Source: Fimbriimonadaceae bacterium (GTDB lineage: Bacteria > Armatimonadota > Fimbriimonadia > Fimbriimonadales > Fimbriimonadaceae). Taken from it: a stretch of DNA of 64,000 nucleotides. Of this stretch, positions 1-64,000 are shown one piece after another; within the stretch, counting starts at the first letter, position 1; every line of letters begins with the position of its first letter. The notes under the pieces were generated by a model. The model did no database searches. It was not told the DNA's origin and saw only the letters and a program-made list of their open reading frames with translations. The position numbers were made by a program, and so were the translations under genes. The DNA is taken from assembly GCA_023957775.1 (NCBI GenBank), contig JAMLGR010000019.1, positions 1-64,000 of the forward strand, in the 5' to 3' direction.

Positions 1-239
1 TAACCCGGCGTATACTTCTTCGTAGCGATTGTTGCGATGTTCAGTCCAGCCGTTCTCGACACCTACGACCCCGCCAACCGCTTGAAGGTGGTAGCCATTC
101 ATCCGGATTCGGGTTCCCAGACGTTGGCGAGCTACACTTATGCTGGCGATGGTCTCAGGAGAACCGAGCACGAACCAGGGAAGTCCCCTGGTCACCTTGA
201 TCTGGGACGGCGAGGACATGTTGGGAGAGATACTCTGAG
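1..239 (+). pseudogene. Rhs core remnant, frame-broken
   Basis: The left edge starts inside a Rhs/YD-repeat core. Frame 1 (from about 37) reads DPANRLKVV and then YTYAGDGLRR, a typical YD motif. At about 182-235 the core continues in another frame (VTLIWDGEDMLGE) and meets a stop at 236-238, and the following core piece starts in a third frame at 240. Two frame changes in 60 bases show that the upstream part is not translated as one protein. The 5' end lies outside the window. Confidence 0.75.
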
Positions 240-574
240 ATGGCGATGAGTGTTCGCTACACGAATATCAACGGCCAGATCGTGGCCGAGAAGCGCTCGG
301 GGACGCGCAAGATCTACTCATCGGACGCCCTGGGCAGCACGGTTTCGCTCTACAGCGGTCTGACCAAGACCGACTCCTTCACCTACTGGCCGTATGGTGA
401 GACCAGGACCAGCAGCGGCTCGACTCCGACCAAGTACAAGTTCGTTGGGACGCTGGGATGCCGCGAACAAGCCGATGGCGGCATCTACATGAGGGCCAGA
501 GTCGAGGAGCCGGAGAATGGCAGGTGGATGACCGTGGATCCGTTGTGGCCTGTGGAGTCAGCGTATGGTTATGC
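5..574 (+). repeat. Rhs core direct repeat, unit 1
   Basis: This stretch of about 570 bp is nearly identical to 1552-2123, from the shared tcgtagcgattgttgcgatg through the end of the Rhs core (VDPLW). The copies diverge abruptly just after the core, where the cassette-specific tip begins. That is the normal boundary between an Rhs core and its exchangeable tip. Confidence 0.85.
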
Positions 575-1049
575 TTGGATGTCGCCCTCTTCATACGTGG
601 ACGCAAGCGGAACAAGACCAGACGAGATTATGACTGACTGTTGCGAAAGAGCGTATAGACGCTATTTGGAATGCGCTCTCAACTCCGCGTCAGGCGCAAA
701 CCTGGCCATAGCGATCGGGCTCACCGTCGGAACTTCTGCGTTAGGTTTTGGGCTTAGTGCTGGCATCGGCCTTGGTTACATTGCCGTTTGCGAGCTGCAG
801 GCGGAATTTGAAAAGAGTGCTTGCGGGCTTGCCTATGCGGTGGACCATCTAATGTGCTCAGCCAACTATGTGTGCCGCCAGCCAAAATACAAGGAGATAT
901 GCAAGGCGATTTTTGGACATTGCTACAAACAGTTCCCCGACCAACCGTTCCTGTCTGAGTGTCTGAGGTCCGGGTTCACGCGTCTGCTGCGTCATGTCCC
1001 GCACCCCGAGTGCCCTCCGAAGGATTTCGACCCTTGGACAAACCGGTGA
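240..1049 (+). CDS. Orphan Rhs core end with a Cys-rich C-terminal tip
   Basis: Residues 1-120 are the conserved end of an Rhs core: VRYTNINGQIVAEKR, DALGSTVSLYSG, YWPYGE and GRWMTVDPLWPVE. After the core the tip (about 150 residues) is unique. It has a Gly/Ala-rich hydrophobic stretch (AIAIGLTVGTSALGFGL) and about ten cysteines. Rhs tips are usually toxins, so this may be a displaced toxin module, but I recognise no catalytic motif. ATG 240 and ATG 246 are both possible starts. The reading frame does not join the preceding core, so it may be silent until recombination. The stop overlaps the next gene by GTGA. Confidence 0.6.
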   Translation: MAMSVRYTNINGQIVAEKRSGTRKIYSSDALGSTVSLYSGLTKTDSFTYWPYGETRTSSGSTPTKYKFVGTLGCREQADGGIYMRARVEEPENGRWMTVDPLWPVESAYGYAWMSPSSYVDASGTRPDEIMTDCCERAYRRYLECALNSASGANLAIAIGLTVGTSALGFGLSAGIGLGYIAVCELQAEFEKSACGLAYAVDHLMCSANYVCRQPKYKEICKAIFGHCYKQFPDQPFLSECLRSGFTRLLRHVPHPECPPKDFDPWTNR

Positions 1050-1369
1050 ATCTCAATGGTTTCTTGGGATGGTTGGCTCTCTTGATAGTCGTCGTCCTGA
1101 TGACCGTGGCTATGCCAAATGTAGCGCAGAGAGTTGTGTCAGTTCCTTCCTATGCCCAAGATACAACTGCTGTATTATCCGCTGTGACTTCAATATTCAG
1201 TTGGATTTTATACGGGCATTCGCTGGCCAAGCTAAGAGATGGAAGGACTCGGTTTCCTCGCCTGCCGGTTTGGAGGGACTTCGTTTGGACAACCGTTTTG
1301 GTTGTCTCGGCGTCCTTCGCGTTGACTGGCTTCTATGCCGCACTTCACATTGCTATTCGAAAACTTTGA
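1046..1369 (+). CDS. Small membrane protein, candidate Rhs immunity protein
   Basis: The product is 107 residues if it starts at GTG 1046, which overlaps the stop of the upstream Rhs tip (GTGA). Three hydrophobic segments are visible: LGWLALLIVVVLMTVAM near the N-terminus, a central TAVLSAVTSIFSWILYG, and VWTTVLVVSASFALTGFYAAL near the C-terminus. Translational coupling to an Rhs tip and a multi-pass membrane topology fit an immunity protein against a membrane-acting toxin. That role is inference; I see no family-specific motif. An in-frame ATG does exist at 959, but it lies inside the preceding gene. Confidence 0.5.
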   Translation: MNLNGFLGWLALLIVVVLMTVAMPNVAQRVVSVPSYAQDTTAVLSAVTSIFSWILYGHSLAKLRDGRTRFPRLPVWRDFVWTTVLVVSASFALTGFYAALHIAIRKL

Positions 1370-1786
1370 TTGCGGAAATTCGGCCGCTTCGCAATACACT
1401 ATGAGTTCGTTGTCAAGAACCAGGAGGGATCGAGTCCGCGGTCCTACAGCTACAACGAGGTCGACCGGTTGGTAACGATGGTTCAAGGGGCTACCAAGTT
1501 CACCTACAGATACGACGGCGATGGCCTGAGACGGACCGAACATGAATCGGCCGGGGCGCTATACTTGTTTCGTAGCGATTGTTGCGATGTTCAGTCCAGC
1601 CGTTCTCGACACCTGCGATCCCGCCAACCGCTTGAAGGTCGTGGCGATTCATCCGGACCCGGGTTCCCAGACCTTGGCGAGCTACACTTATGCTGGCGAT
1701 GGTCTCAGGAGAACCGAACACGAACCAGGGAAGTCCCCTGGTCACCTTGATCTGGGACGGCGACGACATGTTGGGAGAAGTCTGAG
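1370..1786 (+). pseudogene. Rhs/YD-repeat fragment with frame breaks
   Basis: At 1430-1545 the frame reads SYSYNEVDRLVTMVQGA and then YRYDGDGLRRTEHE, two YD-repeat motifs. At about 1552 the sequence jumps into the start of the second core repeat, and from about 1575 the YD text continues in another frame (DPANRLKVV, YTYAGDGLRR). The junction looks like a recombination scar between two Rhs cores. No intact product is possible. Confidence 0.7.
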
Positions 1787-2123
1787 ATGGCGATGAGCGT
1801 TCGTTACACGAATATCAACGGCCAGATCGTGGCCGAGAAGCGCTCGGGAACGCGCAAGTTCTACTCATCGGACGCCCTGGGCAGCACCGTGGCGCTCTAC
1901 AGCGGTCTGACCAAGACCGACTCCTTCACCTACTGGCCGTATGGCGAGACCAGGACCAGCAGCGGCTCGACTCCGACCAAGTACAAGTTCGTTGGGAACC
2001 TTGGGATGCCGTGAACAAGCCGATGGCGGCATCTACATGAGGGCAAGGGTTGAGGACCCTGAGGATGGAAGGTGGATGACCGTGGATCCGTTGTGGCTGG
2101 TCGAGTCGGCGTACTCATATGCG
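1552..2123 (+). repeat. Rhs core direct repeat, unit 2
   Basis: This is the second copy of the Rhs core segment at 5-574, with scattered substitutions. It contains an extra base near 1997 (ttgggaacct against ttgggacgct in unit 1), which puts the end of the core out of frame. Confidence 0.85.
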
Positions 2124-2531
2124 CTAAATAGCCCTGCTTCCATTGCTGATCCGTCAGGGGCCAAGAGTACATCGCTGATATATGTCGCTATGAAGCCTAA
2201 GGGAGTCTACCCAAGCGACTGCGTTGTCAGGGTTTGCTCGAGTTACGGGTATGCAGACGATGACAGATACATTTGGGACCCATTCGTCGTGACACATCAG
2301 TTTGTTTGTGCGGTTACGCCAACCGGTCGAACGTGCGCATGGGGCAGGGGTGGCTCCGATGAGGAGCGCCAGTGCCGGGACGATGCCTCCGAGGGATTTC
2401 CTATTCGCTGCCGGACAGTGAGCACGAGTTGCAGAATAGCTGTGGCCGCGTGCCCTTGCATTGAGAAACTACGGTCAGCCCCCCCCCACTCTACTCTATA
2501 CCCTTTGGCACATGCTACCGATCGAAGGTAG
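1787..2531 (+). pseudogene. Second Rhs core end with its own tip, frameshifted
   Basis: From ATG 1787 the core reads MAMSVRYTNINGQIV through KYKFVGNLGMP and stops at 2014 because of a one-base insertion relative to unit 1. In the shifted frame the core continues (LGCREQADGG, DGRWMTVDPLW) into a tip that differs from copy 1. That tip is about 130 residues with many cysteines (CVVRVCSS, CRTVSTSCR, CPCIE) and ends at 2531. The shift makes the cassette inactive as it stands. Confidence 0.7.
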
Positions 2532-2720
2532 ATGTGGTAGATTGCATGTTTGAGCTGCTTGGGGAGTTACCGTGGTTTGAATTTGGCAGCAAGACCATGG
2601 ACACTAGCCACATGCTGCCTCAACCATACTGACGTGGTTGTTCATATCCCTTCTCACAGGCAATGGCGGGTATGGTAGCGCAACTCTACCTGTACTCGAC
2701 CATCGCTTTGCATAGGAACG

Positions 2721-3131
2721 ATGAGCGTAATCAACAAGATCTCTTGCCTTCTCATGACACTTGTCCTTGGTGTCCTCCTGTTTGTTGGAGGATTTGCACT
2801 GGGGACCTACAGCGGAGCGAGGCGAGTCATGATAACTGCTTCGGGACCGGTCACGAACACTATCTACAGTTATGCTCAGGATGGCAAGTACGATGCCTTG
2901 GTTAGGCAGAAGTTGGCGACTCCATCTGTAGTGGCCTCGCTTAAAGCCTCGGTGACTAACGCCGGCCCTATCGTGGGCTTTGAAGTCGTTGAAGTATTCG
3001 TCGGCCCGCTGGGCCTTCCCGCAACCGTTACGGTTCTCGTTGAGCGCGAAACCGGGACCTACACTGAGACGGTCATGTTCAACTCGTTGTTCAAAGCCGA
3101 CGTTGTCACTGTATTGCCTAAGTCGAGATGA
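2721..3131 (+). CDS. Small membrane-anchored protein, unknown function
   Basis: The product is 136 residues. It has an N-terminal hydrophobic anchor (LLMTLVLGVLLFVGGFAL, about 10-27) followed by a soluble domain that would lie outside the membrane. It sits directly after the second Rhs tip, in the place where an immunity gene would be expected, but it lacks translational coupling (189 bp gap). An aggaac sequence precedes the ATG. I recognise no family. Confidence 0.5.
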   Translation: MSVINKISCLLMTLVLGVLLFVGGFALGTYSGARRVMITASGPVTNTIYSYAQDGKYDALVRQKLATPSVVASLKASVTNAGPIVGFEVVEVFVGPLGLPATVTVLVERETGTYTETVMFNSLFKADVVTVLPKSR

Positions 3132-3138
3132 GACAGGT

Positions 3139-3520
3139 CGGGGTTCGTTGACCACGGTCATCTGGGACGGAGATGACACGATCATGGAGAAGAGCTGATG
3201 GCAACGGTTCGTTACACGGTCATCAACGGGCATATCATTGCTGAAAAGAGGGACGGCGTGCGCCAGTTCTACTCCTCGGACGCCCTTGGCAGCACCGTAG
3301 CACTCTACAGCGGATCCAACCAAGACCGACGCCTTCAGTTATTGGCCGTACGGGGATGCGCGGACCCGCACAGGCAGTACGCCCACAAAGTAGAAATGCG
3401 TCGGCACCCTCTGATGCAGAGAACAGGCGGACGGCGGCATCTACATGCGGGCCAGAGTCGAGGACCCTGAGGATGGTAGGTGGATGGCTGTGGATCCGTT
3501 GTGGCCGATGGAACCAGGCT
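3139..3520 (+). pseudogene. Third, most decayed Rhs core copy
   Basis: VTVIWDGDDTIMEKS is read at 3150-3197, then MATVRYTVINGHIIAEKRDGVRQ and DALGSTVALYSG from 3198. The core then breaks into other frames (YWPY-like text around 3340, RVEDPEDGRWMAVDPLWP at about 3455-3515) and stops at 3534 (EYNA then tga). It is clearly homologous to units 1 and 2 but has several indels. Confidence 0.7.
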
Positions 3521-3967
3521 ATGAATATAACGCATGATCTCGACTTGTGGGAGGACATTCGAACACGCTACGCTGCCCATAGTCCGAAGTGCTATAAGGT
3601 AACTAAGCCGAAGAAATCGGGTGCGATTATTGAGGACACGGACTCCAAGCTCGGTGAATTGCTCAAATATATTGATAGCCACGGAGAAACATCTGATGCG
3701 TCATTCTTTTCTACGTGCGCTAACAAAGTCCGGGTCGCCGCGGAAGTGTTATGCAAAGGCATCATTGTCAAGGCGACGAGCGGGACGCCAAATCCGGTCA
3801 CCCTCTTCGAATTGAACAGGAAGCTTCTTCCTGACTTGCTCCCCAAGGCAAAGCCGTACCTGGTCGACGGGAAGGACGGGCCTGTCCTAGAGTCGATCGC
3901 AAGGAAGACCAATCCCGGCAGCCATGATGATGTACGGAATACTCGGCGGTGTCCCGAATCTAGTTGA
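3521..3967 (+). CDS. Hypothetical protein after Rhs copy 3
   Basis: This frame codes for 148 residues from ATG 3521, which overlaps the end of the decayed Rhs core in another frame. The product is soluble, with a helical middle (KLGELLKYIDSHGE, CANKVRVAAEVLCKG) and no signal peptide. It may be a displaced tip or an immunity-type protein. I see no catalytic motif and do not recognise it. The last residues (NTRRCPESS) look like run-on sequence. Confidence 0.4.
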   Translation: MNITHDLDLWEDIRTRYAAHSPKCYKVTKPKKSGAIIEDTDSKLGELLKYIDSHGETSDASFFSTCANKVRVAAEVLCKGIIVKATSGTPNPVTLFELNRKLLPDLLPKAKPYLVDGKDGPVLESIARKTNPGSHDDVRNTRRCPESS

Positions 3968-4390
3968 AACTTTGTACTGAGCCCCCTTCCGGAGGGTAAA
4001 CCCCCGGTTGTACTCACCAAAAGTCAATTGCAGCATCCAATATAGCTCCCATGCCCAATTGATCGGCTGTCCCCATTGATCCCACAGCCCAGACACACTT
4101 TCGGATTTGGAACCCGGCAAGATCGATTCTATCCATCAAGCCCTTGCATTTGAATGCAAACACTCCGGCTGGGCCAGGAGGAGGGTTCTAATCGCGTCTA
4201 ACAGGGCCCACCACTGTTACCGCAGATGTTTGGTGACTCTGTCTTCGTGCGATCACCTTCTTCGCGCTCCGAGCACTCTTGGCAGCCGCCACGGGCCTCT
4301 GACTCACCCGTAGAGCATGGTCGGCGTTCTGCGACCCGGCCTCTCCAGAGATTCCCACCTCCCTCCTCCCACAGGCACAACTTTCAGTGA
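3968..4390 (+). other. No gene seen
   Basis: This is 423 bp between the Rhs graveyard and the AbiE pair. Only short frames without recognisable protein text occur on either strand, and no tRNA-like or repeat structure is visible. It is probably degraded cassette sequence. Confidence 0.5.
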
Positions 4391-4417
4391 TATACTATAT
4401 TTCAGCACGTGCTGAAA
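4391..4417 (+). promoter_or_regulatory. Putative -10 box and palindromic operator of the AbiE pair
   Basis: TATACT at 4391-4396 resembles a -10 box. It is followed at 4400-4417 by the perfect 18-bp palindrome TTTCAGCACGTGCTGAAA, which would cover the transcription start and abut the first ATG. AbiEi antitoxins are known to autorepress by binding inverted repeats in their promoter, so this is a good operator candidate. No convincing -35 box is seen. Confidence 0.55.
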
Positions 4418-5461
4418 ATGATTCAAATGCATCCTCCTCCAGCAAATCCAGAGCGGCAAAAGCGGGACATTATCCGAAAGATCCTGTCCCGCATGCCCAA
4501 TGCAGGCGTCGAGATCGTCGAGTCTCACAATCGCGAGTGGGACTTCGAGGCGCGCGTCAACACAGGCGCAGGCGAACGAACGCTCGTGTGCCAAGCCAAA
4601 TCTCGAGCCTGGCCCAACGAACTTCACGCGATCGCCTACCGCATGCATCGAGCAATCGAACAGCTTGGGAACGGCCGGCTCATTCCTGTGCTCGTCGCAC
4701 CCTACGTGTCCCCCCAGGCAGCCGAGTCCTGCCGTGAACTCGGATTGTCCTGGGCGGACCTCGCGGGGAACTGCGAGCTGCACATCGACGAGGCCTTCAT
4801 TCACGTGCAAGGACTGCCAAATCCCTTCCGGAAAGGTCGCGGCACCGCGTCGCTCTATAGTCCGAAGTCTTCAAGGGTCGTGCACGCGTTGCTTATCGAC
4901 CCCAAACGACCCTGGACCACGGAGGACCTGGCAATGGCGTCGGGAGTCAGCCTGGGGCAGGTTGCGAGCGTGAAGAAACTCCTTGCAACGAACCGTTGGA
5001 TCCGTGCAAGCTACGGTCACACCGTCCTGACCGAGCCAAGAAAGCTCCTGGCGGACTGGTCGAACCACTACAAGCCCAAGCGGAGCACCGTCCACCTGTT
5101 CACGCTCGACGCTCCGGCTGTCCTTGAGGAGCGGATCGCATCCACGGTCCCCGACTACGCCTTTACGGAGTTTTCCGCAGCCGACCGGTACGCCCCTTAC
5201 ACCCGCTATCAGAGAGTGGCGTTCTATGTCCCCGGTTGGGACGAGCAGCTCTCGAACGCACTTGATCTGAAGAGCGGGGACGGGGCCTCAAACGTCACGG
5301 TCTACGTGACCGGTGCACCGATCCCGCACGTGGAGGAAGCCGCTCATGCGCGTTGCGTCTCGCCGGTGCTTGTCTACCTCGACCTCCTGCAACTGCCGGG
5401 CCGTGGCCAAGATGCGGCCGAGCACCTGTTGGCATCAGCCATCGAGCCGAGGTGGAGATGA
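4418..5461 (+). CDS. Type IV toxin-antitoxin AbiEi-family antitoxin
   Basis: The product is 347 residues from ATG 4418; GTG 4409 is in frame but lies inside the palindrome. Known family features are an N-terminal REase-like or wHTH region and a DNA-binding part that represses the operon. Here residues 15-110 include EWDFEARVNTGAGERTLVCQAK, the arrangement of this COG4861-like group. A winged-helix segment follows (WTTEDLAMASGVSLGQVASVKKLL, about residues 165-190). Its stop overlaps the ATG of the nucleotidyltransferase by ATGA, the usual antitoxin-toxin order. It should neutralise the partner and autorepress the pair. Confidence 0.8.
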   Translation: MIQMHPPPANPERQKRDIIRKILSRMPNAGVEIVESHNREWDFEARVNTGAGERTLVCQAKSRAWPNELHAIAYRMHRAIEQLGNGRLIPVLVAPYVSPQAAESCRELGLSWADLAGNCELHIDEAFIHVQGLPNPFRKGRGTASLYSPKSSRVVHALLIDPKRPWTTEDLAMASGVSLGQVASVKKLLATNRWIRASYGHTVLTEPRKLLADWSNHYKPKRSTVHLFTLDAPAVLEERIASTVPDYAFTEFSAADRYAPYTRYQRVAFYVPGWDEQLSNALDLKSGDGASNVTVYVTGAPIPHVEEAAHARCVSPVLVYLDLLQLPGRGQDAAEHLLASAIEPRWR

Positions 5462-6180
5462 GGGACGATGTTTCCTCGGGTTCGGTCAAGGCTGCGAGGA
5501 TCGCCCTGGCTGAGATTGCGGAGATTCTTGAGACCTACCCCGGCGCCGTTGTCGCCGGTGGCTTTGTCCCGTATCTTCTGATCCCACAGCACGTCGAGCC
5601 TCACGAGGGGACCGTCGACATCGATTTGGTGTTGGCCTTCGATCAGCCAGGTGGGGACGATGTGTTCACCCTTCACGAGATTCTGGAGCGGCGCTTGTTC
5701 CAACAGGATCCAGGGAAACCGTTTCGTTACACCAAAGGGATCGATCTCGACGGCGAAATCTATCCCGTCATGGTTGAGCTTCTTGGGGGAGGGAATCCAC
5801 CACCTGGAGGCCTGCGCCGCATCGGCACCGAAGACGTTCATTTGAGCATCATCAGCGGGATGGAGGTTGCACTCGAGGGTCCCCTCGTCGTCTCGATTCC
5901 AGACACCCCGAATCGGACGATCAGCGTGGCGTCCATCCCTTCCTTTCTGTCGATGAAGGCCTTTGCCCTCGAGCGGCGCGAGGAGCGCAAGAAGCCGAAG
6001 GACGCCTACGACATCGTGTACTGTCTTCGAAACTACGACGGAGGCGTCGGGGCGATCGCCCAGGTATTCCGCGAGAAACTGCCTCACGCGATCATCGCCT
6101 CTGCCGTCGAGTCGCTGGGTGTTTCGTTCGGTTCGACGGATGCCGTCGGCCCCGTCGCCTACGCCCCGCGGGGCCAATGA
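5458..6180 (+). CDS. AbiEii-like nucleotidyltransferase toxin, C-terminus frameshifted
   Basis: The product is 240 residues from ATG 5458, overlapping the antitoxin stop. The minimal nucleotidyltransferase core is visible: VVAGGFVPYLL followed by TVDIDLVL, where the acidic pair binds metal. DAYDIVYCLRNYDGG is the typical helical part that follows. The frame ends at 6180, but text that looks like the family's usual end (GANDDENGALMRREAFERVQRLLALLAEG) continues in another frame to 6268. This indicates an indel at about 6160-6175 that removes the natural C-terminus. The catalytic core is intact, so activity is possible but uncertain. Confidence 0.75.
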   Translation: MRDDVSSGSVKAARIALAEIAEILETYPGAVVAGGFVPYLLIPQHVEPHEGTVDIDLVLAFDQPGGDDVFTLHEILERRLFQQDPGKPFRYTKGIDLDGEIYPVMVELLGGGNPPPGGLRRIGTEDVHLSIISGMEVALEGPLVVSIPDTPNRTISVASIPSFLSMKAFALERREERKKPKDAYDIVYCLRNYDGGVGAIAQVFREKLPHAIIASAVESLGVSFGSTDAVGPVAYAPRGQ

Positions 6181-6315
6181 CGACGAGAACGGAGCTCTCA
6201 TGAGACGAGAAGCCTTCGAGCGGGTCCAACGGCTGCTCGCCCTTCTTGCAGAGGGTCGCGGCCCATGAGCGAATTGGCGGAGCTTTCATCGCGCTCATCT
6301 GGGAGCGCATGTCTC

Positions 6316-6852
6316 CTACTCGTCCCAATCGCGGTGCTCGGTGTTCATCTCGTCCACCCACTCGGCTTCTTCCCATACCATCCCTTTCCTGCCTGGGACC
6401 TTGCGGATCGGACCCGCACGGTAGATCGGGCATGACTTGGGGCCGTAGCAGAACGTCTCCCGCCGATGCTGCAGCCGTTTGGGGTTCCACTGGTCCACGG
6501 TGATCTCCACCGGCATGTCGCAGCCCCAGAGGCATCCGCGGCATTTGGCGCGGTAGGTCTTCGTGTCCAACCGCCTCGGGCCGCGCGCGCGGTACACCTC
6601 CAGGGGTGGCGGGCACCCTTGCCACGGGGGTGGGCACGGCTCGCCGGTCGCCGGAGCGTGCACTCGGATGCCGCTGGCCTTGTAGTACTGCGCGGCCTCC
6701 ATCGCCGGGTCCTCGACGGGCGAGGCGACGCCGGCGACCACCATGCCCGCCTCGAACCGGTGCTTCGCGTGGGCCGCGTTGCCGACTCCCACCGCGAACT
6801 CCCCCTCGAACTCCCCGATCGAGCCGGCCGGGCACCTCGTCGCGTTGGGTGG
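6316..6852 (-). pseudogene. Cys-rich protein fragment, probably mobile-element derived
   Basis: On the minus strand a conserved-looking text runs from CPAGSIGEFEGEFAVGVGN to WVDEMNTEHRDWDE. It includes KTYRAKCRGCLWGCDMPVEI (a three-Cys cluster) and ETFCYGPKSCPIYRAGP. No start codon or N-terminal part is present; upstream of about 6852 the frame runs into the oppositely oriented ankyrin gene. It looks like the C-terminal half of a longer protein, possibly a transposase-like protein. The family is not certain. Confidence 0.45.
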
Positions 6853-6866
6853 CGTAGGATGGTTGG

Positions 6867-8702
6867 TTGGCGGAAATCCATGATCTCGTGCGGTTGAAGG
6901 ACCTGGAGGGGCTTGAACGGCTCCTCCGGACCCACCCGGATGCTCGCTCGCTCGTGAACGAGCAAGACAGCTGGGGCACGGCGCCGCTTTTCCACGCCCT
7001 CGACTGCGACGATCCCGATGCGCGTATCGTGAAGGCGCTTCTCGATGCCGGCGCAGATGTTGGGTACGCGCGGGTCTTCGATATTCCTGACGTAGCGGGA
7101 TTCGTAGATGGCTTCGACGAGCTCCTCGGCGAGCATGGAATCGAGTTTCCCAAGTCCTTCTCCCTTCCAACAGGTCCCTTCACCGAGCCCGTTTTGCCGA
7201 TGGCGCTTCGGACTGGAGATATGGCGATCGTTCGACTGTTCTCCGAGCACGGTGCCGATCTTCGATACACGCGCGAGGCTGGGTACAACGCCATTCTCGA
7301 TGCCGTATATGTCCGTCGGGATGAAACGGACGTCGTCGAATACCTGCTGGAGCTCGGAGTCTCGCCGGACGTCCGGTCGAGCTTTGGCGAAACGCCGGTG
7401 GTCGTCGCGCTGCGCAATCAACGCTTTCGGTTGCTCGCACGACTCGTGGCGTTCGGCGCAGATCAGGCCCCGATTGCTTGGACCCCGCTGATCCGAGCCG
7501 CGGCCATCGGAACGTTGAGGGACGTTCAAGAGGAACTCGGAAAGGATGCCGATTTGAATGCGGTCGCGTCAACGGATCACACGGCGCTTCAGATTGCGTT
7601 GATGCGGGGCGACGAAGGGATCGTCGATGCTCTGTTGGCGGTGGGAGCCTCCCCCGCGAAGCAGGGGGACAGGGGACCCTCCTCGCTCGTTTGCGCGATC
7701 CTGGGCGGCTCGACGTCTCTCGTCCAGCGGATGCTGGATGCCGGTTGCCCCGTCGATGAACCGAATGAGATGGGTCAGTCGGCTCTGGCATGCGCGGCGG
7801 AGAGCGGGAACCACGATCTTGTTCGCCTCTTGGTCGAACGTGGAGCGGACCTATCCTCGGACGGTTGCGGAGACTCCATTCTCAGCCATGCCAAGGACAG
7901 CCAAACGGCACTCCTGTTGATTCGAGCTGGAGCCGAACTTACCAATCTTGACAAAGAAGCAATTCGGAGGCTCGTCGGCCTTCCGGAGGTCGAGCCGGCG
8001 TTTTTGGCGGGTGTCACCAAGGCCCAGTACATGGAGGCGCGACACCAGCGAGAGGGGCGGGCGAATCCGGAGGATCTGAGCCAGCCCTACCGTCTCGCGA
8101 TGATCCGAGCCGGTTGCAACGCGTACGAGGCGCGGAGCCGTTTTGACGACCCTGCAAAGGTCGCGTGCGGGATCTCCTGGAACAGGCGCCCTCCGCAAGT
8201 GTGGTGCTTCGATCGGTTTGGCCGGTCGTTCACGCTGCTGCCGGATGGGCGGACCATTCTGATCGCGGGCGAACATGAGGATTACTACGATCCGGACTTC
8301 TGCATCTACAACGACGTCGTGGTTATCCACCCGGGAGGCGAGGTCCAAATCTTCGGATATCCGTACGAAGTCTTCGAACCGACAGACTCTCACACGGCGA
8401 CCCTCGTGGGGGACTCCATCTGGATCGTGGGCGGCCTTGGCTACCCGGACCAGCGCAATGGTCGGATCCCCGTCTACCGCCTCGACACCATGGATTATTC
8501 GATCCATCGAGTGGAGACCAGCGGCGACGTCCCTCCGCGCGTCTACGGCCATCGGGCCGAGCTCGTCGAGAACGCCCTTGTCATTCGCGGAGGGCAGGCG
8601 ATCGTGACTTCATCCAAGGGCGAGGAACACCGAGACCTCGAGGAGGTCTTTGCCCTGGATCTGGAGACCGGTCGCTGGCAACGTCGACCAGCGACTTCTT
8701 GA
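6867..8702 (+). CDS. Ankyrin-repeat protein with a C-terminal kelch-like propeller region
   Basis: The product is 611 residues, starting at TTG 6867 after taggatgg. Residues 1-380 hold about nine ankyrin-type repeats (for example TALQIALMRGDEGIVDALLAVGA and SALACAAESGNHDLVRLLVERGADL). Residues about 430-605 hold kelch-like blades (FTLLPDGRTILIAGE, GDSIWIVGGLG, ENALVIRGGQA, VFALDLETGRW). There is no signal peptide, so it is cytoplasmic and probably a protein-binding scaffold. It lies alone between the AbiE pair and the nuclease-helicase. A partner is unknown. Confidence 0.75.
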   Translation: MAEIHDLVRLKDLEGLERLLRTHPDARSLVNEQDSWGTAPLFHALDCDDPDARIVKALLDAGADVGYARVFDIPDVAGFVDGFDELLGEHGIEFPKSFSLPTGPFTEPVLPMALRTGDMAIVRLFSEHGADLRYTREAGYNAILDAVYVRRDETDVVEYLLELGVSPDVRSSFGETPVVVALRNQRFRLLARLVAFGADQAPIAWTPLIRAAAIGTLRDVQEELGKDADLNAVASTDHTALQIALMRGDEGIVDALLAVGASPAKQGDRGPSSLVCAILGGSTSLVQRMLDAGCPVDEPNEMGQSALACAAESGNHDLVRLLVERGADLSSDGCGDSILSHAKDSQTALLLIRAGAELTNLDKEAIRRLVGLPEVEPAFLAGVTKAQYMEARHQREGRANPEDLSQPYRLAMIRAGCNAYEARSRFDDPAKVACGISWNRRPPQVWCFDRFGRSFTLLPDGRTILIAGEHEDYYDPDFCIYNDVVVIHPGGEVQIFGYPYEVFEPTDSHTATLVGDSIWIVGGLGYPDQRNGRIPVYRLDTMDYSIHRVETSGDVPPRVYGHRAELVENALVIRGGQAIVTSSKGEEHRDLEEVFALDLETGRWQRRPATS

Positions 8703-8727
8703 AGTTCGGAAAGAGGAGGCCCGGCGC

Positions 8728-11700
8728 CTACCTGTTACCCGCTGCGGCCATCTCGACGTACCGACAAAGCGCGTTCACGAGCCGCACCTGTTGCGGGCTG
8801 CGGCAATCGACCTCCAACAGGCTCGGGCAGGCCACAACGACCACCGCGCACTTCGCCCGCGAGGTGGCCACGTTCAGCCGGTTGAGGCTGTAGAGGAAGC
8901 CCAAGCCGCGCGGCGCGTCCTCTGGCGTCGAGGTGGTCATCGAATAGATCGCGACCGGAGCCTCTTGGCCCTGGAACTTGTCGACCGTTCCCACCCGTGC
9001 CCCGGGGATCGCGGTTCGAATGGCGCCGACTTGCGCGTTGTAGGGAGCGATGATGAGGATGTCTTGCAGGCCGATGCGATGCGTGCGGCCGCCCTTGTCG
9101 GTCCAGGTGCCTCCCGAGACGAGCCGGCGCACCAACCGGGCGATGCAGTCCACCTCCTCTTCCGATGACGATTGATTGCCGGTGTGGGGAACCGGCACGA
9201 AATGCGGGCCGGCGCCCGTGAACTCGCTGCAGTCGTCCAGCCTTTGGACAGCCAGCGTTGGCTCGGCCCCAAGGCGCGAATCGTAGAACGCCTCGGACGT
9301 GAACGCGGCGATCGAGGGGTGGAGCCGATGGGTCTTGGGGAGGAAGATGCCGCGGTCTTCTGGAATCGTGGCACGCTCTTCGAGCAGGTGGTCCAGGGGC
9401 GAGACGCCGACGCCGGGAGGGTGGGTGCCCTTTTGAGGTCGCTCGAGCTGCTGGGGGTCTCCGATGAGCAAGAGACTCTTGGCCGAGTGCCCGATCGCCA
9501 GGACATCCGGCAGAGCGAGTTGGCTGGTTTCGTCCACCACCAGCACGTCCACCGCTTCGGCGAACTCCTCGCGTGCCCAAAGGAACTTCGTTCCGCCAAG
9601 GACGTCGGCCTCGCCTTGGATCGCCGCCAGGGCCTGGTCGTTGCCCGAGCACACCTCGATCCCGGGGTCCTCCTCGTCGCCCTTGCGAGCCACCTTCACC
9701 GTTGTGCCCGAAGCGCGGCCGGCAGAGAGCACCTCGTTGAGCAGCTTTCGGATCACCGGGTGGCTGTTGGCCGTGACCCCCACCTTCTTGCCCTGGGAAA
9801 CGAGATCGACGATGAGGCGCGCGCCCAGGTAGGTCTTGCCCGTGCCCGGAGGGCCTTGGATCGGCAACACCGTGTTGTCGAGTTGTCGGCAGACCGCCTT
9901 GGCCTCGGCGAGAAGATCTTCGATCCGGTCCGGGGAGAATTCGAACACTCCGTCCGTGAGGCGGGGGGGCCGGCGCAGGAGGAGCTCGCGAACGGCTTGG
10001 CATGGGCCTGGGCCCTCGATTCCGTGCTCGACGACCCACTGGGCGAGCCGCTCGAGGGCGTTCTCGAAGACCTTGGTATCGAAGAACGTGCGCAGTCCGT
10101 ACACGCCGATCGGGTGAAGGTGCTTCGACTTCCCGGTCTTCTTGATGTCGATCGTGCGTTCGGCCGCGTCGAGGGATTCCAACTTTCCCATGCGTCGATC
10201 GTCAGGGTCGTAGAGGTCTTCGTCCCGCAGTTGGCACTCCTGGACAGGGAAGCGGTAGCGGTGGATGGGCGCCTTGGCCGTACCGCCCACCTCGCCCACG
10301 AACTCGAGGTCGGCCAGAGCGCATCGCTCGTCTGCGTACTCGTCGTAGCCCAGGTCCTTGAGGCGGTAGCGCTCCCAAAACTCGACCTTGCTTTCCCGCC
10401 AGTAGTAGTCGAGGCTGTGCGCGAGGAGCCATTTGGCCTGCTGCTCTGCCGTGCGCTCCTTCTCCTCGACGGGAGTGCCTTCCGTGAGAGCCTCGATCAA
10501 GGTCTGGACGCGCACCCTTCGCTCGTCGAGTTCTGGAGTTTCGACCTCCTCGACCACCGGGCGGGGGATCTCCTGTCCCTTCTCGATCTGACCCGCGCGG
10601 ACCCTTTCGAGCCAATCGCGCAAGACGAGCGTCGAATCGCAGTCGTCGCGGTTGTAGCCCAGCACGGTTTCGCGCGTCGATGGGGCGACGGCCTCCAGTT
10701 CGCCCAGCTCGATGGCTCGTTCCAGATCCGCGCGGGCGAACCGCGCCTCCTCGAGGGGCACCTGGCGATCGAAGCCGAACACGGTCTCCAGGTCCTTGAT
10801 CGAGTAGCGCTCGACGCCGGCGATCATGCTCTCGCGCACGACCCGGTGGAGATCGACGAAAAGGTGGCTGCGCAGCCAGTCGTCGATGGTGTCCTCGCAC
10901 GTCGCGTACGCGCCCATGAGCCGCTTGAGGGCGGCGGGTTCGTACGGCGCGAAGTGGAAGATGTGCAGATCGGGGTGGCTGCGCCTGCGCCCCTCGACCA
11001 ACGCCACGAGCCACTCGAACGCCGCCTTCTCCTCGGATTCCGTGAAGGCCCATCGCCCTTCGTAGGCGGGGTTCCCGTCGGCGTTCTTGAACGAAACGCC
11101 GAACAGGTACTTGAGGCCGCGCAATCCCGCGAAGGGATCGCCCTCGAGGTCCAGGAACACGTCGCCCGGGCTCGGTTCTGGCAGTCGAGCCAGCCCCAGC
11201 CCGGGCTCTTGGGTGCGGAGCTGGTAGAGCGGCGTGTCCAGGCCGCGGCTCTCCACCTGGATGCGCGCCTGCTCTCGAATGCGCTCATAGGAGGCGACGG
11301 CACCTCGCGCTGGCTTGAAGGGGATGGGAAGCGGGAGCCCCGCCAAGGCGGTTACGGTGGCGACGTTGCGTTCGGTGAGTTCGCGTCGTTGCGCTCGGCT
11401 GATGCCGGCCACGAGGGACAGGTGGTCGTCGCGGCGCCACACTCGGTCGCACTCGGACCACCAGCGGCAGATCTCGCAGTGCGCGACCGGCTCGGGCTGG
11501 GTCTCCTCGGCCGGCTCGGAGGCGACCGCCGCGAGCAGGGAGTTCTTGGTCTGCCGGTAGTAGGCCATAGCATCGCTCGTGCGGTACCAGACGGGCTCCA
11601 TCGACAGGGGCGTGACGACGCCCGTTCGTTTGGGCAAGAGCCCTTGGATCGCGCCCACCAGCTCGGAGTAAACGCAGAGCTGGAGGATCGTCTCGGCGCG

Positions 11701-12123
11701 CGTCTCGCGGGCGAGTTTCGTGTCGATGACCTCGTACGACCAGTCGCCCAGCTCGCTGGGCGTGTCGGTCCGCAGCAGGATGTCCGCGCGCCCGTGCCAG
11801 GGGTGGGTGGCGAGGCTGGCCTGCACGATCACGGCGACGCCCGAGCGCATGAGCTCGACGGTGCGCTCGACCGCCGTTTTCGAGTCCAGGTCGGGGCTGA
11901 GTCTCACATGCTCCGCGCCCAAGGTGTCGCGAAGGTGCCGAAGATACGCCTCTTCGTGTTGGAACCCCCGCTGTTGCAGCGCCTCGAGGTTGGCGTCTCG
12001 CCACATGGGCGCTCTGATTTCCCCGCGGGCCGCCTTGAGATTGAGCTGCGTGAGATGCCGGCAGCCCAGATGGTTCGCGAGATCCGAGGCGGAGAACCGA
12101 AGGCCATCGGGACTCTGCTGCAT
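8728..12123 (-). CDS. TM0106-family RecB-like nuclease fused to SF1 helicase
   Basis: The product is 1131 residues. The N-terminus (to about 190) has a RecB-like nuclease core (GRADILLR, then YEVIDTKLAR) and a Cys cluster (CEICRWWSEC) that may hold an Fe-S site. The middle (about 330-530) is a DEDD/YprB-type 3'-5' exonuclease-like domain (VFLDLEGDPF, FHFAPYEPAAL, YNRDDCDSTLVL). The C-terminus is an SF1 helicase with Walker A GPPGTGKT, Walker B VLVVDETSQ, motif III GDPQQL, GTVDKFQGQE and LNVATSRAK. Such proteins act in DNA repair or phage defence. It is transcribed divergently from the PD-(D/E)XK-like gene at 12256. Confidence 0.85.
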   Translation of the reverse strand: MQQSPDGLRFSASDLANHLGCRHLTQLNLKAARGEIRAPMWRDANLEALQQRGFQHEEAYLRHLRDTLGAEHVRLSPDLDSKTAVERTVELMRSGVAVIVQASLATHPWHGRADILLRTDTPSELGDWSYEVIDTKLARETRAETILQLCVYSELVGAIQGLLPKRTGVVTPLSMEPVWYRTSDAMAYYRQTKNSLLAAVASEPAEETQPEPVAHCEICRWWSECDRVWRRDDHLSLVAGISRAQRRELTERNVATVTALAGLPLPIPFKPARGAVASYERIREQARIQVESRGLDTPLYQLRTQEPGLGLARLPEPSPGDVFLDLEGDPFAGLRGLKYLFGVSFKNADGNPAYEGRWAFTESEEKAAFEWLVALVEGRRRSHPDLHIFHFAPYEPAALKRLMGAYATCEDTIDDWLRSHLFVDLHRVVRESMIAGVERYSIKDLETVFGFDRQVPLEEARFARADLERAIELGELEAVAPSTRETVLGYNRDDCDSTLVLRDWLERVRAGQIEKGQEIPRPVVEEVETPELDERRVRVQTLIEALTEGTPVEEKERTAEQQAKWLLAHSLDYYWRESKVEFWERYRLKDLGYDEYADERCALADLEFVGEVGGTAKAPIHRYRFPVQECQLRDEDLYDPDDRRMGKLESLDAAERTIDIKKTGKSKHLHPIGVYGLRTFFDTKVFENALERLAQWVVEHGIEGPGPCQAVRELLLRRPPRLTDGVFEFSPDRIEDLLAEAKAVCRQLDNTVLPIQGPPGTGKTYLGARLIVDLVSQGKKVGVTANSHPVIRKLLNEVLSAGRASGTTVKVARKGDEEDPGIEVCSGNDQALAAIQGEADVLGGTKFLWAREEFAEAVDVLVVDETSQLALPDVLAIGHSAKSLLLIGDPQQLERPQKGTHPPGVGVSPLDHLLEERATIPEDRGIFLPKTHRLHPSIAAFTSEAFYDSRLGAEPTLAVQRLDDCSEFTGAGPHFVPVPHTGNQSSSEEEVDCIARLVRRLVSGGTWTDKGGRTHRIGLQDILIIAPYNAQVGAIRTAIPGARVGTVDKFQGQEAPVAIYSMTTSTPEDAPRGLGFLYSLNRLNVATSRAKCAVVVVACPSLLEVDCRSPQQVRLVNALCRYVEMAAAGNR

Positions 12124-12255
12124 GGGACGATGTTACCGGGTGAGTGTGGATGTCGCCGGCGGGAGGGGGGGAGCGTTCCTCGCCGCGGGGCGGCCATCAT
12201 TGCGCGGGACCATACTGAAGGAGGCTCCCGCGCGGGGGGCACGGGAGAACCGGAA

Positions 12256-13386
12256 GTGTCTCAGGTCTACGTCGTCGGATCGAATGGAGCGACCTCATCC
12301 ATGGCGCGAGTGCGTTGCGCCAACGAGGACCTGGAGCTCCAGCAGCTCCTTGAACAGAACCTTGACCTCTTGCCCGGCGACCAAATCAGTCCCGAGGATC
12401 CGCGGAGGTGGCTCTGCATCCAGCGGGAAATGCCGGTGCCCGACCCGTCGGGAGGCGGCGATCGGTGGAGTGTCGACTTCCTCCTTGTCGACCAAGATGC
12501 CGTGCCGACGTTCGTGGAGTGCAAGCGGTATGCGGACACGCGATCCAGGCGCGAGGTGGTCGGCCAGATGATCGAGTACGCGGCGAACGGACATCATTAT
12601 TGGTCCGCCGGACTTCTCCAATCGCTTGCCGAGAAGACGGCCGCCACGTCGACGCTCGCGGATGCTGTGTCGAAGCTGTCGCCTTCCGATCGCGAGGAGC
12701 CGGACGCGTTCTTCGAGCGGGTGGAGCAAAACCTGCGGAGCGGCCGGCTGCGGCTCGTGTTCTTCATGGAGGAGACGCCCTACGAGCTTCGCAGCGCCGT
12801 GGAGTTTCTAAACGGGCAGATGGAGCTCACCGAGGTGCTCCTCGTGGAGGCCCAGCAGTTCACGGACGGCACCGTCCGGGTCGTGGTGCCACGCCTCTTC
12901 GGATACACCGAGCAAGCGAGAATGGTGAAGCGCTCGGTGAGCGTCGGAGCGTCCGGACCTCGGCGGCGATGGGACGAAGAAGCCTATTTCGACCATGCAA
13001 GGGCTCAGCTGCCCGAAGAGCATTTGAGAGCCTTGCGTGAGTTCTACGACGGGGTGGTCAACCTCGGGTTCGAGATCGGGTGGGGAAGCGGGAAAGACAA
13101 CGGCTCGATCAACGTCAAGGACCCGACTCTTGCCCAAAAGTCGCTCCTCACGGTGTACTCGAACGGCCTCCTTGAGACCCACATGGGCTGGTTGGATCTG
13201 AGCGAAGGCGAACGTCTCGTGGGCGCGCGCCTACAACAGGCGCTTGAACCAATCTTAGGCGAGCGAGTCACCAACAGTTCGCTCAAGCACATCCAGTTTC
13301 CAATCAACGAGTGGTCGTCAAAGGTCGGCAAGCTCCTTGCGGCATTAGGCCAGGTGCGGGGAGCTGCTGCAGGACCTGGGCCGTAA
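12256..13386 (+). CDS. PD-(D/E)XK endonuclease-like protein
   Basis: The product is 376 residues from GTG 12256; no better start with a ribosome site is seen. Residues 55-105 hold WSVDFLLVDQDAVPTFVECKRYADT, the D...(E)xK pattern of restriction-endonuclease-like folds (compare NucS/DUF91-type proteins). REVVGQMIEYAANG follows. The C-terminal half is soluble and unassigned. It is divergent from the nuclease-helicase with 130 bp between them, so a shared regulatory region and joint function in DNA defence or repair are plausible. Confidence 0.6.
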   Translation: MSQVYVVGSNGATSSMARVRCANEDLELQQLLEQNLDLLPGDQISPEDPRRWLCIQREMPVPDPSGGGDRWSVDFLLVDQDAVPTFVECKRYADTRSRREVVGQMIEYAANGHHYWSAGLLQSLAEKTAATSTLADAVSKLSPSDREEPDAFFERVEQNLRSGRLRLVFFMEETPYELRSAVEFLNGQMELTEVLLVEAQQFTDGTVRVVVPRLFGYTEQARMVKRSVSVGASGPRRRWDEEAYFDHARAQLPEEHLRALREFYDGVVNLGFEIGWGSGKDNGSINVKDPTLAQKSLLTVYSNGLLETHMGWLDLSEGERLVGARLQQALEPILGERVTNSSLKHIQFPINEWSSKVGKLLAALGQVRGAAAGPGP

Positions 13387-13668
13387 GCGATCGTTCCTTA
13401 CTCGCATGTTTCTGTTCGTTGCAGAGATTGGCAAAGTTCTACGGAACAGCGCTGGGCGACCGGTATCACGGACTCCTCAAGAACGGGAGCAAGCTCGAAG
13501 TCGACGCGCAGATGGCGGCGCGCGAGTCCACCCGGGGGACAGAACTCTGCGACCGCCGCGGAGATGTCGCCTGGAACCTCTTGCTTTACATCCGCGTCTA
13601 TTATTGACAAGGATGGAATAACAGTCCTGCAACGAGGGCAAGAACAGCCCGCAATGTAAAGGCGCGAT

Positions 13669-14877
13669 ATGGCACTCACTCAAGAACAGCTAGGTCAACG
13701 GTTGCAGGACGCTCGGAAGAGCGTCGCCCTCACTCAGCAAGAAGTCGCTGACGGCCTTGGGTTGTCCCGTGAGTCGATCGCCCAGATCGAGGCGGGCTCT
13801 CGCAGCGTGAATTCGCTGGAGATCGTCCGGCTCGCCAGGCTCTATGGCCGTTCGCTCTCCTCCATCCTCCTCGAAGAAGACGCGCAGGAAGAGGAGCCCC
13901 TCACCGCTTTGTTCCGAATGCAGGACGCCCTCGCCGAGTCCCCCGGGCTGCGGGGCAAACTCGTCGAGTTCTCGAACATCTTCCAAGAAGCCCGCACCAT
14001 CGAGCGGCTGGTCGGCGACGAGCCGAGGCAGCTTCCGCCCGACTATGGCATCCGGGATCCCCGCAACAACTTCGAGGCATACGAGCAGGGGCAAGAGTTA
14101 GCCAAGCAGGAGCGACAGCGGCTTGGTCTCGGTTATGGCCCGATTCCCGACGTCGCCGAAGTGATCTCGATGCAAGGCATCTGGGCCGTGTCGGCGAAAA
14201 TGCCGGACATCGTCTCAGGGATCTGCCTCTTCCACTCGGCCATCGGGGCCGCGGTCATCGTGAACCAGACCCACAGCCGGAGCAGGCGAAGGTTCTCCTA
14301 TGCCCACGAATACGCCCACGTCCTGGCCGACCGCAAGACCCGAGTCGCGTCGGTCAGCAGCTCAAGCAACTCCAAGGAGTTGATCGAGCGACGGGCCAAC
14401 AGCTTCGCAAGCGAGTTCCTCATGCCTTCGCGCGGAGTCATCGACCTGCTTGACCGCATCGACAAGGGCGGGCCGAGCCGCGAGACCATGTGGCTCTTCG
14501 ACCCGGCCACCGAACTCGGTGAGGCGATTGAAAAGCGGAACGCGCCCGGCTCTCAAGAGATCGCCTTTCACGACGTCGCTTTCGTCGCCGACTGGTTCCA
14601 GGTCAGCTACGAAGCCGCCGCCTATCGGCTCAGCGACCTCGGCAAAGTCAACCGGGACAAGCTCCAGGTTCTCCTCGCCCAAAAGGAAGAAGGCCGACCC
14701 CTCATCGAAGACCGTGGGGAAGAGCAGCCGTTCCTCAACACTTATGTCCGCTGGCTCGCCCGAGAGGCTTACCGGAGGGAAGCGATCTCAGGTGGACGTT
14801 TCCGAGATTTTGTCGCCCTCGCCGGACTCGACCCCGACGACGAGTTTCAACGGGTGAGGGAGCACTTCGACGACTAA
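13669..14877 (+). CDS. XRE-family regulator fused to ImmA/IrrE metallopeptidase
   Basis: The product is 402 residues. Residues 1-65 are an XRE helix-turn-helix (VALTQQEVADGLGLSRESIAQIEAGSR). Residues about 135-260 are an ImmA/IrrE domain with FSYAHEYAHVLADR, the HExxH zinc site, and a downstream ERRANSFASEFLMP where the third ligand (E) lies. The C-terminal 130 residues are helical. Family members cleave or control repressors in phage and mobile-element regulons. The stop (TAA 14875-14877) directly abuts the ATG of the PIN-like gene, so the two are co-translated, probably as a toxin-antitoxin-like pair. Confidence 0.85.
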   Translation: MALTQEQLGQRLQDARKSVALTQQEVADGLGLSRESIAQIEAGSRSVNSLEIVRLARLYGRSLSSILLEEDAQEEEPLTALFRMQDALAESPGLRGKLVEFSNIFQEARTIERLVGDEPRQLPPDYGIRDPRNNFEAYEQGQELAKQERQRLGLGYGPIPDVAEVISMQGIWAVSAKMPDIVSGICLFHSAIGAAVIVNQTHSRSRRRFSYAHEYAHVLADRKTRVASVSSSSNSKELIERRANSFASEFLMPSRGVIDLLDRIDKGGPSRETMWLFDPATELGEAIEKRNAPGSQEIAFHDVAFVADWFQVSYEAAAYRLSDLGKVNRDKLQVLLAQKEEGRPLIEDRGEEQPFLNTYVRWLAREAYRREAISGGRFRDFVALAGLDPDDEFQRVREHFDD

Positions 14878-15381
14878 ATGGAGGAGTCGGTTCTCATCGC
14901 GGACGCATCGACGCTCCTCAATTTCTTGAGGGTGCGTCGTTTCGACTTGATGCAGGGGCTCGGCTACCGGATCCGGATAGTAGACGCCGTCTTCGAGGAG
15001 ATTCAGTCCGAACGGGAGCACCTCGAAGAACTGGTCAATGACGGCCATATCAGGACGCTGACCTTGGAAGGGAAGGCGATCACGGGCACCGTGGCCACAC
15101 TCCTCGGCCTGGGCCTCGGAAGTGGCGAATCGTTCTCGTTCGCCGCGGCCATCGAGTTCGAAGGAGCCGTCGCCATCGACGACCGAAGGGCGGTGAATCG
15201 AGTCAAATCGGTGAGCCCGAACCTTAAGATCCTGACCACTCCGGACATCGTCGTGGCCGGGATCCACTCCCAAATCATCAGCTTGGAGGAAGCCGACCTT
15301 TTGAAGGCCGACTGGGCTGAGAACCACCGATTTCGCCTTAAGCTTGTGACGTTTGCCGACGTGTTGGAGGGGCGTCGATGA
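14878..15381 (+). CDS. PIN-domain-like nuclease, putative toxin
   Basis: The product is 167 residues starting one base after the previous stop. The acidic pattern of PIN nucleases is visible: LIADASTLLNFL (first D), EEIQSER (E), LGLGSGESFSFAAA (E), and VAIDDRRAVNRV (D pair), followed by a third-region PDIVVAG. PIN domains are RNases. The arrangement XRE-ImmA/IrrE followed by a PIN-like protein recurs in bacterial conflict loci. Whether it is a toxin here is inference. Confidence 0.75.
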   Translation: MEESVLIADASTLLNFLRVRRFDLMQGLGYRIRIVDAVFEEIQSEREHLEELVNDGHIRTLTLEGKAITGTVATLLGLGLGSGESFSFAAAIEFEGAVAIDDRRAVNRVKSVSPNLKILTTPDIVVAGIHSQIISLEEADLLKADWAENHRFRLKLVTFADVLEGRR

Positions 15382-15417
15382 CGGAAGCCCGGACGCGTCG
15401 GTCACGGATGAGAGGCC

Positions 15418-15879
15418 CTAAGGCAGCGCCTCGCGAACCTGTTCCACGCACGCGCCGAGGTCCTCCTTCAGCTCGCACTCCCAGAACGTGAGCACGCGCC
15501 ACCCCCGTGCCTCAAGTTCGAGAACGACCTGCGCGTGGCGAGCGACGTTGGTCTCGACCTTGGCCTGCCAGTAGGCCGTGTTGGTCTTCGGCAGGCGGTA
15601 GCGTCCGCACCGCTCGCACCGGTGCCAAAAGCACCCGTGGACGAACACCGCCACCCGCGCCTTGCCGAACGCGAGGTCCGGCTTTCCGGGCAGACGGGCT
15701 ACGTTCTTGCGGTAGCCGCGCGCGCCCGCCGCCCACAGGGCCCGGCGCAGCCGCACCTCGGTGGACGTGTCTTTGCCGCGGTTCGCCTGCATCGATTTGC
15801 GGGTGGACTCGGCGACGACGAGCGTTTCGCGCATCTCCGCGAACGAGTAGCGGGCCGAGGGCGGGCGTTTGCGTGCCAC
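15418..15879 (-). CDS. vsr: Very short patch repair endonuclease (Vsr)
   Basis: The product is 153 residues from GTG 15879. Conserved Vsr features are present: SFAEMRETLVVAESTRKSMQANRGKDTSTE at the start, then RKNVARLPGKPDLAF (catalytic D), VAVFVHGCFWHRCERCGRYRLPKTN (zinc-binding Cys/His), YWQAKVETNVARH, and the terminal GWRVLTFWECELKE. Vsr nicks at T:G mismatches that arise from deaminated 5-methylcytosine. Its usual partner, a C5-methyltransferase, is not adjacent but lies 6 kb away (21722-22915), where a second, ruined vsr copy is found. Confidence 0.9.
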   Translation of the reverse strand: MARKRPPSARYSFAEMRETLVVAESTRKSMQANRGKDTSTEVRLRRALWAAGARGYRKNVARLPGKPDLAFGKARVAVFVHGCFWHRCERCGRYRLPKTNTAYWQAKVETNVARHAQVVLELEARGWRVLTFWECELKEDLGACVEQVREALP

Positions 15880-15949
15880 GGTTGGATTCAGGATGGCAGA
15901 TGGCCGCGGCCCCCTTGCCAGGACCGGCGCGGCGTGCGATAATGAGGGT

Positions 15950-16144
15950 GCATCAAGAGCGAACCGCCAGTGGGTTCCGGCAACCGGGTGAGAGACGCCA
16001 CGGTGCCTCGAGGCTTCGGCCTCAAATGCGCGGGGAAACCCGAACGAAGGTCTCTGGAGCGTGATGCCCACGTCCCCTCTTGAAGGCGGACGTGGGCATT
16101 GTCGTTTCCACTCTTGGTGCGGATGTCCGAATGAGGTGAACCGC
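15950..16144 (+). promoter_or_regulatory. Candidate SAM-I/IV-class riboswitch, copy A
   Basis: P1 is GCATCAAGAG (15950-15959) with CTCTTGGTGC (16111-16120, one GU pair). A short hairpin GAACC/GGTTC (15961-15977) is followed by CCGGCAACC (15977-15985). Stem AGAGAC (15991-15996) pairs with GTCTCT (16050-16055) and encloses CACGGTGCC and a GAGGC-TTCG-GCCTC hairpin. A CGGGGAAACCCG hairpin follows. AUCAAGAG, CCGGCAACC and GGUGCC are hallmark SAM-riboswitch core strings. A 12-bp hairpin (ATGCCCACGTCC at 16063) is specific to this copy. GAGGTG lies 6 nt before the ATG of the ribbon-helix-helix gene. The class is inferred. Confidence 0.65.
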
Positions 16145-16336
16145 ATGAAGAAGCAACGACGATCCCAGGCGCGGGACGAGATCCTGCACATCCGCATCGA
16201 CTCCGAACTCAAGGAGGCGTTCTTCGAGCTGGCGGCGCGAAGGGGCCGTTTCGCGTCCGAGGTCCTGATCGAACTCATCGAAAGGGCTCTGGCCGAGGAC
16301 GCGCGATTGTGTACACAACTTTCGCGCCCCGCCTGA
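16145..16336 (+). CDS. Ribbon-helix-helix-like small protein
   Basis: The product is 63 residues with ribosome site GAGGTG. The sequence DEILHIRIDSELKEAFFELAARRG fits a beta strand followed by two helices, as in MetJ/Arc (CopG-type) DNA-binding proteins and antitoxins, and SEVLIELIERALAED forms the second helix. It lies entirely between the two structured RNA leaders and so has its own switch. It may regulate the following MoxR operon or be a lone antitoxin-like factor. Confidence 0.6.
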   Translation: MKKQRRSQARDEILHIRIDSELKEAFFELAARRGRFASEVLIELIERALAEDARLCTQLSRPA

Positions 16337-16350
16337 GCTACATTCAAACA

Positions 16351-16511
16351 GCATCAAGAGCGAACCCCTTGGGGTTCCGGCAACCGGGCGGGAGACGCCA
16401 CGGTGCCTAGAGGCGAGAGCCTCGATGTGCGGGGAAACCCGAACGAAGTCTCCGGAGCGGGAGGATCCCGTTCCCCCTCTTGATGCGGACGACCGAACGA
16501 GGTGAACCGCA
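16351..16511 (+). promoter_or_regulatory. Candidate SAM-I/IV-class riboswitch, copy B, before the MoxR-metK operon
   Basis: P1 is GCATCAAGAG (16351-16360) with a perfect partner CTCTTGATGC (16477-16486). P2 is GAACCCC/GGGGTTC (16362-16377), followed by CCGGCAACC. Stem GGAGAC (16391-16396) pairs with GTCTCC (16448-16453) around CACGGTGCC and a GAGGC-GAGA-GCCTC hairpin. Compared with copy A, the outer pair of this stem changes A-T to G-C and the apical loop TTCG becomes GAGA while pairing is kept. GAGGTG sits 7 nt before the TTG start at 16512. The downstream operon codes for S-adenosylmethionine synthetase, which supports SAM as ligand. Control is probably at translation, as no poly-U terminator is seen. 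Confidence 0.7.
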
Positions 16512-17933
16512 TTGAAGACCGTCGCCAGAACGACAAACGACCAACGACAAACGACAAACGACGCCCTCAAGGGCCTCGGGGTCTTCGGTTTCGCCGAGGC
16601 CGAGCTTCCCATCCTCGCGGCGCTGGTCACGGAAGACCCCCTGTTGCTCATCGGAAACTCGGGCACGGGGAAGACGTACCTGCTGAACTCGATCAGCGAA
16701 GCCCTGGGTCTCGAGCACCGGCACTACAACGCGTCGCTCGTGTCGTTCGACGACCTGGTGGGCTTCCCGTACCCGGACGACGAGAAGGCGAGCGTCCGGT
16801 TCCTCGAAACTCCCGCCACCGTGTGGGGCGCGGAGTCGGTGCTCATCGACGAGATCTCGCGCTGCCGACCCGAGCACCAGAACCGGTTGTTCTCGCTGAT
16901 CCACGAACGCAGGGTGCAGGGCATCGCGCTGCCTCGGCTGCGGTTCCGGTGGGCCGCCATGAACCCCTGCACCACCGACCACGCGATGGAGTACGCGGGC
17001 AGCGAGCCGCTCGACCAAGCGCTGGCCGACCGTTTCGCGCTGGTCGTGAACGTCGTGGATTGGGACGACCTCGAGGATGCGGACCGATTGGCCGTGGCGA
17101 ACCCCTCGGGCGAGGGGGCGGTGTCCGACGACGGGGGCGCGCTGGCAAGACGCCTTGCCCAGTTACACGCGGCGTTCGTCGAGCGCGTCGAGCGGTGCCC
17201 AGAGCCGATCGTCGCGTACGCCTGCGCGGCCGCGACGGCCTTGAACGACGCCGGAATCCGCATCTCGCCGCGCCGCGTGCGCCTGCTTGCGCGCTCCTTG
17301 CTCGCGGGGACGCTGGTGGCGGGCAAAGGGATCGACGAGACCGTGTTCCGCGCAATCCTGCGCGCGTCGATCCCCCACCGCGCTTGGGGCGCCGAGCCGT
17401 CTGCCGAGCACGTGTTGGCCGCGCACAGGCTTGCGTGGGACTCTGCGTGCCTCAAGGGAACGAGGAGGTGGATCCACGAGTTCCACCTCGAGAAGCGGCT
17501 GCCCAAGAAGGTCGCGCGGCTCCTCGGCGCGGCGCCGGACGCCGACTCGGGCACGCTGGCCCTCTGCCAGTGTCTGGCAACCGAGCGTCCGGCGCGCGCG
17601 GCCGTGCTGGCGTTCGCGCTGTTCCCCGCGGCGGTGCAGGGGAAGTTGCCGATCGGGGCCGAGGCGGTCAACGATCTCGGGAAGCTCGCCCAGCCGTTGC
17701 TGCAGGTGAACGCGGATATCTCGTGGCAGGAGAGGCTTTCCGAGAGCGGCACCCAACACCCCGAGTTCGCCCGGCTCGCCCCCCTGCTGGCCAAACTCGG
17801 CGGCGCGCGGCAAAGGCGTGCCAGGCAACTGTTCTACTGGGCGATCGCCAACGGCGTGGCCCTCGAAGATCCGGAAGGCCTCGAGCGCGATCTGGAGGCG
17901 TGCGTGGCGCTCGTGGGGAGATGCTTGAAGTGA
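16512..17933 (+). CDS. MoxR-type AAA+ ATPase
   Basis: The product is 473 residues from TTG 16512, placed by GAGGTG at 16499 and by the matching position of the ATG in copy A. It has Walker A GNSGTGKT (about residue 48), VSFDDLVGFPYPDDE, Walker B VLIDEISRC and sensor 1 WAAMNPCTT, as in MoxR/AAA_5 proteins. The C-terminal 220 residues are helical. Residues 5-19 (ARTTNDQRQTTND) come from a short tandem DNA repeat. MoxR ATPases work with VWA-domain partners to remodel or mature target proteins; that partner is two genes downstream. Its stop overlaps the next start. Confidence 0.85.
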   Translation: MKTVARTTNDQRQTTNDALKGLGVFGFAEAELPILAALVTEDPLLLIGNSGTGKTYLLNSISEALGLEHRHYNASLVSFDDLVGFPYPDDEKASVRFLETPATVWGAESVLIDEISRCRPEHQNRLFSLIHERRVQGIALPRLRFRWAAMNPCTTDHAMEYAGSEPLDQALADRFALVVNVVDWDDLEDADRLAVANPSGEGAVSDDGGALARRLAQLHAAFVERVERCPEPIVAYACAAATALNDAGIRISPRRVRLLARSLLAGTLVAGKGIDETVFRAILRASIPHRAWGAEPSAEHVLAAHRLAWDSACLKGTRRWIHEFHLEKRLPKKVARLLGAAPDADSGTLALCQCLATERPARAAVLAFALFPAAVQGKLPIGAEAVNDLGKLAQPLLQVNADISWQERLSESGTQHPEFARLAPLLAKLGGARQRRARQLFYWAIANGVALEDPEGLERDLEACVALVGRCLK

Positions 17934-18445
17934 ACGGCCCATACCCTCTGGGAACACTCCCCGCCTGCGTCCCACAAACCACAAACCACAAACCACAAAC
18001 CGTGGAATGCAACACCGGCGGCCCGCGGAGCCGCACCCGCACCGAGCACCTGCACGCCACGGTGTTGGGCCGGGGCGGCGGACTGCGGTGCCCCAAGTTG
18101 CGGCACGTCGGATTGAAGTTCGAGAAGGGCCACGATCCCGTCGAGCGGATGGAGGCGCTTCTCGAGCGGCTCGGATACAGGTCGGCGCTGCAGGCGCGCG
18201 AGGCCCTGGCCGACCGGCTTCCCGACGAGGTGTTCCTCGCCATGCCCGGCCGGCTTCGGCCCACGCTGGCCGTGAATCTGCGCCAGCCCCGTGCGGTGTT
18301 GACGGACGTGCTGGTCGAGGGCTTGGTGCTTGGCTTGTGCAGCGCCAACCTGTACGATCCCGGCCGCCCCGTTCTCTGGACGCGGGCCAGCCTGACGCGT
18401 AGGCTCGATCTGTTTTCCGTTGGGGGTTTCTATGAAGCTGACTGA
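17921..18445 (+). CDS. Hypothetical protein between MoxR and VWA genes
   Basis: The product is 174 residues from ATG 17921; GTG 17930, overlapping the MoxR stop as GTGA, is an equally good start. The N-terminus contains low-complexity text (PQTTNHKPQTVE) from a tandem ACAAACC repeat. The rest is helical (DPVERMEALLERLGYRSALQAREALADRLPDE) and ends GLVLGLCSANLYDP...LFSVGGFYEAD. I recognise no family. Overlaps with both neighbours (the next ATG is at 18432) suggest tight co-translation, so it is probably an adaptor or third subunit of the complex. Confidence 0.65.
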   Translation: MLEVNGPYPLGTLPACVPQTTNHKPQTVECNTGGPRSRTRTEHLHATVLGRGGGLRCPKLRHVGLKFEKGHDPVERMEALLERLGYRSALQAREALADRLPDEVFLAMPGRLRPTLAVNLRQPRAVLTDVLVEGLVLGLCSANLYDPGRPVLWTRASLTRRLDLFSVGGFYEAD

Positions 18446-19736
18446 ATCCCGGTTCCGCGCGCTCGTCGCCGAACTGTTGGACGAGAATCCCGTGGCGATC
18501 CGCCCGGTGCTCAAGATCTTGCGCATCCGGTTCACGGAAGAGGTGCCGACGCTCGCGGTGACTCTTGAAGAGCGCCCGAGACTGCTCGTGAACCTCGGGT
18601 TCCTCGCCTCGAACTGCGCCAGCGACGAGCACGTGAAGGCGTGCGTCGTGCACGAGTTTCTGCATGTGGTGCTTGGCCATACCGAGCGTTTCCGCCACAT
18701 GGACACCGGGCAGAACGTCGCGTTGGACGCCGTGATCAACGCCATCATCCATCGGACCATGGGTGTTCGGTACAGCGGCTTCTTCCTCAAGTTCTATGGG
18801 AAGGAGAAGGGCGTGTTTCGGATGCTTCGTCCCGCGAACTCGGCCGAGAGGCGGGGGCGGCGCCGGGAGCCGAGCCGTTTCGAGCAAGTGTGGGACGGCG
18901 TCTACGAGGGCCGTTTGGTGGCGGACGACATTCTGGGATTGGCGTGCAGGTTCCCCAATGGTGTCCGCACCCCTCTCTTGATCGGGAACCACGATGCGGC
19001 GGGGGGATCGCTGCCCAAAGCACTGGAGGACGCGGTCGGCGAGTCGATGCGCTCGATGAACGGGGACGGCATCTGGCGCTCCCCCAAGGACCGCGGGGTG
19101 GGCGCGTCGGCGTACGAGGCCGTGGTCGCGGCGCCGAACCCCGCGAAGGAGTTGTGGCGGCGCCGGACGTTCGAGGCGTTGCGGGAGTGCGTGGTGCCCG
19201 ACCGCCGCGCGCCGATCCGCGAGGTCGTCGAGAGCGAGTACCGCGTGCCGGTGCTGAGCGCGCGCGACCGCCGCGCGTTTCTTCGCACCTTGTGGTCGCC
19301 GATCATGCCCGATGCGGGATGGTGCTCGACCGAGCATCGACCCACCGGTTACGCGAACGTGTACCTCGACGTGTCGGGTTCGATGAACGCGGAGATGCCG
19401 GACATCATCGCGCTGCTTGCGAGTCTGAGGAGGGCGATCCGCATGCCGTTTTGGGCGTTCAGCGACGAGGTCGAGCCCGCGACGATCAGGGACGGCGCGC
19501 TGGTGACGCGCACGACGGGCGGCACGAGCATGCGGTGCGTGCTCGAGCACTTGGCGCACACGCGGCCGCCGGCGGCCGTGGTGGTGACCGACGGCTACAT
19601 CGAGGAGGTGGACCCCCGTGCGGTGCGCGCGTTGGGTTCGATGCGGCTCCGGGCGATCGTGACGCGGGACGGCAATCCCGGGTTGCTCGAGCGCGCGGGC
19701 ATTCCCACGACCCAGTTGGAGGAGTTGCCGAGATGA
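18432..19736 (+). CDS. Metallopeptidase-VWA protein (DUF2201-like)
   Basis: The product is 434 residues from ATG 18432. The N-terminal domain has VVHEFLHVVLGHTERF (about residues 75-90), an HExxH zinc site with a third His, as in the DUF2201 N-terminal peptidase-like domain. The C-terminal domain is a von Willebrand A fold with a complete MIDAS: DVSGSM (DxSxS), TGGTS (T) and TDGYIEE (D). Such proteins pair with MoxR ATPases as substrate binders or activated proteases. It overlaps the metK-like start by ATGA, so both are translated together. Confidence 0.8.
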   Translation: MKLTESRFRALVAELLDENPVAIRPVLKILRIRFTEEVPTLAVTLEERPRLLVNLGFLASNCASDEHVKACVVHEFLHVVLGHTERFRHMDTGQNVALDAVINAIIHRTMGVRYSGFFLKFYGKEKGVFRMLRPANSAERRGRRREPSRFEQVWDGVYEGRLVADDILGLACRFPNGVRTPLLIGNHDAAGGSLPKALEDAVGESMRSMNGDGIWRSPKDRGVGASAYEAVVAAPNPAKELWRRRTFEALRECVVPDRRAPIREVVESEYRVPVLSARDRRAFLRTLWSPIMPDAGWCSTEHRPTGYANVYLDVSGSMNAEMPDIIALLASLRRAIRMPFWAFSDEVEPATIRDGALVTRTTGGTSMRCVLEHLAHTRPPAAVVVTDGYIEEVDPRAVRALGSMRLRAIVTRDGNPGLLERAGIPTTQLEELPR

Positions 19737-20938
19737 TCCGATTCAGCGAGATGGTGTTGCCCGGGCACCCAGACAAGTTGTGCGACCAGATCGCGGACGC
19801 CGTGCTCGCCGAGGCGTACCGCGCGGACCCTCAGGCGTACGGCCAGATCGAGGTCGCAGCCTGGTGCGACGAGTTCTTCCTCACCGGCGGGATCGCGACC
19901 CGCAAGCCGCTGGCTGTGCCGTTGGAGGAGATCGTCCGGCGCGTGGGCCGGGAGGTGGGTTACACCGGGTCGAACGCGATCCAGGCGGATCGGTGGGTCG
20001 TGCGGGACGCGGTGTGCCGGGACGTGCGGGACCCGAGGGAGTGGACCGAGCACGTGAACGACCAGTGCCTAGTGGTCGGCTACGCGTTCGGCGATGCAAG
20101 GACGAGGTTCCTCCCGCCCGAGCACTATCTGGCGCACGTGTTCCGAGAGGCTCTGACGGCCGCGTGCCGGGAACCCCTCGCCCCTCCAGGGGTGAGGGCC
20201 AGGGGTGAGGGGTCCCTCCCGGGCAAGGGTGAGGGCCTCCAAGGCCAAGGCCCCGACGGCAAGCTCCTCGTCCGCATGCGCGAGGAGGGCGAGCGCTGGA
20301 CCCTCGAGCACGTGCTGGTGACGTTGCAGCAGCTGGAGTCGACCCCGTTCATGGACGTCTGCGCCGGGGTGGCAGAGTGCCTGAGCTTGGCCTACGAGGG
20401 GGTCCGCCGCGCCGACCCCCGCTGGCTCCGCCCCTGGGCGGAGGTCGACCTGCTCGTCAATCCCAACGGCCCTTTGATCAACGGTGGTCCGGACGGCGAC
20501 AACGGCCAGACGGGTCGAAAGCTTGCGATGGATTTCTACGGCCCCCGCGTCCCGCAGGGCGGAGGGGCGTTGAGCGGCAAGGACCTCACCCACATCGACC
20601 GTGCCGGATCGTATGCTGCACGCCGCGCCGCGGTGCAGGCGGTGTCCACCGGGGCTTCCGAGTGTCTGGTGAAGGTGGCCTACGCCCCGAACGTCGATGC
20701 GCCGCTCGACGTGGTGTGGGAGATGCGCGGGTCAGGGTCGCGCACGGTGAGGGAGGCGTTCGCCCACTCGTCGATTCGGCGGGAGGCGGCGGAGTGGGGC
20801 GCCTGCGTGGAGCGGGGGGTAGGGGATCACTTCTGGTCCGAGGCGCCGTGGAACGAGGCCCCGATGTGGGACGAGGCGGCGGGCAAGCTAGACGAAGGCG
20901 GGCTAAAGGCGGATTTGGGATATTGCCCGCGACGGTAG
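19733..20938 (+). CDS. metK: Divergent S-adenosylmethionine synthetase
   Basis: The product is 401 residues, close to the usual 380-400. It should make SAM from methionine and ATP. Conserved text is GHPDKLCDQIADAVL (residues 10-24), GGPDGDNGQTGRK, and GGGALSGKDLTHIDRAGSYAAR, the phosphate and metal-binding regions. The usual GAGDQG loop reads VNDQC, a change that may alter activity. An in-frame insertion of about 30 residues (APPGVRARGEGSLPGKGEG) from a GGGTGAGGG-type DNA repeat sits just before GPDGK. It is the last gene of the riboswitch-led MoxR operon. It may be a second MetK, because housekeeping copies are rarely in such an operon. Confidence 0.85.
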   Translation: MIRFSEMVLPGHPDKLCDQIADAVLAEAYRADPQAYGQIEVAAWCDEFFLTGGIATRKPLAVPLEEIVRRVGREVGYTGSNAIQADRWVVRDAVCRDVRDPREWTEHVNDQCLVVGYAFGDARTRFLPPEHYLAHVFREALTAACREPLAPPGVRARGEGSLPGKGEGLQGQGPDGKLLVRMREEGERWTLEHVLVTLQQLESTPFMDVCAGVAECLSLAYEGVRRADPRWLRPWAEVDLLVNPNGPLINGGPDGDNGQTGRKLAMDFYGPRVPQGGGALSGKDLTHIDRAGSYAARRAAVQAVSTGASECLVKVAYAPNVDAPLDVVWEMRGSGSRTVREAFAHSSIRREAAEWGACVERGVGDHFWSEAPWNEAPMWDEAAGKLDEGGLKADLGYCPRR

Positions 20939-20964
20939 CCCTTGTGCCTACAAGAACCACGGGT

Positions 20965-21687
20965 TCATTCGATCGTGTCGAAAGGAGGGTTGTTTCTTGA
21001 ATCGTAGATCTCGGTTATCCGAGCGATCAAGGCTTCTAATGTCAGGACCTCTTCACCCTCGGGAGCACGGGCTCGCGGCGGAGCCTTGCCCACGTCGAAG
21101 AAGTCGCACAAACAGGTCTCGGAGTCATAGAGTCCGATGAAAAACCCTTCAAAAAGCTGTGGATCGTCGGACGGACCCCGTCTTTGAGTTCGATCGCGGA
21201 AGATACCGACCGCCCGCGCGAAGGACGACATCGTGGATTTGGAAGCCGCGTCGAGCGCAGACTCTGCGGGCAGGAAGAAGACCCCGACCAGCACGGCGTA
21301 AGGTTGCCGTGTGTGGTAGTCGGATGCTTCGGCCCGCAGTTCGCCGTCGATCCGACGGAAATTCTTCCCGAACTTGCCCCCCGTATCTGGGAAGTTCATC
21401 GTCTTGATCGATACGCCGAGGCCGAGACCGAGCTCCACAGTCGAGTAGTTCACATCGAGTTTCTTGAAACCCTTAGAGGTGCGTGCCTTCGACTCTTGTC
21501 CAGATCCATCCGGTGAGGGCACGATGCCAGCAAACGAGGGTCGCAGTCTGTTCGCGATCAGCTGGGCGCAAGATCGAGACAATCGCTCTGCGTAGTTCTT
21601 CTTGTCCTCGCGCGAAGAGCGAGTGGAGGGGCGCGGCGCCGCAGCAGCGAGCGCGTCCTTGAACTCAAAAAGGTCTTGCGGGCGCAT
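20965..21687 (-). CDS. Putative type II restriction endonuclease
   Basis: The product is 240 residues from ATG 21687; GTG 21702 is an alternative and longer starts overlap the methyltransferase. KLDVNYSTVELGLGLGVSIKT fits a PD-(D/E)XK core (acidic residues followed by SIKT). NDRELRAEA-like text (IDGELRAEASDYHTRQPYAVLVGVFFLP) follows, a string seen in restriction-type proteins. It lies directly downstream of a C5-cytosine methyltransferase on the same strand. The recognition site cannot be read from sequence. The assignment rests mainly on context. Confidence 0.65.
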   Translation of the reverse strand: MRPQDLFEFKDALAAAAPRPSTRSSREDKKNYAERLSRSCAQLIANRLRPSFAGIVPSPDGSGQESKARTSKGFKKLDVNYSTVELGLGLGVSIKTMNFPDTGGKFGKNFRRIDGELRAEASDYHTRQPYAVLVGVFFLPAESALDAASKSTMSSFARAVGIFRDRTQRRGPSDDPQLFEGFFIGLYDSETCLCDFFDVGKAPPRARAPEGEEVLTLEALIARITEIYDSRNNPPFDTIE

Positions 21688-21721
21688 CAAGTGCCAGACT
21701 ACTCGACCATGACCCCTGCCG

Positions 21722-22915
21722 CTACGACACAGCAAGAGAGTAACGGCTCTCAATGTACTGCCTCAAAGAAGGCAAGAACACCGGGTGGAATCGAAGCGAT
21801 GAGCGCTCGGCTCGTTCCAAGAACCCCTTCACCGCTCGTTCGGACAGAGGTTGCAGGTCGTCTTCTAGGAAGTCGGTGATAGGTTTGAACGCCGCAGTGC
21901 GAGGAAACACCGAAAGGTCGACAGCAAATCGTTGCCCACCGGAACCACAAGCCGCCCGCGGCCAGGGATCTCCTTTCGGCAGCGGTCGCTGCGTTCCGAG
22001 TGGGGGTCCTGGACACTGGAGTCTCTCGCCAATCCAGTTTGCGACAGGCACACTGACCGCGTTCCCGACCATTCGCCATCGCGACCGACTCTGACGTGGA
22101 GTAAGACAATCAACATCGGTCCAATCGGCCGGAAAGCCCTGGAGCCGTTCGACGTCCCGGATTCCGGGTGTCCCCACGAAGTCGCGCGATGGGAGCCAGA
22201 TTGCGGGCGGGGAGGGAATCCCCAGTCCGGATCCGCCCTTAAGCGTGGGAACAGAATCCTCGGCCCAACCCAGCCCACGCAGACCCTCGGTCCAGAAGAA
22301 CCCGTATGCCTTTGGGCACCTGAATGCCAGATCCTCGCTGGCCTCGTCGGCAAAGAGCACGGTTCTTGGATCTTCGGTTCGCGAGGCAAGGAGAAACACG
22401 CGCTGTCGTCGCTGTGGAAGGCCGAAGGACCTCGAGTCGACAACACGATAGGCCCAAGAGAATCCTAAACCCTCCAACGTCCCCACAAGTACGTTCATGG
22501 CCTCTCCCTTGCGCAAGCTCAGCATGAAGGGGACGTTCTCAAGGAGCAGGAACCGGGGACAGGTGGATCTTCGCTCGACAAGTCGAAGAACCTCGTAGAC
22601 CAGCGAAGAGCGTAGACCGCTCATTCCCATTGTGAGGCCCGCTTGGCTCAAATCCTGGCAAGGAAACCCTGCGGCGAGAACGTCGACCTTGGGAATCGAC
22701 CGAAGATCCCGTACGTCCGCGACCAACTTCACTTCCGGAAATCGCTTAGAAAGAACCGCTTGACACGCGGTGTCGTTCTCGCAGAGCAGCTCCGATACGA
22801 AACCCGACTGGGACAAACCAAGCTCGATTCCTCCGATTCCGGCGAACAGGCCGATGGCTCGGGGAGGCTCCGAGTGCTTTGCTTCGCCGGAGTCCGTCCC
22901 CTTCTTCATCGTCAT
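21722..22915 (-). CDS. dcm: DNA (cytosine-5-)-methyltransferase
   Basis: The product is 397 residues. C5-methylase motifs are in order: I AIGLFAGIGGIELGL (about residue 20), IV GFPCQDLSQAG with the catalytic Cys, VI LLENVPF, VIII QRRQRVFLLAS, and IX/X RLQGFPADWTDV with RWRMVGNAVSVPVANW. The target-recognition region is short, and about 110 unassigned residues follow motif X. It pairs with the nuclease at 20965 as a type II restriction-modification system, and a decayed vsr lies just upstream. Confidence 0.93.
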   Translation of the reverse strand: MTMKKGTDSGEAKHSEPPRAIGLFAGIGGIELGLSQSGFVSELLCENDTACQAVLSKRFPEVKLVADVRDLRSIPKVDVLAAGFPCQDLSQAGLTMGMSGLRSSLVYEVLRLVERRSTCPRFLLLENVPFMLSLRKGEAMNVLVGTLEGLGFSWAYRVVDSRSFGLPQRRQRVFLLASRTEDPRTVLFADEASEDLAFRCPKAYGFFWTEGLRGLGWAEDSVPTLKGGSGLGIPSPPAIWLPSRDFVGTPGIRDVERLQGFPADWTDVDCLTPRQSRSRWRMVGNAVSVPVANWIGERLQCPGPPLGTQRPLPKGDPWPRAACGSGGQRFAVDLSVFPRTAAFKPITDFLEDDLQPLSERAVKGFLERAERSSLRFHPVFLPSLRQYIESRYSLAVS

Positions 22916-23148
22916 GCTGCAGCCTTCCCGTCCCGTCTTCGATACCAGTTCACGTTAGACTCAGAGTATCACAGTATGTTTCGTTGTGTCTACCCATGAG
23001 CGTGGCCCCAACATTGCTTAGGCCTCTTAGGATGGACGAGAGCGAGACCCTCCGGGAATCCCCTGTTTTTCCCCAGCGGCAGCGCGGTGTCTGGTTCGCC
23101 CTGACAGCCCGCGAGTTGACTCGATGCACACTAAGTTCACCAGATGGT

Positions 23149-23437
23149 AGATCCGCTGGACGCTTCCTTCCAGATCCTCCCTCACCTCGCACTCTCAAAG
23201 CATCAACCGCAATCCCGCCTCTTCCTCAACGACGATCTCCGCTTTGTAGCGCACGACATTCGTCTCAACCATGGTCAGCCAGTACTCCGGGTTGGTCTCG
23301 CACTCGCGCCGCCCAAGCGCGCTGCGTTGTAGCCCTTGGGGGCGAGGTCCCCATCCCACCGTTGGCTCGCATCAACGGCCGCGTGGTCTCGGCCACCACG
23401 TGAGTTTCACGCTCCTCAGCGAAGGAGAGGATCGTGC
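23149..23437 (-). pseudogene. vsr pseudogene with internal deletion
   Basis: On the minus strand the N-terminal text LSFAEERETHVVAETTRPLMRANGG (23437 to about 23360) matches the start of the intact Vsr at 15879. In another frame the C-terminal part continues: NPEYWLTMVETNVVRYKAEIVVEEEAG and then, after a stop and shift, ECEVREDLEGSVQ. The central zinc and catalytic region (VFVHGCFWHRC) is missing. It lies next to the dcm gene, the normal vsr position, so the local partner has died. Confidence 0.75.
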
Positions 23438-23842
23438 CTAGCGGATTCTTGCCCGATACGATTGCTCTCTGATTGATTGGCCAAGGGAGGGACTTAGACG
23501 TCCTTGCAACTGACGGTTTGGGGAACTCCGCCCATGTATGCCACGGCACAGCAGACAGTTGAAAATGCCGTGCGTGCACGACGTGGTTGCCAATGGCAAT
23601 CGGCCGCTTGACGGATCGAGATCCGCGCCCGGGTGGTTTGCGTAACGGGTATTCACGAAGCGTCAGGTGGCGAGGTGCTCGGACGTAACCGACCGTCCCG
23701 GCTCCGGAATCAAACTGCGAGTTCGAGGTTCGTGGCCTTAGCGTGATGCGAGTGTTCGGCCACCACTCGGTCCTGACGCGATCGGTCAACGCGTTTGTTT
23801 CGGCGGACCATGGCCGAAGAGGTAACCTCACCAACCTAGGCC
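23438..23842 (+). other. No gene seen
   Basis: These 405 bp lie between the vsr remnant and the HSDR_N-EVE gene. Open frames here are short and lack recognisable protein text on both strands. No RNA-like hairpin array or repeat stands out. Confidence 0.5.
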
Positions 23843-25012
23843 ATGGTCAAGTTGGACGAAGAGTTAGCCCATGCGCTCCGGTTTGGAGCGGAAGTTGCAG
23901 TTCCGCACAACGAGTCGAATACCTGCGAGTGGGTGATCCTCCCTCTACTTTGGGGGCTTGGTTACGAGCGCTTTGAAATCGCCTCGCGAACTCACGATGC
24001 CGTCGGCAAGGTTCCAGACTACACGGTTCTTCCAAATACTGGAATGACATGGTATCTGGAGGCAAAGGCCTGGCAGCAGGAACTGTCGAGTGCCCATGTC
24101 GATCAGGCGCTCAACTACGCGCACTCGAACGCAAGGCGCTGGGTCGTTCTGTCAAATGGGCGTGAGTGGCATCTCTATGATGACTCCATTTCCGGGTTCT
24201 CAGCCCAACGCCTGGTTGCTACTGCAAGTCTAAGTAATCGCGATCAGATCAGGCGGTTCCTTCAAGCGCTTTCAAAGGAATCACTGCAGGCCGGATCCAT
24301 CGAGGCATTCGCGGCATCTCAGCGGCTACATCGGGTACTCCAAGACCAACTTGCGCGCCCGGATAGCGAGGTAGTCAAGGCTATTGTCTCCACTCTCCGA
24401 ATGAAGCTTGGTATGCGCGGGGTTACCGGTGCTGATGTCTCATCAAGCCTTGCACTTGCCAGTCAGCCGTCCGACACGATGTTCAGTGGCAGCCGGTCTT
24501 GTTCGGGGCAGACTGTTCCTTCGACTGTTCGGGAGTCCCGCCCAACCCTGAAGATCGGCGCCAAGAGTCAGGACGATGCGACGTACCTGATTTCACCGGT
24601 CAAATCCGAAGACGGGAAGACTGCCGAGGCGATCATTCGATCCCTCCTTGACCGTGGCTGGTACGTTTTCGCAGACGCGACGAAGGGCAGAAAGCGGCTG
24701 AAACCCGGCGATTGGATTTGTTTCTATCAAGGCAAGAAGGGTGTTGTTGCCGAGTGTCAGGTGGCGTCGGCACCAGAGATTGGCGAGGTGCCAGGTGTTA
24801 AGGCTCCGCACAAGTATCGTTGGCGCTTCCGAGTCCAACATCCGAGATACTTCTTTGAGAGCCCTATCCCCATCGACGTAGCGCTAAGACGTAAGTTGGA
24901 TGGGTTTGTTGATAAGGACCCCGAGAGTACGACGTGGTCTTGGTTCGTCCAGGGCACTTGCATAGTGTCCGCGCATGACTTTGCTTTGCTCACGGGCCGC
25001 AACGTGGAGTAG
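23843..25012 (+). CDS. HSDR_N nuclease-like domain fused to an EVE/PUA-like domain
   Basis: The product is 389 residues. Residues 20-130 match the N-terminal domain of type I restriction HsdR proteins (HSDR_N): LLWGLGYERFEI, VPDYTVLP, TWYLEAKAW (the D...ExK site), and NARRWVVLSNGREWHLYD. Residues about 240-385 look like an EVE (PUA-like) domain: GRKRLKPGDWICFYQGKKGVVAECQVAS and HPRYFFESPIPID. EVE domains read modified bases in modification-dependent nucleases, so this may cut modified invading DNA. It is next to a methylase, and the two must be compatible. A helicase domain is absent. Confidence 0.7.
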   Translation: MVKLDEELAHALRFGAEVAVPHNESNTCEWVILPLLWGLGYERFEIASRTHDAVGKVPDYTVLPNTGMTWYLEAKAWQQELSSAHVDQALNYAHSNARRWVVLSNGREWHLYDDSISGFSAQRLVATASLSNRDQIRRFLQALSKESLQAGSIEAFAASQRLHRVLQDQLARPDSEVVKAIVSTLRMKLGMRGVTGADVSSSLALASQPSDTMFSGSRSCSGQTVPSTVRESRPTLKIGAKSQDDATYLISPVKSEDGKTAEAIIRSLLDRGWYVFADATKGRKRLKPGDWICFYQGKKGVVAECQVASAPEIGEVPGVKAPHKYRWRFRVQHPRYFFESPIPIDVALRRKLDGFVDKDPESTTWSWFVQGTCIVSAHDFALLTGRNVE

Positions 25013-25191
25013 TCTCTCCGGCGAGGAACCTCGTTTCTTGATGATACGAAGGCCACCGCCAAACGGTGAGGAGAGTCATTTAAGGGGATGAGCTCCTGCT
25101 ACCAAACTCATGCGCCTCATGAAGCCGGGTAGCACCTGTGACCTTTGACCGTAGAGTGGTAGCTATCGACCGGTGTTCGAGAGAGGGGTGC

Positions 25192-26889
25192 CTAACGCGG
25201 CTCCCTCAGCATCCCCAAAGCCCCCTCCTCCCCAATCACCCACAAGTAATCCCGCGCCCGGGTCACACCCACGTACGCCAACTCCCGCATCCTCTGCGAG
25301 ACCACAAGCGTCCAGTCCAACTCCATCAGCACCACTACCGGGCTCTCCAGTCCCTTGAACTTCCTCACCGTGGACCAGCCGATGTCGCGTGGCTGCCGAT
25401 TCTCGTACGGCACGAGCGAGCGCCCTGCCACCTTCGGCACACCCTGCAACTCCGTCGAAGCGGCACCTTTGGGGGTCAGGACCACGATGTCGGCGGGCTC
25501 GATGTGCTGTTCGCGCAGGAGGCGGTCGAGGACCTCCTCCAACTTCTGCAGCTGGTCTTCGAAACTCGAGGCTGGGATCCAGCGCGGCGACTCGCCTTCG
25601 GGGCCCAACGCGGTGGGCGAAGCCCCCTCGAAGAACCGCAGCGCGGTCTTGTGGATCTGCTGCGTGTTGCGGATGTTCTCGGTGAGCGCGACCTCGGCGA
25701 AAGGGCCTGGCGGGGAAGGTAGGACTCCGCGATCGGGACCGTACAGCAGCTGGTTCGAGTCGGTGAATACGCACACCGACCCACCCGGCGCGAGCAGCAC
25801 GTCGACCAGCGCCCACCAGTCCGGCTCGAAGTCCTGCGCCTCGTCGACCACGATCGTGTCGAACCGGAGGTCGGGGTCCAGCGCGGCGGTCTCGAACGCC
25901 ACGTCGGGCAGGGAATCGTAGTAGTCGGATGCCCGCTCGGCGACCAGTGGGTTGAGCCGGAGTCCCGCCGCGCGCGCGAACAGCTCGCACGCGTGGTGGA
26001 AGTTCGTGGCGGTCAGGTTTTCGAAGTCGGCCAGGTCCTCGTGCAGCAGGGAGCCCAGCATCTCGTTGAAGCACAGCACCAGGACCCGCTCGCCGGCCCC
26101 CGCCCGCTTCACGGCCAGCCTCTTGGCGAGGAACGTCTTGCCCGAGCCCGCGCATCCGTGGACCAACAGGCGCTTGTTGGACGCGACCATGTCGAGCACC
26201 CGCCCCTGGCTGGCGGTCAAGCGGTCGAACTCGCGCTGGTGCTCGGCGATGACGATCGCCGCGTCCCGCCGTCCTTCCAGCGCGAGGCCGTGCAACCGCT
26301 GGAGGGCCCCGATGATCTCCTTCAAGCCCGGCCCGCGAAGCTCCGCCCCCTGCCTGCAGAACGCGAAGGCGCGTTCGATGCGCGCGCCGATCTCCCGCAG
26401 CCCCTCCGCATCGAACACGATCTCGGGCGGTCCGTCGCCGGGGAGGTCGGCGGCTCGAACCGCGCAGTGGGGGAAGCACACCGCATGGAACACGCGCAGA
26501 CTGCCGGACTGCGAGACCATCTTGCGGAGTTGGCGCTCCAGGCCGTAGCTCGTATCGCGGGCCTGCCGGAACGGGTCCTTGATCGTGCTGACGTGGCCCG
26601 AGCGACTGGTCGAGCTCCACTCCCGGGTGTCGGGGTCGTACGCGACGATGCCACCCTTGACCTCGACGACCATCACGCCCAGGTCCGGGTGGCACACCAC
26701 GAAGTCCGCCTCGCGATCCTGCGCCGGGTCGCCGCGCCGAGTCGCATCCTTCCACGCGAGGGAGTGGAACACGGTGTACCGGTCTTCCAGCGAGTCGCGG
26801 AGGGCGTCGAACACCGCAGCCTCCGCCTGGAGGCCTTCGTTCTCCCGCACGTCGGCGGGGAGTTCGGCGGGTCGCATGGTTGGCATCAC
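25192..26889 (-). CDS. NERD-domain protein fused to UvrD-like helicase
   Basis: The product is 565 residues. Residues 20-110 form a NERD nuclease-related domain (EADFVVCHPDLGVMVVEVKGG, the D...ExK pattern). Residues 220-560 form a UvrD/SF1A helicase: Walker A GCAGSGKT, Walker B IVVDEAQDF, FTDSNQLLY, and the C-terminal AYVGVTRARDYL. It is shorter than a full UvrD. NERD-helicases are recurrent members of defence islands and DNA repair loci. It is the last gene of a minus-strand run that begins with the DPRC-repeat gene. Confidence 0.88.
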   Translation of the reverse strand: MMPTMRPAELPADVRENEGLQAEAAVFDALRDSLEDRYTVFHSLAWKDATRRGDPAQDREADFVVCHPDLGVMVVEVKGGIVAYDPDTREWSSTSRSGHVSTIKDPFRQARDTSYGLERQLRKMVSQSGSLRVFHAVCFPHCAVRAADLPGDGPPEIVFDAEGLREIGARIERAFAFCRQGAELRGPGLKEIIGALQRLHGLALEGRRDAAIVIAEHQREFDRLTASQGRVLDMVASNKRLLVHGCAGSGKTFLAKRLAVKRAGAGERVLVLCFNEMLGSLLHEDLADFENLTATNFHHACELFARAAGLRLNPLVAERASDYYDSLPDVAFETAALDPDLRFDTIVVDEAQDFEPDWWALVDVLLAPGGSVCVFTDSNQLLYGPDRGVLPSPPGPFAEVALTENIRNTQQIHKTALRFFEGASPTALGPEGESPRWIPASSFEDQLQKLEEVLDRLLREQHIEPADIVVLTPKGAASTELQGVPKVAGRSLVPYENRQPRDIGWSTVRKFKGLESPVVVLMELDWTLVVSQRMRELAYVGVTRARDYLWVIGEEGALGMLREPR

Positions 26890-26933
26890 TTACCGTGTTC
26901 GAGACTCTCGCGGACTACCTCTTGGCCTCATGA

Positions 26934-27122
26934 CTACTTTGGCCAGCTTTCACCGAGCGCGCGTCGGATCCGATCGCCGAGGTCCAGCACCAGATCGCCC
27001 AGTTCGATCTCGCCAGGCCAACTCTCGCGGCGCGCCTGTTCGTCAGCATCGACGCTATCGAGGGCCTCCTCAAGCAGAGCCCTCAGCTCCTCGACCGTCG
27101 GTTCTTCTTGAGACGGAGACAT
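26934..27122 (-). CDS. Small acidic hypothetical protein
   Basis: This frame codes for 62 residues, strongly acidic and helical (TVEELRALLEEALDSVDADEQARRESWPGEIELGDLVLDLGDRI). It lies 44 bp upstream of the NERD-helicase on the same strand. The ribosome site is weak. Whether it is expressed is uncertain. Confidence 0.4.
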   Translation of the reverse strand: MSPSQEEPTVEELRALLEEALDSVDADEQARRESWPGEIELGDLVLDLGDRIRRALGESWPK

Positions 27123-27197
27123 AGGACAAGGATACTCTGGTGGGAACTGCCAATCCTAACGCCGCGAGGGCCCGGGCGAACTGGTGTGTCGCGAAGA

Positions 27198-27491
27198 CTA
27201 CGGCGACGGATCGTAGATCATGTTGGTGGGCACCTGGCACACCTCGCACCATAGCGGCCGCCCGCCCTCACTCCTCTCGAAGGGCCACGGGTCGCTGTCG
27301 TAGACCATGTTCGTGGACACCGAGCTGGCCACATACGTCCAGCCGGTGATCGGCCCCCACTCCAGGCCCCGCACCTCTGGGATCACGCCTTCGAAATCCC
27401 TTAGGAAGGTCTCGGGATCTTTCTTGGCCCTATGGAACCACCACGAGACCGCCCCGTAGGGATCGTGATCGTCGCCTGGCAGTCTGTTCAT
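27198..27491 (-). CDS. Hypothetical protein
   Basis: This frame codes for 97 residues, with GPITGWTYVASS and a single CEVC pair near the end. The NM(V/I)YDSDPW and NMIYDPSP segments form an internal repeat. It lies in the minus-strand run between two other small genes. I do not recognise it. Confidence 0.45.
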   Translation of the reverse strand: MNRLPGDDHDPYGAVSWWFHRAKKDPETFLRDFEGVIPEVRGLEWGPITGWTYVASSVSTNMVYDSDPWPFERSEGGRPLWCEVCQVPTNMIYDPSP

Positions 27492-27542
27492 CGATTGGGC
27501 CCTTTCGCCACGTGCCGGGAAATTCCTTCAGACCCGGATCGG

Positions 27543-27675
27543 CACGACGTCGATCGGGCTCGAGCGCTACTCGTTGAGAGTGACATGCCGTGTCAGTGCG
27601 ACGAGCACCTGCGCTCCGTACTTCTCCTCGAGCAGGGGGATGCGCTGTCCGTCGCCCAGTTCCCCGAGGACGGTC
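27543..27675 (-). repeat. Direct repeat, copy 1 (3' end of the 77-residue gene)
   Basis: This segment of about 133 bp is almost identical to 31405-31537, in the same orientation. It covers the last third of the gene at 27567-27800 and about 25 bp beyond its stop. The two copies flank the DPRC-repeat, macro-like and TacA/TacT genes. Confidence 0.8.
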
Positions 27676-27800
27676 TCGCCTCCACGGCACAGGCAGCGGA
27701 CCTGGTGCTCCGTGCCGTCGGGCTCGATGATCAGCACGTCGGCTTGAGGGCCCTCGTTGGAGGGCACTTTGCGCATGAGCTCGGCTCGGAGGTGGTTCAT
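27567..27800 (-). CDS. Small hypothetical protein coupled to the DPRC-repeat gene
   Basis: The product is 77 residues from ATG 27800, with AGAGGATG upstream. It has an SH3-like look: DVLIIEPDGTEHQVRCLCRGGETVLGELGDGQRIPLLEEKYGAQVLVALTRHV, a run of short strands. It begins 4 bp after the stop of the DPRC-repeat protein, so the two are co-transcribed. A truncated copy of its 3' end lies at 31405-31537. Confidence 0.6.
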   Translation of the reverse strand: MNHLRAELMRKVPSNEGPQADVLIIEPDGTEHQVRCLCRGGETVLGELGDGQRIPLLEEKYGAQVLVALTRHVTLNE

Positions 27801-27804
27801 GCGC

Positions 27805-29124
27805 TCATCCTCTTTCGTTTCCGAGTCCGGCCAGGGGCCAGACACGCCGCGGAGGCACTTTCCGCGGGGGCCGGGTCATCGCGGATTCGAGGCTTTCGCC
27901 TTTGTCCATGCGCTGACGGAGGACTTGGCGGGAGACGAGACAGCGTGGGTCCCGTTCCCAGGCGCACAGAGACTTCGATTCTCCGAATGCCTCGAAGTTG
28001 GGGCTGTCGACCGCAGATGCAACGGAGATCGCGTCCTCCAGCGCCCAATCTTTCCTCACCCGGGTCCGGAGGCGAGCGTAGGGCACCTGGCAGCGCGGGT
28101 CGGCAGCCCATTCGCGCAGGGTCTTCTTCTCGCCAAACGCCTCCAAGGCGTGTGCGCGCCCATCGGGCACCGCCCGCCACTTTCGCCCCCCGGCCCCCTT
28201 GGGAATCGGGGGCACCGAGAGCGCGCGCTCGACATCCCACCCGACACGGAGTCGCCGATAAAGCGTTTCGTAGGAGACCAGGCATCGCGGGTCCCTCGAC
28301 CACGCTCCGAGCGACTTGGTCTCTCCAAAGGCGGTGTATTCACGCCCGCGGCGCTTCCAGATCGTCGACAGGGCGCGCTCCAAATCCCATCCGCTGTCGA
28401 GTCGCAGAATAAGCTGTTCATAGGAAATCAAGCATCGTGGATCCTTCGACCACGCTCGGACCGACTTCGTCTCTCCATAGGCGGTGCGTTCGCGCTTGGA
28501 GAGGCACGAGATTGTCGATAGGGCGCGCTCCATATCCCATCCGCTGCTGACTCGCTCATACAGCGTTGCGTAGCAAACCTGGCATCGAGGGTCCCTCGAC
28601 CACGCTCCGATCGACTTGGTCTCTCCATACGCGGTGCACGCGTACTCGCGGAAGCCCGCGGGCCTCGAGATCGCCGCTTCAGGGTGCATTGTCTTGAACC
28701 TGGCGCGAAGCGTACAGGGGGAAACGGTGCACCGAGGATCCTCCGACCACTCGCGCACTGTGAGCGATATTCCAAATGCGGTCCACCTCTCTCCTTTGCG
28801 CGCGTGCGGCCCCGAAGGCTCGTAGGCAGGGCGCCTCAATGCCTCCTCGAGGGATTCGCCTCTGGCCAGCCGAGCACGAAGCGTTGCGCGAGTCACCTCG
28901 CAGCGAGGGTCGCGAGCCCACGCTGTGAGCGTCTTGTTCTCGCCGAGGGCGCTTCGAAGAGTCTTCCCTCCAGGCGGAGTCCCCAAGGCGCGCTCGGGCG
29001 TCCAGCCCCGTCGGATCCTGCTGTCCACCTCTTCAGCGCCGACGCGGCACCGCGGATCCGCCTTCCACTCGGAAAGCAACTTCTCCTCGCCAAAGGCTCG
29101 CACTTTCTTGGGAGTTCTGCTCAT
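27805..29124 (-). CDS. Protein of eight tandem HTH-like DPRC repeats
   Basis: The product is 439 residues built almost wholly from eight units of about 42 residues: (T/E)A(F/Y)GE-K-L--W--DPRC-V----L--R---GW--E-AL. The DPRC string occurs eight times, once per unit, with linkers of 5-30 residues. Units 4, 5 and 6 (middle) are the most alike. Single units of this kind occur in phage and homing-endonuclease-like proteins as predicted helix-turn-helix DNA-binding modules. A full array is unusual and suggests a modular DNA- or RNA-binding protein. There is no signal peptide or nuclease domain. A 77-residue partner follows after 4 bp. Confidence 0.75.
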   Translation of the reverse strand: MSRTPKKVRAFGEEKLLSEWKADPRCRVGAEEVDSRIRRGWTPERALGTPPGGKTLRSALGENKTLTAWARDPRCEVTRATLRARLARGESLEEALRRPAYEPSGPHARKGERWTAFGISLTVREWSEDPRCTVSPCTLRARFKTMHPEAAISRPAGFREYACTAYGETKSIGAWSRDPRCQVCYATLYERVSSGWDMERALSTISCLSKRERTAYGETKSVRAWSKDPRCLISYEQLILRLDSGWDLERALSTIWKRRGREYTAFGETKSLGAWSRDPRCLVSYETLYRRLRVGWDVERALSVPPIPKGAGGRKWRAVPDGRAHALEAFGEKKTLREWAADPRCQVPYARLRTRVRKDWALEDAISVASAVDSPNFEAFGESKSLCAWERDPRCLVSRQVLRQRMDKGESLESAMTRPPRKVPPRRVWPLAGLGNERG

Positions 29125-29396
29125 CGTCCTTCTGCTATCTCTGTCATGGTATCACGCGACTGGACGATGACGGTGCGCTCCGGCGTCTGGTCCCCAGCTC
29201 CTCCACCGATGCCCGCGACAGCAGCGCGGCCGTTTTCACGCCGGAGGCAACCTCGAGCTGGATCGCGGGTGATGCACCCTTGGCACTCTCTACAGGAGCC
29301 GGCGCCGCGTTGGCCAACGCCTCCGGCTGCCGTCCGTCAGGGTGAGGTAGAAGGCCATCCCAAACTTCTTTAGCTGGAGCTCACGGAAACGCGCCT

Positions 29397-30392
29397 CTAC
29401 CGGAATTCAGCGAGCCACTTCTGGATGTGCGGATTGGAGGATCCGCGGCTGACGATCGCCACTTCAAGGTCCCGATTGCGAGCCCGTCCCAGCGCTCGGC
29501 CCAGGGCGGACAGGATCCAATCCAGATCGTTGCCGAACGCCCCGCCGCCCAGCAGGGTGAAGAACGCACGCTTCTGGCCCGACTCCGCCGAGTTGAGGAT
29601 CGCCGCGCAAATCGCAGCCTCGTAAGACGCTTCCAAAACGAGCCGGGCAAAGGGCTCCCAATCTCGCGCGGAGTGTGCGCAATACGCAACCGGAAGCGCC
29701 GAGCAGAAGGCTTGGGTGACCGCGTGCGTCGAACCGCGCACCGTCACCTGCGTGTTCCAGTGAACGCCGATCCGCAACTTCTGCCGCAACGCGTCCCGCT
29801 CGTCCTCCGAAATGGATGCGAGGCGATCGGCGATCGCCTGCAACCCCTCCCTGGTGGCCAGGGCGTATCCGTTCCGCATGACCCACAACCCCTCGTCCTC
29901 GTTGCCGAGCGCACACCCGAGGTCCTCGAGGCAGTCGATCTGGTTCGATTCCGATTGCCCCTGGGCGCCCCTGACGGGAGCGAAGTAGTTCCGGTAGAGG
30001 GTGCCCGCGCCCGCCGCAATGGCGCAAGCCGGCCCTTGCGTGGGGTCGTTCTCGTAGATGCCCACGCCATCCTCAGGCGTCAAGCTGGGGCCGGCCATCT
30101 CAAGCAGGTTGAACTGAGAGGCCACCTGAAACAAGCAGTCGGCGTTGGCTGGATCGGCGTGGAGGTCGATCGCATCGGCCACCAGTTCGCGTACTTGGAG
30201 GCGCCCGCCGGAAGAGGGAAGGGCCCCGACTCGGTCGCGCAACTCCCCCAACGAGGGGGTCTCCAAACGTCCGCAACCGAAGGACCGTTGGGTGACCAGC
30301 GACGTGAGCCTCTCTCCCTCGAGAAGGACCTTCTCACGTACGTCCTTCGGCGAAGTCTCGGGGAATCCGACCAAAGTCTCGAACCAACTCAT
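29397..30392 (-). CDS. Conserved protein, macro/PARG-like glycine motif
   Basis: The product is 331 residues from ATG 30392, preceded by GGGGAGC. Recognisable conserved text is FQVASQFNLLEMAGPSLTPEDG, GIYENDPTQGPACAIAAGAGT, NQIDCL, SALPVAYC and FFTLLGGGAFGN. The QGPACA and LGGGAFGN loops resemble the ADP-ribose-binding loops of macro-domain or PARG-type proteins, and this protein also occurs in eukaryotes. Removal of ADP-ribose is therefore a plausible role but is not shown. It is transcribed away from the TacA/TacT-like pair. Confidence 0.6.
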   Translation of the reverse strand: MSWFETLVGFPETSPKDVREKVLLEGERLTSLVTQRSFGCGRLETPSLGELRDRVGALPSSGGRLQVRELVADAIDLHADPANADCLFQVASQFNLLEMAGPSLTPEDGVGIYENDPTQGPACAIAAGAGTLYRNYFAPVRGAQGQSESNQIDCLEDLGCALGNEDEGLWVMRNGYALATREGLQAIADRLASISEDERDALRQKLRIGVHWNTQVTVRGSTHAVTQAFCSALPVAYCAHSARDWEPFARLVLEASYEAAICAAILNSAESGQKRAFFTLLGGGAFGNDLDWILSALGRALGRARNRDLEVAIVSRGSSNPHIQKWLAEFR

Positions 30393-30524
30393 GCTCCCCA
30401 TCTTGATACAAACGATTCTCTGGCTGGCCGCGGGTCGAGTACCGCACCGCGGTGGGGCCTGGGACGGCGTCAAAGGAACTCCTCCTGCCTGGCGGGAAAA
30501 AGGGCTTTGCGTGGACCCTGTGTG

Positions 30525-30552
30525 TTGACATTGTGTTTACGTGTGGTAGAAT
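30525..30552 (+). promoter_or_regulatory. Promoter of the TacA/TacT-like pair
   Basis: TTGACA (30525-30530) and TAGAAT (30547-30552) are separated by 16 bp, close to a sigma-70 consensus promoter. The -10 box ends 25 bp before the ATG at 30578. AGGAG lies 8 nt before that ATG. Confidence 0.65.
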
Positions 30553-30577
30553 GTGTTCAAAGACCAGGAGCGAGCCC

Positions 30578-30862
30578 ATGCCCCGGAAAGCAGAGCACCT
30601 ACACATCCGAGCCTCGGAGCGCGAGAAGGCGACCCTCGCCCAAGCCGCGCAGGTGAAGAACATGACCGTGAGCCAGTTCGTGCTCCAGACGTCTGTCCCT
30701 GTCGCCGAGGAGATTGTGAACCAGGAGGCGGGGAACGTCCGGACGCTCTTTCGGCTGAACGCGGAGGAGTGGGAAGAGTTCAACCGTCTTCTCGACGCAC
30801 CGACAAGGGACATCCCCGAGCTGAGGGAGCTTCTCCGATCCAGGGCCCCATGGGAAAAGTAA
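30578..30862 (+). CDS. DUF1778/TacA-like antitoxin
   Basis: The product is 94 residues from ATG 30578, chosen by AGGAG at the proper distance; ATG 30551 lies within the -10 box. HLHIRASEREKATLAQAAQVKNMTVSQFVLQTSV is the ribbon-helix-helix DNA-binding part of DUF1778 proteins. LNAEEWEEFNRLLDAPTRDIPELREL is the C-terminal tail that wraps the toxin. It should neutralise the adjoining GNAT toxin and autorepress the operon. The next GTG follows the stop directly. Confidence 0.88.
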   Translation: MPRKAEHLHIRASEREKATLAQAAQVKNMTVSQFVLQTSVPVAEEIVNQEAGNVRTLFRLNAEEWEEFNRLLDAPTRDIPELRELLRSRAPWEK

Positions 30863-31363
30863 GTGGAGCTCTCGGAGCCCGTCCTTCTCGATAAGAGCCA
30901 CGACATAAGCGGCTTCGACTGTGGAAAGGAGCCGCTCAACGTCTTCCTCAAGAACTACGCCCTGGCGAACCAGCAAGGAGGGCTTGCCCGAACGTACGTC
31001 GTTGTCTCGGGCGGAAAGGTCGTCGGCTACTACAGCCTCGCCCCCGCAGGGGTCGAGCCGGTCGACGCACCCGAAAGGGTCAGGAAAGGGCAGCCGAGTC
31101 ACCCGGTCCCCTGCATCCTCCTGGCCAGACTCGCCGTCGACAAAGGCGCCCAAGGGACGGGCCTCGGCAAATTCCTGTTCCGGGACGCGATGCTCAGAGC
31201 GCTCCGAGCCCATGAACAAATAGGCGGAAGGGCCTTCCTTGTCCACGCGATGGACGACGAGGCCAAAGCCTTCTATTCCAAGTACGGCATGCTCCCTTCG
31301 CCGACCCATCCGATGCACCTCTTTCTCCTCTTTAAAGACATCCGGGCCATGCTGGGAACATGA
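30863..31363 (+). CDS. GNAT acetyltransferase toxin, TacT-like
   Basis: The product is 166 residues from GTG 30863, directly after the antitoxin stop. It has FDCGKEPLNVFLKNYALANQQGGLARTYVV (typical of TacT/AtaT toxins), LARLAVDKGAQGTGLGKFLFRDAM (acetyl-CoA loop Q/GxGxG) and FYSKYGMLPSPTHPMHLFL. Family members acetylate charged tRNAs and stop translation. The pair is a type II toxin-antitoxin system with all key parts present. Confidence 0.9.
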   Translation: MELSEPVLLDKSHDISGFDCGKEPLNVFLKNYALANQQGGLARTYVVVSGGKVVGYYSLAPAGVEPVDAPERVRKGQPSHPVPCILLARLAVDKGAQGTGLGKFLFRDAMLRALRAHEQIGGRAFLVHAMDDEAKAFYSKYGMLPSPTHPMHLFLLFKDIRAMLGT

Positions 31364-31404
31364 GCCTCCAAGAGGCAATCTCTGAATGTCTCTTCGAGCA
31401 GTAC

Positions 31405-31537
31405 ACGACGTTGATCGGGCTCGAGCGCTACTCGTTGAGCGTGACATACCGTGTCAGTGCGACGAGCACCTGCGCTCCGTACTTCTCTTCGAGCAGGGCG
31501 ATGCGCTGTCCGTCGCCCAGTTCCCCGAGGACGGTCT
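31405..31537 (-). repeat. Direct repeat, copy 2 (truncated 3' end of the 77-residue gene)
   Basis: This is a second copy of 27543-27675 with about eight differences. It holds the last 38 codons of the 77-residue gene (TVLGELGDGQRIALLEEKYGAQ...) and its stop, without a start. Nothing else is seen in 31364-31670. Confidence 0.75.
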
Positions 31538-31670
31538 ACGGGTTCGCGCGTTCGAGTCGGCTTCACGTTGTCCGCGTACACTGCGAGACGGGCCCGCGGC
31601 CTTTCAAGTGGGGCCTTGGAACTGGCCAGAAGATCGTGTAAGCGTCTGCGCGCCCGCCATAAACCGATCC

Positions 31671-34600
31671 TTAGTCATTGCGACGGATCAGATGGGCAGC
31701 CGACGCCAGCAAGAACGGTACCGTGATCGTGCCGAGGATCTTGAAGATGCCGAGCAGGGAATCGAGAGGCACGGATAGCCACTCAACTCGGAGCGCGCGG
31801 TGGTTGTTACTGCGAAATGTCACGCTTGGAAAGGGCACCTCCACCTCGGTGTCAGCGCGGTTCCACTTCTGTGTGGCGGGTGCTTCGACGAATGGGATTA
31901 CCGCGGAAAGCGCGAGATGAGCCTGCTCTGCACCCGTGAGCGGCTGCGCAATCTTGCTTGTCGGTTTCCGATACTGCTGGCTTCCAGCGAGATTCCATGA
32001 TATTGCAAGCAAGACAAACAACAGCACGGCCATCACGTTTCTGTTGACTCCATGGCCTACGAACTCGTAGATGAACTCACGAAAACCGACCTCTACAATT
32101 CGACCGAATCCGCCGGAAAGGAACTCCCGCTGCTGCCGCCGACGACGATACAAGTGCACGTGATCTCCGCAGCGATCCTCGCCGCGCTCACGTTGGAGAC
32201 TCTCGACAGCCGCAAAGAAGCTCATTCGATAACGGGCGTGAGACAGGAGCGCCAGGATCGGTTGGCGTTCCATGCGACGTGGCCAGAGACAAGCGTCGAT
32301 GCCGCTGCCAATCATCATGAGCGCGATCACCAAAGGTAGGGTAGCCCAGAGCGACCACTGGGCCAAGGCAAGAATCGCCATCGCAAGGCCGAGCCCGAAG
32401 GGTAGGTTCCAAATGGCAGACGTTGCGCCCCGGTTAGGCATCGTGGTGGGCAAGTCGATGGAAGGAAGATGGCACCCGCCAAGATCAAGGGGCTCTTGCC
32501 GATCTGCCAGTTCGCGCGCACCTAACAGGAAGGAACAGCATCCGCCGCCGACGAGGAGTACCGCAACGAGAGTGATATACACCCAGGGATGCTCCAGGAA
32601 GAGCGCAACGATGGCAGCCAATGCCAACGTGCCAGAGAGTAGGGCAACGCTGGAGGGATTCCCGTAAGGAACGCCGCCTGACAACGAAGCTCCTAGAATC
32701 GCGCGTCCGTTCCGGACCCGCGGCGAGGAAGCGGCCGGTCCTTGGGACTCGTCCATCTTGACGCGAAGCTCGTTCGCCGACACGTCGCCTAGGTCTGCAC
32801 CCTGACACGCGATGTCCCACGGCAGCCCAAGCGTGTTGCCCACAGTCAGACCGCTCGCTTTCAGGAGGTCGGCCTTTGGCGCAGGATGTCTCATTCTGAA
32901 TCGGCTGGGCAGGTAGAAGTCGCCTCCCACCTCCACGTTTCGGAAGTTGACTACCCCACCTTTGATGCGGTCCGGCACAAGGGACCTGGCGATCCGCAAT
33001 ACGGCGTAATCGAGTCGAACTGCGCCGTGGATCTTCGCGCCTTCGAACCAGAGGCTGTAATCCTCACCGGTGGGCCACGACCCCATCCCGAATCGGGCCC
33101 TCTTGGCCCACAGTAACCCACTCAGCCGGAGGTTGGTCGCCGCAAAAGAGCTCGTCAGCACCGCGTCCTGCAGCGTTAGATTGCCTCCTATGACCGCAGA
33201 CGAGAGGCGAAGGCTATACTCGCGGTCCCCCTCCTGACAGCGACGCACATGGGAGGAGTTCATGGAGAGGTTGTCCGAAATCGATGCAATGTGCAGGTTG
33301 ATGCCTCCGGAGGCCTTGAGCCCGTCAAGGACGAGCTCTCCCGTGATGGTGCAACCGCTGGCGGCTAGGGACGGCCTCGAGCGTGCAGCATTGGTGAGGT
33401 GGGCCTTGGATAGGTCCGCTTTGCCCTCGATACGAATGCCGTCGAATTCGAGCGTGCCACCAATGTTTGATTCGGAGAAGTCGAGCGAGCCTCCAATGGT
33501 CGTCTCGTTGGCACGGATCCCCCCTGTGCGGATGGTGACCAAGCGCGCCCTGACTCCGGCTACCTTGCTCCCAGCAAGATCCAAGGCTTCCTCAAGGGAA
33601 GTCTCGGCGCCTTCCAGTTCCAGTCCATGTGAGACGGTTGCGTTCCGCAGAGACAGAGCATAGGCGTTCCTCGAATCGACAGGCACACGGAAGCGCCCGT
33701 TCGCGTCCGCATGGAAAGGCTCCAACTCCGCCTCGGATCGTGTTTCCTTGCCGAGAGTCGCGCGGCTAAGATCCAACCGCCCGTCAATCTGTACGCCGTC
33801 CGCAAAGACGCCACCAACTCTATCTTTACCGACCTGGACCCGCGATGCCAGGAAGTCCCCCTTGACAGTTAGTGAGCCAATGTAGAGTGAGTAGGGTGTG
33901 CGGCTTCCTTCGCTTAGCCCGATCTCGGTGCAGTAGCCTTTGCCGCGAAGAAACGCGTCGAGCCGAACGTCGCCCCCCACGTGCGAATTCGACATATCAA
34001 GCCCGCCCTCTAGCTGAGCTCCGCACAGTTCAACATTCGCTCGGATATCCGTGGCGAAAAGGCTGACCGAGTAGGAATGGCCTTCCTCATGGCGCGATGG
34101 GCCGACAGTGGATCGAATCAACATCGTCACTTCGGGGTAAGCATCAACCTCGTTCTCCCATGCCTCAAGGTAGAGGCCGCCCCCAATTGTCGAGTGGTCG
34201 AATCCGATCCCACCGACGAATTCTGACCCGCGCAGCGAAACATATCCGCCAATCTGGGCCCCCTCGCACCAGAGTGAGTAACTCAGCTTGCGGTCGCTTG
34301 AGACGGTCGCCATCTTCTGATGTCCGAAGTGCGATCGGATGGCAGTCCGAACGCCCTCACGTTTCTTCCCGGCATCGGCCTCCGCTGGTTTTGGTAGGTA
34401 CACGCGGGCCCGAAAATGCCCGTCGATCCGTACGGTATCCGCGCGACATCCCATCGAGAGATGGGCGCCCGTGAGGTCCAGAGAGCCCCGAATATGCGCC
34501 CCCATGAGAAGCAGCCCGCCGCGCAGGAAGGTTTGCCGTGGCTTGCACTCCGTATCTGGATCCCAAACCATCATCTCGAAGTCGTTGCACGTGCTGTTGC

Positions 34601-36227
34601 GGAAATCGAGGTCCCCGGATAGCCTGGCACCTTTGAGGAGCCAGGAGCCCCCCATCGTCACGCCACGCGCAAAGACCGAACGGGCATGGCCAGAATCGTC
34701 TTCAGGTAGGTGACACCGGCCGAGACATAAGCGGAAAGTGTGAGCTTTGCCCTTGTCGCGCCAAACCTCGCCGAATAGGTTCGAACCAATCATGCTTCCA
34801 GTGAGGTGCATGCCACCAGGGAGCCGGGCCCCTGCAAGGGAGATGAAAGTACCAATGCGGCAGTCGGTCAGGAACAGACTGGCTTGATACGGCAGGCTAT
34901 CCTTCAGGAACCCTGAGTGGATTACCGTGCGAAAGGGCGCGCATCCCTCCTCTTGCCACACACGAAGATCGAGCCCCCCATGAGTCGTCAAGTTCGGGGC
35001 CATCAACCCGCCCTTGATACGGGCACCTCCCAGCGAGCAATCTGACCGGATGGTGGCGTTATGCAGGAGCAATGCACCGTGAACCTCGGCGCCTAGAGGT
35101 GATCTCTTGACCACGGCCTTTTCTTTCAGCCGATCGTATCGGGCAGCGGCGTTGTCTCTGCGCAAGTAGTAGACGCTCAGGCTGAAACGCCCCATGTCCG
35201 AATTGCTGAAGGTCACGTTTTCGCCAACGCTGATTCCGTCCAGGTTAACAGCGCCTGTGATGCGAGCACTCCTTACCACAAGCCGTCCGCCTATCCGCGT
35301 CCGAATTGAAGGTCCCCCCCTGATGGAGCGTTCAGCGTTACTGGGAAGGAGGTGATCCTCATCTGGGTGCCAGCCCTCACAGTCGAGGTCCCCGTGGATT
35401 TCGGCGCCGGCCATCCGGACGTCGCCGTCGACCCACATGCCACGAAACGCGCACCTTCCAACAACCCGGACGCGGTTCATCGAAAGGCGGCCCATGATGA
35501 TCGTTCGGAAAGCCACGACGTCGGTCGTCTTGCTTGGGAGCCACACGAATCGAATGTCAGACTCTATATGCGCATTTCCAAAGTCAACGTTCCCCAGTAC
35601 CACCGCTCCAGCAAAATCAATTCCCCCACGAACCTCCATCCCTCGGGCAGCGATGCCACTGAAGATCGTGGGCCGATGCTGCTTCAGCTGAGACGTTAGA
35701 TCGAGCTGCTGGTCCAAGCCTCGGAGTTTCCTCGCAGTCGCTGCGCGCTGGTTCGCCAAAGTCTTCGCCGTTGGATAGCGAGGGCGCTGATCCCAAAGAC
35801 GGGCTTCCTCGCTATCCTTCGTCTCGGACTTGGCTCGTATTCCTCCCCGAATTCGAGCGTTCGTGAGTTGGAGTTGTCCGCGGAATATGGATCCGCGAAG
35901 ATCGAGGCCTCCGCGAACGCGAATTCGATCGAGGGAAACGAACGGCTGTCCCACCGGATCGCACATTACGACGGTGTTCGTGATCGAGAGACTGCCGCGG
36001 ACATCCAAGTCAGTTAGGTCGAGCCCATGCTTGAAGACGCAGTCCTCAATCACCACGGACTTGGAACAACGAACGGCCCGGAGCCGCACGAACGCATTGA
36101 AGGTGCATCCCCGCATCCGAAAGGGAAGGTCGAACGACTCTCCCTTGAGATCGAGCGAACACTCGACGTCTTGGCCCTCGAGGGGAGTGCCCCCTCTTAG
36201 GGTTAACAGGATTTCCTCTAACTCCAT
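31671..36227 (-). CDS. Giant beta-helix repeat protein with C-terminal membrane segments
   Basis: The product is about 1518 residues from ATG 36227; an in-frame ATG at 36344 gives 1557. Residues to about 1190 are a long series of strand-turn units such as VRGGLDLRGS, IRGGIRAKS, IGGNLTLQDAVL and GALLLHNATI. This pattern of pentapeptide-like or right-handed beta-helix proteins repeats some 35-40 times. The last 330 residues hold four hydrophobic helices (ALAAIVALFLEHPWVYITLVAVLLVGG, LAMAILALAQWSLWATLPLVIALMM, VMAVLLFVLLAISW, ILGTITVPFLLAS). It has no signal peptide. It is probably an inner-membrane protein with a large soluble helix domain. Function is unknown. Confidence 0.65.
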   Translation of the reverse strand: MELEEILLTLRGGTPLEGQDVECSLDLKGESFDLPFRMRGCTFNAFVRLRAVRCSKSVVIEDCVFKHGLDLTDLDVRGSLSITNTVVMCDPVGQPFVSLDRIRVRGGLDLRGSIFRGQLQLTNARIRGGIRAKSETKDSEEARLWDQRPRYPTAKTLANQRAATARKLRGLDQQLDLTSQLKQHRPTIFSGIAARGMEVRGGIDFAGAVVLGNVDFGNAHIESDIRFVWLPSKTTDVVAFRTIIMGRLSMNRVRVVGRCAFRGMWVDGDVRMAGAEIHGDLDCEGWHPDEDHLLPSNAERSIRGGPSIRTRIGGRLVVRSARITGAVNLDGISVGENVTFSNSDMGRFSLSVYYLRRDNAAARYDRLKEKAVVKRSPLGAEVHGALLLHNATIRSDCSLGGARIKGGLMAPNLTTHGGLDLRVWQEEGCAPFRTVIHSGFLKDSLPYQASLFLTDCRIGTFISLAGARLPGGMHLTGSMIGSNLFGEVWRDKGKAHTFRLCLGRCHLPEDDSGHARSVFARGVTMGGSWLLKGARLSGDLDFRNSTCNDFEMMVWDPDTECKPRQTFLRGGLLLMGAHIRGSLDLTGAHLSMGCRADTVRIDGHFRARVYLPKPAEADAGKKREGVRTAIRSHFGHQKMATVSSDRKLSYSLWCEGAQIGGYVSLRGSEFVGGIGFDHSTIGGGLYLEAWENEVDAYPEVTMLIRSTVGPSRHEEGHSYSVSLFATDIRANVELCGAQLEGGLDMSNSHVGGDVRLDAFLRGKGYCTEIGLSEGSRTPYSLYIGSLTVKGDFLASRVQVGKDRVGGVFADGVQIDGRLDLSRATLGKETRSEAELEPFHADANGRFRVPVDSRNAYALSLRNATVSHGLELEGAETSLEEALDLAGSKVAGVRARLVTIRTGGIRANETTIGGSLDFSESNIGGTLEFDGIRIEGKADLSKAHLTNAARSRPSLAASGCTITGELVLDGLKASGGINLHIASISDNLSMNSSHVRRCQEGDREYSLRLSSAVIGGNLTLQDAVLTSSFAATNLRLSGLLWAKRARFGMGSWPTGEDYSLWFEGAKIHGAVRLDYAVLRIARSLVPDRIKGGVVNFRNVEVGGDFYLPSRFRMRHPAPKADLLKASGLTVGNTLGLPWDIACQGADLGDVSANELRVKMDESQGPAASSPRVRNGRAILGASLSGGVPYGNPSSVALLSGTLALAAIVALFLEHPWVYITLVAVLLVGGGCCSFLLGARELADRQEPLDLGGCHLPSIDLPTTMPNRGATSAIWNLPFGLGLAMAILALAQWSLWATLPLVIALMMIGSGIDACLWPRRMERQPILALLSHARYRMSFFAAVESLQRERGEDRCGDHVHLYRRRRQQREFLSGGFGRIVEVGFREFIYEFVGHGVNRNVMAVLLFVLLAISWNLAGSQQYRKPTSKIAQPLTGAEQAHLALSAVIPFVEAPATQKWNRADTEVEVPFPSVTFRSNNHRALRVEWLSVPLDSLLGIFKILGTITVPFLLASAAHLIRRND

Positions 36228-36465
36228 CCCTGTTGGTAGTTCTGGCGTGGAGGCGACCCTCCTTCTGGCAACTTGGGTGGAGGTATTCCTGCAATCAACA
36301 TCGCGAGCTGTGCATTCGTTGTCAGGACGGCTCGGATGGAACAAGGCGCTACGTCCTGGTCACCGCTCTTCCACCATTCCCCCGGTCCATGGTTGGGTGG
36401 ACGCCCATCGAACGACTTGACCCCCGCCCTGCGCCTCCGGTAGGCCGTGGACAAGGAGGTCTGCC

Positions 36466-37686
36466 ATGATGTGGATCTTAGCTGTCCTGACCCTCTGCGG
36501 GCCGTCGGCCCTCGGGCCGATCCAGGGCGACCGCACCGTCTCCGAACGGGAGATGATGCGGATGTGGGGACAGTCCATCGCCAAGACGATGCCCGCCGCG
36601 ATCAAAAAGGGCGGCACGCTCAAACAACTTCAGTTCGCCTTCTCCCAGTACTGCAACGCGCTCGACAAGCGCGCGGTGACCAACAACTCGAGCTACGCGA
36701 CGCGCCTTACCAACCTCTTCAAAGAGGGCAAACTCACAAAATGGACCTGCGGGGACCATGCCGAGCTGCTCGAAAGCATGTTCAGCGGCATGGGGATTCC
36801 CGGTAAGGACCTGCTCTACCTCCACGCCGTGGCGGAACGGCTTCAGCCAACCATCAACCAGGACCACGGCACCATCGCCGTGCTGATCAACGGAAAGCTC
36901 TTCGTCTTCGATGCGTGGCAGGTGGCGCGGTTCAACGGGAGCTTCAACCTGGCCAAGAACGTCCAAGCGTCCATCTGGAACGGCGGGGACGCGTACACCT
37001 GGGAACTCCAGATGATCGCGCAAGGCTACAGCCAGTTCCAACTCGACGATCGACCCTTCCACAAACACGTCGCCGACGCGCTGGCCGAATACCAGAAGTT
37101 CCTGAAAGGAACGACGCCGCCGGCGAAAACCGCCCCGACCACCAAGCCCCCCACGCGCTACTGGGTCCGGGACGGCGACCCGATCCTCACGATCGATGAA
37201 CCGCGAAAGGGCTGCACCATCGGATGGGACAAGAAGGGGATCCTGACCTCGACCGGCAACTGGGGAGGATCGCCCGGCGTCTCGCCGGTGGAGTTCATCG
37301 TCACCTACGACTTCGAACTGCCCGAGCGGATGAAGTCGGGCGAAGAAGGCCAGTGCGACGTGAAACTGATCTACCGGTACAACCAGAAGGACCTCGCCGC
37401 CAGAGGCTACACCATGTCCGTGGAAGTCCACGTGGGCCAGTTCGCCCCGACCGGCGACTGGGTGAACAACCGCGGCGCGACGAACTTCTTGAAGGTCGTC
37501 GCGGCCTGCAACGACGAAAGCCCCAACCGCGGAGGCCCGCTGTATCCCGTCGTGGGACACCATGCCTTCACCGCGCCCACGTTCCGCGCGTCCCTCGAAG
37601 GCACGTGGCGGTTCGCGATCCAGTTCTACATCTACGGACCCGCGACGCCGACCGCCCGGTTGGTGCAGGTCTACAAAACCGACTGA
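36466..37686 (+). CDS. Secreted protein with transglutaminase-like Cys/His motif
   Basis: The product is 406 residues with a short signal-like start (MMWILAVLTLCGPSALG). Residues about 30-220 are helical, with WTCGDHAELLESMFSGMGI, later DHGTIAVLINGKLFVFDAWQ. This Cys...His...Asp order resembles papain/transglutaminase folds, so a secreted peptidase or crosslinking role is possible. A proline/threonine linker (TTPPAKTAPTTKPPT) leads to a C-terminal beta-rich domain. It is convergent with the P-type ATPase, and the stops overlap by 16 bp. Confidence 0.55.
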   Translation: MMWILAVLTLCGPSALGPIQGDRTVSEREMMRMWGQSIAKTMPAAIKKGGTLKQLQFAFSQYCNALDKRAVTNNSSYATRLTNLFKEGKLTKWTCGDHAELLESMFSGMGIPGKDLLYLHAVAERLQPTINQDHGTIAVLINGKLFVFDAWQVARFNGSFNLAKNVQASIWNGGDAYTWELQMIAQGYSQFQLDDRPFHKHVADALAEYQKFLKGTTPPAKTAPTTKPPTRYWVRDGDPILTIDEPRKGCTIGWDKKGILTSTGNWGGSPGVSPVEFIVTYDFELPERMKSGEEGQCDVKLIYRYNQKDLAARGYTMSVEVHVGQFAPTGDWVNNRGATNFLKVVAACNDESPNRGGPLYPVVGHHAFTAPTFRASLEGTWRFAIQFYIYGPATPTARLVQVYKTD

Positions 37687-40130
37687 ACGCGTCGGGCAGG
37701 TGCGGCCCCCGCCAACCACGGGGTCCGCACCAGCCCCTCCGCCAGCGCCCACGATAGCACCGCGGCCCCCGCCACCGCGCCCGCGACCGCGGGCGTCATG
37801 GGCGCCAGCCCCAGCACCGTACGCAGCCACGGCACCGTGGCCGCCGCGACCTGCAACCCCACCGCCCCGACCACCGAGGCGGCCAACGCGACGTTGCGCC
37901 GCGAAGCCGACGCCGAACGCGCGGGGTAGGCGACCAGCAGTTGGCCCACCGCCAGGAACTGGAACAACGCCGAGCGCGCCTCGCCGAAGGACACGTGTGT
38001 CAGGAGCGTGCCAAACAGCGCGAGGCCGACCGCCGACGCCAGGAGCCCCACCCCCACCACGAACCGCACCCCGAAACGGTCGAGCATCGGGCTGTCGGGC
38101 GGGCGGGGCGGGCGCTTCATCGCGCCGGGGTTCCGATCGAAGCCGAGCGCGAGCGCCACCGGGCCGTCGGTCACCACGTTGATCCATAGGAGCTGGACCG
38201 CGGTCAAGGGGAGGAGCACCTCGCCGCCGGGCTCCCGCATCCCCGCCACGAACGCCCCCAGCGCACCGACCACCACCACGCACAACTCGGCGAAGTTCGT
38301 CGCGAAGAGGAAGCGGATGAACTTCTGGATGTTCGCGAAGATGCCCCTTCCGTGCTCGATCGCCGCCACGATCGACGCGAAGTTGTCGTCGGTCAGCACC
38401 AGGTCCGACACCTCGCGTGCGAGGTCCGTGCCGCGGCGGCCCATCGCGATCCCGACGTCGGCGCGCTTGAGCGCGGGCGCGTCGTTCACCCCGTCGCCGG
38501 TCATCGCCACGATGTGGCCCTTCTCCTGGAGCCGCTCGATCAGCGCGAGCTTCTGCTCGGGCTGCACGCGCGCGAACACGTTCGCGCCTTCGGGCAACTC
38601 GTCCAGCCCCTCGAGGTCCTCGCCCAACACCACGTCGTCGGTGGCGAGGCCGATCGCGTCGGCGATCGCGCGGGCCGTCTGCGGATGGTCACCGGTGACC
38701 ATCACCACGCGGACGCCCGCCTCCCGGGTGCGGGCGAGCGCACCCTGCACCTCCTCGCGGGGCGGGTCCCACAGCTTGGCGAACCCGAGGAACTCCACGC
38801 CCCGATCCTCGTCGTCCCCGCCCCTGGCGAAGGCGAGCAGCCGATACCCCTCCGCGGCCGCCTCCTTCGCCCTTGCGAGCCAGCGCTTTCGCGCCTCGTC
38901 GCCGAGGTCCGACCGCCCAAGCAGCACCTCCGGCGCGCCCTTGAGCCACCGCTCCCCGTCGCCGCACGTGACGCGCATGTACTTGCGCTTGCTCTCGAAC
39001 GGAAGCTCGTCCGAGCGCGGGCACCGCTCGCGCTCCGCACCGGCGTCCACGCCGCGATCCCGCGCGAACTCCAACAGCGCGCGCTCCAGGGGGTCTCCCG
39101 AATCGGAGTCCGGCTCTGCATCGTTGGCGAGCACCATCGCCCTCAGCACGGCCCGCTCCTCCTCGCACTCCAAACCCTCCACGGTCATCCGGTTCTCGGT
39201 GAGGGTCCCCGTCTTGTCTGTCGCGATCACGGTTACCGAGCCGAGGGCCTCCACCGCGACCATCCGGCGCACCACCGCGTTCCGGCGCGCCATGCGCTCG
39301 ACCCCGCGGGCCAGGGTGAGCGTCATCACCGCGGGCATCCCTTCGGGCACCGCCGCCACCGCGAGCGCGATCGAGAACACCAGCACGTGGCCGAGCGAAT
39401 CGAGGCCCTCGACCCACACGCCGCCGAGCACCAGGGCCGCCGCCAGCCCCGCCACCCACTTCGAGACCAGGCTGCCGAAGGCGCCCAGCTTGCGCTCGAG
39501 GGGTGTCGGGGTAGCCTTCAACCCCTGGAGCGTCGAGGCGAGCTTGCCCAACGCGCTCTGCGCCCCGGTGCGCACGACCTCCGCGGCCGCGCCGCCCTTC
39601 ACGAGCCGCGTGCCGGCGCGAAGCTCCTCGCCGGACGCACGGTCGACCGGGACCGATTCGCCGGTCAGCATCGACTCGTCGAGCAGGATGCCCCGGGTCT
39701 CCACCACGCGAACGTCCGCCGGAACGCGGTCGCCGGTCTCGAGGCGCACGACGTCGCCGGGAACGAGTTCGCGGCTGGGAATCTTGCGCTGTTTGCCGTC
39801 GCGCCACACCGTGGAACGGGGCTGGGCCAGTTCCTGGAGCTTGGACAGCGCCTCGTCGGCGCGGTACTCCTGATACACGCCAAGACACGCGTTTACAACG
39901 AGGATCAGGGCGATGGCCGCGGCTTCGAGCGGCACGCCGCCACCCCCTTTCGAGAGCCAGATCGCAAGGTCGATCCCGACGGCCGCGACCAAAAGCCACA
40001 CGATCGGGCTCGTGAACTGCGCCGCGATCCGCGAGGCCAGACTCGGCCCCGAGCTTTCGGGAAGCGCGTTCGGGCCGTGCTGCTCCAGCCGCCTCCGCGC
40101 CTCCTGCCCGCTCAGACCTTCGCGATGCAT
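37671..40130 (-). CDS. P-type cation-transporting ATPase, Ca2+-type
   Basis: The product is 819 residues from ATG 40130, with GGGGAGCG upstream. All P-type signatures are present: LTGESVPV (actuator), AVPEGMPAV in the membrane segment, phosphorylation site [19 protein letters not shown] and [20 protein letters not shown]. Ten membrane segments fit the P2A calcium-pump architecture, and an N-terminal cation_ATPase_N segment ([19 protein letters not shown]) is seen. It should export Ca2+ or Mn2+ at the cytoplasmic membrane, driven by ATP. The exact ion cannot be fixed from sequence. Confidence 0.9.
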
Positions 40131-40325
40131 CGCTCCCCGCTTGTTTCTACGCCGGCACGCCCCGTCCAGCGGGCGTGGCACGTTGTCAGCACTCCGCCCC
40201 TCGGCGCCTCTCCCGCTAAGTGAAAGGCAAGTGAAAGGGTCGCTCCTGCATCTTACAGTCAGGGCGAACGATTCCGCCCAATTTGAACGCCATGATCCAC
40301 CCCCGCACGCCCGGAGAGAGTCCCC

Positions 40326-40703
40326 ATGTCGGATGATCCCATCCACGCCGTCCATCCCCAGCTCGTGATGCAGATCGCGGCGAAGGACTCGATCCGCCGC
40401 GTCTGGGTGGCGAAGCTGCCGTCCGACGGGAACCGCTACCAAATCTTCGAAGCTCCCACACACGCCCTTCCCGAGTTCCGCGAGATCCGGGTGGCGGGCC
40501 TCCTGTGCGCGGAGACGCGCGCCGGACGCGACCGCATCGCCGTGCTCCTCGAGGAGCGGGGCGCGTTGCTGTGGAGGGAAATCTCCATCACCCGCGCCCG
40601 CACCATCGCCCGCCGCCTGGCGTGCCTGAACGGCGGGGTGGTGCACCTGGCTCTCTTCGACGAGATCGACCGGGTGGTGTGGGAGCCCGTGGCCCTGCCT
40701 TGA
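40326..40703 (+). CDS. Hypothetical protein, paralogue of 44019-44396
   Basis: The product is 125 residues with GGAGAG before the ATG. Text shared with 44019-44396 includes RRVW-A, EAPT, V-GLLCAET-AGR-RI, WREVSI-like, ARRLA and GGVVHLALFDE---VVWEPVA. It is soluble, has one conserved Cys and is probably a mixed alpha/beta fold. Function unknown. The two paralogues flank the BlaI/M56 and PEP-CTERM genes. Confidence 0.6.
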   Translation: MSDDPIHAVHPQLVMQIAAKDSIRRVWVAKLPSDGNRYQIFEAPTHALPEFREIRVAGLLCAETRAGRDRIAVLLEERGALLWREISITRARTIARRLACLNGGVVHLALFDEIDRVVWEPVALP

Positions 40704-40718
40704 CGGGCCGCGGCCCGG

Positions 40719-42455
40719 CTACCGGGTCGCGGGCCATAAGCACGGCGCCCCGTCGGTGAGCACGCGGAACCGGAAGTCGCGCAGGTCCACCCTCGCGATG
40801 TGGGCTTGGGTCCCGTCCTGCGACGTCATCATCACCGCGGAATCGCCGTCGGCGAAGGACACCTCCCCCGTGTCCAACTGGCGGAGAGGCACGAGGGGTT
40901 GGACGAAGCCCGTCTTCAGGTCCAGCAGGGTGGCCTCGTACTTCGTGCGCCGGAACGACGAGTAGATGAGGAAGCGGCCGTCGGCGCTGTAGACCCCGTG
41001 CGTGTCCTCCCACGTCCCGTCGGTCAACCGCACCAGCCCGCTCCCGTCCAGATTCATCGACCAGAGGTTCTGGACCCCTGCCCGGTGCGAGGAGAATACG
41101 ATGCGCTCACCGTTCGGGTGCCAGGTGGGTTCGAGATTGCGGAGGCCGTCGTGGGTGACGAACCGCCAGGCGCCGGAGCGAAGGTCGGCGAGCCCCACCT
41201 CCCAGTTGCCCGTCGCCATCGTGCAGAACACCAGCCGGGTGCCATCCGGACTCCATACGGGCTGGACGTCTCGGGCGGGCGTCGACACGATGCTTCGTTC
41301 CTCGGTTCCGTCCACCCGGGCGACGTAAATGTCCTCCCGGTTTTGGGATTCCCGCGTGTAGGCCAGCCATCTCCCGTTGGGCGAGATCCGGGGAACGCCC
41401 GCGCCGATGAACACCTCGGAGAGCGGGGTCGGCGCCCGGCCATCGGTCGCCATCCGCCAAAGCCTTTCCTTGCCGTCCTGGAACGAGACAAAGACCACCT
41501 CGTCGATACCGATGCGCCGCGGGTCTGGATGGTAGGGCGCCACCATTTGGAAGGGCATGACCGGCGCGAGGGCGGCAAGCGCGGCGAAGCGCCAGGGACT
41601 AATCGTCCCCGACCGACCCTGGGCGAGCGTGCGGATGCGGCCCAGCAGGTGGCCCTGGCCCAACAGCCTCGAAAGCGCCGGCTGCGGCGTGGCCACCACC
41701 GCGCCCCCGAGCAGCGCGGCATACCCGCTCCTCGAGGCCAACGCCTGGTCGACGACCTGTTCGTTTGCGAGGACCGCTTGGCGAAGGCCGAGCCAAACCA
41801 ACGGGTTCCACCAGAAGAGGTGCTGAACGAGGGAGTACCAGACGAGCCGCAGGGGATCCCGCTGGCGCAGATGGAGCAGCTCGTGCTCCAACACCAGGCG
41901 CCACTGGTCCTCGTCCAAGCGCATCGCCGCCGGCACCAGGATCACGGGTTGGGTCACTCCCCAGACGCACGGAGAGCGGATCGCGTCCGATGCTTTGAGG
42001 ATGGGGGCGTCTGCGACCTCGTAGTGCTGGCCCAGCTCGTACACGAGATCGATGAGCGCCGCGTCCGTGACCTGCTCGGCGGCCCTCACCAGGCGCAGGG
42101 TGGCGACCATCCGCCATCCCAGAACCAACAGTCCGACGCCCGCCAAACCAGCCACCAGCAGAACCAATGGGTGCGGGCCCGGATCCGGCAGGTACGCAAC
42201 CTGGTGCGCGGCGAACCGAGGGTCGAGTTCGAACACCATGGGGGTCAGCGCCGAGACCCTCTCTCCGGGAGGTTTGAGAATCGGCACGGTCAACGGGGGC
42301 AACGGAAGCAGAACCACCAGCGGGGAGGCGAAGCACCACGCCCAGAGCAGGCGGCGCGCCGCGCAGTCGGGCCTCAGCACTCGGCTGAGAAGGAGTCCGA
42401 GCAGGAAGACGACGCTGATCCGGAGCAGGACCTCGACAAGCTCGGAGGGCGTCAC
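40719..42455 (-). CDS. M56 (BlaR1-like) metallopeptidase fused to a TolB-like propeller
   Basis: The product is 578 residues. The N-terminal half has three or four membrane helices (residues 5-25, 33-55, 95-115) and VLEHELLHLRQRD, the HExxH zinc site of the M56 family, then a helix of membrane type at WNPLVWLGLRQ. The C-terminal half (about 285-578) is a WD40/TolB-type propeller with ISPNGRWLAYTRES, VWSPDGTRLVFCT, THGVYSADGRFLIYSS. M56 proteins usually carry a penicillin-binding sensor; here a propeller replaces it, so the ligand is unknown. It follows the BlaI-type repressor by 5 bp. Confidence 0.85.
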   Translation of the reverse strand: MTPSELVEVLLRISVVFLLGLLLSRVLRPDCAARRLLWAWCFASPLVVLLPLPPLTVPILKPPGERVSALTPMVFELDPRFAAHQVAYLPDPGPHPLVLLVAGLAGVGLLVLGWRMVATLRLVRAAEQVTDAALIDLVYELGQHYEVADAPILKASDAIRSPCVWGVTQPVILVPAAMRLDEDQWRLVLEHELLHLRQRDPLRLVWYSLVQHLFWWNPLVWLGLRQAVLANEQVVDQALASRSGYAALLGGAVVATPQPALSRLLGQGHLLGRIRTLAQGRSGTISPWRFAALAALAPVMPFQMVAPYHPDPRRIGIDEVVFVSFQDGKERLWRMATDGRAPTPLSEVFIGAGVPRISPNGRWLAYTRESQNREDIYVARVDGTEERSIVSTPARDVQPVWSPDGTRLVFCTMATGNWEVGLADLRSGAWRFVTHDGLRNLEPTWHPNGERIVFSSHRAGVQNLWSMNLDGSGLVRLTDGTWEDTHGVYSADGRFLIYSSFRRTKYEATLLDLKTGFVQPLVPLRQLDTGEVSFADGDSAVMMTSQDGTQAHIARVDLRDFRFRVLTDGAPCLWPATR

Positions 42456-42460
42456 TTCGT

Positions 42461-42832
42461 CTAGGTCTCCATCTCGTCCAGGAGCTCCTTGAACTGCTCG
42501 AGCTCCGAGGGGTCGATGTCCTCGGACTGGGCGAGGAAGGACGCGATGGGTTTCAGCCTTCCGCCCAGCCTCTCCTTGATGAACGCCTCCACGAGTTGGC
42601 GCTCCATCCGCTCGGCGTCCTGCCTGGTGCGGTAGAGAAAGGTGCCGTCGACCTTCTTCCGGTCGACCAGCCCTTTCTTGAGGAGGCGGTCCACGGCCTT
42701 GACGATGGTGCCGCGAACGAACCCCCTCGGCCTTCCGAACTCCTCGAAGATCTGCCTCACCGACAGATCCTCTTGGCCGGAGAGGAATCTCAAGAGTTCG
42801 TATTCGAATTTGCCAGGGGGGGAGGCGTCCAT
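42461..42832 (-). CDS. BlaI/MecI/CopY-family repressor
   Basis: The product is 123 residues from ATG 42832; an ATG at 42865 is also in frame. LSVRQIFEEFGRPRGFVRGTIVKAVDRLLKKGLVDRKKVDGTFLYR is the winged-helix domain of the family. A C-terminal helical part serves dimerisation. Cleavage by the M56 partner is the known way to release such repressors. TATAAT lies about 7 bp before ATG 42832, so the mRNA may be leaderless, or the first ATG (42865) is used. Confidence 0.85.
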   Translation of the reverse strand: MDASPPGKFEYELLRFLSGQEDLSVRQIFEEFGRPRGFVRGTIVKAVDRLLKKGLVDRKKVDGTFLYRTRQDAERMERQLVEAFIKERLGGRLKPIASFLAQSEDIDPSELEQFKELLDEMET

Positions 42833-42871
42833 GGCCCCATTATAGGAGGGTGCAGGGAGCATCACGACGGG

Positions 42872-43819
42872 CTACGCCCTCCTGTTTCGGGAACGGCTTC
42901 TCCTCGCCGCCATCGTCAGTGCGAGGGCTCCAAGAATCATCGAGCATGGCTCAGGCACCGGCGCGCTGGTCCAGGCGGTCGCGCCAACGTAAAGACCCTC
43001 ATGGATGAGCTGGAGGTCGTTGCCGTCCGGACTCAGCCAGAAGAGTCCGTCGGGGTTGGCGCCAGCCGCCACCCCGTGAACGAGGATCCTTCCCGAGTCC
43101 CAGTAGTCCGGATAGGCGTGGGAGCCCAGTAACTGCGTGAACACGTGTTGGTTGCTTCCGTCCGCGCCCATCATCCATCCACGCCAGTCGGATCCTCCGT
43201 CCAAGGCATGAAACGCGATCTGGGTCCCATCCTGAGACCATCGGGGTGCCCACTCATCCCATCCACCCGTGGTGAGCTGGGTGAGCCCGCTCCCGTCGCT
43301 CTCCATCGTCCAAACGTCCCCAGTTCCGTTCACCCCGCGGGTGAAGGCGATGCGGCCGTTGGCTCGGGACCAGTCTGCCGTTCCCTCCGGAGTGTTGGGC
43401 GTGTTTGTGATGTTGACTTGGTTGGAGCCGTCTGCATTCATCAGGAAGAGATCCATGACCGTGTCCGTGCCGCGCTGAAACAAGAGTTGCGACCCGTCCG
43501 GACTCCAACTGGGGAATAGATTGTCCTCGGCGTCGAACGTGAGCTGGTGCATGTTGGAGCCGTCGCTGTCCATCACAAAGATCTGCGCCCGGCCGGTATG
43601 CCAGGAGTGGAAGGCGATCTTCGAGCCGTCAGGGCTGATCGAAGGACCATAGGCGTTTGTTCCAAATGCGGTGAGCGGGATCTCGCCGCTGCCGTCGAGG
43701 TTCATGCGACTCAGGTTGATGATCCCTCCAACGCGCTTGGCTCCCACGATGAAACCAACTGCGCACGCGTGCGTTCCGAGGGCCGAGAGACAAGCGATGA
43801 CAACACACTTTTTGATCAA
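42872..43819 (-). CDS. Secreted TolB-like propeller protein with PEP-CTERM tail
   Basis: The product is 315 residues from TTG 43819, chosen because AGGAG lies 8 nt upstream. A hydrophobic signal (VVIACLSALGTHACA) is followed by TolB/WD40-type blades (SISPDGSKIAFHSW, SWSPDGSQLLFQ, RWSQDGTQIAFH). The C-terminus VPEPCSMILGALALTMAARRSRS is a PEP-CTERM signal: motif, membrane helix and basic tail. It should be processed by exosortase and sent to the cell surface. The paired upstream region holds a cluster of inverted repeats. Confidence 0.8.
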   Translation of the reverse strand: MIKKCVVIACLSALGTHACAVGFIVGAKRVGGIINLSRMNLDGSGEIPLTAFGTNAYGPSISPDGSKIAFHSWHTGRAQIFVMDSDGSNMHQLTFDAEDNLFPSWSPDGSQLLFQRGTDTVMDLFLMNADGSNQVNITNTPNTPEGTADWSRANGRIAFTRGVNGTGDVWTMESDGSGLTQLTTGGWDEWAPRWSQDGTQIAFHALDGGSDWRGWMMGADGSNQHVFTQLLGSHAYPDYWDSGRILVHGVAAGANPDGLFWLSPDGNDLQLIHEGLYVGATAWTSAPVPEPCSMILGALALTMAARRSRSRNRRA

Positions 43820-43847
43820 GGGAGCAACTCCTTTCCAGAGGGTGATG

Positions 43848-43975
43848 ACAACTGTCATAAACGATGATATCACACTTTTCGCAGGGCTCCAACCGCATGT
43901 CTTCATCGGGTTCGCTGAGGGTTCTGCGAACGTGTGATATCATTTGATGTCAGATGTCATCATTTGATCCATCGA
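43848..43975 (+). promoter_or_regulatory. Cluster of inverted repeats upstream of the PEP-CTERM propeller gene
   Basis: ATGACAACTGTCAT (around 43848-43861) has perfect half-sites. TGATATCA occurs near 43866 and 43933, and the stretch around 43930-43965 combines TGATATCA, TGATGTCA and ATGTCATCA. The stretch lies between two divergent genes (43819 and 44019), so it may hold operators for a regulator, possibly the BlaI-type protein nearby. The link is inference. Confidence 0.4.
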
Positions 43976-44018
43976 GTCAGCCGTTTCGCAAATTGAAACA
44001 GGAGCAGAGCCAACCGCA

Positions 44019-44396
44019 GTGGACGAAGAGCAGTCAGGTGTCGTCAGCCCCCGGATCGTCTTGCAGATCCTGACCCTCGAATCGCGCCGCCGCGTTTGGC
44101 TCGCGCGTGCTTTGAGCCAGGGCAACCACTACCGCACCGTCGAGGCTCCCACGAACGGTCTCGTCCAATTCCACGGGACTCGGGTCGAAGGGCTGCTTTG
44201 CGCCGAGACGCCTGCCGGGCGCGCACGGATCCTGGACCGGTTGGGCCATCATGAGCCGTTGGACTGGAGGGAAGTGTCGATCCTGGAGGCGCGCCGGTTG
44301 GCCCGCAAACTGGCGGCCAGGAGGGGCGGAGTGGTGCACCTCGCCCTGTTCGACGAACCGACCCAAGTCGTTTGGGAGCCCGTGGCGATCAAGTAG
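44019..44396 (+). CDS. Hypothetical protein, paralogue of 40326-40703
   Basis: The product is 125 residues starting at GTG 44019. It shares about 50 positions with the 40326 product (EAPTNGL, EGLLCAETPAGR, LDWREVSILEARRLARKLA, GGVVHLALFDE). It lies divergent to the PEP-CTERM propeller gene across the inverted-repeat cluster. Function unknown. Confidence 0.6.
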   Translation: MDEEQSGVVSPRIVLQILTLESRRRVWLARALSQGNHYRTVEAPTNGLVQFHGTRVEGLLCAETPAGRARILDRLGHHEPLDWREVSILEARRLARKLAARRGGVVHLALFDEPTQVVWEPVAIK

Positions 44397-44465
44397 GGTA
44401 GGCGCGGGCTGGGTGTGTCGGCGATCCAGCCCTCCTAGCTCGTGCCTGCGTCGACCGTCGTTCCG

Positions 44466-45155
44466 TCAATTGCCTCCTCTGCCACGCTCCATGGGGCTGG
44501 TGACGATCTTTCTGTAAGCCTCGGAAGAGAGGTGCTTAGGCTCGTAGGTCGCGCCAAAACGAGTCAGGTTGGAGTCGAACGCGCGAAGGTGGTTGCGCGA
44601 CCCCTTCTCAAGGTTCGCGTAGACACTGAGGATGTCGGTGTTGGTGGTCTGTTTGATCCACCGCTGGAGGTCGAAGATGTCCAGTTCTTCGATCTGCGCA
44701 CCGACCTTCAGGGCTTCCGTTCGCGAAACCCTGCCAGCCTTCACCAGATCGTTGTAGAGGCGCTGCAGCGTGGGGTTGGCGAACGTGCCGGCTTTGCCGA
44801 TGGTCATCGGGTCTTGGAGCTGGTAGCGGTCCAGGAGCACCTTCACGGCGTCCATGTGCGTCTGTTCGGCGCGCGCGATGTTGGAGAAGGGTCGTCCCCA
44901 CCGGGTGGCGAGCGCGTTGTACACGTCGAACGCCAGCTTCTCCTCCTCGCGCATGAAGAGCAGCCCTTCCTTCTCCGCGTTCGAGAGTTGGGCTCCAGTC
45001 AGACTCCCAAGACGGGTCTCGAGGGCGGCCGTATCGAACGCGGTTGCGCCGACCCCGTCCACTCGAGTGCCCTGTTCCGGTCCCGCCGCATAGGCCAGCC
45101 CGAGGAGTGCAGTGGCCGCGAGGGCTGCGGCTGTGGTGTTCCAGATGGGTTTCAT
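44466..45155 (-). CDS. Secreted DUF2202 protein
   Basis: The product is 229 residues, with GGAGG 7 nt before the ATG. Signal peptide: NTTAAALAATALLGLAYAAG. The mature part matches DUF2202: LSNAEKEGLLFMREEEKLAFDVYNALATRWG (a ferritin-like helix with EExLAxDVY), IARAEQTHMDAVKVLLDRY and EELDIFDLQRWI. These proteins form a ferritin-like four-helix bundle outside the cytoplasm. Metal binding is suggested by E and H residues but not proven. It precedes a lipoprotein gene on the same strand. Confidence 0.8.
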   Translation of the reverse strand: MKPIWNTTAAALAATALLGLAYAAGPEQGTRVDGVGATAFDTAALETRLGSLTGAQLSNAEKEGLLFMREEEKLAFDVYNALATRWGRPFSNIARAEQTHMDAVKVLLDRYQLQDPMTIGKAGTFANPTLQRLYNDLVKAGRVSRTEALKVGAQIEELDIFDLQRWIKQTTNTDILSVYANLEKGSRNHLRAFDSNLTRFGATYEPKHLSSEAYRKIVTSPMERGRGGN

Positions 45156-45237
45156 TTGTAGGCCTCCACTTCTTCGGAGACCTCCCAGGGCGGAGAGGAT
45201 TCACGCCCTGGGCCCAAAGCGACGGGGCACCGACCTG

Positions 45238-45735
45238 TTACCCGCCGGACGGTGCGTCCATGTTGTAGATGTCGCGCACCATCAACCACTTGCCGTCGGA
45301 CTGCTTACGGTAGATCTCGATGTACTTGCCCGCCGCCTTCGCCTCCTTTCCGTCCGGGGTCGTCATCGTCAGCACGGCGCTCCCTCGAAGAAAGGCGAGG
45401 TCGCCGTAGCCGTCGATCTCGTGGATTTCGGCGACGAAATCCTTGACGGGCGGGAACTCGGAGAACGACTTCTTGATCGCCTCGCGCCCGTTCACAGCCG
45501 GCGCGTCGGGCGGGTACATGATCGCGTCCTCCGCGTAGGCGGCAGCGAGCGTGTCCCAATCGCCGGCCTTCATCGCTTCGCCGAACGAGTTGGACAGGGA
45601 CTCGATGGCGGCCTTGTCCTCGGCGGTGATCGCGGAAACGCCCGTCGGTGCGGGGGTGGCCGCCGGGGTCGTCGGGGTCCCGCAACCGGCGGTCAAGACC
45701 AGTGCGAGGGCGAAAAAGGGAAGCGCTGCTTTCAT
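45238..45735 (-). CDS. Lipoprotein with a SnoaL/DUF4440-like domain
   Basis: The product is 165 residues. The lipobox LVLTAGC places it as a lipoprotein, followed by a T/A/P linker. The domain AIESLSNSFGEAMKAGDWDTLAAAYAEDAIMYPPDAPAVNGREAI is a SnoaL-like cone fold (compare DUF4440). GKYIEIYRKQSDGKWLMVRDIYN is the typical end. Ligand unknown. No operon partner is clear. Confidence 0.82.
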   Translation of the reverse strand: MKAALPFFALALVLTAGCGTPTTPAATPAPTGVSAITAEDKAAIESLSNSFGEAMKAGDWDTLAAAYAEDAIMYPPDAPAVNGREAIKKSFSEFPPVKDFVAEIHEIDGYGDLAFLRGSAVLTMTTPDGKEAKAAGKYIEIYRKQSDGKWLMVRDIYNMDAPSGG

Positions 45736-45753
45736 GGCGGAACAGGCTACCCG

Positions 45754-45933
45754 TCATCGAGCGGGGCGGTAGACGCTCAGTTCGTAAATCGACCAGTGGT
45801 ACGTGGCGTCGGAGCCGGTCTGTGTGATCCGGATCCATCGGGCCCTTTGCCTCGGGAACTCGATGGTCGTGCGTAAAGGGTGCCACGCCCGCTCGTCGGG
45901 CGTGAGTTCCCAATCGGAGCTGAGAGTCTTTGC
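45754..45933 (-). pseudogene. F5/8 type C (discoidin) domain remnant
   Basis: The minus-strand text SSDWELTPDERAWHPLRTTIEFPRQRARWIRITQTGSDATYHWSIYELSVYRPAR resembles the end of a carbohydrate-binding discoidin domain, where R-I-x-Q-T-G and W-S-I-E-L are typical. No start or other domains exist upstream; the next gene is on the plus strand. It is probably the 3' end of a lost gene. Confidence 0.5.
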
Positions 45934-45970
45934 ACGCCCGTCCAGCGGGCGTGGCCCGTTACAATGGGCG

Positions 45971-47095
45971 GTGCAGCGAAACGTGTCGATCTTGCCTCTC
46001 GCTTGCCTGGCCGCTCTGGGTTGGGGCGCTCCCGATGTGGAGTTCGTGAAGACCGTGGTCGACACCCGGTTCGTCGCCGAGGGGGTGGCCGTGGGGGACG
46101 TCAACCGGGACGGCAGGCTCGACATCCTGGCGGGAAATGTCTGGTACGAAGCGCCCGGTTGGACAACCCACGAGATCGCGCCGGTGGCCGCGATCGAGCC
46201 CAAGACCGGCTACAGCAACTGCTTCAACAGTTGGGCGGAGGATCTCAACCACGACGGGTGGGTCGACCAGATCCTCATCGGTCCACCGGGCGAGAAAGCC
46301 GTGTGGCGCGAGAACCCGAAAGGCGGGAGTGGCCCTTGGAAGGAGCACCTCGTCTGGCGGAGCGCGTGCAACGAGAGCCCCCTTTACGCGGACTTGTTCA
46401 AGGATGGCAAGAGGGTGCTGGTAATGGGCACCGACGACGAGTACCTCGCGTGGTTCGAGCCCGCCGAGGATCCCTATGCGGAGTGGATCTGCCACCCCGT
46501 GAGCGGGTTGAAGGGCGCGGGGTCGCAGCGGTACTCGCACGGTCTGGGTGTGGGCGACGTCGACGGCGACGGCCGCAACGAGATCCTCACGACGGCGGGC
46601 GCCTACTCCGGGTCGCGCGAGGGGCCGTGGGTGTTTGCGAAGGCCGCCCTGGGTCCCGAATGCGCCCAGATGCTCGTGTTCGATGGGAACGGCGACGGGC
46701 GTCCGGACGTTTTCAGCACCTCCGCGCACGCGCGCGGGGTTTGGTGGTTCGAGCAGGGTGCGGAGGGAGGCTTTCAGAGACATCTCGTCGACGAGACGAT
46801 CTCCGAAACGCACTCCGTCAATCTCGTCCAGTTCGGGAAGACGGTGAACCTGATCACGGGCAAGCGCAAATGGGCGCATCCGCCCGGCGTCGATGTGGGT
46901 TCCGAGGAACCCTCGCTCCTCGTTCGATACGAGCGGGGAGCAGACGGCACGTGGGTCCGCCACGTGATCGACGACGCCTCGGGCGTCGGCACCCAATTCG
47001 TCGCGCAGGACATGAACGGCGACGGCCTCGTCGATCTCGTGATCGCCAACAAGAACGGGGTGTTTCTGTTCGAGCAGAAGGCGGCGCCCTGGTAG
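45971..47095 (+). CDS. Secreted FG-GAP/VCBS-repeat protein
   Basis: The product is 374 residues from GTG 45971; upstream frames have no start with a ribosome site. A short signal (ILPLACLAALGWGA) precedes FG-GAP-type units: VAVGDVNRDGRLDILAGN, EDLNHDGWVDQILIG, VGDVDGDGRNEILTT, FDGNGDGRPDVFST and QDMNGDGLVDLVIAN. Each DxDxDG loop can bind calcium. These repeats build beta-propellers in secreted proteins; substrate is unknown. The next gene begins 10 bp after the stop. Confidence 0.75.
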   Translation: MQRNVSILPLACLAALGWGAPDVEFVKTVVDTRFVAEGVAVGDVNRDGRLDILAGNVWYEAPGWTTHEIAPVAAIEPKTGYSNCFNSWAEDLNHDGWVDQILIGPPGEKAVWRENPKGGSGPWKEHLVWRSACNESPLYADLFKDGKRVLVMGTDDEYLAWFEPAEDPYAEWICHPVSGLKGAGSQRYSHGLGVGDVDGDGRNEILTTAGAYSGSREGPWVFAKAALGPECAQMLVFDGNGDGRPDVFSTSAHARGVWWFEQGAEGGFQRHLVDETISETHSVNLVQFGKTVNLITGKRKWAHPPGVDVGSEEPSLLVRYERGADGTWVRHVIDDASGVGTQFVAQDMNGDGLVDLVIANKNGVFLFEQKAAPW

Positions 47096-47105
47096 CCTGC
47101 TCGCC

Positions 47106-48740
47106 ATGAGCCGCTTCCCAATCGCACGGACCCTCGTCGCCAAGCTCGCGCTCGTCGCAACGCTGGCACCGCTGGCCGTCGGGGTCGTCGGATCGCGACC
47201 CGCGGGCGACGAGTACCTCGCCGGCTACCTGATCATCCCCACGGGCGAGCGTGTGGACCCCTCGTTCAACGCGGGCTTTTCGATGTACGTGGCCGCCTGG
47301 CCCCTATTGCGAACCTATCCCGGTCACCGTTTCCAAACCGGGCTTCCAGGCACGTGGATGTTCGCCCAGTTCGACGGCGAAGCCCCGAAGGACATGTACT
47401 CCGATGTCGAGGGCGGGCTGGGCTGGTGGAGGGACACCCGCTTCCCCACGGAGACCCCGAAGTTCATCATGGGCGGCGTCGGTCCCAACTTCTCCGTCAT
47501 CGCCAACGGACCCGCCCATGGGTGGGGGAGTTGGGAGAACCCGCGCGGTCTGTATGGTGTGGCGCAACTCAGTCCCTGGCTGCTCTTTCCCATCGATGGT
47601 CTGAACCTCAAACAAGGCGTGAGCGGCGAGCTGTTTGGCTACGGCTACCTTCGGCTGCCGCTTGCCGAAGCCAAAGCCACCACGGACGGCCAGAACGTGC
47701 CGACGGGCGGCAACTGCTGGACGCTGTTCCTCAACACCGCCAACTTCAAGGGGCCCGTCGCGTTCTTCACCCCCTACTTCTGGTCGCACGCCGCCGTGAA
47801 GGAACCGCGACTGGCCGGGCTGACGCTGGACAGCCGCCCCGTGGATCCCAACCGCCATGTGCAGATGGAGACGCAGTACATCCCGTGCCAGGTGGCCGTG
47901 GCCGCGAACGGAGTGTCGTACGCCCGCATCGCCCCGACCTCGTTCCCTCGCTCCGCGGACGGCACCTCGGTGTTGGTGCATCAAGACACGGCCTATGACT
48001 CCACGGCGCTTTGGGACTCCGTGAAAGCCTGGTTTGCGGGCGGTGCCCCGAGCACGGGGGCGATCGATCCGAAAGGCGCGCACATCCGGACGTTCCCCGG
48101 ACGGGGAAGCGCGACGTGGGAGATCCGCACGCCGGGCCAGGGGGGCAAGGAAGGCAAGGTCCCGCTCGATTGGAGCGCCTTCGCCACGCCCTTCGCACAC
48201 GACGCGAACACCTTCGGCTACAAGTGGAACGATGCGGCCACGACGCGGAAGGGCGACTTGGTGACCCTTCCCGAGTTCTACCAACTGAAGGCGGGAGCGA
48301 AATGGGTGCCGGTCTCCTCGGATCAGGTCCCTGCCGACACGGGTTTGCACGAACGGAAATGGGAACGCCCGAACGAGCCGCCGCAGGAAGCGTACGACAC
48401 ACCGGCCGACCCGACGAGCTGCTGGAAGAAACCGGGACCCGCGGCAGGGCCGTTCGAGGCGCGCCTCGGAGACGGCACGGTGGTGACGTACTACTGGTAC
48501 CGCTTCGCCGACCAGCCCGCCCTGCTGAACGCGGGCCTCACGGATGCCGAGCGAGAGCGCATGCAGTCGAGGGTCGAGAAGCTGCACCGCGCCTGGCCCA
48601 AGAGCCGCGACTACCTGCCGCCTCCCAAGGTGGGATCGCTGGCACAGATCGACCCGGCCCTGATCGTCAAGCCCCCGAAGGGGCTCGAAGTAGGCTACGT
48701 CCCCATCGCCACCCGGCAGGAACTGACCAGGAGCCGGTAG
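47106..48740 (+). CDS. Secreted protein of unknown function
   Basis: The product is 544 residues with a signal peptide (LVAKLALVATLAPLAVGVVGS). The mature part is rich in W, G and P (GGLGWWRDTRFPTETPKFIMGGVGPNF, FFTPYFWSHAAVKEPRLAG). It has no repeat or catalytic motif that I can name. It begins 10 bp after the FG-GAP gene, so the two may form a unit. The C-terminal 70 residues are helical (NAGLTDAERERMQSRVEKLHRAW). Confidence 0.55.
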   Translation: MSRFPIARTLVAKLALVATLAPLAVGVVGSRPAGDEYLAGYLIIPTGERVDPSFNAGFSMYVAAWPLLRTYPGHRFQTGLPGTWMFAQFDGEAPKDMYSDVEGGLGWWRDTRFPTETPKFIMGGVGPNFSVIANGPAHGWGSWENPRGLYGVAQLSPWLLFPIDGLNLKQGVSGELFGYGYLRLPLAEAKATTDGQNVPTGGNCWTLFLNTANFKGPVAFFTPYFWSHAAVKEPRLAGLTLDSRPVDPNRHVQMETQYIPCQVAVAANGVSYARIAPTSFPRSADGTSVLVHQDTAYDSTALWDSVKAWFAGGAPSTGAIDPKGAHIRTFPGRGSATWEIRTPGQGGKEGKVPLDWSAFATPFAHDANTFGYKWNDAATTRKGDLVTLPEFYQLKAGAKWVPVSSDQVPADTGLHERKWERPNEPPQEAYDTPADPTSCWKKPGPAAGPFEARLGDGTVVTYYWYRFADQPALLNAGLTDAERERMQSRVEKLHRAWPKSRDYLPPPKVGSLAQIDPALIVKPPKGLEVGYVPIATRQELTRSR

Positions 48741-48812
48741 CCCGATTCCCGACTCCCGACTCCCGATTCTCGGTTCCCGATTCCCGACTCCCGATTCCCG
48801 ATTCCCGTCCCT
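48741..48812 (+). repeat. Short tandem repeat of 7-mer ATTCCCG/ACTCCCG
   Basis: Alternating 7-mers (attcccg, actcccg, with gttcccg and attctcg variants) fill this intergenic stretch. It lies between convergent genes and looks like replication-slippage sequence. No function is evident. Confidence 0.7.
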
Positions 48813-50108
48813 TCACCTCACAGGCACCGCGACCTCGGTGGCGGTCGGCATCGACTGAACGTCCGCCGCCCAGCCGCGCGTTCGGCACGCCTCGGCCACG
48901 CGGTTCACCGCGACGAGGTACGCCGCGGATCGGCTGTGCACGTTCCTCTCGCGCCGCATGTCGAACACCTCGTGGAAGGCGCGCGTCATCGTCTCGTCGA
49001 GGCGCTCGTGCACGTAGGCGAGCTTCCAGTGGTCGAGGTTGGCGTTCTGCACCTGCTCGAAGAAACTCACGGTCACGCCGCCCGCGTTGCAGAGGAAGTC
49101 GGGGATCACCATCACGTTGTTCTCGTGCAGGATCACATCGGCTTCCGGCGTGGTGGGCCCGTTGGCGAGCTCGCCCACGATCTTGGCGCGGATGTTGGCG
49201 GCGTTGACGTGGGTGATCACGTTCTCGAGCGCGCTCGGAAGGAGCACTTCGACCTCCAACTCGAGCAAGGCCTCGTTGGTGATCGGTTCGGTCCCGGGCA
49301 GACCCACGACGCTGCCGGTCTGTTTCTTGTGGCGGACGACGGCCGCAGGGTCCAACCCCTCGCGCCGGTAGATGCCGCCCCTGGAGTCGCTCACGGCAAC
49401 GACCTTGGACCCGAACATCTCGCCGACGAGCCGGTGCGCGTGCATGCCGGCGTTGCCGTAGCCTTGAATGGCGACCGTCGCGCGGGCAAGGTCCAACTCA
49501 AGCTGGCGAGCCGCCTCGCGGAGCGTAAACATGCCGCCGCGCGCCGTGGCGTCGTCGCGACCCTCGGAACCGCCCATGTTGAGAGGTTTGCCGGTGATGA
49601 CGCCGGCCGCATGGCGACCGACCATGGCTTCGTACTCGTCGAGCATCCACGCCATGATCTGAGGGGTCGTGTTCACGTCCGGTGCGGGAATGTCGAGAGG
49701 CGGGCCGACGAGGTGGCCGATCTTGCGCATGTAGCCGCGCGACAGCCGTTCCAACTCCCCGACGCTCAGCTCTTTGGGATTGCAGATCACGCCCCCCTTG
49801 CCGCCGCCCAGAGGGATGTCCACCAGAGCGGTCTTCCACGTCATCCACGCCGCCAAGGCGCGGACCGTGTCGACCGTCTCGTCCGGGTGGAAGCGGATGC
49901 CGCCCTTGCAGGGCCCGCGGGCGTTGTTGTACTGCACCCGGTAGCCGCTGAAGATCCTCACGCGCCCGTCGTCCATACGAACGGGAATCCTCACGTGATG
50001 CTCGGACATGGGCTGTCGGAGCAGCTCGTGAAGATCGGGATCCAAGTTGAGGAGGCGCGCCGCCTCATCGAGTTGGGCTTGCGCAATCGCAAATGCATTC
50101 AAGTTCAT
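48813..50108 (-). CDS. gdhA: Glutamate dehydrogenase
   Basis: The product is 431 residues from ATG 50108 with AGGAG 6 nt upstream. It interconverts glutamate and 2-oxoglutarate plus ammonia. Key features are [11 protein letters not shown] (substrate binding), PLGGGKGGV with the catalytic Lys, APDVNT, and the Rossmann motif [11 protein letters not shown]. The length and the NAD-type GYGNAG region fit the hexameric GDH class, but cofactor choice cannot be settled. The 5' region (50109-50346) shows no riboswitch or hairpin that I can support. Confidence 0.95.
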
Positions 50109-50346
50109 CTTGCACTCCTGTACGGAGGTAGGTGATATCTCTTGAACCGTCCTCCGCAACGGTAGCCTACCCCTGCTACTTTCAATTCGCTGTGTCCCTC
50201 CTTTCAAGGACCAATTCAATCGCCAGCTTTCTGCTCCGTGCATCGAGCATAGCGTGCAGGCGGGCGCTCACTTATCGAAGGAGCGATATCCACGGCTAAT
50301 CGGAGAGGGGTAACCCCTAGCAGAACTACTGGGCCTTTCCCACGCC

Positions 50347-50748
50347 CTACCCGAGCGGCCGGCGGGCGTGGCGCCAGGCGAAGAGACCGAACGCCGGCCA
50401 CCACAAGAGATCGTTTGTCAGGACTACCCAACCGAATTGCCACGGGAGAGTGCCTTGGATCGCGTGGAGGACAAATCCCAGGGGGCCGAGGAGCTTCCCG
50501 AGCAACCCGATCCAAACGAACCCAGAGTAACGCTCGGGGTCCCTCGCGAGCAGGTAGTAGCCGATGGCGTACACACCCACCATCATGCCGATTACCTGCA
50601 CGAGGGCAGGGTGTGTAATGCCCTCGAGTCCAACCCTTTGCGCGAGCGTGGCGGGGAAGAGGCAGGCGGCAACTCCCCACAGGGCGTTGTAGATGGCGGC
50701 GGCATAGAACCAGGTCCGAAAGCACCGAGGGACGGTTTCGCTACTCAC
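50347..50748 (-). CDS. Small membrane protein
   Basis: The product is 133 residues from GTG 50748. Four hydrophobic helices (WFYAAAIYNALWGVAACLF, VIGMMVGVYAIGYYLLA, GFVWIGLLGKLLGPLGFVL, WWPAFGLFAW). The GTG overlaps the stop of the Gfo/Idh oxidoreductase gene, so they are co-translated. I do not recognise a family; it may be a small helical membrane protein of the DoxX/DUF type. Confidence 0.65.
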   Translation of the reverse strand: MSSETVPRCFRTWFYAAAIYNALWGVAACLFPATLAQRVGLEGITHPALVQVIGMMVGVYAIGYYLLARDPERYSGFVWIGLLGKLLGPLGFVLHAIQGTLPWQFGWVVLTNDLLWWPAFGLFAWRHARRPLG

Positions 50749-52030
50749 GGGGCACCTTGGGCTCCGAGGGGCAAGGTGCCGTAGAGTGGTCCTCGATCTC
50801 CACGACCCTGCGCTCGCGGCGCGAACGCTCGCCCGCGAACGCGATGGCGTGGGTGCGCAGCGACTCGTCCGTGGGCGTGAGCACTCGGGAGGGATCCTCC
50901 AGACGCACGGCTTCCACAAAGCGGGACATCACGTTGTCATCGCCTCCCCCGTGGGAGCCGTCGGGCGGCGGTAGCTCGATGCGCTCGTGGTGGGCCCCTC
51001 CCCACGTCCGGTAGAGGTCGATCGTGTTCTTGTCCACGTCAGAAGCGAGGTAGCCGTGGGTGCCGTGGACGCGCAGATACCGGCCGGCGAACGGCGTGAA
51101 CGCGGTCATGGTGAACGTGGCGGTCGTCCCGCCCTCGAACTCGAGCGCGAGCACCTGATGGTCCACCACGTCGTTATCGCAATGGAACACGCACCGCCCG
51201 TAAGGACCGGTGCGAAGGGCCTCCAACCTTTCCTCGTAGGAGAGCTCGGCGAAACCGACGTGGTGGCCCCAACCGATCCGCTCGGGATCTCCGTAGATCT
51301 TCATGGCGTGGTACGGGCACTCGGCCTCGGCGGGACACCCGTCCAGGCACCGGGCGGGCGCCCCTACGGGCGCGTTCGCGGCCGTGAAGAACGAGAGCGA
51401 TCCGAAGGAGCTGGCCCGCACGCAAGGCGCCCCGGCGAGGTGGGCGAGAATGTCCACGTCGTGGCAGCTCTTGGCCAGGAGCATGAACGTGCTGCGCGCT
51501 TCGTTCGACCAGTTTCCGCGCACAAAGGAGTGGGACATGTGGATGTGCTCCACCGCCTCCAGTTGATCGATCGACATCACCCGTCCGATGGCGCCGTCCG
51601 CGAGCAGCTCCTTGATGCGGGCGTAGGTCTGTTGGTAGCGCAGCGAGTGGCAAACGCAGGCGATGCGTCCGGTCTCGGCGCGCACCCGATCGATCTCGCG
51701 GCAGTGCTCGAGCGTCGTGGCCATCGGCTTCTCCAGCAGCAGGTGGTAACCCAACTTCATCAGCGCGATCGAGGACGCGTGATGCTCTCGATCGGGCGTC
51801 GCGTCGATCGCGGCATCGGCCAGCCTCGGGCTCTCGACGAGGGATTGCCAATCCGAGAAACAAGCCTCCTGCGGCAACCGATGCCGCTCGGCCAGGAGGG
51901 CCCGTTGCCGCTCGCGAGGCTCGGCGATGGCGACGACCTCGGCCTGGTCGGGGAGTTCCGCGGCCCACTTCGAGAACCCGTTGCCCCGTGCTCCGCAGCC
52001 GACGATCGCCAAGGTGATGCGCTTGTCCAT
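50741..52030 (-). CDS. Gfo/Idh/MocA-family oxidoreductase
   Basis: The product is 429 residues from ATG 52030. The N-terminal Rossmann fold has [16 protein letters not shown] (GxGxxG-type) and the motif EKPMATT (Lys for NAD(P) binding). The C-terminal domain has ATFTMTAFT and a Cys-rich insert ([15 protein letters not shown]). Family enzymes oxidise or reduce sugars and inositols. The substrate is not readable. The Cys insert is unusual and may bind a metal. The membrane protein gene follows by an overlap. Confidence 0.88.
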
Positions 52031-52172
52031 GCCGAGCGGATTATGGCCCCGACGCCCCGAGGCAAGTGGGGAAGCCCTGCAGGGTCCCCAGGCAGGCGTG
52101 CTTGAAGAGCGTCCTCGGGATTCGAGGGGTTCCGTTCGGACATCTTGCCGGCTGGAGGCTAAACTGAGCACT

Positions 52173-52508
52173 GTGAAGACGATCCAGTGGAAAGAGTTCG
52201 AGGCCGTGGAGTTGTGCGCGGGCACCATCGTGCGAGTGGAGAACTTCCCAGAGGCCCGGCAACCCGCCTACAAACTCTGGGTCGACTTCGGTCCCCACGG
52301 GATCAAGCAGTCGAGCGCCCAGGTGACGGTCCTTTACGCGAAGGCCGAGCTGATCAATCGCCAGGTCATCGGCGTGCTCAACTTCCCGCCCAAGATGATC
52401 GGCGGATTCGAATCTCAAGTGCTGCTTACGGGCTTCGAGCGCGAACCGGGTGTCGTCGTGCTCGCGCAGCCGGAACGCACCGTGCCCAACGGCGCAAAGC
52501 TCTTCTAA
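52173..52508 (+). CDS. csaA: tRNA-binding chaperone-like protein CsaA
   Basis: The product is 111 residues from GTG 52173. [49 protein letters not shown] is the OB-fold tRNA-binding domain of Csa[25 protein letters not shown] and the terminal PNGAKLF are highly conserved in it. CsaA binds tRNA and has chaperone-like effects on protein export. The length fits the family (about 110). Confidence 0.93.
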
Positions 52509-52813
52509 TCTCTCCCGGGGTTATTGCTTGCATAAGCACGCTGATCATTGCTCTATGGGGCCCTTCAAGCCGATCTCTACCCCGTATTCTTGCTAGCTTT
52601 ACTGTCTCGCCTCACTGCCGGTTCAGATCCTGTGACGAGTTCAATAGACAACAAAACTACTCTGTTACTTCCTGGATAAACCTAGTAATTCTATTGGCCT
52701 GGTATGAGTGCTAGGGTTTCTGGAATGCGACCGAAGTGTGCGCGTTCGCTTGTACACTAACTGTCGGTGCTTGGTGCACCTAACTCGGTGCAAGGCACCA
52801 GAAGAGGAGAGAT
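52509..52813 (+). other. No gene seen
   Basis: These 305 bp precede the PEP-CTERM protein gene. A ribosome site (GGAGAG) lies just before its ATG. The rest has lower GC than its surroundings and no recognisable coding text. A promoter for the PEP-CTERM gene must lie here, but no box is convincing. Confidence 0.5.
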
Positions 52814-53485
52814 ATGAATTACATGAATCGATTGGCCGTCTTGGCCGTAATTGGGGTAGTGGCCGGCGCGAATGCGCAGGTCATCACGCAGAGCGCGACG
52901 CAGAACATCGTGTCGGGCAACAGTGTCTCGTGCAACAACCAGGTCGCCCATACCGATAACTGGTACGCCCGCGGCTTCGTCCTTTCCGAGCACTCGATCG
53001 CCGGTCCTTGGGCCGTGTCCCAGGTCGAGTTCGCGGTGGAAGAGGCTCGAAGCGTCAACTCGACGCTTCCGGTGGAAGTTCGTCTCTACGACGGATTCAC
53101 CGTCTCGGGTTCGGTCTTGACGATGGGCAGCCTGATGGGCACGTTCGCAACGAACGTCCCGGTCGGCAGCGCGTACTTCCATCAGGTCGCCGTCTCCGGC
53201 ACCGTGAACTCGGGCCTGCTGGGCGTTGAGATCTTCACGCCGGACGGAACGACGAACAGCGATCTCATGTGGATCGGTTCGAACCCTGACGGGCAGACCC
53301 ACGCGAGCTACCTTCGCGCCGACGACTGTGGCATCACGAGTCTGACCGACATCGCTGCCATCGGTTTCCCCGGCATGCACATCGTCATGAACGTGACGGG
53401 TGCTCCGGTTCCCGAGCCTGCGTCGATGCTCGCGCTCGCCACCGGTGCGATCGCCCTCATTCGACGTCGCCGAAGCAGCAAGTAA
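52814..53485 (+). CDS. PEP-CTERM surface protein
   Basis: The product is 223 residues. Signal peptide: RLAVLAVIGVVAGANAQ. The mature domain is beta-rich (SQVEFAVEEARSVNSTLPVEVRLYDGF, LLGVEIFTPDG). The C-terminus has VPEPASMLALATGAIALIRRRRSSK, the full PEP-CTERM signal, so the protein is exported and processed by an exosortase. It is a single gene with its own strong terminator. Function unknown. Confidence 0.85.
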   Translation: MNYMNRLAVLAVIGVVAGANAQVITQSATQNIVSGNSVSCNNQVAHTDNWYARGFVLSEHSIAGPWAVSQVEFAVEEARSVNSTLPVEVRLYDGFTVSGSVLTMGSLMGTFATNVPVGSAYFHQVAVSGTVNSGLLGVEIFTPDGTTNSDLMWIGSNPDGQTHASYLRADDCGITSLTDIAAIGFPGMHIVMNVTGAPVPEPASMLALATGAIALIRRRRSSK

Positions 53486-53504
53486 ATCGCTTCGCTTCTT
53501 AAAG

Positions 53505-53546
53505 AGAGTCCGCCGGCAAAAATGCCGGCGGACTTTCTTGTTTCTT
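53505..53546 (+). terminator. Rho-independent terminator
   Basis: GTCCGCCGGCA and TGCCGGCGGAC form an 11-bp stem with an AAAA loop, followed by TTTCTTGTTTCTT. It ends the PEP-CTERM transcript, and on the other strand it may also serve the convergent suf operon. Confidence 0.9.
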
Positions 53547-53898
53547 AGTGCCCTTTCCCTTTCAGGGTAAAGCTGGTGCCGCAACCGCACGAACGGGCGG
53601 CGTTGGGGTTGTCGAACTGGAAACCCCCGCCGATGAGGTTGCCCGTGTACTCCAGAGTCGAGCCTTGGAGATAAACCGCCGACTTCGCATCGCACACGAC
53701 GAGGATGTCGCCAAAGCGCGCCTCCTGGTCGAAGGGGGTGCGGCGCGTGTCGATCTTCAACACGTACTCCAAGCCCGAGCAGCCGCCCCCTTTGATTCCG
53801 ACCCTGAGGAAGGCGTCCGGGCGCCCGTCCTTGGCGAGGAGCCGCCGCACCTGGGCCAGAGCCCCATCGGTCAGGGTGACGGGAAAGGATGTGCTCAC
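53545..53898 (-). CDS. HesB/IscA/ErpA-type iron-sulfur carrier
   Basis: The product is 117 residues from GTG 53898 with GGGAGGA upstream. Its three Cys sites are typical of A-type carriers: GGGCSGLEY, then the terminal SCGCG. It delivers Fe-S clusters to apoproteins. The GTG overlaps the stop of the Rrf2 gene (GTGA). Last gene of the suf operon. Confidence 0.92.
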   Translation of the reverse strand: MSTSFPVTLTDGALAQVRRLLAKDGRPDAFLRVGIKGGGCSGLEYVLKIDTRRTPFDQEARFGDILVVCDAKSAVYLQGSTLEYTGNLIGGGFQFDNPNAARSCGCGTSFTLKGKGH

Positions 53899-54353
53899 GT
53901 CGTTCCTCCCGAAGCCAAACGGATCGGCTCGGTCTTGTCCAACTCTCCGGCGAGCAGGTCGGCGAGGGTGATGCCGTGCAGCACGCGATCCACCGCGAAC
54001 TGCACGCGTCGCCACAGGGGGCGCAACGCGCAGTCGTCGGTGTGGGTGCACGCGTCCTCCAAGCCCGAGTGGCGGTCGCAGAAACCCGGCTCGTACAATC
54101 TGCCGCCAAGCGCGTTCAAGACGTCCGCGATGACGATCTGCGAAGCGTCCCGCTCCAGCGCATACCCGCCGCTTTGCCCCCGAATGCTGCGCAAGAACCC
54201 CTCCTTGCGCAGGGCGGAGACCAGCTTGGCCACGTACGGCTCGGTCAGACCCTCGTCCCGAGCGATCTCGGCGATCGTCGTACTCTCCGACGCGCTGCGC
54301 CCGATGGCCATCAGGCATCGAAGCCCGTACTCTTCTTGCGCGCTGAACTTCAT
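53895..54353 (-). CDS. Rrf2-family regulator of the suf operon
   Basis: The product is 152 residues from ATG 54353. The wHTH starts MKFSAQEEYGLRCLMAI, and TIAEIARDEGLTEPYVAKLVSALRKEGFLRSIRGQSGGYAL is the recognition part. C-x8-C-x5-C (GFCDRHSGLEDACTHTDDCALRP) is the IscR/SufR-type [2Fe-2S] ligand set. It most likely senses Fe-S status and represses this operon, as its position inside the operon suggests. Confidence 0.92.
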   Translation of the reverse strand: MKFSAQEEYGLRCLMAIGRSASESTTIAEIARDEGLTEPYVAKLVSALRKEGFLRSIRGQSGGYALERDASQIVIADVLNALGGRLYEPGFCDRHSGLEDACTHTDDCALRPLWRRVQFAVDRVLHGITLADLLAGELDKTEPIRLASGGTT

Positions 54354-54676
54354 ATCAACCCCAGCGTCAACCGGGCCTCCTCCGACATCATCTCGATCGA
54401 GAACGGCGGGTCCCACGTCAGCTCGAGGTCCACTCGAGCAACGCCGGGAACCTGGCGGGCGGCCTCTTCGACCTCTCCCGGCAACGATTCCGCCACGGGG
54501 CACATGGGCGAGGTAAGGGTCATCACGATGCGCACCCGCGCCTCTTCGTCGACCTCCAATTCGTAGATCAGGCCGAGGTCGTAGATGTTGATCGGAAGCT
54601 CCGGGTCGTACACTTCGCGGAGACACTCGATCACCTCGTTCTTGAGGAGCGAACGCTCGATGGGATTCAAACTCAT
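54350..54676 (-). CDS. SufT/DUF59-type Fe-S assembly factor
   Basis: The product is 108 residues from ATG 54676. Conserved DUF59 text: VIECLREVYDPELPINIYDLGLIYELEV (DPE-xxxNIxDLGL) and MTLTSPMCPVAESL with the conserved Cys. It helps Fe-S maturation with SufS/SufU. Its start overlaps the SufU stop and its stop overlaps the Rrf2 start (ATGA), so the three are co-translated. Confidence 0.9.
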   Translation of the reverse strand: MSLNPIERSLLKNEVIECLREVYDPELPINIYDLGLIYELEVDEEARVRIVMTLTSPMCPVAESLPGEVEEAARQVPGVARVDLELTWDPPFSIEMMSEEARLTLGLI

Positions 54677-55134
54677 CCCTCGTCCTCCGTGTTCACTTCT
54701 TCGCCACCGTGCAGCGCGGCCTTGAGGGTGTGCCAAGGCAGGGTCGCGCACTTCACGCGCATTGGAAACTCGCGCACGCCGGTGAGGGCCGCCAAAGACT
54801 CCTCCGCATCCGAAAACGCGGGGTCCTCCCCTTCGATCGTGAGCAAGCGGTGCACCTTGTCGACCAGCGCGTCGATCTCCGCGACCGTCTTCCCCTTGAC
54901 CACCTCGGTCATCATCGAGGCCGACGCCGTCGAGATGGCGCACCCGACGCCTGCGAACTGGATGTCGCGGATGCGGTCCGCCTCCATCTCGATCGTGATG
55001 CGGACCTTGTCGCCGCACAGTGGATTGTTGCCGTTGGCGTGGTGGTCGGCATGCTCTAGGGTTCCCACGTTGCGCGGGTTCTTATTGTGATCGAGGATCA
55101 CATCCTGATACAGTTCGCGAAGTTCAGAGTCCAT
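54673..55134 (-). CDS. sufU: SufU-type sulfur acceptor/scaffold
   Basis: The product is 153 residues from ATG 55134. Conserved SufU features: NNPLCGDKV (first Cys), FAGVGCAISTASASMM (second Cys), RVKCATLPWHT (third Cys). It accepts persulfide sulfur from SufS. The gene order SufS-SufU is standard in Gram-positives and several other phyla. Confidence 0.93.
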   Translation of the reverse strand: MDSELRELYQDVILDHNKNPRNVGTLEHADHHANGNNPLCGDKVRITIEMEADRIRDIQFAGVGCAISTASASMMTEVVKGKTVAEIDALVDKVHRLLTIEGEDPAFSDAEESLAALTGVREFPMRVKCATLPWHTLKAALHGGEEVNTEDEG

Positions 55135-55142
55135 CGATCGCC

Positions 55143-56357
55143 TCAGCCAAACAGCCGCCTCACTTTTCCCAACGCCTCGACGAGCCGATCGACGTCGTCC
55201 GGCCCGTTGTACGCCCCGAAGGACGCGCGCACCGTGGCGGCCACGCCCAAACGCTCCATCAACGGCTGCGCGCAATGGTGGCCCGCGCGCACGGCGACGC
55301 CCTCGGTGTCCAGCACGGTTCCCACGTCGTGCGGGTGCACGCCCTCGACAAGGAACGAGACGACGCCGCAACGTTCCTTCGGCGCCCCCAAAACGGTCAC
55401 GCCGTCGAGATCGGCGAGGGCTTCCACGGCATCGCGCACGAGCGCGTCTTCGCTGGCCCGAAGGGCGTCGTATCCCAGCCCCTCGATGAACTCCATGGCG
55501 GCAGCGAGCCCGACGGCGCCCGAGATGTTCGGCGTGCCCGCCTCGAACTTGGCCGGCGGCTTGGCGTAGGTGGTCTTGGCGAACGACACCGAGTGGATCA
55601 TGTCGCCGCCCCCCTGGTAGGCCGGAAGCCGGTCCAGCCACTCCCGGGTGCCGACCAGGGCGCCGATTCCTGTCGGTCCGTACATCTTATGGCCTGAAAT
55701 CGTGTAGAAATCGACGCCCAGCTCGGCGAAGTTCACTTTCAGGTGGGGCGCCCCTTGGGCGCCGTCCACCACCACCACCGCACCTGCCTGCTTGGCCCGC
55801 GCGGCCATGGCGGATACCGGGTTCACCGTCCCCAAGGCGTTGGAGACGTGCCCGAGTGCGAGCACGCGCGTGCGCTCGCCGAGGAGCCTGTCGAAGGCAC
55901 TTAGATCGAGATCGCCGCGCTCGTCGATGGGGACCACGCGCACGACGGCGCCCGAACGCGCGGCGGCCATTTGCCAGGGCACGATGTTCGAGTGGTGCTC
56001 CAGTTCCGTGAGCAGGATCTCGTCGCCTTCGCGCAACCAGCCCTCCGCGAGTCCGTGCGCCACGAGATTCAGGGCTTCGGTGCAGCCCTTGGTGAACACG
56101 ACTTCCGCATCCTTGGCTCCCAGGAACGAACGCGCCACCGACCGCGCGTGTTCGTACGCCTGGGTCGCGCGCGCGCCCAGGGTGTGGACGCTGCGGTGCA
56201 CGTTGGCGTGGCTGGTCGTTTCGTAATGGGCTACCGCATCAAGCACCGCGCGCGGTTGTTGGGCGCTGGCGGCGCTGTCGAGGTACACGAGGGGGTGTCC
56301 GTGGATCGACTGGCTCAGGATCGGAAACTCCGCCCGAACCTTCTCCGTGTCGATCAT
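55143..56357 (-). CDS. sufS: Cysteine desulfurase SufS
   Basis: The product is 404 residues from ATG 56357 (GAGG 5 nt upstream); ATG 56378 gives 411. It has TISGHKMYGPTG with the PLP Lys, LTELEHHSNIVPW, VVDGAQGAPH and VRAGHHCAQPLM with the active Cys. It releases sulfur from L-cysteine as persulfide for Fe-S assembly. Confidence 0.95.
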   Translation of the reverse strand: MIDTEKVRAEFPILSQSIHGHPLVYLDSAASAQQPRAVLDAVAHYETTSHANVHRSVHTLGARATQAYEHARSVARSFLGAKDAEVVFTKGCTEALNLVAHGLAEGWLREGDEILLTELEHHSNIVPWQMAAARSGAVVRVVPIDERGDLDLSAFDRLLGERTRVLALGHVSNALGTVNPVSAMAARAKQAGAVVVVDGAQGAPHLKVNFAELGVDFYTISGHKMYGPTGIGALVGTREWLDRLPAYQGGGDMIHSVSFAKTTYAKPPAKFEAGTPNISGAVGLAAAMEFIEGLGYDALRASEDALVRDAVEALADLDGVTVLGAPKERCGVVSFLVEGVHPHDVGTVLDTEGVAVRAGHHCAQPLMERLGVAATVRASFGAYNGPDDVDRLVEALGKVRRLFG

Positions 56358-56386
56358 CGTGGCCTCGGTCTTGATCATCTTGTGCC

Positions 56387-57721
56387 CTATGCCGTCGGGG
56401 CCGGTGCGGCATCCTTGGCGCCCGCCAACTTCCGGAACAGCTCCTGCTCCAACTCCGTACGCACCTCGGCGACCGTGATCTTCTCGAGCACTTCGCTGGC
56501 GAACGCGTACACGAGGAGCGCCTCGGCTTCGCTGAAGGGAATGCCGCGCGAGCGCAGGTAGAACATCGCGTCCTCTCGGAGCTGCCCCACCGTGGCGCCG
56601 TGCGTGCACTTCACATCGTCCGCGAAGATCTCAAGCTGGGGCTTGGTGTCGATGGACGCGTGCGGCGAGAGCAGAAGCGCTTGGTTCGTTTGCTTCGCGT
56701 CGGTCTTCTGTGCGTCCTGGTGCACGAAGATCTTTCCGTTGAACACGCCCTTGGACCGCCCGTCCAGCACGCCCTTGTACACCTCGAAGCTGTCGCAGTG
56801 CGGGAACGCGTGGTCGAGGCGCGTGTGGTTGTCGCACACCTGATCGCCGTTCAGTGCGTACACCCCGTCCATGCGGCTGTGGATGTTCGACCCCGCCAGG
56901 TACACGTTGAGGTCGTTGCGGGTCAACGCGCCCCCGAAGGTGACGCTGTAGCCGTTGTAGGCGCTGTCCGGGGCCTGTCGCACGCCGGTGAGCGCGATGT
57001 GGAACGACTCCGCGTTCTCGCGCTGGACCTTGATGTGTTCGAGATGGGCGTTCGAGGCGACGTAGACCTCGGTCACGGCATCGGTGAAGCCTGCGGCCTC
57101 CCCAACGGACGCGTAGCTCTCGATCAACGAGGCGTCGCTGCCCTCTTCGGATACCACGAGGAGGCGTGGAAAGCTCGCCCCGCCCTCGGTCGCGACGTGC
57201 AGGACGTGGATCGGCCTGGCCGCCCGCTGGTTCTTCCGGATCCGGAGGAAGGTGCCGCCCTCGAAGAGCGCCGAGTTGAGGCCGGCAAACGTGTGGTTCG
57301 CGACGTCGGTCGCGGCGTCGACCTTGGTGGCCAGCTCCGGGGTGTCCCCGACGGCGTCGATCAGGGGCTGCACGTCGACCGCGGCCTCTCCGCCAAGTCG
57401 GGAAAGCTGCGGAGCGTAGCGCCCGTTCACGAGCACGACCAGGGTTTGCTCGAGACCGGGGAAGGTCCAGGGCTGCAGTTGCGCTTGGGTCACAGAACCC
57501 TGTGGGGCGGGCGACCACGGACCGGCTTCCACCAGACCGCGCACGCTCGTGTACTTCCACTCCTCGTGCTTGGTGGTGGGTATCCCGAGCGCCGCGTGCG
57601 TATCGGCCCCGGCGCGGCGGAGACGGGCCAGCCACTCGGGCGAATCGTCGAGGAGCGCTTGGACCCGCTCCTGCAGGGAGCCCAGGAGGGTCGGAGTGCG
57701 TTCGAGAAGGTCGTTGCCCAT
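56387..57721 (-). CDS. sufD: Fe-S assembly protein SufD
   Basis: The product is 444 residues from ATG 57721. SufB/D-type beta-helix text is present: HTRLDHAFPHCDSFEVYKGVLDGRSKGVFNGKIFVHQDAQKTDAKQTNQALLLSPHA and DDVKCTHGATVGQLREDAMFYLRSRGIPFSEAEALL, which fits SufD. It follows SufC after a 4-bp gap with no sufB in between, although SufC usually works with a SufB-SufD heterodimer. Confidence 0.9.
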   Translation of the reverse strand: MGNDLLERTPTLLGSLQERVQALLDDSPEWLARLRRAGADTHAALGIPTTKHEEWKYTSVRGLVEAGPWSPAPQGSVTQAQLQPWTFPGLEQTLVVLVNGRYAPQLSRLGGEAAVDVQPLIDAVGDTPELATKVDAATDVANHTFAGLNSALFEGGTFLRIRKNQRAARPIHVLHVATEGGASFPRLLVVSEEGSDASLIESYASVGEAAGFTDAVTEVYVASNAHLEHIKVQRENAESFHIALTGVRQAPDSAYNGYSVTFGGALTRNDLNVYLAGSNIHSRMDGVYALNGDQVCDNHTRLDHAFPHCDSFEVYKGVLDGRSKGVFNGKIFVHQDAQKTDAKQTNQALLLSPHASIDTKPQLEIFADDVKCTHGATVGQLREDAMFYLRSRGIPFSEAEALLVYAFASEVLEKITVAEVRTELEQELFRKLAGAKDAAPAPTA

Positions 57722-57725
57722 GGTC

Positions 57726-58484
<759 letters not shown>

Positions 58485-58628
58485 CTTCGTTCTTCGTCCC
58501 GCCTCGTCTTTCTACGGCGGTGTTGGACAAAGTTTACCAAAAAGTCAAGATTGAATGGCGGGCCTGTCGCGCGATCCTGGCATCCCTGGGGGTAAGGGTG
58601 GCGCCGCTCGCGACAGATAATTCCATCA

Positions 58629-59120
58629 ATGGCACATCTTGCGGCGATTTGGCAGTTCACGCGCGACCGGGTTCGACACGCCTACAACGGATTGACGGAC
58701 GAGCAACTTGCTTGGCGCTGTCCCGAGACGGGCGCGTCGATCGCGCGGCTGCTCTATCATGTCGCGGGTTCGGAGCACTATTGGGGCACGCGCCTCGCGG
58801 GGCGGAATCCCGACGAGCCCGGGTTCGACGCCCGGCTCGATTCGTTCGCCCTTCCCAAGTTCCTCGAGGATCCCGATGCCATCTCGGAGGAGGAGCTGAC
58901 CCGCGACTCGGTCGAGCAGGCGCTGGCCCGAACGTACGAGCTCTTCTCGGCCGTCGTGGCCACTCCCCCGAACGCCAGGGAGCGGGTCACCGTGCCGACG
59001 CCCGAAGGGGAGGTGGTGAATGCCCGCGAGGGGCTGGTGCGCGTCGCCCAAGGCACCGCGCTGCATGCGGGGAAGATCTGGAGCCTGCGCAGCCACCCCG
59101 AGTTCCCCAAGGCCGCGTAG
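58629..59120 (+). CDS. DinB-family protein
   Basis: The product is 163 residues, a four-helix DinB/YfiT-like fold: QFTRDRVRHAYNGLTDEQLAWRC, LYHVAGSEHYWGTRL, and later RVAQGTALHAGKIWSLR. The H residues (YHVAGSEHY, ALHAGKI) suit the metal site of the family. The family includes thiol-dependent transferases and damage-inducible proteins; substrate unknown. The name does not mean DNA polymerase IV. Confidence 0.82.
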   Translation: MAHLAAIWQFTRDRVRHAYNGLTDEQLAWRCPETGASIARLLYHVAGSEHYWGTRLAGRNPDEPGFDARLDSFALPKFLEDPDAISEEELTRDSVEQALARTYELFSAVVATPPNARERVTVPTPEGEVVNAREGLVRVAQGTALHAGKIWSLRSHPEFPKAA

Positions 59121-59164
59121 CCTCCTCGAACACTGCCTGAGCGGGTAGGTTGGGCCTACCGGTC

Positions 59165-60601
59165 ATGCAGTGGATTTCAGAGAGCAAGGGCTTCGACGAG
59201 GCGTTTGCGGGGGTGGAGAACCCTCGCAGCCATTACCAGCAGGTGGTCCAGCTCCTCGGGGCCATGAGCGAGCGCGAAATCCTGCGGCGCGAGCGCCTGC
59301 AGGACGTTTCGCTTCTCAATCAGGGCATCACGTTCAACGTGTATGGCGAGGACGAGGGCGTCGAGCGCGTCTTCCCGTTCGACCTCGTTCCCAGGATCAT
59401 TCCGGCCGATGAGTGGAAGCAGCTCGAACGCGGCCTTGTCCAGCGCGTCACGGCGATCAACCTCTTCCTGCTCGACGTCTACACGGAGCAGCGTTGCCTC
59501 CACGATGGGATCATCCCCTGGGAGCTTGTGCTCACGCGGGAGGATTACCGGCGCGAGGTCTTTGGCGTCGTGCCGCCGCGCAAGGTGTTCACGCACGTCG
59601 TCGGCACCGACCTCATCCGCGACGATGCGGGCACGTACCGCGTGCTGGAGGACAATTGCCGCTGCCCGAGCGGCGTTTCGTACGTCCTCGAGAACCGAAA
59701 CCTCCTGCAGCGCACGTTTCCCGAACTGTTCGCCTCCCACCCCGTGCGTCCCGTGCGCAACTACCCGCGCATGCTTCTGGACACCCTCGCCTACGTCGCG
59801 CCGAGGTGGAGCCAAGGGGCGCTGGCGGTCGTGCTCAGTCCGGGGCCGTTCAACTCCGCCTACTTCGAACACTCGTTCCTCGCCCGCGAGATGGGGGTCA
59901 GCCTGGTGGAGGGGCGCGACCTCGTCGTCGAGGAGAACCACGTCTATGTCCGCACTACCGAGGGAAAACGCCGCGTCGAGGTGATCTACCGTCGCATCGA
60001 CGACGATTTCCTCGACCCGCTCACCTTCGATCGCGAGAGCATCTTGGGCGTTCCGGGGCTGATCAGCGCGTACCGCGACGGCAACGTCGCCATCGCCAAC
60101 GCGCCGGGCGCGGGCGTGGCGGACGACAAGGCGGTCTACGCCTATGTTCCTGCGCTGGTCAAGTACTACCTGGACGAGGAACCGCTGCTGCAGCAGGTTC
60201 CAACCTATACGGGCTTCCGCGAGCAGGACTTCAAGTACATGATGGACCATCTCGACGAGCTGGTCGTCAAGACCACGAGCGGCGCGGGCGGGTACGGCAT
60301 GCTGATGGGACCCTTCGCCACGAAGGCTGAAATCGCCGAGTACGGTCAGAAGATGCGGAAGGACCCTTCGAACTACATCGCGCAGCCGCTCGTGGAGATC
60401 TCCAGCCACCCCACGCACCTCGATCGTGCGTTCCGTCCCCGGCGGGTGGACCTTCGACCGTTCATCCTGTTCGGCGACCGCGTCCGCATCCTTCCGGGAG
60501 GGCTGACCCGCGTCGCTTTGCGCGAAGGGTCGTATGTGGTGAACTCCTCGCAGGGCGGGGGAAGCAAGGATACGTGGGTGCTCGAGGAGCGTGCGCCATG
60601 A
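59165..60601 (+). CDS. Circularly permuted ATP-grasp type 2 protein (DUF404/DUF407)
   Basis: The product is 478 residues from ATG 59165. Text of the COG2308 family: ITFNVYGEDEGVERVFPFDLVPRII, NLFLLDVYTEQ, VLEDNCRCPSGVSYVLENR, SIDDDFLDP-like RRIDDDFLDPL, and VVKTTSGAGGYGMLMGP. It is the first of a three-gene set (ATP-grasp, alpha-E, transglutaminase) that recurs in bacteria and probably makes a peptide or modifies a target. Its stop overlaps the next ATG. Confidence 0.9.
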   Translation: MQWISESKGFDEAFAGVENPRSHYQQVVQLLGAMSEREILRRERLQDVSLLNQGITFNVYGEDEGVERVFPFDLVPRIIPADEWKQLERGLVQRVTAINLFLLDVYTEQRCLHDGIIPWELVLTREDYRREVFGVVPPRKVFTHVVGTDLIRDDAGTYRVLEDNCRCPSGVSYVLENRNLLQRTFPELFASHPVRPVRNYPRMLLDTLAYVAPRWSQGALAVVLSPGPFNSAYFEHSFLAREMGVSLVEGRDLVVEENHVYVRTTEGKRRVEVIYRRIDDDFLDPLTFDRESILGVPGLISAYRDGNVAIANAPGAGVADDKAVYAYVPALVKYYLDEEPLLQQVPTYTGFREQDFKYMMDHLDELVVKTTSGAGGYGMLMGPFATKAEIAEYGQKMRKDPSNYIAQPLVEISSHPTHLDRAFRPRRVDLRPFILFGDRVRILPGGLTRVALREGSYVVNSSQGGGSKDTWVLEERAP

Positions 60602-61548
60602 TGCTGGCCCGAGTCGCCGACGCCCTCTACTGGATGGGGCGGTACATCGAGCGCGCCGAGAACGTGACGAGGCTGCTCATGGTCGCCAGCGACTTTTCGG
60701 TGGAGCTGGAGGGCTTGGACGACAGGCTCGCGCACCGGGAGTGGGAGGCGGTCCTCGCCGCGCTTCCCGGCGCGTCGCCCGTCGCCCTCGGAAAGAGCTC
60801 GGGCCTGATCGTGCCGCACGTGCGATCGCTCCTTCTCGACGAGGAGAATCCGATGTCGGTGTTCAGCTCGCTGGCCCGTGCCCGCGACAACGCACGCTCG
60901 ATCGGCGAGACGCTCACACGCGAGGTGTTCACCACGCTGAACGAGACGCACCGGGAACTCCGGGACCGGCGCAAGGGTCTGCGCAACGCCGTTCAGGCCC
61001 ACGACTTGGCCAGCCATACGCACCTGGGCATTCTCACCATGTTGGGAGCGATCGAGCACACGCTGACCCGCGACCAGGGCTGGACCTACATGAAGCTCGG
61101 CGAAGCGATGGAGCGCTCCCAGCGGTCGCTCCTCGTCATGCGCGTGCAGCTTCCGGTGCTCTCCACGATCGAGCACGAAGTCGATCCTTCGCTCTTCTAT
61201 GCGGGGTGGCGCAGTCTGCTTCTCTCCCTCGCCTCCCTTGAGAACTACCGTCGGGCGCACGGGGCCGCGTTGGACCCCAAGACCGTTACGCGATTCCTGC
61301 TGTTCGATCCCTCCACGCCTCGGGCTGTCCGGTGCGGGGTCGGCCGCATGAAGGCCTATCTCTCCTCGCTCCCCGCGGGCGACTCGGGGTTGCGGACCGC
61401 GGCGCGGGTCATGGGAAAACTCGATGCGGACATGACGTACGACGAGGAGCGCGTGATGGAGCTTGAGGACGTGGGCCCATTCCTCAACGAAGTGCTCCAC
61501 CGCCTATCGGAGACCCACGACCTGATCACCCGACAAGGAGCACCCTGA
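60598..61548 (+). CDS. Alpha-E domain protein (DUF403)
   Basis: The product is 316 residues from ATG 60598, overlapping the preceding stop (ATGA). MLARVADALYWMGRYIERAENVTRLL is the diagnostic start of alpha-E proteins (COG2307). It is all-helical and has no known catalytic motif. It works with the ATP-grasp protein, inferred from gene linkage. Confidence 0.9.
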   Translation: MMLARVADALYWMGRYIERAENVTRLLMVASDFSVELEGLDDRLAHREWEAVLAALPGASPVALGKSSGLIVPHVRSLLLDEENPMSVFSSLARARDNARSIGETLTREVFTTLNETHRELRDRRKGLRNAVQAHDLASHTHLGILTMLGAIEHTLTRDQGWTYMKLGEAMERSQRSLLVMRVQLPVLSTIEHEVDPSLFYAGWRSLLLSLASLENYRRAHGAALDPKTVTRFLLFDPSTPRAVRCGVGRMKAYLSSLPAGDSGLRTAARVMGKLDADMTYDEERVMELEDVGPFLNEVLHRLSETHDLITRQGAP

Positions 61549-61552
61549 GCCG

Positions 61553-62521
61553 ATGCTTTTGGACATCGAACACCGCCTCACGTTTCAGTACGATGCCTTC
61601 ATCAGCGAGTCGTGGATGGAGCTGCGCGTCGAGCCGCGAACGACCCAGCACCAATCCCTCAACTCGTTCTTCCTGGCGGTGGGGCCGCCCACCAAGGTCT
61701 TTCGCTACAAGGACTGGAACGGCAACTCCGTCCACCACTTCGGCGTGCCGGACTACCACAACCTGATCGAGGTGGTCTCACGGTCGCTCGTGGAAACGAA
61801 GCCCCAGTATCCGGGGCTCGAGTTCGTCACCGATCCGATCCCCAGTGCGGAGGCCCAGGGGCCCTTGCGCGACTTCACGACCTTTGGCGGTCCCGTGCTC
61901 CGTTCCAAGGCGTTGGAGCGGCTTGCGAAGAAGATCAAGGTGCCTGCCAGCGCCCCGGTCGGGGAGCAGCTTCACGAGGTCGGGCGCTTCGTGCACGAGC
62001 ACCTGGAGTACCGGCCGGGCAGCACCAACTTTGCGACCACCACGGACGAGGTCCTGACGCACGATTCGGGCGTGTGCCAGGACTTCGCCCACCTCACGCT
62101 TGCGCTGCTTCGTCTCCGGGGCCTTCCGTGCCGCTACGTGAGCGGCTACCTGCACGTGCAGCGCGAGAACGACGCGCCGGCCGAGAGTCACGCGTGGGTG
62201 GAGGCGTACGCGCCCACCTACGGGTGGGTCGCCTTCGATCCCACGCACAACCAAGTGCCGTTCGAACATCACGTGGTCGTGGGATTCGGCCGCCACTACG
62301 ACGACGTGGCCCCGAACCGAGGCATCTACCGAGGCAAGGCCACGGAGGCGCTTACCGCCGAGGTCCGAACGTCGCCGAGCGACAAGACCGGGGTGATGAA
62401 CCTACGCGAGGAGATCGGCCAGATCGAAGTCCCCGTCTACACCGAGGTCCCCAACCGAAAGGCGCGAGCCATCGGCCTCGACGAAATCGCCGATCCCCAA
62501 CAGCAACAGCAGCAACAGTAG
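61553..62521 (+). CDS. Transglutaminase-like protein
   Basis: The product is 322 residues. The transglutaminase triad is visible: SGVCQDFAHLTLALLRLRGLPCRYVSGYL (Cys), ESHAWVEAY (His) and FDPTHN (Asp). The N-terminal beta domain (DIEHRLTFQYDAFISESWMELRVEP) matches the bacterial transglutaminase-like N region. It is third in the set with ATP-grasp and alpha-E genes. It ends with seven glutamines. Cytoplasmic peptidase or amidase activity is likely. Confidence 0.9.
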   Translation: MLLDIEHRLTFQYDAFISESWMELRVEPRTTQHQSLNSFFLAVGPPTKVFRYKDWNGNSVHHFGVPDYHNLIEVVSRSLVETKPQYPGLEFVTDPIPSAEAQGPLRDFTTFGGPVLRSKALERLAKKIKVPASAPVGEQLHEVGRFVHEHLEYRPGSTNFATTTDEVLTHDSGVCQDFAHLTLALLRLRGLPCRYVSGYLHVQRENDAPAESHAWVEAYAPTYGWVAFDPTHNQVPFEHHVVVGFGRHYDDVAPNRGIYRGKATEALTAEVRTSPSDKTGVMNLREEIGQIEVPVYTEVPNRKARAIGLDEIADPQQQQQQQ

Positions 62522-62522
62522 C

Positions 62523-64000
62523 CTACTTCACGTACTTGTCGAGCCACGCGATCCACCGCGCCCACATGTCGAGCAGCGTCTCGCGCGCGACCGGGCCGTG
62601 GTTCTCGTAGGGGTATTTGTAGAGTGCGGCGGGTTTGCCGAGCCCTTCGAGGGCCTGAAACATGCGGTCGGAGTTGATCGGATCGGTCCCGACGTTCTGG
62701 TCGTCCATCCCGTGGTACATCAGGAGCGCGCCGGTGAGTTGTTCGGCGTAGAGGAGCGGGGACATGGTGGTGTACGTTTCACGCGCATCCCAGAGGAACC
62801 GTTGCTCCGCTTGGAACGCCATCGGGGTGAGGGTGCGGTTGTAGTTGCCGTCGCCGGCGATGCCCGCCTTGAAGTAGGGGGTCTGGATCATCGCGTGGGC
62901 CGTGCTGAACGCGCCGTACGAGTGACCTCCGATGGCCAGCTTCGTGCGGTCGGAGATGCCTCGGCGCTCCAACTCGTCGATCGTCGCCGCGAGGTTCATC
63001 CGCAGGTTCAGGGCGTAGAGGTCGTTCATGCGGCCCTCGGGGCCGACGATCGGGCAGTCCGGTTCGATGACCGCGTATCCCAGGACCACGAGGTAGTCCT
63101 TGGTGCTGGCGCCCATGGCCGGGAAGGCGTTCTTGTTGTAGCGCCGTCCACCCTCGTCGTACTGCTTCTGGTCGGTGTACTCGCGCGGATAGAACCAGAA
63201 GAACGACTTGAGGCCCACGCCCCCGAGGTGCCATTTGGGCACGCGGGCGGTCACCCAAAATTCGAACCCGTCCGCGCGCTTCACCTTGAAACGGGTCTTG
63301 GGAGCCTGGGTCACCTCTGGAGCGAAGTCCCGATTGTCGGTGAGCTTCTTTAGGGAGCCGGACGCTTCGCGCAGGTACGAGTCGGGCACCATGCTGGGCG
63401 ATTGGCGTGTGAGCACGACGTGTTCCAGCGTGTCGTCCAGCACCGCGGCGATCGTCTCGTAGACGTCGGGCGAGGACTGCCACACCCGGGCCTTTTCGCC
63501 CTTGCCGACGGGCACCGCGTCGAGGAAGGGGCGCGGCGCGTCCTTCTCGGGGTCCTTGGCGTACTCGGTGCCGGAGAGGTAGACCCCTCCGCCCGGTGCC
63601 TGCCGCACGACGGAAACGCCCAGTGCGTTGTCCTTCATCAGGAGGTCGCCGGGGTCGTCGTAGAAGTCGTCGGCCTTGTCCGTAGAGAGGGGGATCTTGA
63701 CGCCGGGTTCAGAGAGCTTCACCGCAAACAGCGTCTCGGTGCCGCTCCGCGTTTCGGTGAGGAACAGCGTCTGCATATCCTCGGAGTAGCGCACCGAGCC
63801 GATGCGGGTCTCGTTCTCGTAGATCTGTTTGACGTCGTCCTTGCCGAAGGGCGGGAGCCACTGCATGACGCGATCCTTCCGGTCGGCGCCCTCCGGGGGC
63901 GCGGCGCCTGCGCCGCCTCGGCCCTGGCGCCCTTGCTCGTCGCCACCGCCGTCCTGGGATCGTGGGGCGGGCGCCTGTTCGAGGTACGAGAAGCCGTTGC
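62523..64000 (-). CDS. S9-family prolyl oligopeptidase-like hydrolase, 5' end outside window
   Basis: The open frame reaches the window edge, so only the C-terminal 491 residues are seen. GHSYGAFSTAHAM has the catalytic Ser, MDDQNVG the acidic residue and YENHGP the His, in family order. The upstream part is a propeller-type domain. The segment near the edge (EQGRQGRGGAGAAPPEG) is a flexible linker. Secreted or cytoplasmic location cannot be decided without the start. Confidence 0.9.
   Translation of the reverse strand, partial: NGFSYLEQAPAPRSQDGGGDEQGRQGRGGAGAAPPEGADRKDRVMQWLPPFGKDDVKQIYENETRIGSVRYSEDMQTLFLTETRSGTETLFAVKLSEPGVKIPLSTDKADDFYDDPGDLLMKDNALGVSVVRQAPGGGVYLSGTEYAKDPEKDAPRPFLDAVPVGKGEKARVWQSSPDVYETIAAVLDDTLEHVVLTRQSPSMVPDSYLREASGSLKKLTDNRDFAPEVTQAPKTRFKVKRADGFEFWVTARVPKWHLGGVGLKSFFWFYPREYTDQKQYDEGGRRYNKNAFPAMGASTKDYLVVLGYAVIEPDCPIVGPEGRMNDLYALNLRMNLAATIDELERRGISDRTKLAIGGHSYGAFSTAHAMIQTPYFKAGIAGDGNYNRTLTPMAFQAEQRFLWDARETYTTMSPLLYAEQLTGALLMYHGMDDQNVGTDPINSDRMFQALEGLGKPAALYKYPYENHGPVARETLLDMWARWIAWLDKYVK

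What the first reader, a model, noticed from the sequence alone, without database searches (positions are those of the whole stretch)
1..3967. Rhs cassette array: same core, different tips, broken frames
At least three core copies (two almost identical over 570 bp) are each followed by a different tip. Frame breaks are present in all. This looks like a silent archive of tips that can be recombined onto a full-length rhs gene elsewhere.
Basis: partly seen in the sequence, partly recalled or inferred. Interest (0 to 1): 0.6.

Follow-up and report, generated by a model that had tools for sequence, protein, structure and literature searches.

The report
Split Rhs toxin genes in arrays
The broken-looking repeats are a decaying end of an array of toxin-tip genes that, across Fimbriimonadaceae bacteria, are mostly intact separate genes with their own start signals beside a toxin-shell gene, so these spare tips may be live parts rather than a silent store.

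Summary
The three cores and their different tips are real (93% identity over 562 bp; the third copy 75-77%). "Frame breaks in all" is wrong in an instructive way. The break shared by all copies is a stop codon followed at once by a new start with a ribosome-binding site. It separates a YD-repeat shell ORF (A; intact 1,089-aa copy on contig C10) from a B ORF holding the last ~104 shell residues plus the tip. Window copy 1 (240-1049) is an intact B ORF; copies 2 and 3 are truly broken.

Across Fimbriimonadaceae (Armatimonadota) the split is the rule. Of 109 distinct B cores, 6 are fused to A and 103 are not. B starts lie -10 to +26 nt from the A stop in all three frames, so no single frameshift explains them. 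A Shine-Dalgarno match precedes 95% of A-linked and 74% of free B starts (controls 36-37%). Free cassettes show low pN/pS, and their shared homology seldom begins inside the B ORF. Tips are cysteine-rich, some enzyme-like, and followed by membrane- or lipoprotein-like ORFs.

Most likely B proteins are exchangeable closing subunits of one shell, as TcC is for TcB, with recombination also shuffling cassettes. Translation and trans-assembly are untested. New variant of the Rhs kind.

The parts
1..58 (+). 5' piece of a NifU-like gene joined to a shell-gene end; the same junction stands in copy 2 at 1560-1609
   Evidence: blastn to C10 sequence upstream of the A gene; sequences printed side by side; the name NifU-like is by eye from the ORF
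59..238 (+). 3' end of the shell (A) gene, copy 1, ending ..DMLGEIL-stop (TGA 236-238), with GGGAGA at 223-228
240..1049 (+). B ORF copy 1: intact, 269 aa; core residues 1-104, then Cys-rich tip 1
   Evidence: TIGR03696 E=1.8e-9
1046..1369 (+). ORF of 107 aa overlapping the B stop (GTGA), two hydrophobic segments; candidate immunity gene
   Evidence: no Pfam match
1403..1785 (+). shell-gene end pieces in three frames, copy 2, ending ..DDMLGEV-stop (TGA 1783-1785)
1787..2014 (+). B ORF copy 2, first part of core, ends early by frame change
1941..2531 (+). B copy 2, end of core and tip 2 in another frame; tip matches a tip of a fused rhs in another genome at 29% over 157 aa
2721..3131 (+). 136-aa ORF with an N-terminal hydrophobic segment (by eye); possible immunity gene of tip 2
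   Evidence: no Pfam match
3160..3198 (+). shell-gene end, copy 3, stop overlapping the next start (TGATG), GGAG at 3186-3189
3198..3537 (+). B core copy 3, broken in several places (75-77% identical to copies 1 and 2)
3540..3967 (+). tip 3 region, lying inside a different frame (ORF 3356-3967)
3944..4010 (+). 67-69-bp element with one other copy in the genome, just beyond the C10 array's last gene (91%)

Best explanation
This is the decayed end of a split Rhs system. One gene (A) makes the YD-repeat shell up to the motif WDGxDYLGE and stops. A separate gene (B) starts at once from a ribosome-binding site that lies in the last codons of A, and makes the final ~104 residues of the shell, a PxxxxDPxG boundary and a variable Cys-rich tip, followed by a candidate immunity gene. 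Further B genes stand in tandem or dispersed as complete ORFs. Most likely B proteins dock on the A shell without a covalent link and close it, so that one shell can be loaded with any of several tips, as TcC subunits do on TcB. Cassettes also duplicate and recombine through their shared core. Shown: the anatomy, its recurrence across the family, start signals, selection on cores, cassette edges, tip and neighbour-gene features. Inferred: translation, docking in trans, toxicity, target and export route.
For: Intact A (1,089 aa), TGAG, then B (311 aa) on C10. 109 distinct B cores: 6 fused, 43 with an A-end ORF stopping within 60 nt, 60 free. A-stop to B-start distances -10 to +26, residues mod 3 of 26/13/4; starts 88 ATG, 10 GTG, 2 TTG; SD of 4 or more bases in 95% of 43 A-linked and 74% of 57 free starts, against 36-37% at random positions and 35% at internal ATGs. 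Core pairs within arrays: pooled pN/pS 0.21 over 79 pairs, 0.19 over 24 free-free pairs. Of 40 free cassettes with a partner at 78% or more, homology begins within 12 nt of the start codon in 19, further upstream in 20, inside the ORF in 1 (restricted to near-complete cores, see evidence against); identity jumps from 0.25-0.42 upstream to 0.81-0.88 downstream in 16 free-free pairs. The fused form sits in two places nested among split ones. The B core matches the last ~85 residues of solved Rhs, TcC and teneurin shells. Tips: 7.3% Cys against 0.4% in cores; HExxH in 17 of 102 (shuffled mean 0.23), PLA2-like motif in 8; weak to moderate Pfam matches to PLA2, M35, Tlde1, DUF6973 in a few. A next ORF starts -10 to +10 nt from the B stop in 51 of 97 (22% control); of 70 next ORFs, 54 have a membrane or signal segment (26%) and 9 a lipobox (0.9%).
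Against: No expression, protein or binding data. No promoter enrichment upstream of free cassettes against shuffled upstream sequence, so their transcription is unshown; about a quarter of the 57 free starts lack a 4-base SD match. Several arrays show only a short A end in the stretch fetched (L131, L144, L145), and none of the census cassettes in L137 has one. Shared A ends and cores would also serve recombination. Low pN/pS could be partly inherited from time spent next to A or kept by gene conversion. For tips dS is saturated, so selection on free tips is not shown. The census required nearly complete cores; a scan for partial ones found about three 5'-truncated cores in split lineages and six 3'-broken ones besides the window's. 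The A proteins examined show no signal peptide by eye and only RHS-type or weak Pfam domains, so export is unexplained.
Confidence: 0.6

Rival explanations
1. Silent archive: free cassettes are not used as they stand; a tip becomes active only when homologous recombination in the shared core puts it behind the A gene, as shown for orphan rhs in Salmonella (PMC3967940).
For: Cores cluster by array in the tree, as expected if cores are exchanged; 18 of 40 homologous tip pairs join a free cassette in one place to an A-end-linked one in another; some free cassettes lie on the strand opposite to A or kilobases away; no own promoter found.
Against: Free cassettes keep start codons and often SD sites, and shared homology seldom starts inside the ORF. 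Orphans of the Salmonella kind usually lack translation initiation signals (PMC3967940, passages).
Confidence: 0.27
2. B cassettes work inside the producing cell as toxin-immunity (addiction) pairs, as proposed for Salmonella rhs tips (PMC7043789).
For: Own start codons plus a close downstream ORF.
Against: Tips are Cys-rich and some look like secreted enzymes (PLA2-, metallopeptidase- and Tlde1-like), and the partner ORFs are enriched for membrane and lipoprotein features, which points to action outside the cytoplasm. They also keep the shell-closing core, which an internal toxin would not need.
Confidence: 0.06
3. Programmed ribosomal frameshifting joins A and B into one chain at the junction; free cassettes are remnants.
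For: A stop and B start overlap or nearly touch in most A-linked cases.
Against: Distances and frames vary (26/13/4 mod 3) and the junctions shown differ in sequence, with TGA, TAG or TAA as the A stop; free cassettes keep their start without an A gene.
Confidence: 0.03
4. Plain pseudogene debris or assembly error.
For: Copies 2 and 3 in the window are broken, and both C19 and C10 end inside a core.
Against: The split recurs in many genera, including single-contig assemblies, with low pN/pS.
Confidence: 0.04

Closest known systems
Tc (ABC) toxin TcB-TcC shells, especially Yersinia entomophaga YenB with three TcC proteins from different loci (PMC11067744)
   Same: Shell made of two polypeptides; the tip rides on the second; several second subunits with different tips can share one first subunit.
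   Different: Here the split lies at the last ~104 residues: the B core matches TccC2 residues 553-638. Seven A proteins show RHS repeats and no SpvB or propeller match in Pfam. No TcA match in 10 genomes, but that search had no positive control.
Enterobacterial orphan rhs-CT/rhsI modules (PMC3967940, PMC3150448)
   Same: Arrays of core end plus tip plus immunity gene near a main rhs gene.
   Different: Those usually lack initiation signals and are fragments; here most are complete ORFs with a start and often an SD site.
Salmonella internally expressed rhs toxins (PMC7043789)
   Same: A tip made apart from the shell.
   Different: There from an internal promoter and a CTG start; here a separate ORF that includes the shell-closing core.
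T6SS Rhs effectors (PMC8765631)
   Same: YD-repeat shell, core end and tip.
   Different: One chain in T6SS effectors (established knowledge); no VipB match in 10 of 10 genomes of this family.

Membership tests
Rhs/YD-repeat polymorphic toxins | RHS repeats in the shell protein | tested here: met
   PF05593 in 7 of 7 A proteins scanned
Rhs/YD-repeat polymorphic toxins | Rhs-associated core before a variable tip with a PxxxxDPxG boundary | tested here: met
   TIGR03696 in 100 of 102 B ORFs; P115, D120 nearly invariant and G123 invariant in 102 rows
Rhs/YD-repeat polymorphic toxins | Immunity gene just downstream of the tip | tested here: inconclusive
   Close next ORFs are enriched and membrane-like; function untested
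Rhs/YD-repeat polymorphic toxins | Shell and tip in one polypeptide | tested here: not met
   103 of 109 distinct B cores are not fused to A, three of these in doubt
Silent orphan rhs-CT (enterobacterial type) | Displaced core end and tip near a main rhs gene | tested here: met
   60 free cassettes of 109
Silent orphan rhs-CT (enterobacterial type) | Lacks translation initiation signals | tested here: not met
   57 free cassettes have a start at the core edge, 74% of them with an SD match
Tc toxin B-C pair | Two-polypeptide Rhs shell | tested here: met
   A and B ORFs, at gene level only
Tc toxin B-C pair | TcB with SpvB domain and beta-propeller | tested here: not met
   No such Pfam match in 7 A proteins
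Tc toxin B-C pair | TcA pore component | tested here: inconclusive
   PF03538: 0 of 10 genomes, but no control genome rang
T6SS Rhs effector | T6SS machinery in the genome | tested here: not met
   PF05943 (VipB): 0 of 10 genomes, control E. coli positive
Extracellular contractile injection system cargo | Contractile sheath in the genome | tested here: not met
   PF04984: 2 of 10 genomes, not in the window's own genome

The most novel reading that the evidence does not exclude
A modular shell toxin in which nearly every cassette is a live gene: one A shell is closed in trans by any of a set of B subunits, giving a mixed arsenal of envelope-attacking enzymes without DNA rearrangement, with a ribosome-binding site lying within the shell gene's last conserved codons.
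Probability: 0.5. Interest if true: 0.75.

Novelty: new variant of a known kind. Interest (0 to 1): 0.6.

Why it matters
Whether orphan Rhs cassettes are silent stores or working parts has been open since they were described. Here the tip genes are built as complete ORFs, so the question becomes a direct co-purification and proteomics test. It also gives a second, differently placed split of the Rhs shell besides TcB-TcC, in a little-studied phylum, with a large set of Cys-rich tips that mostly lack Pfam matches.

Tried and rejected
Programmed frameshift: rejected because frame and distance vary. Own promoters for free cassettes: no excess over shuffled upstream sequence (one search was the same kind of script and crashed on an N). 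RNA fold of the 67-bp element at the array end: no better than shuffles (z 0.63). Joining C10 and C19 across the assembly gap: none of the 52 other contig stretches fetched (contig ends and the rest of C19) holds the missing upstream part, so array order is unresolved. Selection on tips: dS saturated. TcA search gave no answer. In one search the translations c1, c2 and w3 were taken out of frame by mistake; I rely instead (in-frame tips of window copy 1 and the two complete C10 copies: none pairs with another of the three) and on the DNA comparison. The census removed cassettes whose first 300 core bases were identical, so G077's five tandem cassettes count as two. Structure prediction was not used: single chains only, so it could not test docking. 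Literature on a split Rhs gene or on Rhs in Armatimonadota: searches listed nothing that describes this arrangement; absence in that library only.
Full report
The observation. The window is contig C19 from its first base. Core copies lie at 7-565 and 1555-2113 (92.9% identity over 562 bp) and 3160-3523 (75-77%). DNA downstream of each core is unrelated among the three copies and three C10 copies. Each copy has an A-type ending (..WDGEDMLGEIL..WDGDDMLGEV..WDGDDTIMEKS), a stop, and within -1 to +1 nt a new ATG preceded by GGAG at about 10 nt (read). Copy 1 then runs open for 269 aa through core and tip. Copies 2 and 3 are broken further inside the core.

The full-length gene. Contig C10 holds a 1,089-aa YD-repeat ORF ending in DDMLGEV, TGA, one base, then a 311-aa B ORF; a second, 316-aa B ORF follows, and the contig ends inside a further core. 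Other rhs genes of the genome (C16, two single ORFs of 1,250 and 1,265 aa; C13; C8) showed no nucleotide match to the window or C10 arrays in the comparisons run.

Recurrence. With the 104-aa B core, 69 of 85 genomes of the same GTDB family match, many in open frames of about 230-360 aa and in tandem, including single-contig genomes. Named relatives are Fimbriimonadaceae and other Armatimonadota MAGs (43 loci; two contigs are labelled as Actinomycetota groups). A phylum search gave matches in 128 of 291 genomes at 1e-12, including other families; split junctions were seen in some of those, e.g. L208 and L210 (which looked at four). In a census over the window, C10 and the fetched loci, 179 B domains reduce to 109 distinct ones: 6 fused in frame to A, 43 beginning within 60 nt of the stop of an A-end ORF (11 of these A ORFs are 1,000 aa or longer), 60 free. 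Two of the free ones (L163) belong to the fused lineage and one has no start; the remaining 100 have a start codon at the core edge.

Why separate translation. Starts are 88 ATG, 10 GTG, 2 TTG. Shine-Dalgarno matches of 4 or more bases precede 95% of 43 A-linked and 74% of 57 free starts, against 36-37% at random positions of the same loci and 35% of 1,439 internal ATGs. The distance from A stop to B start ranges from -10 to +26 with frames 26/13/4, which no single frameshift explains (the -10 and +5 values depend on which frame or start is taken). Core pairs within arrays have pooled pN/pS 0.21 (79 pairs), 0.19 for 24 free-free pairs. In 16 free-free pairs of one array identity is 0.25-0.42 upstream of the start codon (background 0.26) and 0.81-0.88 downstream. 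Of 40 free cassettes with a partner at 78% or more, shared homology begins within 12 nt of the start codon in 19, at -13 to -30 in 9, -31 to -60 in 7, beyond -60 in 4, and inside the ORF in 1. That census required near-complete cores; a separate scan found 22 partial cores away from locus ends, five of them pieces of the window's copies 2 and 3, the others mostly from fused lineages or 3'-broken, and about three 5'-truncated ones in split lineages. On a tree of 109 cores (few columns, weak deep forks) the fused form lies in two places nested among split ones, so fusion looks derived. It is not proven.

Mechanism. The B core matches the last ~85 residues of solved shells: 8h8a 1047-1128, RHS2 583-663, TccC2 553-638, TcdB2-TccC3 2043-2126. 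A therefore lacks the end of the shell, and B supplies it with the tip. The working model is docking of B on A, with the free B genes as alternative subunits. This is how YenB takes three TcC proteins from different loci (PMC11067744; passages read). The tips are Cys-rich (7.3% against 0.4% in cores), with HExxH in 17 of 102, PLA2-type C..HD.C in 8 and YGxYCG in 8 (shuffled means 0.23, 0.16, 0.01), and Pfam matches at E up to 0.01 to PLA2, M35, Tlde1, SprT-like, NAGPA and DUF6973 in one to three members each. A next ORF of 60 aa or more begins near the B stop in 70 of 97 (41% control); of these 54 have a membrane or signal segment (26% control) and 9 a lipobox (0.9%). This suggests toxin-immunity pairs acting outside the cytoplasm. 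Export is unexplained: seven A proteins show only RHS-type or weak Pfam domains, VipB is absent in 10 of 10 genomes, and a contractile sheath is present in 2 of 10, not in this genome.

Against the model. No promoter excess upstream of free cassettes; some arrays show only short A ends in the stretch fetched; tip selection is not measurable; nothing shows expression or binding. The silent-archive reading keeps support from core clustering by array and from tip homologues that are free in one place and A-end-linked in another (18 of 40 pairs). Both may hold.

The window itself. Copies 1 and 2 share a join of a NifU-like gene's start to the end of the shell gene, so the local array grew after an internal deletion and is decaying. 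It is a poor example of a widespread arrangement.

Known work. Enterobacterial orphans usually lack initiation signals and were shown to need recombination (PMC3967940, passages; PMC3150448, passages). Salmonella tips can be made internally from a CTG start (PMC7043789, passages). Zhang et al. 2012 (PMC3482391, passages) list Tox-PLA2 and metallopeptidase toxins with RHS repeats. T6SS Rhs structure: PMC8765631 (passages). No paper listed was seen to describe this split in Armatimonadota; only titles and abstract beginnings of those lists were seen, apart from the six papers read in passages.

Noticed in passing
window 4409-6180: AbiEi-like regulator (PF09952, 7.7e-8) and AbiEii-like nucleotidyltransferase (PF08843, 1.7e-7): a type IV toxin-antitoxin pair next to the rhs array.
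   Followed up: partly
window 3944-4010 and C10:121863-121931: A 67-69-bp element with only two copies in the genome, each just beyond the end of an rhs array, in opposite orientations relative to the arrays.
   Followed up: partly
102 B tips: The number of cysteines per tip is odd in 73 of 102 (binomial p 1.6e-5, not corrected for relatedness), as if one Cys were kept free or used between chains.
   Followed up: no
L028 (C16:50000-69999): Two single-ORF rhs genes, 90.6% identical over 3.7 kb with different tips, in the same genome as the split type.
   Followed up: no
L126 (G077:C1): Five tandem intact B ORFs with nearly identical cores, while the A gene there reads in two overlapping frames.
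   Followed up: no
L149, L163: Contigs labelled as Actinomycetota groups carry these genes; L149 has the same match coordinates as G211, which the phylum search places in Armatimonadota, so the label is probably wrong.
   Followed up: partly
window 6867-8702: 611-aa ankyrin plus kelch-like protein.
   Followed up: no
C10 contig end 138795 and C19 contig start: Both contigs break inside a B core or shell end with the upstream side missing; none of the other contig ends fetched holds the missing part.
   Followed up: yes

Follow-up and report, generated by a model that had tools for sequence, protein, structure and literature searches.

Duplicated SAM-I/IV riboswitch leaders precede a MoxR-X-vWA-MetK' operon and suggest feedback-controlled SAM synthesis in a Fimbriimonadaceae bacterium

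We analyzed a stretch of 64,000 nucleotides (hereafter the window) from a Fimbriimonadaceae bacterium and identified two copies of a SAM-I/IV riboswitch leader, associated with a four-gene operon, MoxR-X-vWA-MetK', that encodes a divergent S-adenosylmethionine (SAM) synthetase paralogue. We hold with good confidence an overall reading in which the duplicated leaders would act as OFF switches and place the MetK' operon under feedback control; an activating role of MoxR and the vWA protein is a more tentative part of it.

The two leaders occupy positions 15950-16144 and 16351-16511 and share a common core, as a preliminary description of this DNA had outlined. They are identical at 95 of 108 core positions and, ribosome site included, at 86% of 197 aligned nucleotides, indicating that the whole leader was duplicated up to the start codon. 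Both copies exceed the curated cut-off (41.1 bits) of the Rfam family RF01725 (SAM-I-IV), with 51.9 bits and an E-value of 1.3e-5 for the copy 1 aptamer (15945..16060, plus strand; Rfam match 15945-16058) and 56.7 bits and 1.1e-6 for that of copy 2 (16346..16458, plus strand; Rfam match 16346-16457), consistent with the duplicated, SAM-type switch proposed earlier. By family membership both leaders are SAM-I/IV riboswitches and would be expected to bind SAM; their aptamers are, as judged from sequence, new members of a known family whose first description drew mainly on metagenomes (PMC2864571). No further RF01725 copies were found in the 3.5 Mb genome, and scans of the same genome for RF00162 and RF00521 returned no match, the latter result carrying little weight because the controls were equally silent. 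A sigma-70-like promoter (TTGCCA-17-GATAAT; 15915..15943, plus strand), recognized by consensus match only, lies directly before leader 1 and agrees with the consensus at 10 of 12 positions, with 0 such matches expected in shuffles.

The aptamer fold comprises P1 (15950-15954/16025-16029 in copy 1; 5' strand at 16351-16355 in copy 2), P2, P3, a hairpin (16010-16023 in copy 1), P4 (16031-16042 in copy 1) and a pseudoknot between the P3 loop and the 3' tail (15991-15996/16050-16055 in copy 1; 16391-16396/16448-16453 in copy 2). This pseudoknot, which covaries across homologues, is the stem in which the preliminary description had noticed compensatory changes, and the replacement of AGAGAC/GTCTCT by GGAGAC/GTCTCC is confirmed, as is the change of the hairpin loop from TTCG to GAGA. 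The covariation comparison suggested at that stage was run on 15 SAM-I/IV aptamers (alignment A7) and revealed conserved pairing. In total, 86.5% of cells were paired, a percentage that leans towards copy 1 because the structure was read from that copy, and changes on both sides occurred in 20 of 35 pairs (4 of 6 in the pseudoknot). None of 500 shuffles attained even one of these values, and the signal was lost when the partners were slid. The earlier statement that all pairing is preserved is slightly too strong, since in P1 proper the inner pair of copy 1 is mismatched (C-A) and the outer pair of copy 2 is a G-U. Likewise, the reported U-A versus U-G difference exists but sits at the contact between P1 and a downstream anti-P1 strand (CTCTTGATGC versus CTCTTGGTGC). 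That the resemblance of the two leaders arose by chance, or reflects a repeat other than a riboswitch, is hardly credible: nothing beyond the general caution owed to motif matches speaks for this reading, and the curated cut-off matches, the covariation and the homologues located 5' of the same operon contradict it.

Each leader ends at a ribosome site, in agreement with the preliminary description, with GAGGTGA 5 nt ahead of ATG 16145 and 6 nt ahead of TTG 16512. Both carry an anti-P1 strand (CTCTTGGTGC, 16111..16120, in copy 1; CTCTTGATGC, 16477..16486, in copy 2; plus strand) that could pair with the P1 5' strand GCATCAAGAG, of which the copy 2 version is the perfect complement, and in both copies this complementarity beats nearly all of 300 shuffles. 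An anti-P1 strand also occurs in the relatives L094 (twice), L063, L087, L096 and L103, and was not found in the leaders of several others. Overlapping anti-P1 is the segment UGCGG, whose possible partner CCGCA lies around the start codon; pairing of the two would enclose GAGGUGA. The resulting plus-strand hairpins are GUGCGG/CCGCAU in copy 1 (16117..16146), its loop containing GAGGTGA and its foot the start codon, and AUGCGG/CCGCAU in copy 2 (16483..16512), which would hide GAGGTGA.

These alternative pairings are consistent with a translational OFF switch, the simplest reading of the modeled folds. At low SAM, the 5' strand of P1 would pair with anti-P1, leaving the ribosome site open to translation; once SAM is bound, P1 would close and release anti-P1, and the freed UGCGG would shut translation off by pairing with the CCGCA around the start codon. 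Translational control is preferred because no intrinsic terminator was found on the coding strand of the leaders. In energy calculations that include neither the ligand nor the pseudoknot, copy 2 folds without constraint into the anti-P1 (ON) state, with -86.6 kcal/mol, compared with -83.1 kcal/mol when P1 is forced (OFF), in which case the RBS hairpin forms unaided. For copy 1, the ON and OFF states are nearly equal (-99.0 and -100.0 kcal/mol) and the free MFE of -101.5 kcal/mol corresponds to a third fold, so that its predicted switching is less clear than that of copy 2.

Copy 2 directly precedes the MoxR gene, as described earlier, and would control the entire MoxR-X-vWA-MetK' operon, all of it on the plus strand. 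The first gene encodes a MoxR-family AAA+ ATPase with a TTG start (16512..17933; Pfam AAA_5, AAA_3), followed by protein X of 147 aa (18002..18445), a metallopeptidase-vWA protein with an HExxH motif (18420..19736; DUF2201/CoxE-like, both below the Pfam cut-off) and MetK', the divergent SAM synthetase paralogue (19733..20938). The presence of a MetK paralogue at the end of the operon, missed in the preliminary description, directly explains why SAM should control it. Protein X matches no Pfam family and resembles no PDB fold clearly; its model contains a confident core (pLDDT ~90 or more, residue 31 to ~140), and the PDB comparison gave nothing with E < 1 in Foldseek and only Z 2.0 in VIA-align, which is not proof of a new fold. 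Short ACGACAAACG-like and ACCACAAACC-like repeats occur at 16535-16562, just past the MoxR start, and around 17975-18000, just before X.

MetK' contains the N- and C-terminal MAT domains of Pfam (E-values of 1.7e-15 and 5.1e-22), and its structure model (pLDDT 86.7) adopts the MAT fold when compared with 5h9u_A (Z 41.4, 2.3 A, 354 residues). Like MetK, it retains nearly all catalytic residues (11 of 12 checked positions); unlike MetK, it has a divergent central part, is encoded beside an AAA+/vWA machine and carries His in place of the second active-site Lys, which we take to be K269 in the E. coli numbering of the MAT family. This substitution, found in 32 of 34 MetK', leaves the catalytic residue set incomplete relative to a standard catalytic MetK and suggests that activity may differ. 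The genome also encodes an ordinary MetK on another contig, and MetK' appears from sequence and model to be a second, presumably active MAT isozyme. The operon product is most likely SAM, in which case control by copy 2 would constitute negative feedback.

MoxR-vWA pairs are known to act on other enzymes, as exemplified by CbbQ/CbbO and NorQ/NorD. By analogy with these pairs, and with the MoxR protein and N-terminal metallopeptidase-vWA partner of jumbo phage group 2.2 (PMC7824862), MoxR and the metallopeptidase-vWA protein may serve as a remodeling or activating machine for MetK', a tentative assignment that we place somewhat below even chances. The jumbo phage pair differs in being proposed for virion assembly, and the passage describing it mentions neither MetK nor a SAM switch.

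To place the operon in a broader context, genome contigs were scanned with the MoxR alignment, yielding 180 relatives, of which the best 80 were kept. These 80 loci, mostly from MAGs, span Armatimonadota, Acidobacteria, Proteobacteria, Myxococcota, Elusimicrobia, Riflebacteria, Verrucomicrobia, Bacteroidetes, Spirochaetes, Gemmatimonadetes and others. Among the 49 complete loci (≥5 kb past the MoxR start, within the best 80 of 180), X is present in 41 and a vWA gene in 48; MetK' lies downstream in 41 and a MetK-like gene upstream in nine, with one or the other in 47. Apart from the four operon genes and an occasional upstream metK, no flanking genes were conserved across loci. MoxR gave no phage match, leading us to set aside a phage origin, and a plasmid origin was rejected on the basis of only partial matches to MoxR in plasmids, at ~30% identity. 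One IMG/VR contig carries a relative locus (L120), whose leader is identical to that of L109.

The operon is repeatedly linked to SAM switches. Within the best 80 of 180, at least 55 of the 72 loci with ≥600 nt upstream carry a SAM riboswitch (SAM-I, SAM-I/IV or SAM-II) ahead of the operon, the SAM-II type being counted with a regular expression that was written after seeing these loci and has 6 background matches in 1.9 Mb; in about a quarter of the 72, none was recognized. The switches 5' of the operon include RF01725, RF00162, RF00521 and sub-threshold SAM-II/SAM-V-like leaders. Our own SAM-I/IV model produced 45 matches in 1.03 Mb; every one has the orientation of the coding strand, and all matches beyond the window are located upstream of MoxR. 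Across 85 genomes of the host family, SAM-I/IV occurs in all five that encode MetK' versus two of the 80 others (Fisher 6e-7, to be taken as a guide only because the genomes are related).

The linkage of a single operon to unrelated SAM-switch architectures in many phyla provides strong evidence on its physiological role. It points to a little-studied, self-shutting SAM-supply system, and the operon is most likely a horizontally spread, feedback-controlled system of SAM synthesis. We regard as evenly balanced the fuller proposal that MoxR-X-vWA-MetK' represents a SAM-homeostasis system that has spread horizontally and has not been described before. In this proposal, an AAA+/vWA machine operates on a dedicated SAM synthetase isozyme, SAM feedback was gained repeatedly and independently through different riboswitch architectures (SAM-I and SAM-I/IV versus SAM-II), and the leader was duplicated to bring additional genes under this control.

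Among the SAM-II-like leaders, RF00521 was matched above its cut-off in L046, L064 and L104, and lower Rfam scores were obtained for L108 (32.6, cut-off 41), L052 (25.5) and L072 (34.2, cut-off 36). These leaders, partly below the Rfam cut-off, contain the core AUUUG...CUUGC...GCUAAA. An extra 5' hairpin was observed in SAM-II/SAM-V-like leaders of L065 (520-620 and 1644-1746), L085 (6973-7057 and 7892-7978), L073 (7893-7972), L108, L109, L110, L111 and L112, located directly 5' of MoxR or of the gene ahead of it; being mostly below Rfam cut-offs, they are possibly a variant outside Rfam coverage. In L046, a YbjN-family gene (6099-6728) lies between the SAM-II switch and MoxR. At loci from a different family of the phylum (L024, L026, L032), the genes behind SAM-I/IV encode a small unknown protein and an apparent helicase.

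Copy 1 is followed by a small open reading frame (16145..16336, plus strand) encoding a lineage-specific, ribbon-helix-helix (RHH)-like protein of 63 aa, which the leader would place under the same signal as the operon. The earlier proposal that leader 1 serves a ribbon-helix-helix gene is thus upheld as to the reading frame 3' of copy 1 and weakened as to its identity, the Pfam RHH_1 match (19.0 bits, E 0.0014) falling below the cut-off of 20.5 bits. Because a gene separates the copies, the term tandem, applied to the leaders at first, does not fit them in its usual meaning. Contiguous or tandem riboswitches (PMC12452182) similarly bring two same-class switches close together, but they occupy a single intergenic region and act on a single target, whereas here the reading frame at 16145-16336 intervenes and each switch comes with a separate gene and expression platform. 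The aptamers conform to RF01725 in sequence and structure, with P1-P4 and the P3-loop/tail pseudoknot; the arrangement differs from that family in its duplication around an intervening gene and in its targets, an RHH-like gene and the MoxR-X-vWA-MetK' operon. A true tandem, as judged from sequence, is found in a different genome from this phylum, where two SAM-I/IV aptamers lie 21 nt apart (L020; G100:C219:1771-1887 and 1909-2021, minus strand).

Duplicated same-class leaders before the operon are also present at other loci, of the SAM-I/IV class in L058, L070, L076 (where the gap is only ~120 nt), L094 and L103, of the SAM-I class in L059, and of the SAM-II type in L065, L072, L085, L108, L111 and L112. 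The genes enclosed by duplicated leaders encode DUF3293, an IS200-like transposase or unknown proteins. This variation suggests that extra genes were repeatedly brought under the switch of the operon, and it argues against a special role for the RHH-like protein; leader duplication would represent a way to recruit genes into a riboswitch regulon. In L103, two SAM-I/IV copies flank a gene for an IS200-like (Y1) transposase (6680-7666), and such a transposase is a possible route for leader duplication.

The same variation bears on the layered circuit put forward in the preliminary description, in which a SAM-controlled RHH protein would repress the promoter of the MoxR operon and impose two-step control. 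The RHH-like gene does sit between both leaders, and a perfect 12-bp palindrome, TTGTGTACACAA (16307-16318), occurs just 5' of leader 2 as the sole match within the window when up to 2 mismatches are allowed. However, ~0.4 such matches are expected in the window by chance, the palindrome belongs to the final part of the RHH reading frame itself, and no homologue of the gene was found in 84 other genomes of the family. Taken with the sub-threshold RHH_1 match, these observations make a layered circuit quite improbable.

A further alternative is that the operon constitutes a conflict or defense module, in which the switch opens on a fall in SAM, for example when a phage enzyme degrades it, whereupon MetK' and the AAA+/vWA proteins replenish SAM for DNA methylation or trigger a response. 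Its patchy distribution across phyla, the C5 DNA methylases encoded close by, both in the window and in L099, and the Vsr, nuclease and helicase genes around the operon would fit such a role, as would the T3 SAM lyase-MetK complex among solved structures. MoxR-vWA proteins are, moreover, known from ternary conflict systems (PMC7159879), which likewise combine a MoxR ATPase with a vWA partner plus an additional component; unlike those systems, the present operon has X as its third gene and MetK' as its fourth, no VMAP, iSTAND, FtsH or beta-propeller partner was recognized, and the bpMoxR model of the MoxR-vWA-beta-propeller system scored 16.2 bits against a cut-off of 27. The flanking genes are not common to the loci, methylases appear in few of the neighborhoods read, and MoxR, vWA and MetK' of the window lack a strong PADLOC match, which together render a defense function unlikely.

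SAM feedback on a SAM-synthesis operon, our preferred reading, gives the MoxR-vWA system and protein family X a concrete, testable function in SAM supply or SAM-synthetase maintenance. While the riboswitch family is known, its recurring operon partner was without description in the open-licence literature searched, where no paper joining MoxR with SAM riboswitches was found; a description elsewhere is possible.

The regions of the window on either side of the leaders and operon (8728-15900 and 21722-26889) are rich in DNA-processing genes, including a helicase/nuclease, a Vsr endonuclease, a C5 DNA methylase and a NERD-UvrD helicase. The same regions also encode an HTH-M78 protein, followed by a PDC-S70-like protein of 167 aa.

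Follow-up and report, generated by a model that had tools for sequence, protein, structure and literature searches.

SAM riboswitches often precede metK, the gene for S-adenosylmethionine (SAM) synthetase. NorQ/NorD, a MoxR AAA+ protein with its VWA partner, insert FeB into nitric oxide reductase (PMC9976466, PMC13036017); a further MoxR-VWA precedent is the rubisco activase CbbQ/CbbO (PMC4660213). A third component, namely VMAP, iSTAND, FtsH or a beta-propeller, is found together with effector domains in the MoxR-vWA-centric ternary conflict systems (Kaur et al. 2020, PMC7159879). The locus analysed here is a four-gene operon of a Fimbriimonadaceae bacterium (Armatimonadota; assembly GCA_023957775.1, contig JAMLGR010000019.1). 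Positions 1-64,000 of the forward strand of this contig were analysed, and this whole 64,000-nt stretch is called the window. No paper describing the four-gene operon was found, in agreement with an initial annotation of this DNA that knew of no described system with this makeup, and a literature search for MoxR paired with a SAM riboswitch or with a methionine adenosyltransferase (MAT) yielded nothing relevant. The locus comprises the following features:

15945-16058, + strand: first SAM-I/IV riboswitch aptamer (RS1), RF01725, 51.9 bits, direct repeat of RS2
16111-16120, + strand: candidate anti-P1 CUCUUGGUGC; with one G-U pair it complements GCAUCAAGAG (15950-15959), the 5′ strand of the RS1 aptamer
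16145-16336, + strand: gene after RS1 for a ribbon-helix-helix (RHH; CopG/RelB-like) protein of 63 aa, PF01402 with E 0.0014, just under the cut-off
16346-16457, + strand: RS2, the second aptamer of the SAM-I/IV class, which leads the four genes of the operon, RF01725, 56.7 bits
16477-16486, + strand: CUCUUGAUGC, complementary over all its 10 nt to aptamer strand 16351-16360, from folding
16499-16504, + strand: ribosome-binding site GAGGTG of the MoxR gene, from the sequence
16512-17933, + strand: MoxR-class AAA+ ATPase, 473 aa, TTG start, Pfam AAA_5 3.6e-9 and AAA_3 7.8e-8
17930-18445, + strand: P2, undescribed family, 171 aa, no Pfam, NCBIfam or PADLOC match
18432-19736, + strand: protein with a zincin-like HExxH domain and a VWA domain, DUF2201 type, 434 aa, conserved HExxH and MIDAS residues
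19733-20938, + strand: MetK2, divergent SAM synthetase paralogue, 401 aa, Pfam S-AdoMet_synt N and C

The operon (16512-20938) is led by RS2, its order is MoxR - P2 - zincin/VWA - MetK2, and each gene overlaps the next. The four overlapping genes of the initial annotation are real. A SAM-type riboswitch had also been proposed for the leader, with a covariance-model search as the check; the Rfam model RF01725 matched, and it did so twice. Both copies exceed the gathering score of 41.1 bits (RS2 with E 1.1e-6 for the window), RS1 having gone unnamed before, and SAM-I/IV, not SAM-I, is the best-fitting model at the locus. RS1 and RS2 are direct repeats with 87-100% identity by segment, and the candidate anti-P1 after RS1 falls in a conserved 44-nt repeat common to the RS2 platform. 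The RHH-like ORF sits between RS1 and RS2, its start codon lying within a repeated GAGGTGAACCGCAT context. No other SAM riboswitch was detected in the host genome (RF01725 at this locus only, RF00162 absent). The small genes between tandem riboswitches, i.e. the RHH gene of the window and the ORFs of loci L106, L108 and L114, are not one family as judged by eye, and thus do not indicate a fixed extra component. For an ORF of nine Verrucomicrobiota loci (f4), correspondence to the RHH gene was rejected by sequence.

Folding of RS2 predicts two mutually exclusive states, an anti-P1 state of -88.2 kcal/mol and a state with P1 and a start-sequestering hairpin of -86.7 kcal/mol, which are only 1.5 kcal/mol apart. 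The 3′ part of CUCUUGAUGC also complements CCGCAU (16507-16512) at the MoxR start codon. With its clear platform, RS2 is predicted, with good support, to act as a SAM-OFF translational switch. When SAM is plentiful, the aptamer would keep its P1 helix, the downstream AUGCGG would pair with the start region and translation would be blocked; at falling SAM levels the 5′ strand of the aptamer would pair with CUCUUGAUGC and the ribosome site would be freed.

The first gene product is a MoxR-type AAA+ protein by its AAA_3 match, which lies above the Pfam cut-off, and its Walker A motif GxxGTGKT and D113-E114 are invariant in 32 relatives; the bpMoxR model remained under its cut-off (E 0.0057). Searched against PDB sequences, the MoxR profile returned Midasin only and the VWA profile nothing credible. 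Pfam matches of the third gene product to DUF2201_N, DUF2201 and VWA_CoxE are weak. For the DUF2201 family (PF13203, PF09967) the window protein stays under the Pfam cut-off, and DUF2201_N is matched in 27 of 34 relatives (best 5e-8). Across 57 relatives the HExxH motif, H82, D98 and N102 are each kept with at most one exception, as are the MIDAS residues D312, S314, S316, T364 and D386 (at least 56 of 57 sequences). P2 is an undescribed protein family, without a sequence relative in the PDB. It has a disordered, conserved N-terminal NxGGPxSRxR, an alpha/beta core and a conserved FY near the C-terminus. Its AF2 model (pLDDT 82) found no PDB fold with Foldseek at E ≤ 0.001 or with VIA-align at Z ≥ 2, which does not by itself prove a new fold. 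Among 291 genomes of the phylum, copies of P2 occur only within such cassettes.

The initial annotation had suggested looking for the four-gene order in other genomes. Scanning the genomes of 84,980 species yielded 204 relatives of the VWA protein, and 79 loci from about 15 phyla were retained. The same gene order recurs in them, with order and overlaps seen in about 60 loci, and the divergence of the four proteins is correlated (Spearman 0.72-0.90; 0 of 500 permutations). Simple hitchhiking of MoxR and VWA was rejected on the strength of this conserved linkage. Among the 58 loci scanned for riboswitches, 27 carry SAM-I/IV, SAM-I or SAM-II elements above Rfam cut-offs, and about half have none above cut-off. 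All 34 matches at the gathering score lie on the coding strand upstream of the cassette, and in 23 loci the riboswitch is at most 600 nt from MoxR or just inside the extended MoxR ORF. Sub-threshold SAM-I, SAM-II or SAM-I/IV elements were seen in five of nine further loci, which either had no match at the gathering score or had previously been unscanned at the lower threshold. In the host family RF01725 is present in 5/5 cassette genomes versus 2/80 without the cassette (p 6e-7). Because SAM-I/IV, SAM-I and SAM-II aptamers precede the same genes in different lineages, there is strong comparative evidence for a putative control of the operon by SAM.

The cassette is sporadic (5/291 genomes of the phylum), with at least two acquisitions within one family, and the operon has most likely spread horizontally across many distant phyla. 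A search for the VWA gene in 2.9 million viral contigs gave 125 pattern matches, none of them a relative of the VWA protein, and 72,556 plasmids gave no match. MetK matches on plasmids and phages all show less than 60% identity (about 28-34% among the matches listed), and those with a functional annotation are ordinary MetK. In loci L073 and L082 the trio MoxR-P2-VWA was found without MetK2, which is thus not indispensable; the L082 trio has a riboswitch. Some cassettes without MetK2 have a canonical-type MetK as first gene, which links MoxR-P2-VWA to a MetK, be it canonical-type or MetK2. Opitutae-like genomes carry a second, canonical-type MetK at the operon front. The operon of L059 includes a nucleosidase-like gene of the phosphorylase superfamily.

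MetK2 matches S-AdoMet_synt N and C above the Pfam cut-off, the central domain being weak, and its AF2 model fits MAT structures with Z about 40 over about 350 residues. Against TIGR01034, the MetK equivalog, it scores 150.7 bits, below the cut-off of 309.4. In the tree it is a deep clade apart from normal SAM synthetase, with branches of about 2.5 changes per site to either side of the midpoint root. Residue roles were taken from PMC3853416 and PMC1282579, and residues were counted in up to 61 sequences, in which gating-loop positions are hard to align. The ATP/triphosphate, metal and catalytic residues are kept (H14, D16, E42, D118, D163, K165, D238, R244, K245, K265), while the methionine contacts E55, Q98, I102 and K269, and also I302, are replaced in most or all members. 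E55 is mostly G, A or S, Q98 is variable, and I102 has become P (58), K269 H (54/57) and I302 P (57); 12 canonical MetKs retain nearly all of these five residues. Some two dozen further positions are near-invariant and specific to the clade. The replaced methionine contacts speak against plain SAM production by MetK2, and 'SAM synthetase' may misname its activity. The host genome has a canonical metK elsewhere (G000:C7:111715), and a canonical-type MetK is present besides MetK2 in every cassette genome examined, so that extra SAM synthesis is not obviously needed.

We favour, at about even confidence, a mobile operon for SAM starvation whose MoxR-VWA machine works for a dedicated adenosyltransferase. 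With moderate support in each case, MoxR and the VWA protein would form an AAA+/VWA machine for remodelling, comparable to NorQD/CbbQO, with P2 as its adaptor or substrate and MetK2 as its putative dedicated client or partner; in Opitutae-like genomes the second canonical-type MetK at the operon front could take this place. MetK2 would have retained the ATP-to-triphosphate chemistry with a rebuilt acceptor pocket. Upon SAM shortage it would make SAM with altered methionine binding, or a related adenosylated product, and methyl-donor capacity would be restored or replaced. Counting against this explanation are the lack of any gene fusion between MetK2 and MoxR or VWA, the two trios without MetK2, the additional canonical-type MetK, the replaced methionine contacts, the roughly half of scanned loci with no riboswitch above cut-off, and the small difference in folding energy. 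A rather unlikely reading is that MetK2 is no SAM synthetase and transfers the adenosyl group from ATP to another acceptor, which might be a different thioether or a peptide, for instance P2. The product would be a cofactor or signal resembling SAM, and SAM would repress the operon since this product takes the place of SAM or is required at low SAM. The kept triphosphate and catalytic residues beside changed methionine contacts, the clade-specific positions, the long branches, the separate canonical MetK and the nucleosidase-like gene of L059 all fit this reading. Nevertheless, D238, whose contacts include the amino group of methionine, is retained, member L051 keeps E55 and Q98, and the gating loop aligns poorly. 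Moreover, archaeal MATs are without equivalents of E55, Q98 and K269 and hold the methionine carboxylate by His and Asn (PMC3853416), so that the conserved His of MetK2 could do likewise. As a combined proposal, which we consider unlikely, MetK2 would have split off from SAM synthetase as a new adenosyltransferase using an acceptor other than free methionine; the SAM-repressed MoxR/VWA-zincin/P2 machine would mature it or deliver its substrate, and their joint product would be a SAM stand-in or low-SAM signal, exchanged horizontally among many phyla.

That MoxR, P2 and VWA are chance passengers of a spare metK under ordinary feedback control is very improbable. SAM riboswitches are common before metK and RS1 and RS2 are an obvious duplication, but the four genes are linked and co-diverge across about 15 phyla, MoxR and not metK comes next after the riboswitch, in L082 the trio has its riboswitch but lacks MetK2, and P2 is confined to the cassette in 291 genomes. 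The initial annotation had the machine responding to or depending on the SAM level, perhaps when a phage SAM hydrolase or another attack depletes it; the comparative evidence supports the first part, not the attack-triggered role. A defence role of the operon is possible. As an anti-phage or anti-restriction-breaker module, a distinctly unlikely reading, the riboswitch would sense a drop in SAM brought about by a phage lyase or hydrolase of SAM and would switch on MoxR-VWA-P2-MetK2, which would restore SAM or kill the cell. The SAM lyase of phage T3 cleaves SAM and binds MetK, and so beats BREX (PMC11580459). The sporadic spread and the repeated acquisition would fit, as would the neighbours in the window (C5 methylase, Vsr, an XRE-ImmA protein, AbiEi/AbiEii, NERD-UvrD). 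In other genomes, where the initial annotation had recommended inspecting the neighbours, type IV restriction adjoins cassettes L083 and L091, a Gabija-like GajB L087, an SNF2 ZorD/DpdE-like protein L103, a C5 methylase L082 and methylase-like genes L037. The 144 neighbours matched 204 PADLOC models versus 21 for 91 control genes, mostly from the same genomes, but the model count is too high because models for a single family (GajB) overlap. Most cassettes, however, are without such neighbours: by the searches made, a clear defence gene adjoins only about seven of some sixty-five. No effector domain was recognised, no PADLOC model exists for P2, VWA or MetK2, MoxR gave weak AAA matches only, and the VWA gene was not found in the viral contigs, as searched, or the plasmids. 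A metabolic operon would likewise be induced at low SAM.

MoxR-VWA pairs are widespread, and few have a known client or trigger. The genome analysed here suggests both, SAM as the trigger via several riboswitch classes and MetK as the likely client class. The locus furthermore points to an undescribed protein family and to a deep, uncharacterised branch, with a rebuilt substrate pocket, of a highly conserved metabolic enzyme. Should the operon indeed respond to SAM loss, it would serve as an emergency response to low SAM, relevant too for SAM-destroying phages.

Compared with bacterial MetK/MAT, MetK2 has the fold and the ATP/triphosphate residues in common, and differs as a separate deep clade with E55, Q98, I102 and K269 replaced in most members. 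MoxR, VWA and a constant third protein are shared with the ternary conflict systems (PMC7159879), whereas no effector domain or signalling peptidase was recognised here, and that paper names neither MetK nor a riboswitch. With full-length matches over the gathering score, twice, the leader agrees with SAM-I/IV riboswitches (RF01725), but here they precede a MoxR-VWA operon and an RHH-like gene, not methionine biosynthesis genes. An adjacent MoxR-class AAA+ ATPase and VWA partner with intact MIDAS is common to this locus and to NorQ/NorD and CbbQ/CbbO, pairs which each serve one target enzyme. In contrast to these, the VWA protein here has a conserved HExxH zincin-like domain of the DUF2201 type, the undescribed P2 is a constant third protein, the adjoining enzyme is a MAT paralogue, and the transcripts often begin with SAM riboswitches.

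Two SAM-I/IV riboswitches (RS1 and RS2) are present on contig C19 of the 3.5 Mb host genome. RS2 precedes four overlapping genes, which confirms and extends the initial annotation of a four-gene operon behind a SAM-type riboswitch. No other Rfam family exceeded the cut-off in the whole window, and searches of the host genome revealed no RF01725 match beyond RS1 and RS2 and zero RF00162 matches. The locus comprises:

15945-16058, + strand: RS1, SAM-I/IV riboswitch (Rfam RF01725, 51.9 bits)
16145-16336, + strand: ribbon-helix-helix-like gene (63 aa), led by RS1
16346-16457, + strand: RS2, SAM-I/IV riboswitch (Rfam RF01725, 56.7 bits)
16512-17933, + strand: MoxR gene, first of the four genes led by RS2
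17930-18445, + strand: P2 gene, second
18432-19736, + strand: zincin/VWA gene, third
19733-20938, + strand: gene of the MetK relative MetK2, fourth

The RS1/RS2 region is a 400-nt duplication including both the aptamer and the ribosome-site region. In addition, 7-nt tandem repeats occur within the N-termini of MoxR and P2 (16529-16562, 17972-18001) and a 13-nt repeat within central MetK2 (20186-20213); close relatives have no insert at these positions.

Strand GCAUCAAGAG of the RS2 aptamer (16351-16360) is matched by a perfect 10-nt complement further along, CUCUUGAUGC (16477-16486), whose 3′ part can alternatively base-pair with CCGCAU (16507-16512) at the MoxR start codon, TTG. Forced folding yielded -86.7 kcal/mol with aptamer P1 and a buried start and -88.2 kcal/mol with the anti-P1 helix. 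From these mutually exclusive pairings and folding energies, SAM-dependent repression of translation is predicted. The same arrangement is kept at RS1, with one wobble pair.

SAM control of the cassette is very likely. Among 58 Rfam-scanned loci (L-numbers designate loci in other genomes), 27 carry a SAM riboswitch above cut-off, either SAM-I/IV, SAM-I or SAM-II (SAM_alpha). All 34 matches precede the cassette on the coding strand, and 23 loci have a match that lies within 600 nt of MoxR or slightly inside the extended MoxR ORF. When nine loci lacking a match over the cut-off were scanned permissively, SAM-II emerged at L049 (two) and L089, SAM-I at L060, SAM-I/IV at L096 and a weak match at L080. 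Tandem copies are present at the window, L069, L106, L108, L109, L114 and L117. Within the host family RF01725 was found in 5/5 cassette genomes compared to 2/80 others. Rfam unites SAM-I/IV and SAM-I in one clan and lists SAM-II without a clan; thus, the aptamers that serve the operon arose independently at least twice. Extra SAM-I/IV riboswitches lie away from the cassette in Fimbriimonadaceae (L040 2493-2602, L041 4958-5055, L148, L149); they are followed by small unknown genes, and an ORF near the L148 match contains a GIY-YIG-like stretch.

Close VWA homologues were found in four genomes besides the host (201 related genomes searched), in each case with MetK2 directly downstream; an RF01725 match precedes all four cassettes, above the cut-off in three and at 40.4 bits in the fourth. 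Scanning the genomes of 84,980 species with a VWA alignment yielded 204 confirmed stretches; 79 loci were retained from these. By record names they represent about 15 phyla, including Elusimicrobiota, Acidobacteriota, Verrucomicrobiota, Bacteroidota, Pseudomonadota, Myxococcota, Spirochaetota and Actinomycetota, although some MAG names are plainly unreliable. The gene order is conserved: MoxR-P2-VWA-MetK2 recurs at about 60 loci, with overlaps of mostly 4-14 nt. Pairwise distances of the four proteins correlate (Spearman 0.72-0.90; for no pair was the observed value attained in any of 500 permutations), and P2 occurs in 5/291 genomes of the phylum, each time within the cassette. Judged by the protein tree, the cassette moves horizontally, because MetK2 from two Fimbriimonadaceae copies (L038, L039) nests with a proteobacterial MetK2, apart from that of the window. 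The MoxR gene at L038 (G083; 6169-7564) is split over two frames, by a frameshift or an assembly error.

At the sequence level MetK2 is unlike ordinary MetK. Its AlphaFold2 model has the MAT fold (mean pLDDT 87.5; Z about 40 against MAT structures), and ATP, triphosphate and metal residues are (near-)invariant in up to 61 MetK2 proteins (H14, D16, K17, E42, D118, D163, K165, D238, R244, K245, K265, D271). In MATs H14 is the catalytic acid, the amino group is contacted by E55 and D238, the side chain by I102, and Q98 and K269 hold the carboxylate (PMC3853416, PMC1282579). These methionine contacts are mostly changed in MetK2: E55 mostly to G/A/S, Q98 to many residues, I102 to P and K269 to H, while D238 is retained; position I302 is also P. 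One member (L051) retains E55 and Q98. The contacts are kept with few exceptions in 12 canonical MetKs, among them those that stand first in some cassettes. In the tree both groups separate with full support, on branches of about 2.5 changes/site each side of the midpoint root, and each cassette genome examined has a canonical-type MetK besides MetK2. Archaeal MATs also hold the carboxylate by His and Asn (PMC3853416), so MetK2 may still use methionine.

In five Opitutae-like genomes, and likewise in one Bacteroidia bin, the cassette is headed by a canonical-type MetK and no MetK2 was seen; L057, L058, L059 and L068 carry both kinds. At L073 and L082 the trio (MoxR, P2, VWA) is present and a genome search found no MetK2; L082 nevertheless has a riboswitch. 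Thus, the trio forms the constant core, which is usually accompanied by a MetK of one kind or the other. Upstream of MetK or MoxR, Verrucomicrobiota cassettes recurrently contain an ORF of about 225-280 nt for a small, conserved protein with HHLWNNxGTWW that resembles an integrase arm domain (L086, L094, L095, L096, L100, L101, L103, L105, L120). A J-domain protein gene overlaps the VWA gene at L086 (9470-10699), and a 50-aa ORF after MetK2 at L036 (12525-12677) may be a J-domain remnant.

A defence role of the cassette is conceivable, since the SAM lyase of phage T3 cleaves SAM and binds MetK (PMC11580459). Restriction or defence genes adjoin the cassette at the window, L082, L083, L087, L091, L103 and L037, the last with methylase-like genes and one Type ISP-like neighbour. 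The PADLOC tally was higher over 144 cassette neighbours than over 91 control genes, but is counted per model and inflated by overlapping models. The window itself forms an island with many defence-type genes. It contains an AbiEi-like antitoxin with an AbiEii-like nucleotidyltransferase (type IV toxin-antitoxin pair, 4409-6180), RNase_H_2 with an AAA_11/AAA_12 helicase (8728-12123; PADLOC MkoA, 2.5e-41), an XRE-ImmA/IrrE metallopeptidase (PADLOC: RmrA/CapP-like) followed by a 167-aa gene without family (13669-15381), and a NERD-UvrD helicase (25192-26886). The operon may lie within a split restriction-modification locus, flanked on the minus strand by a Vsr endonuclease (15418-15867) on one side and by a C5 DNA methylase next to an unassigned 262-aa ORF (20965-22915) on the other. 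An RHS-like stretch (consensus MxVRYTxINGxIxAEKRxGxRxxYSSDALGSTVxLYSG) is present in three copies (240-1049, 1787-2014, 3198-3470), two of which are short and look like displaced Rhs tips; the first had zero Pfam matches.

The mechanism beyond SAM control is a reasoned proposal, about equally likely to be right or wrong. MetK would be the client of the trio, mainly because a MetK of either kind usually accompanies it. The core of P2 folds with confidence; the N-terminal NxGGPxSRxR is disordered yet conserved, and an FY close to the C-terminus is conserved too. Searches by sequence and fold found no relatives for P2. The VWA protein, whose nearest family is DUF2201, retains HExxH, H82, D98, N102 and a complete MIDAS. 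Among known MoxR-VWA pairs, NorQD inserts metal (PMC13036017) and CbbQO clears inhibited active sites (PMC4660213).
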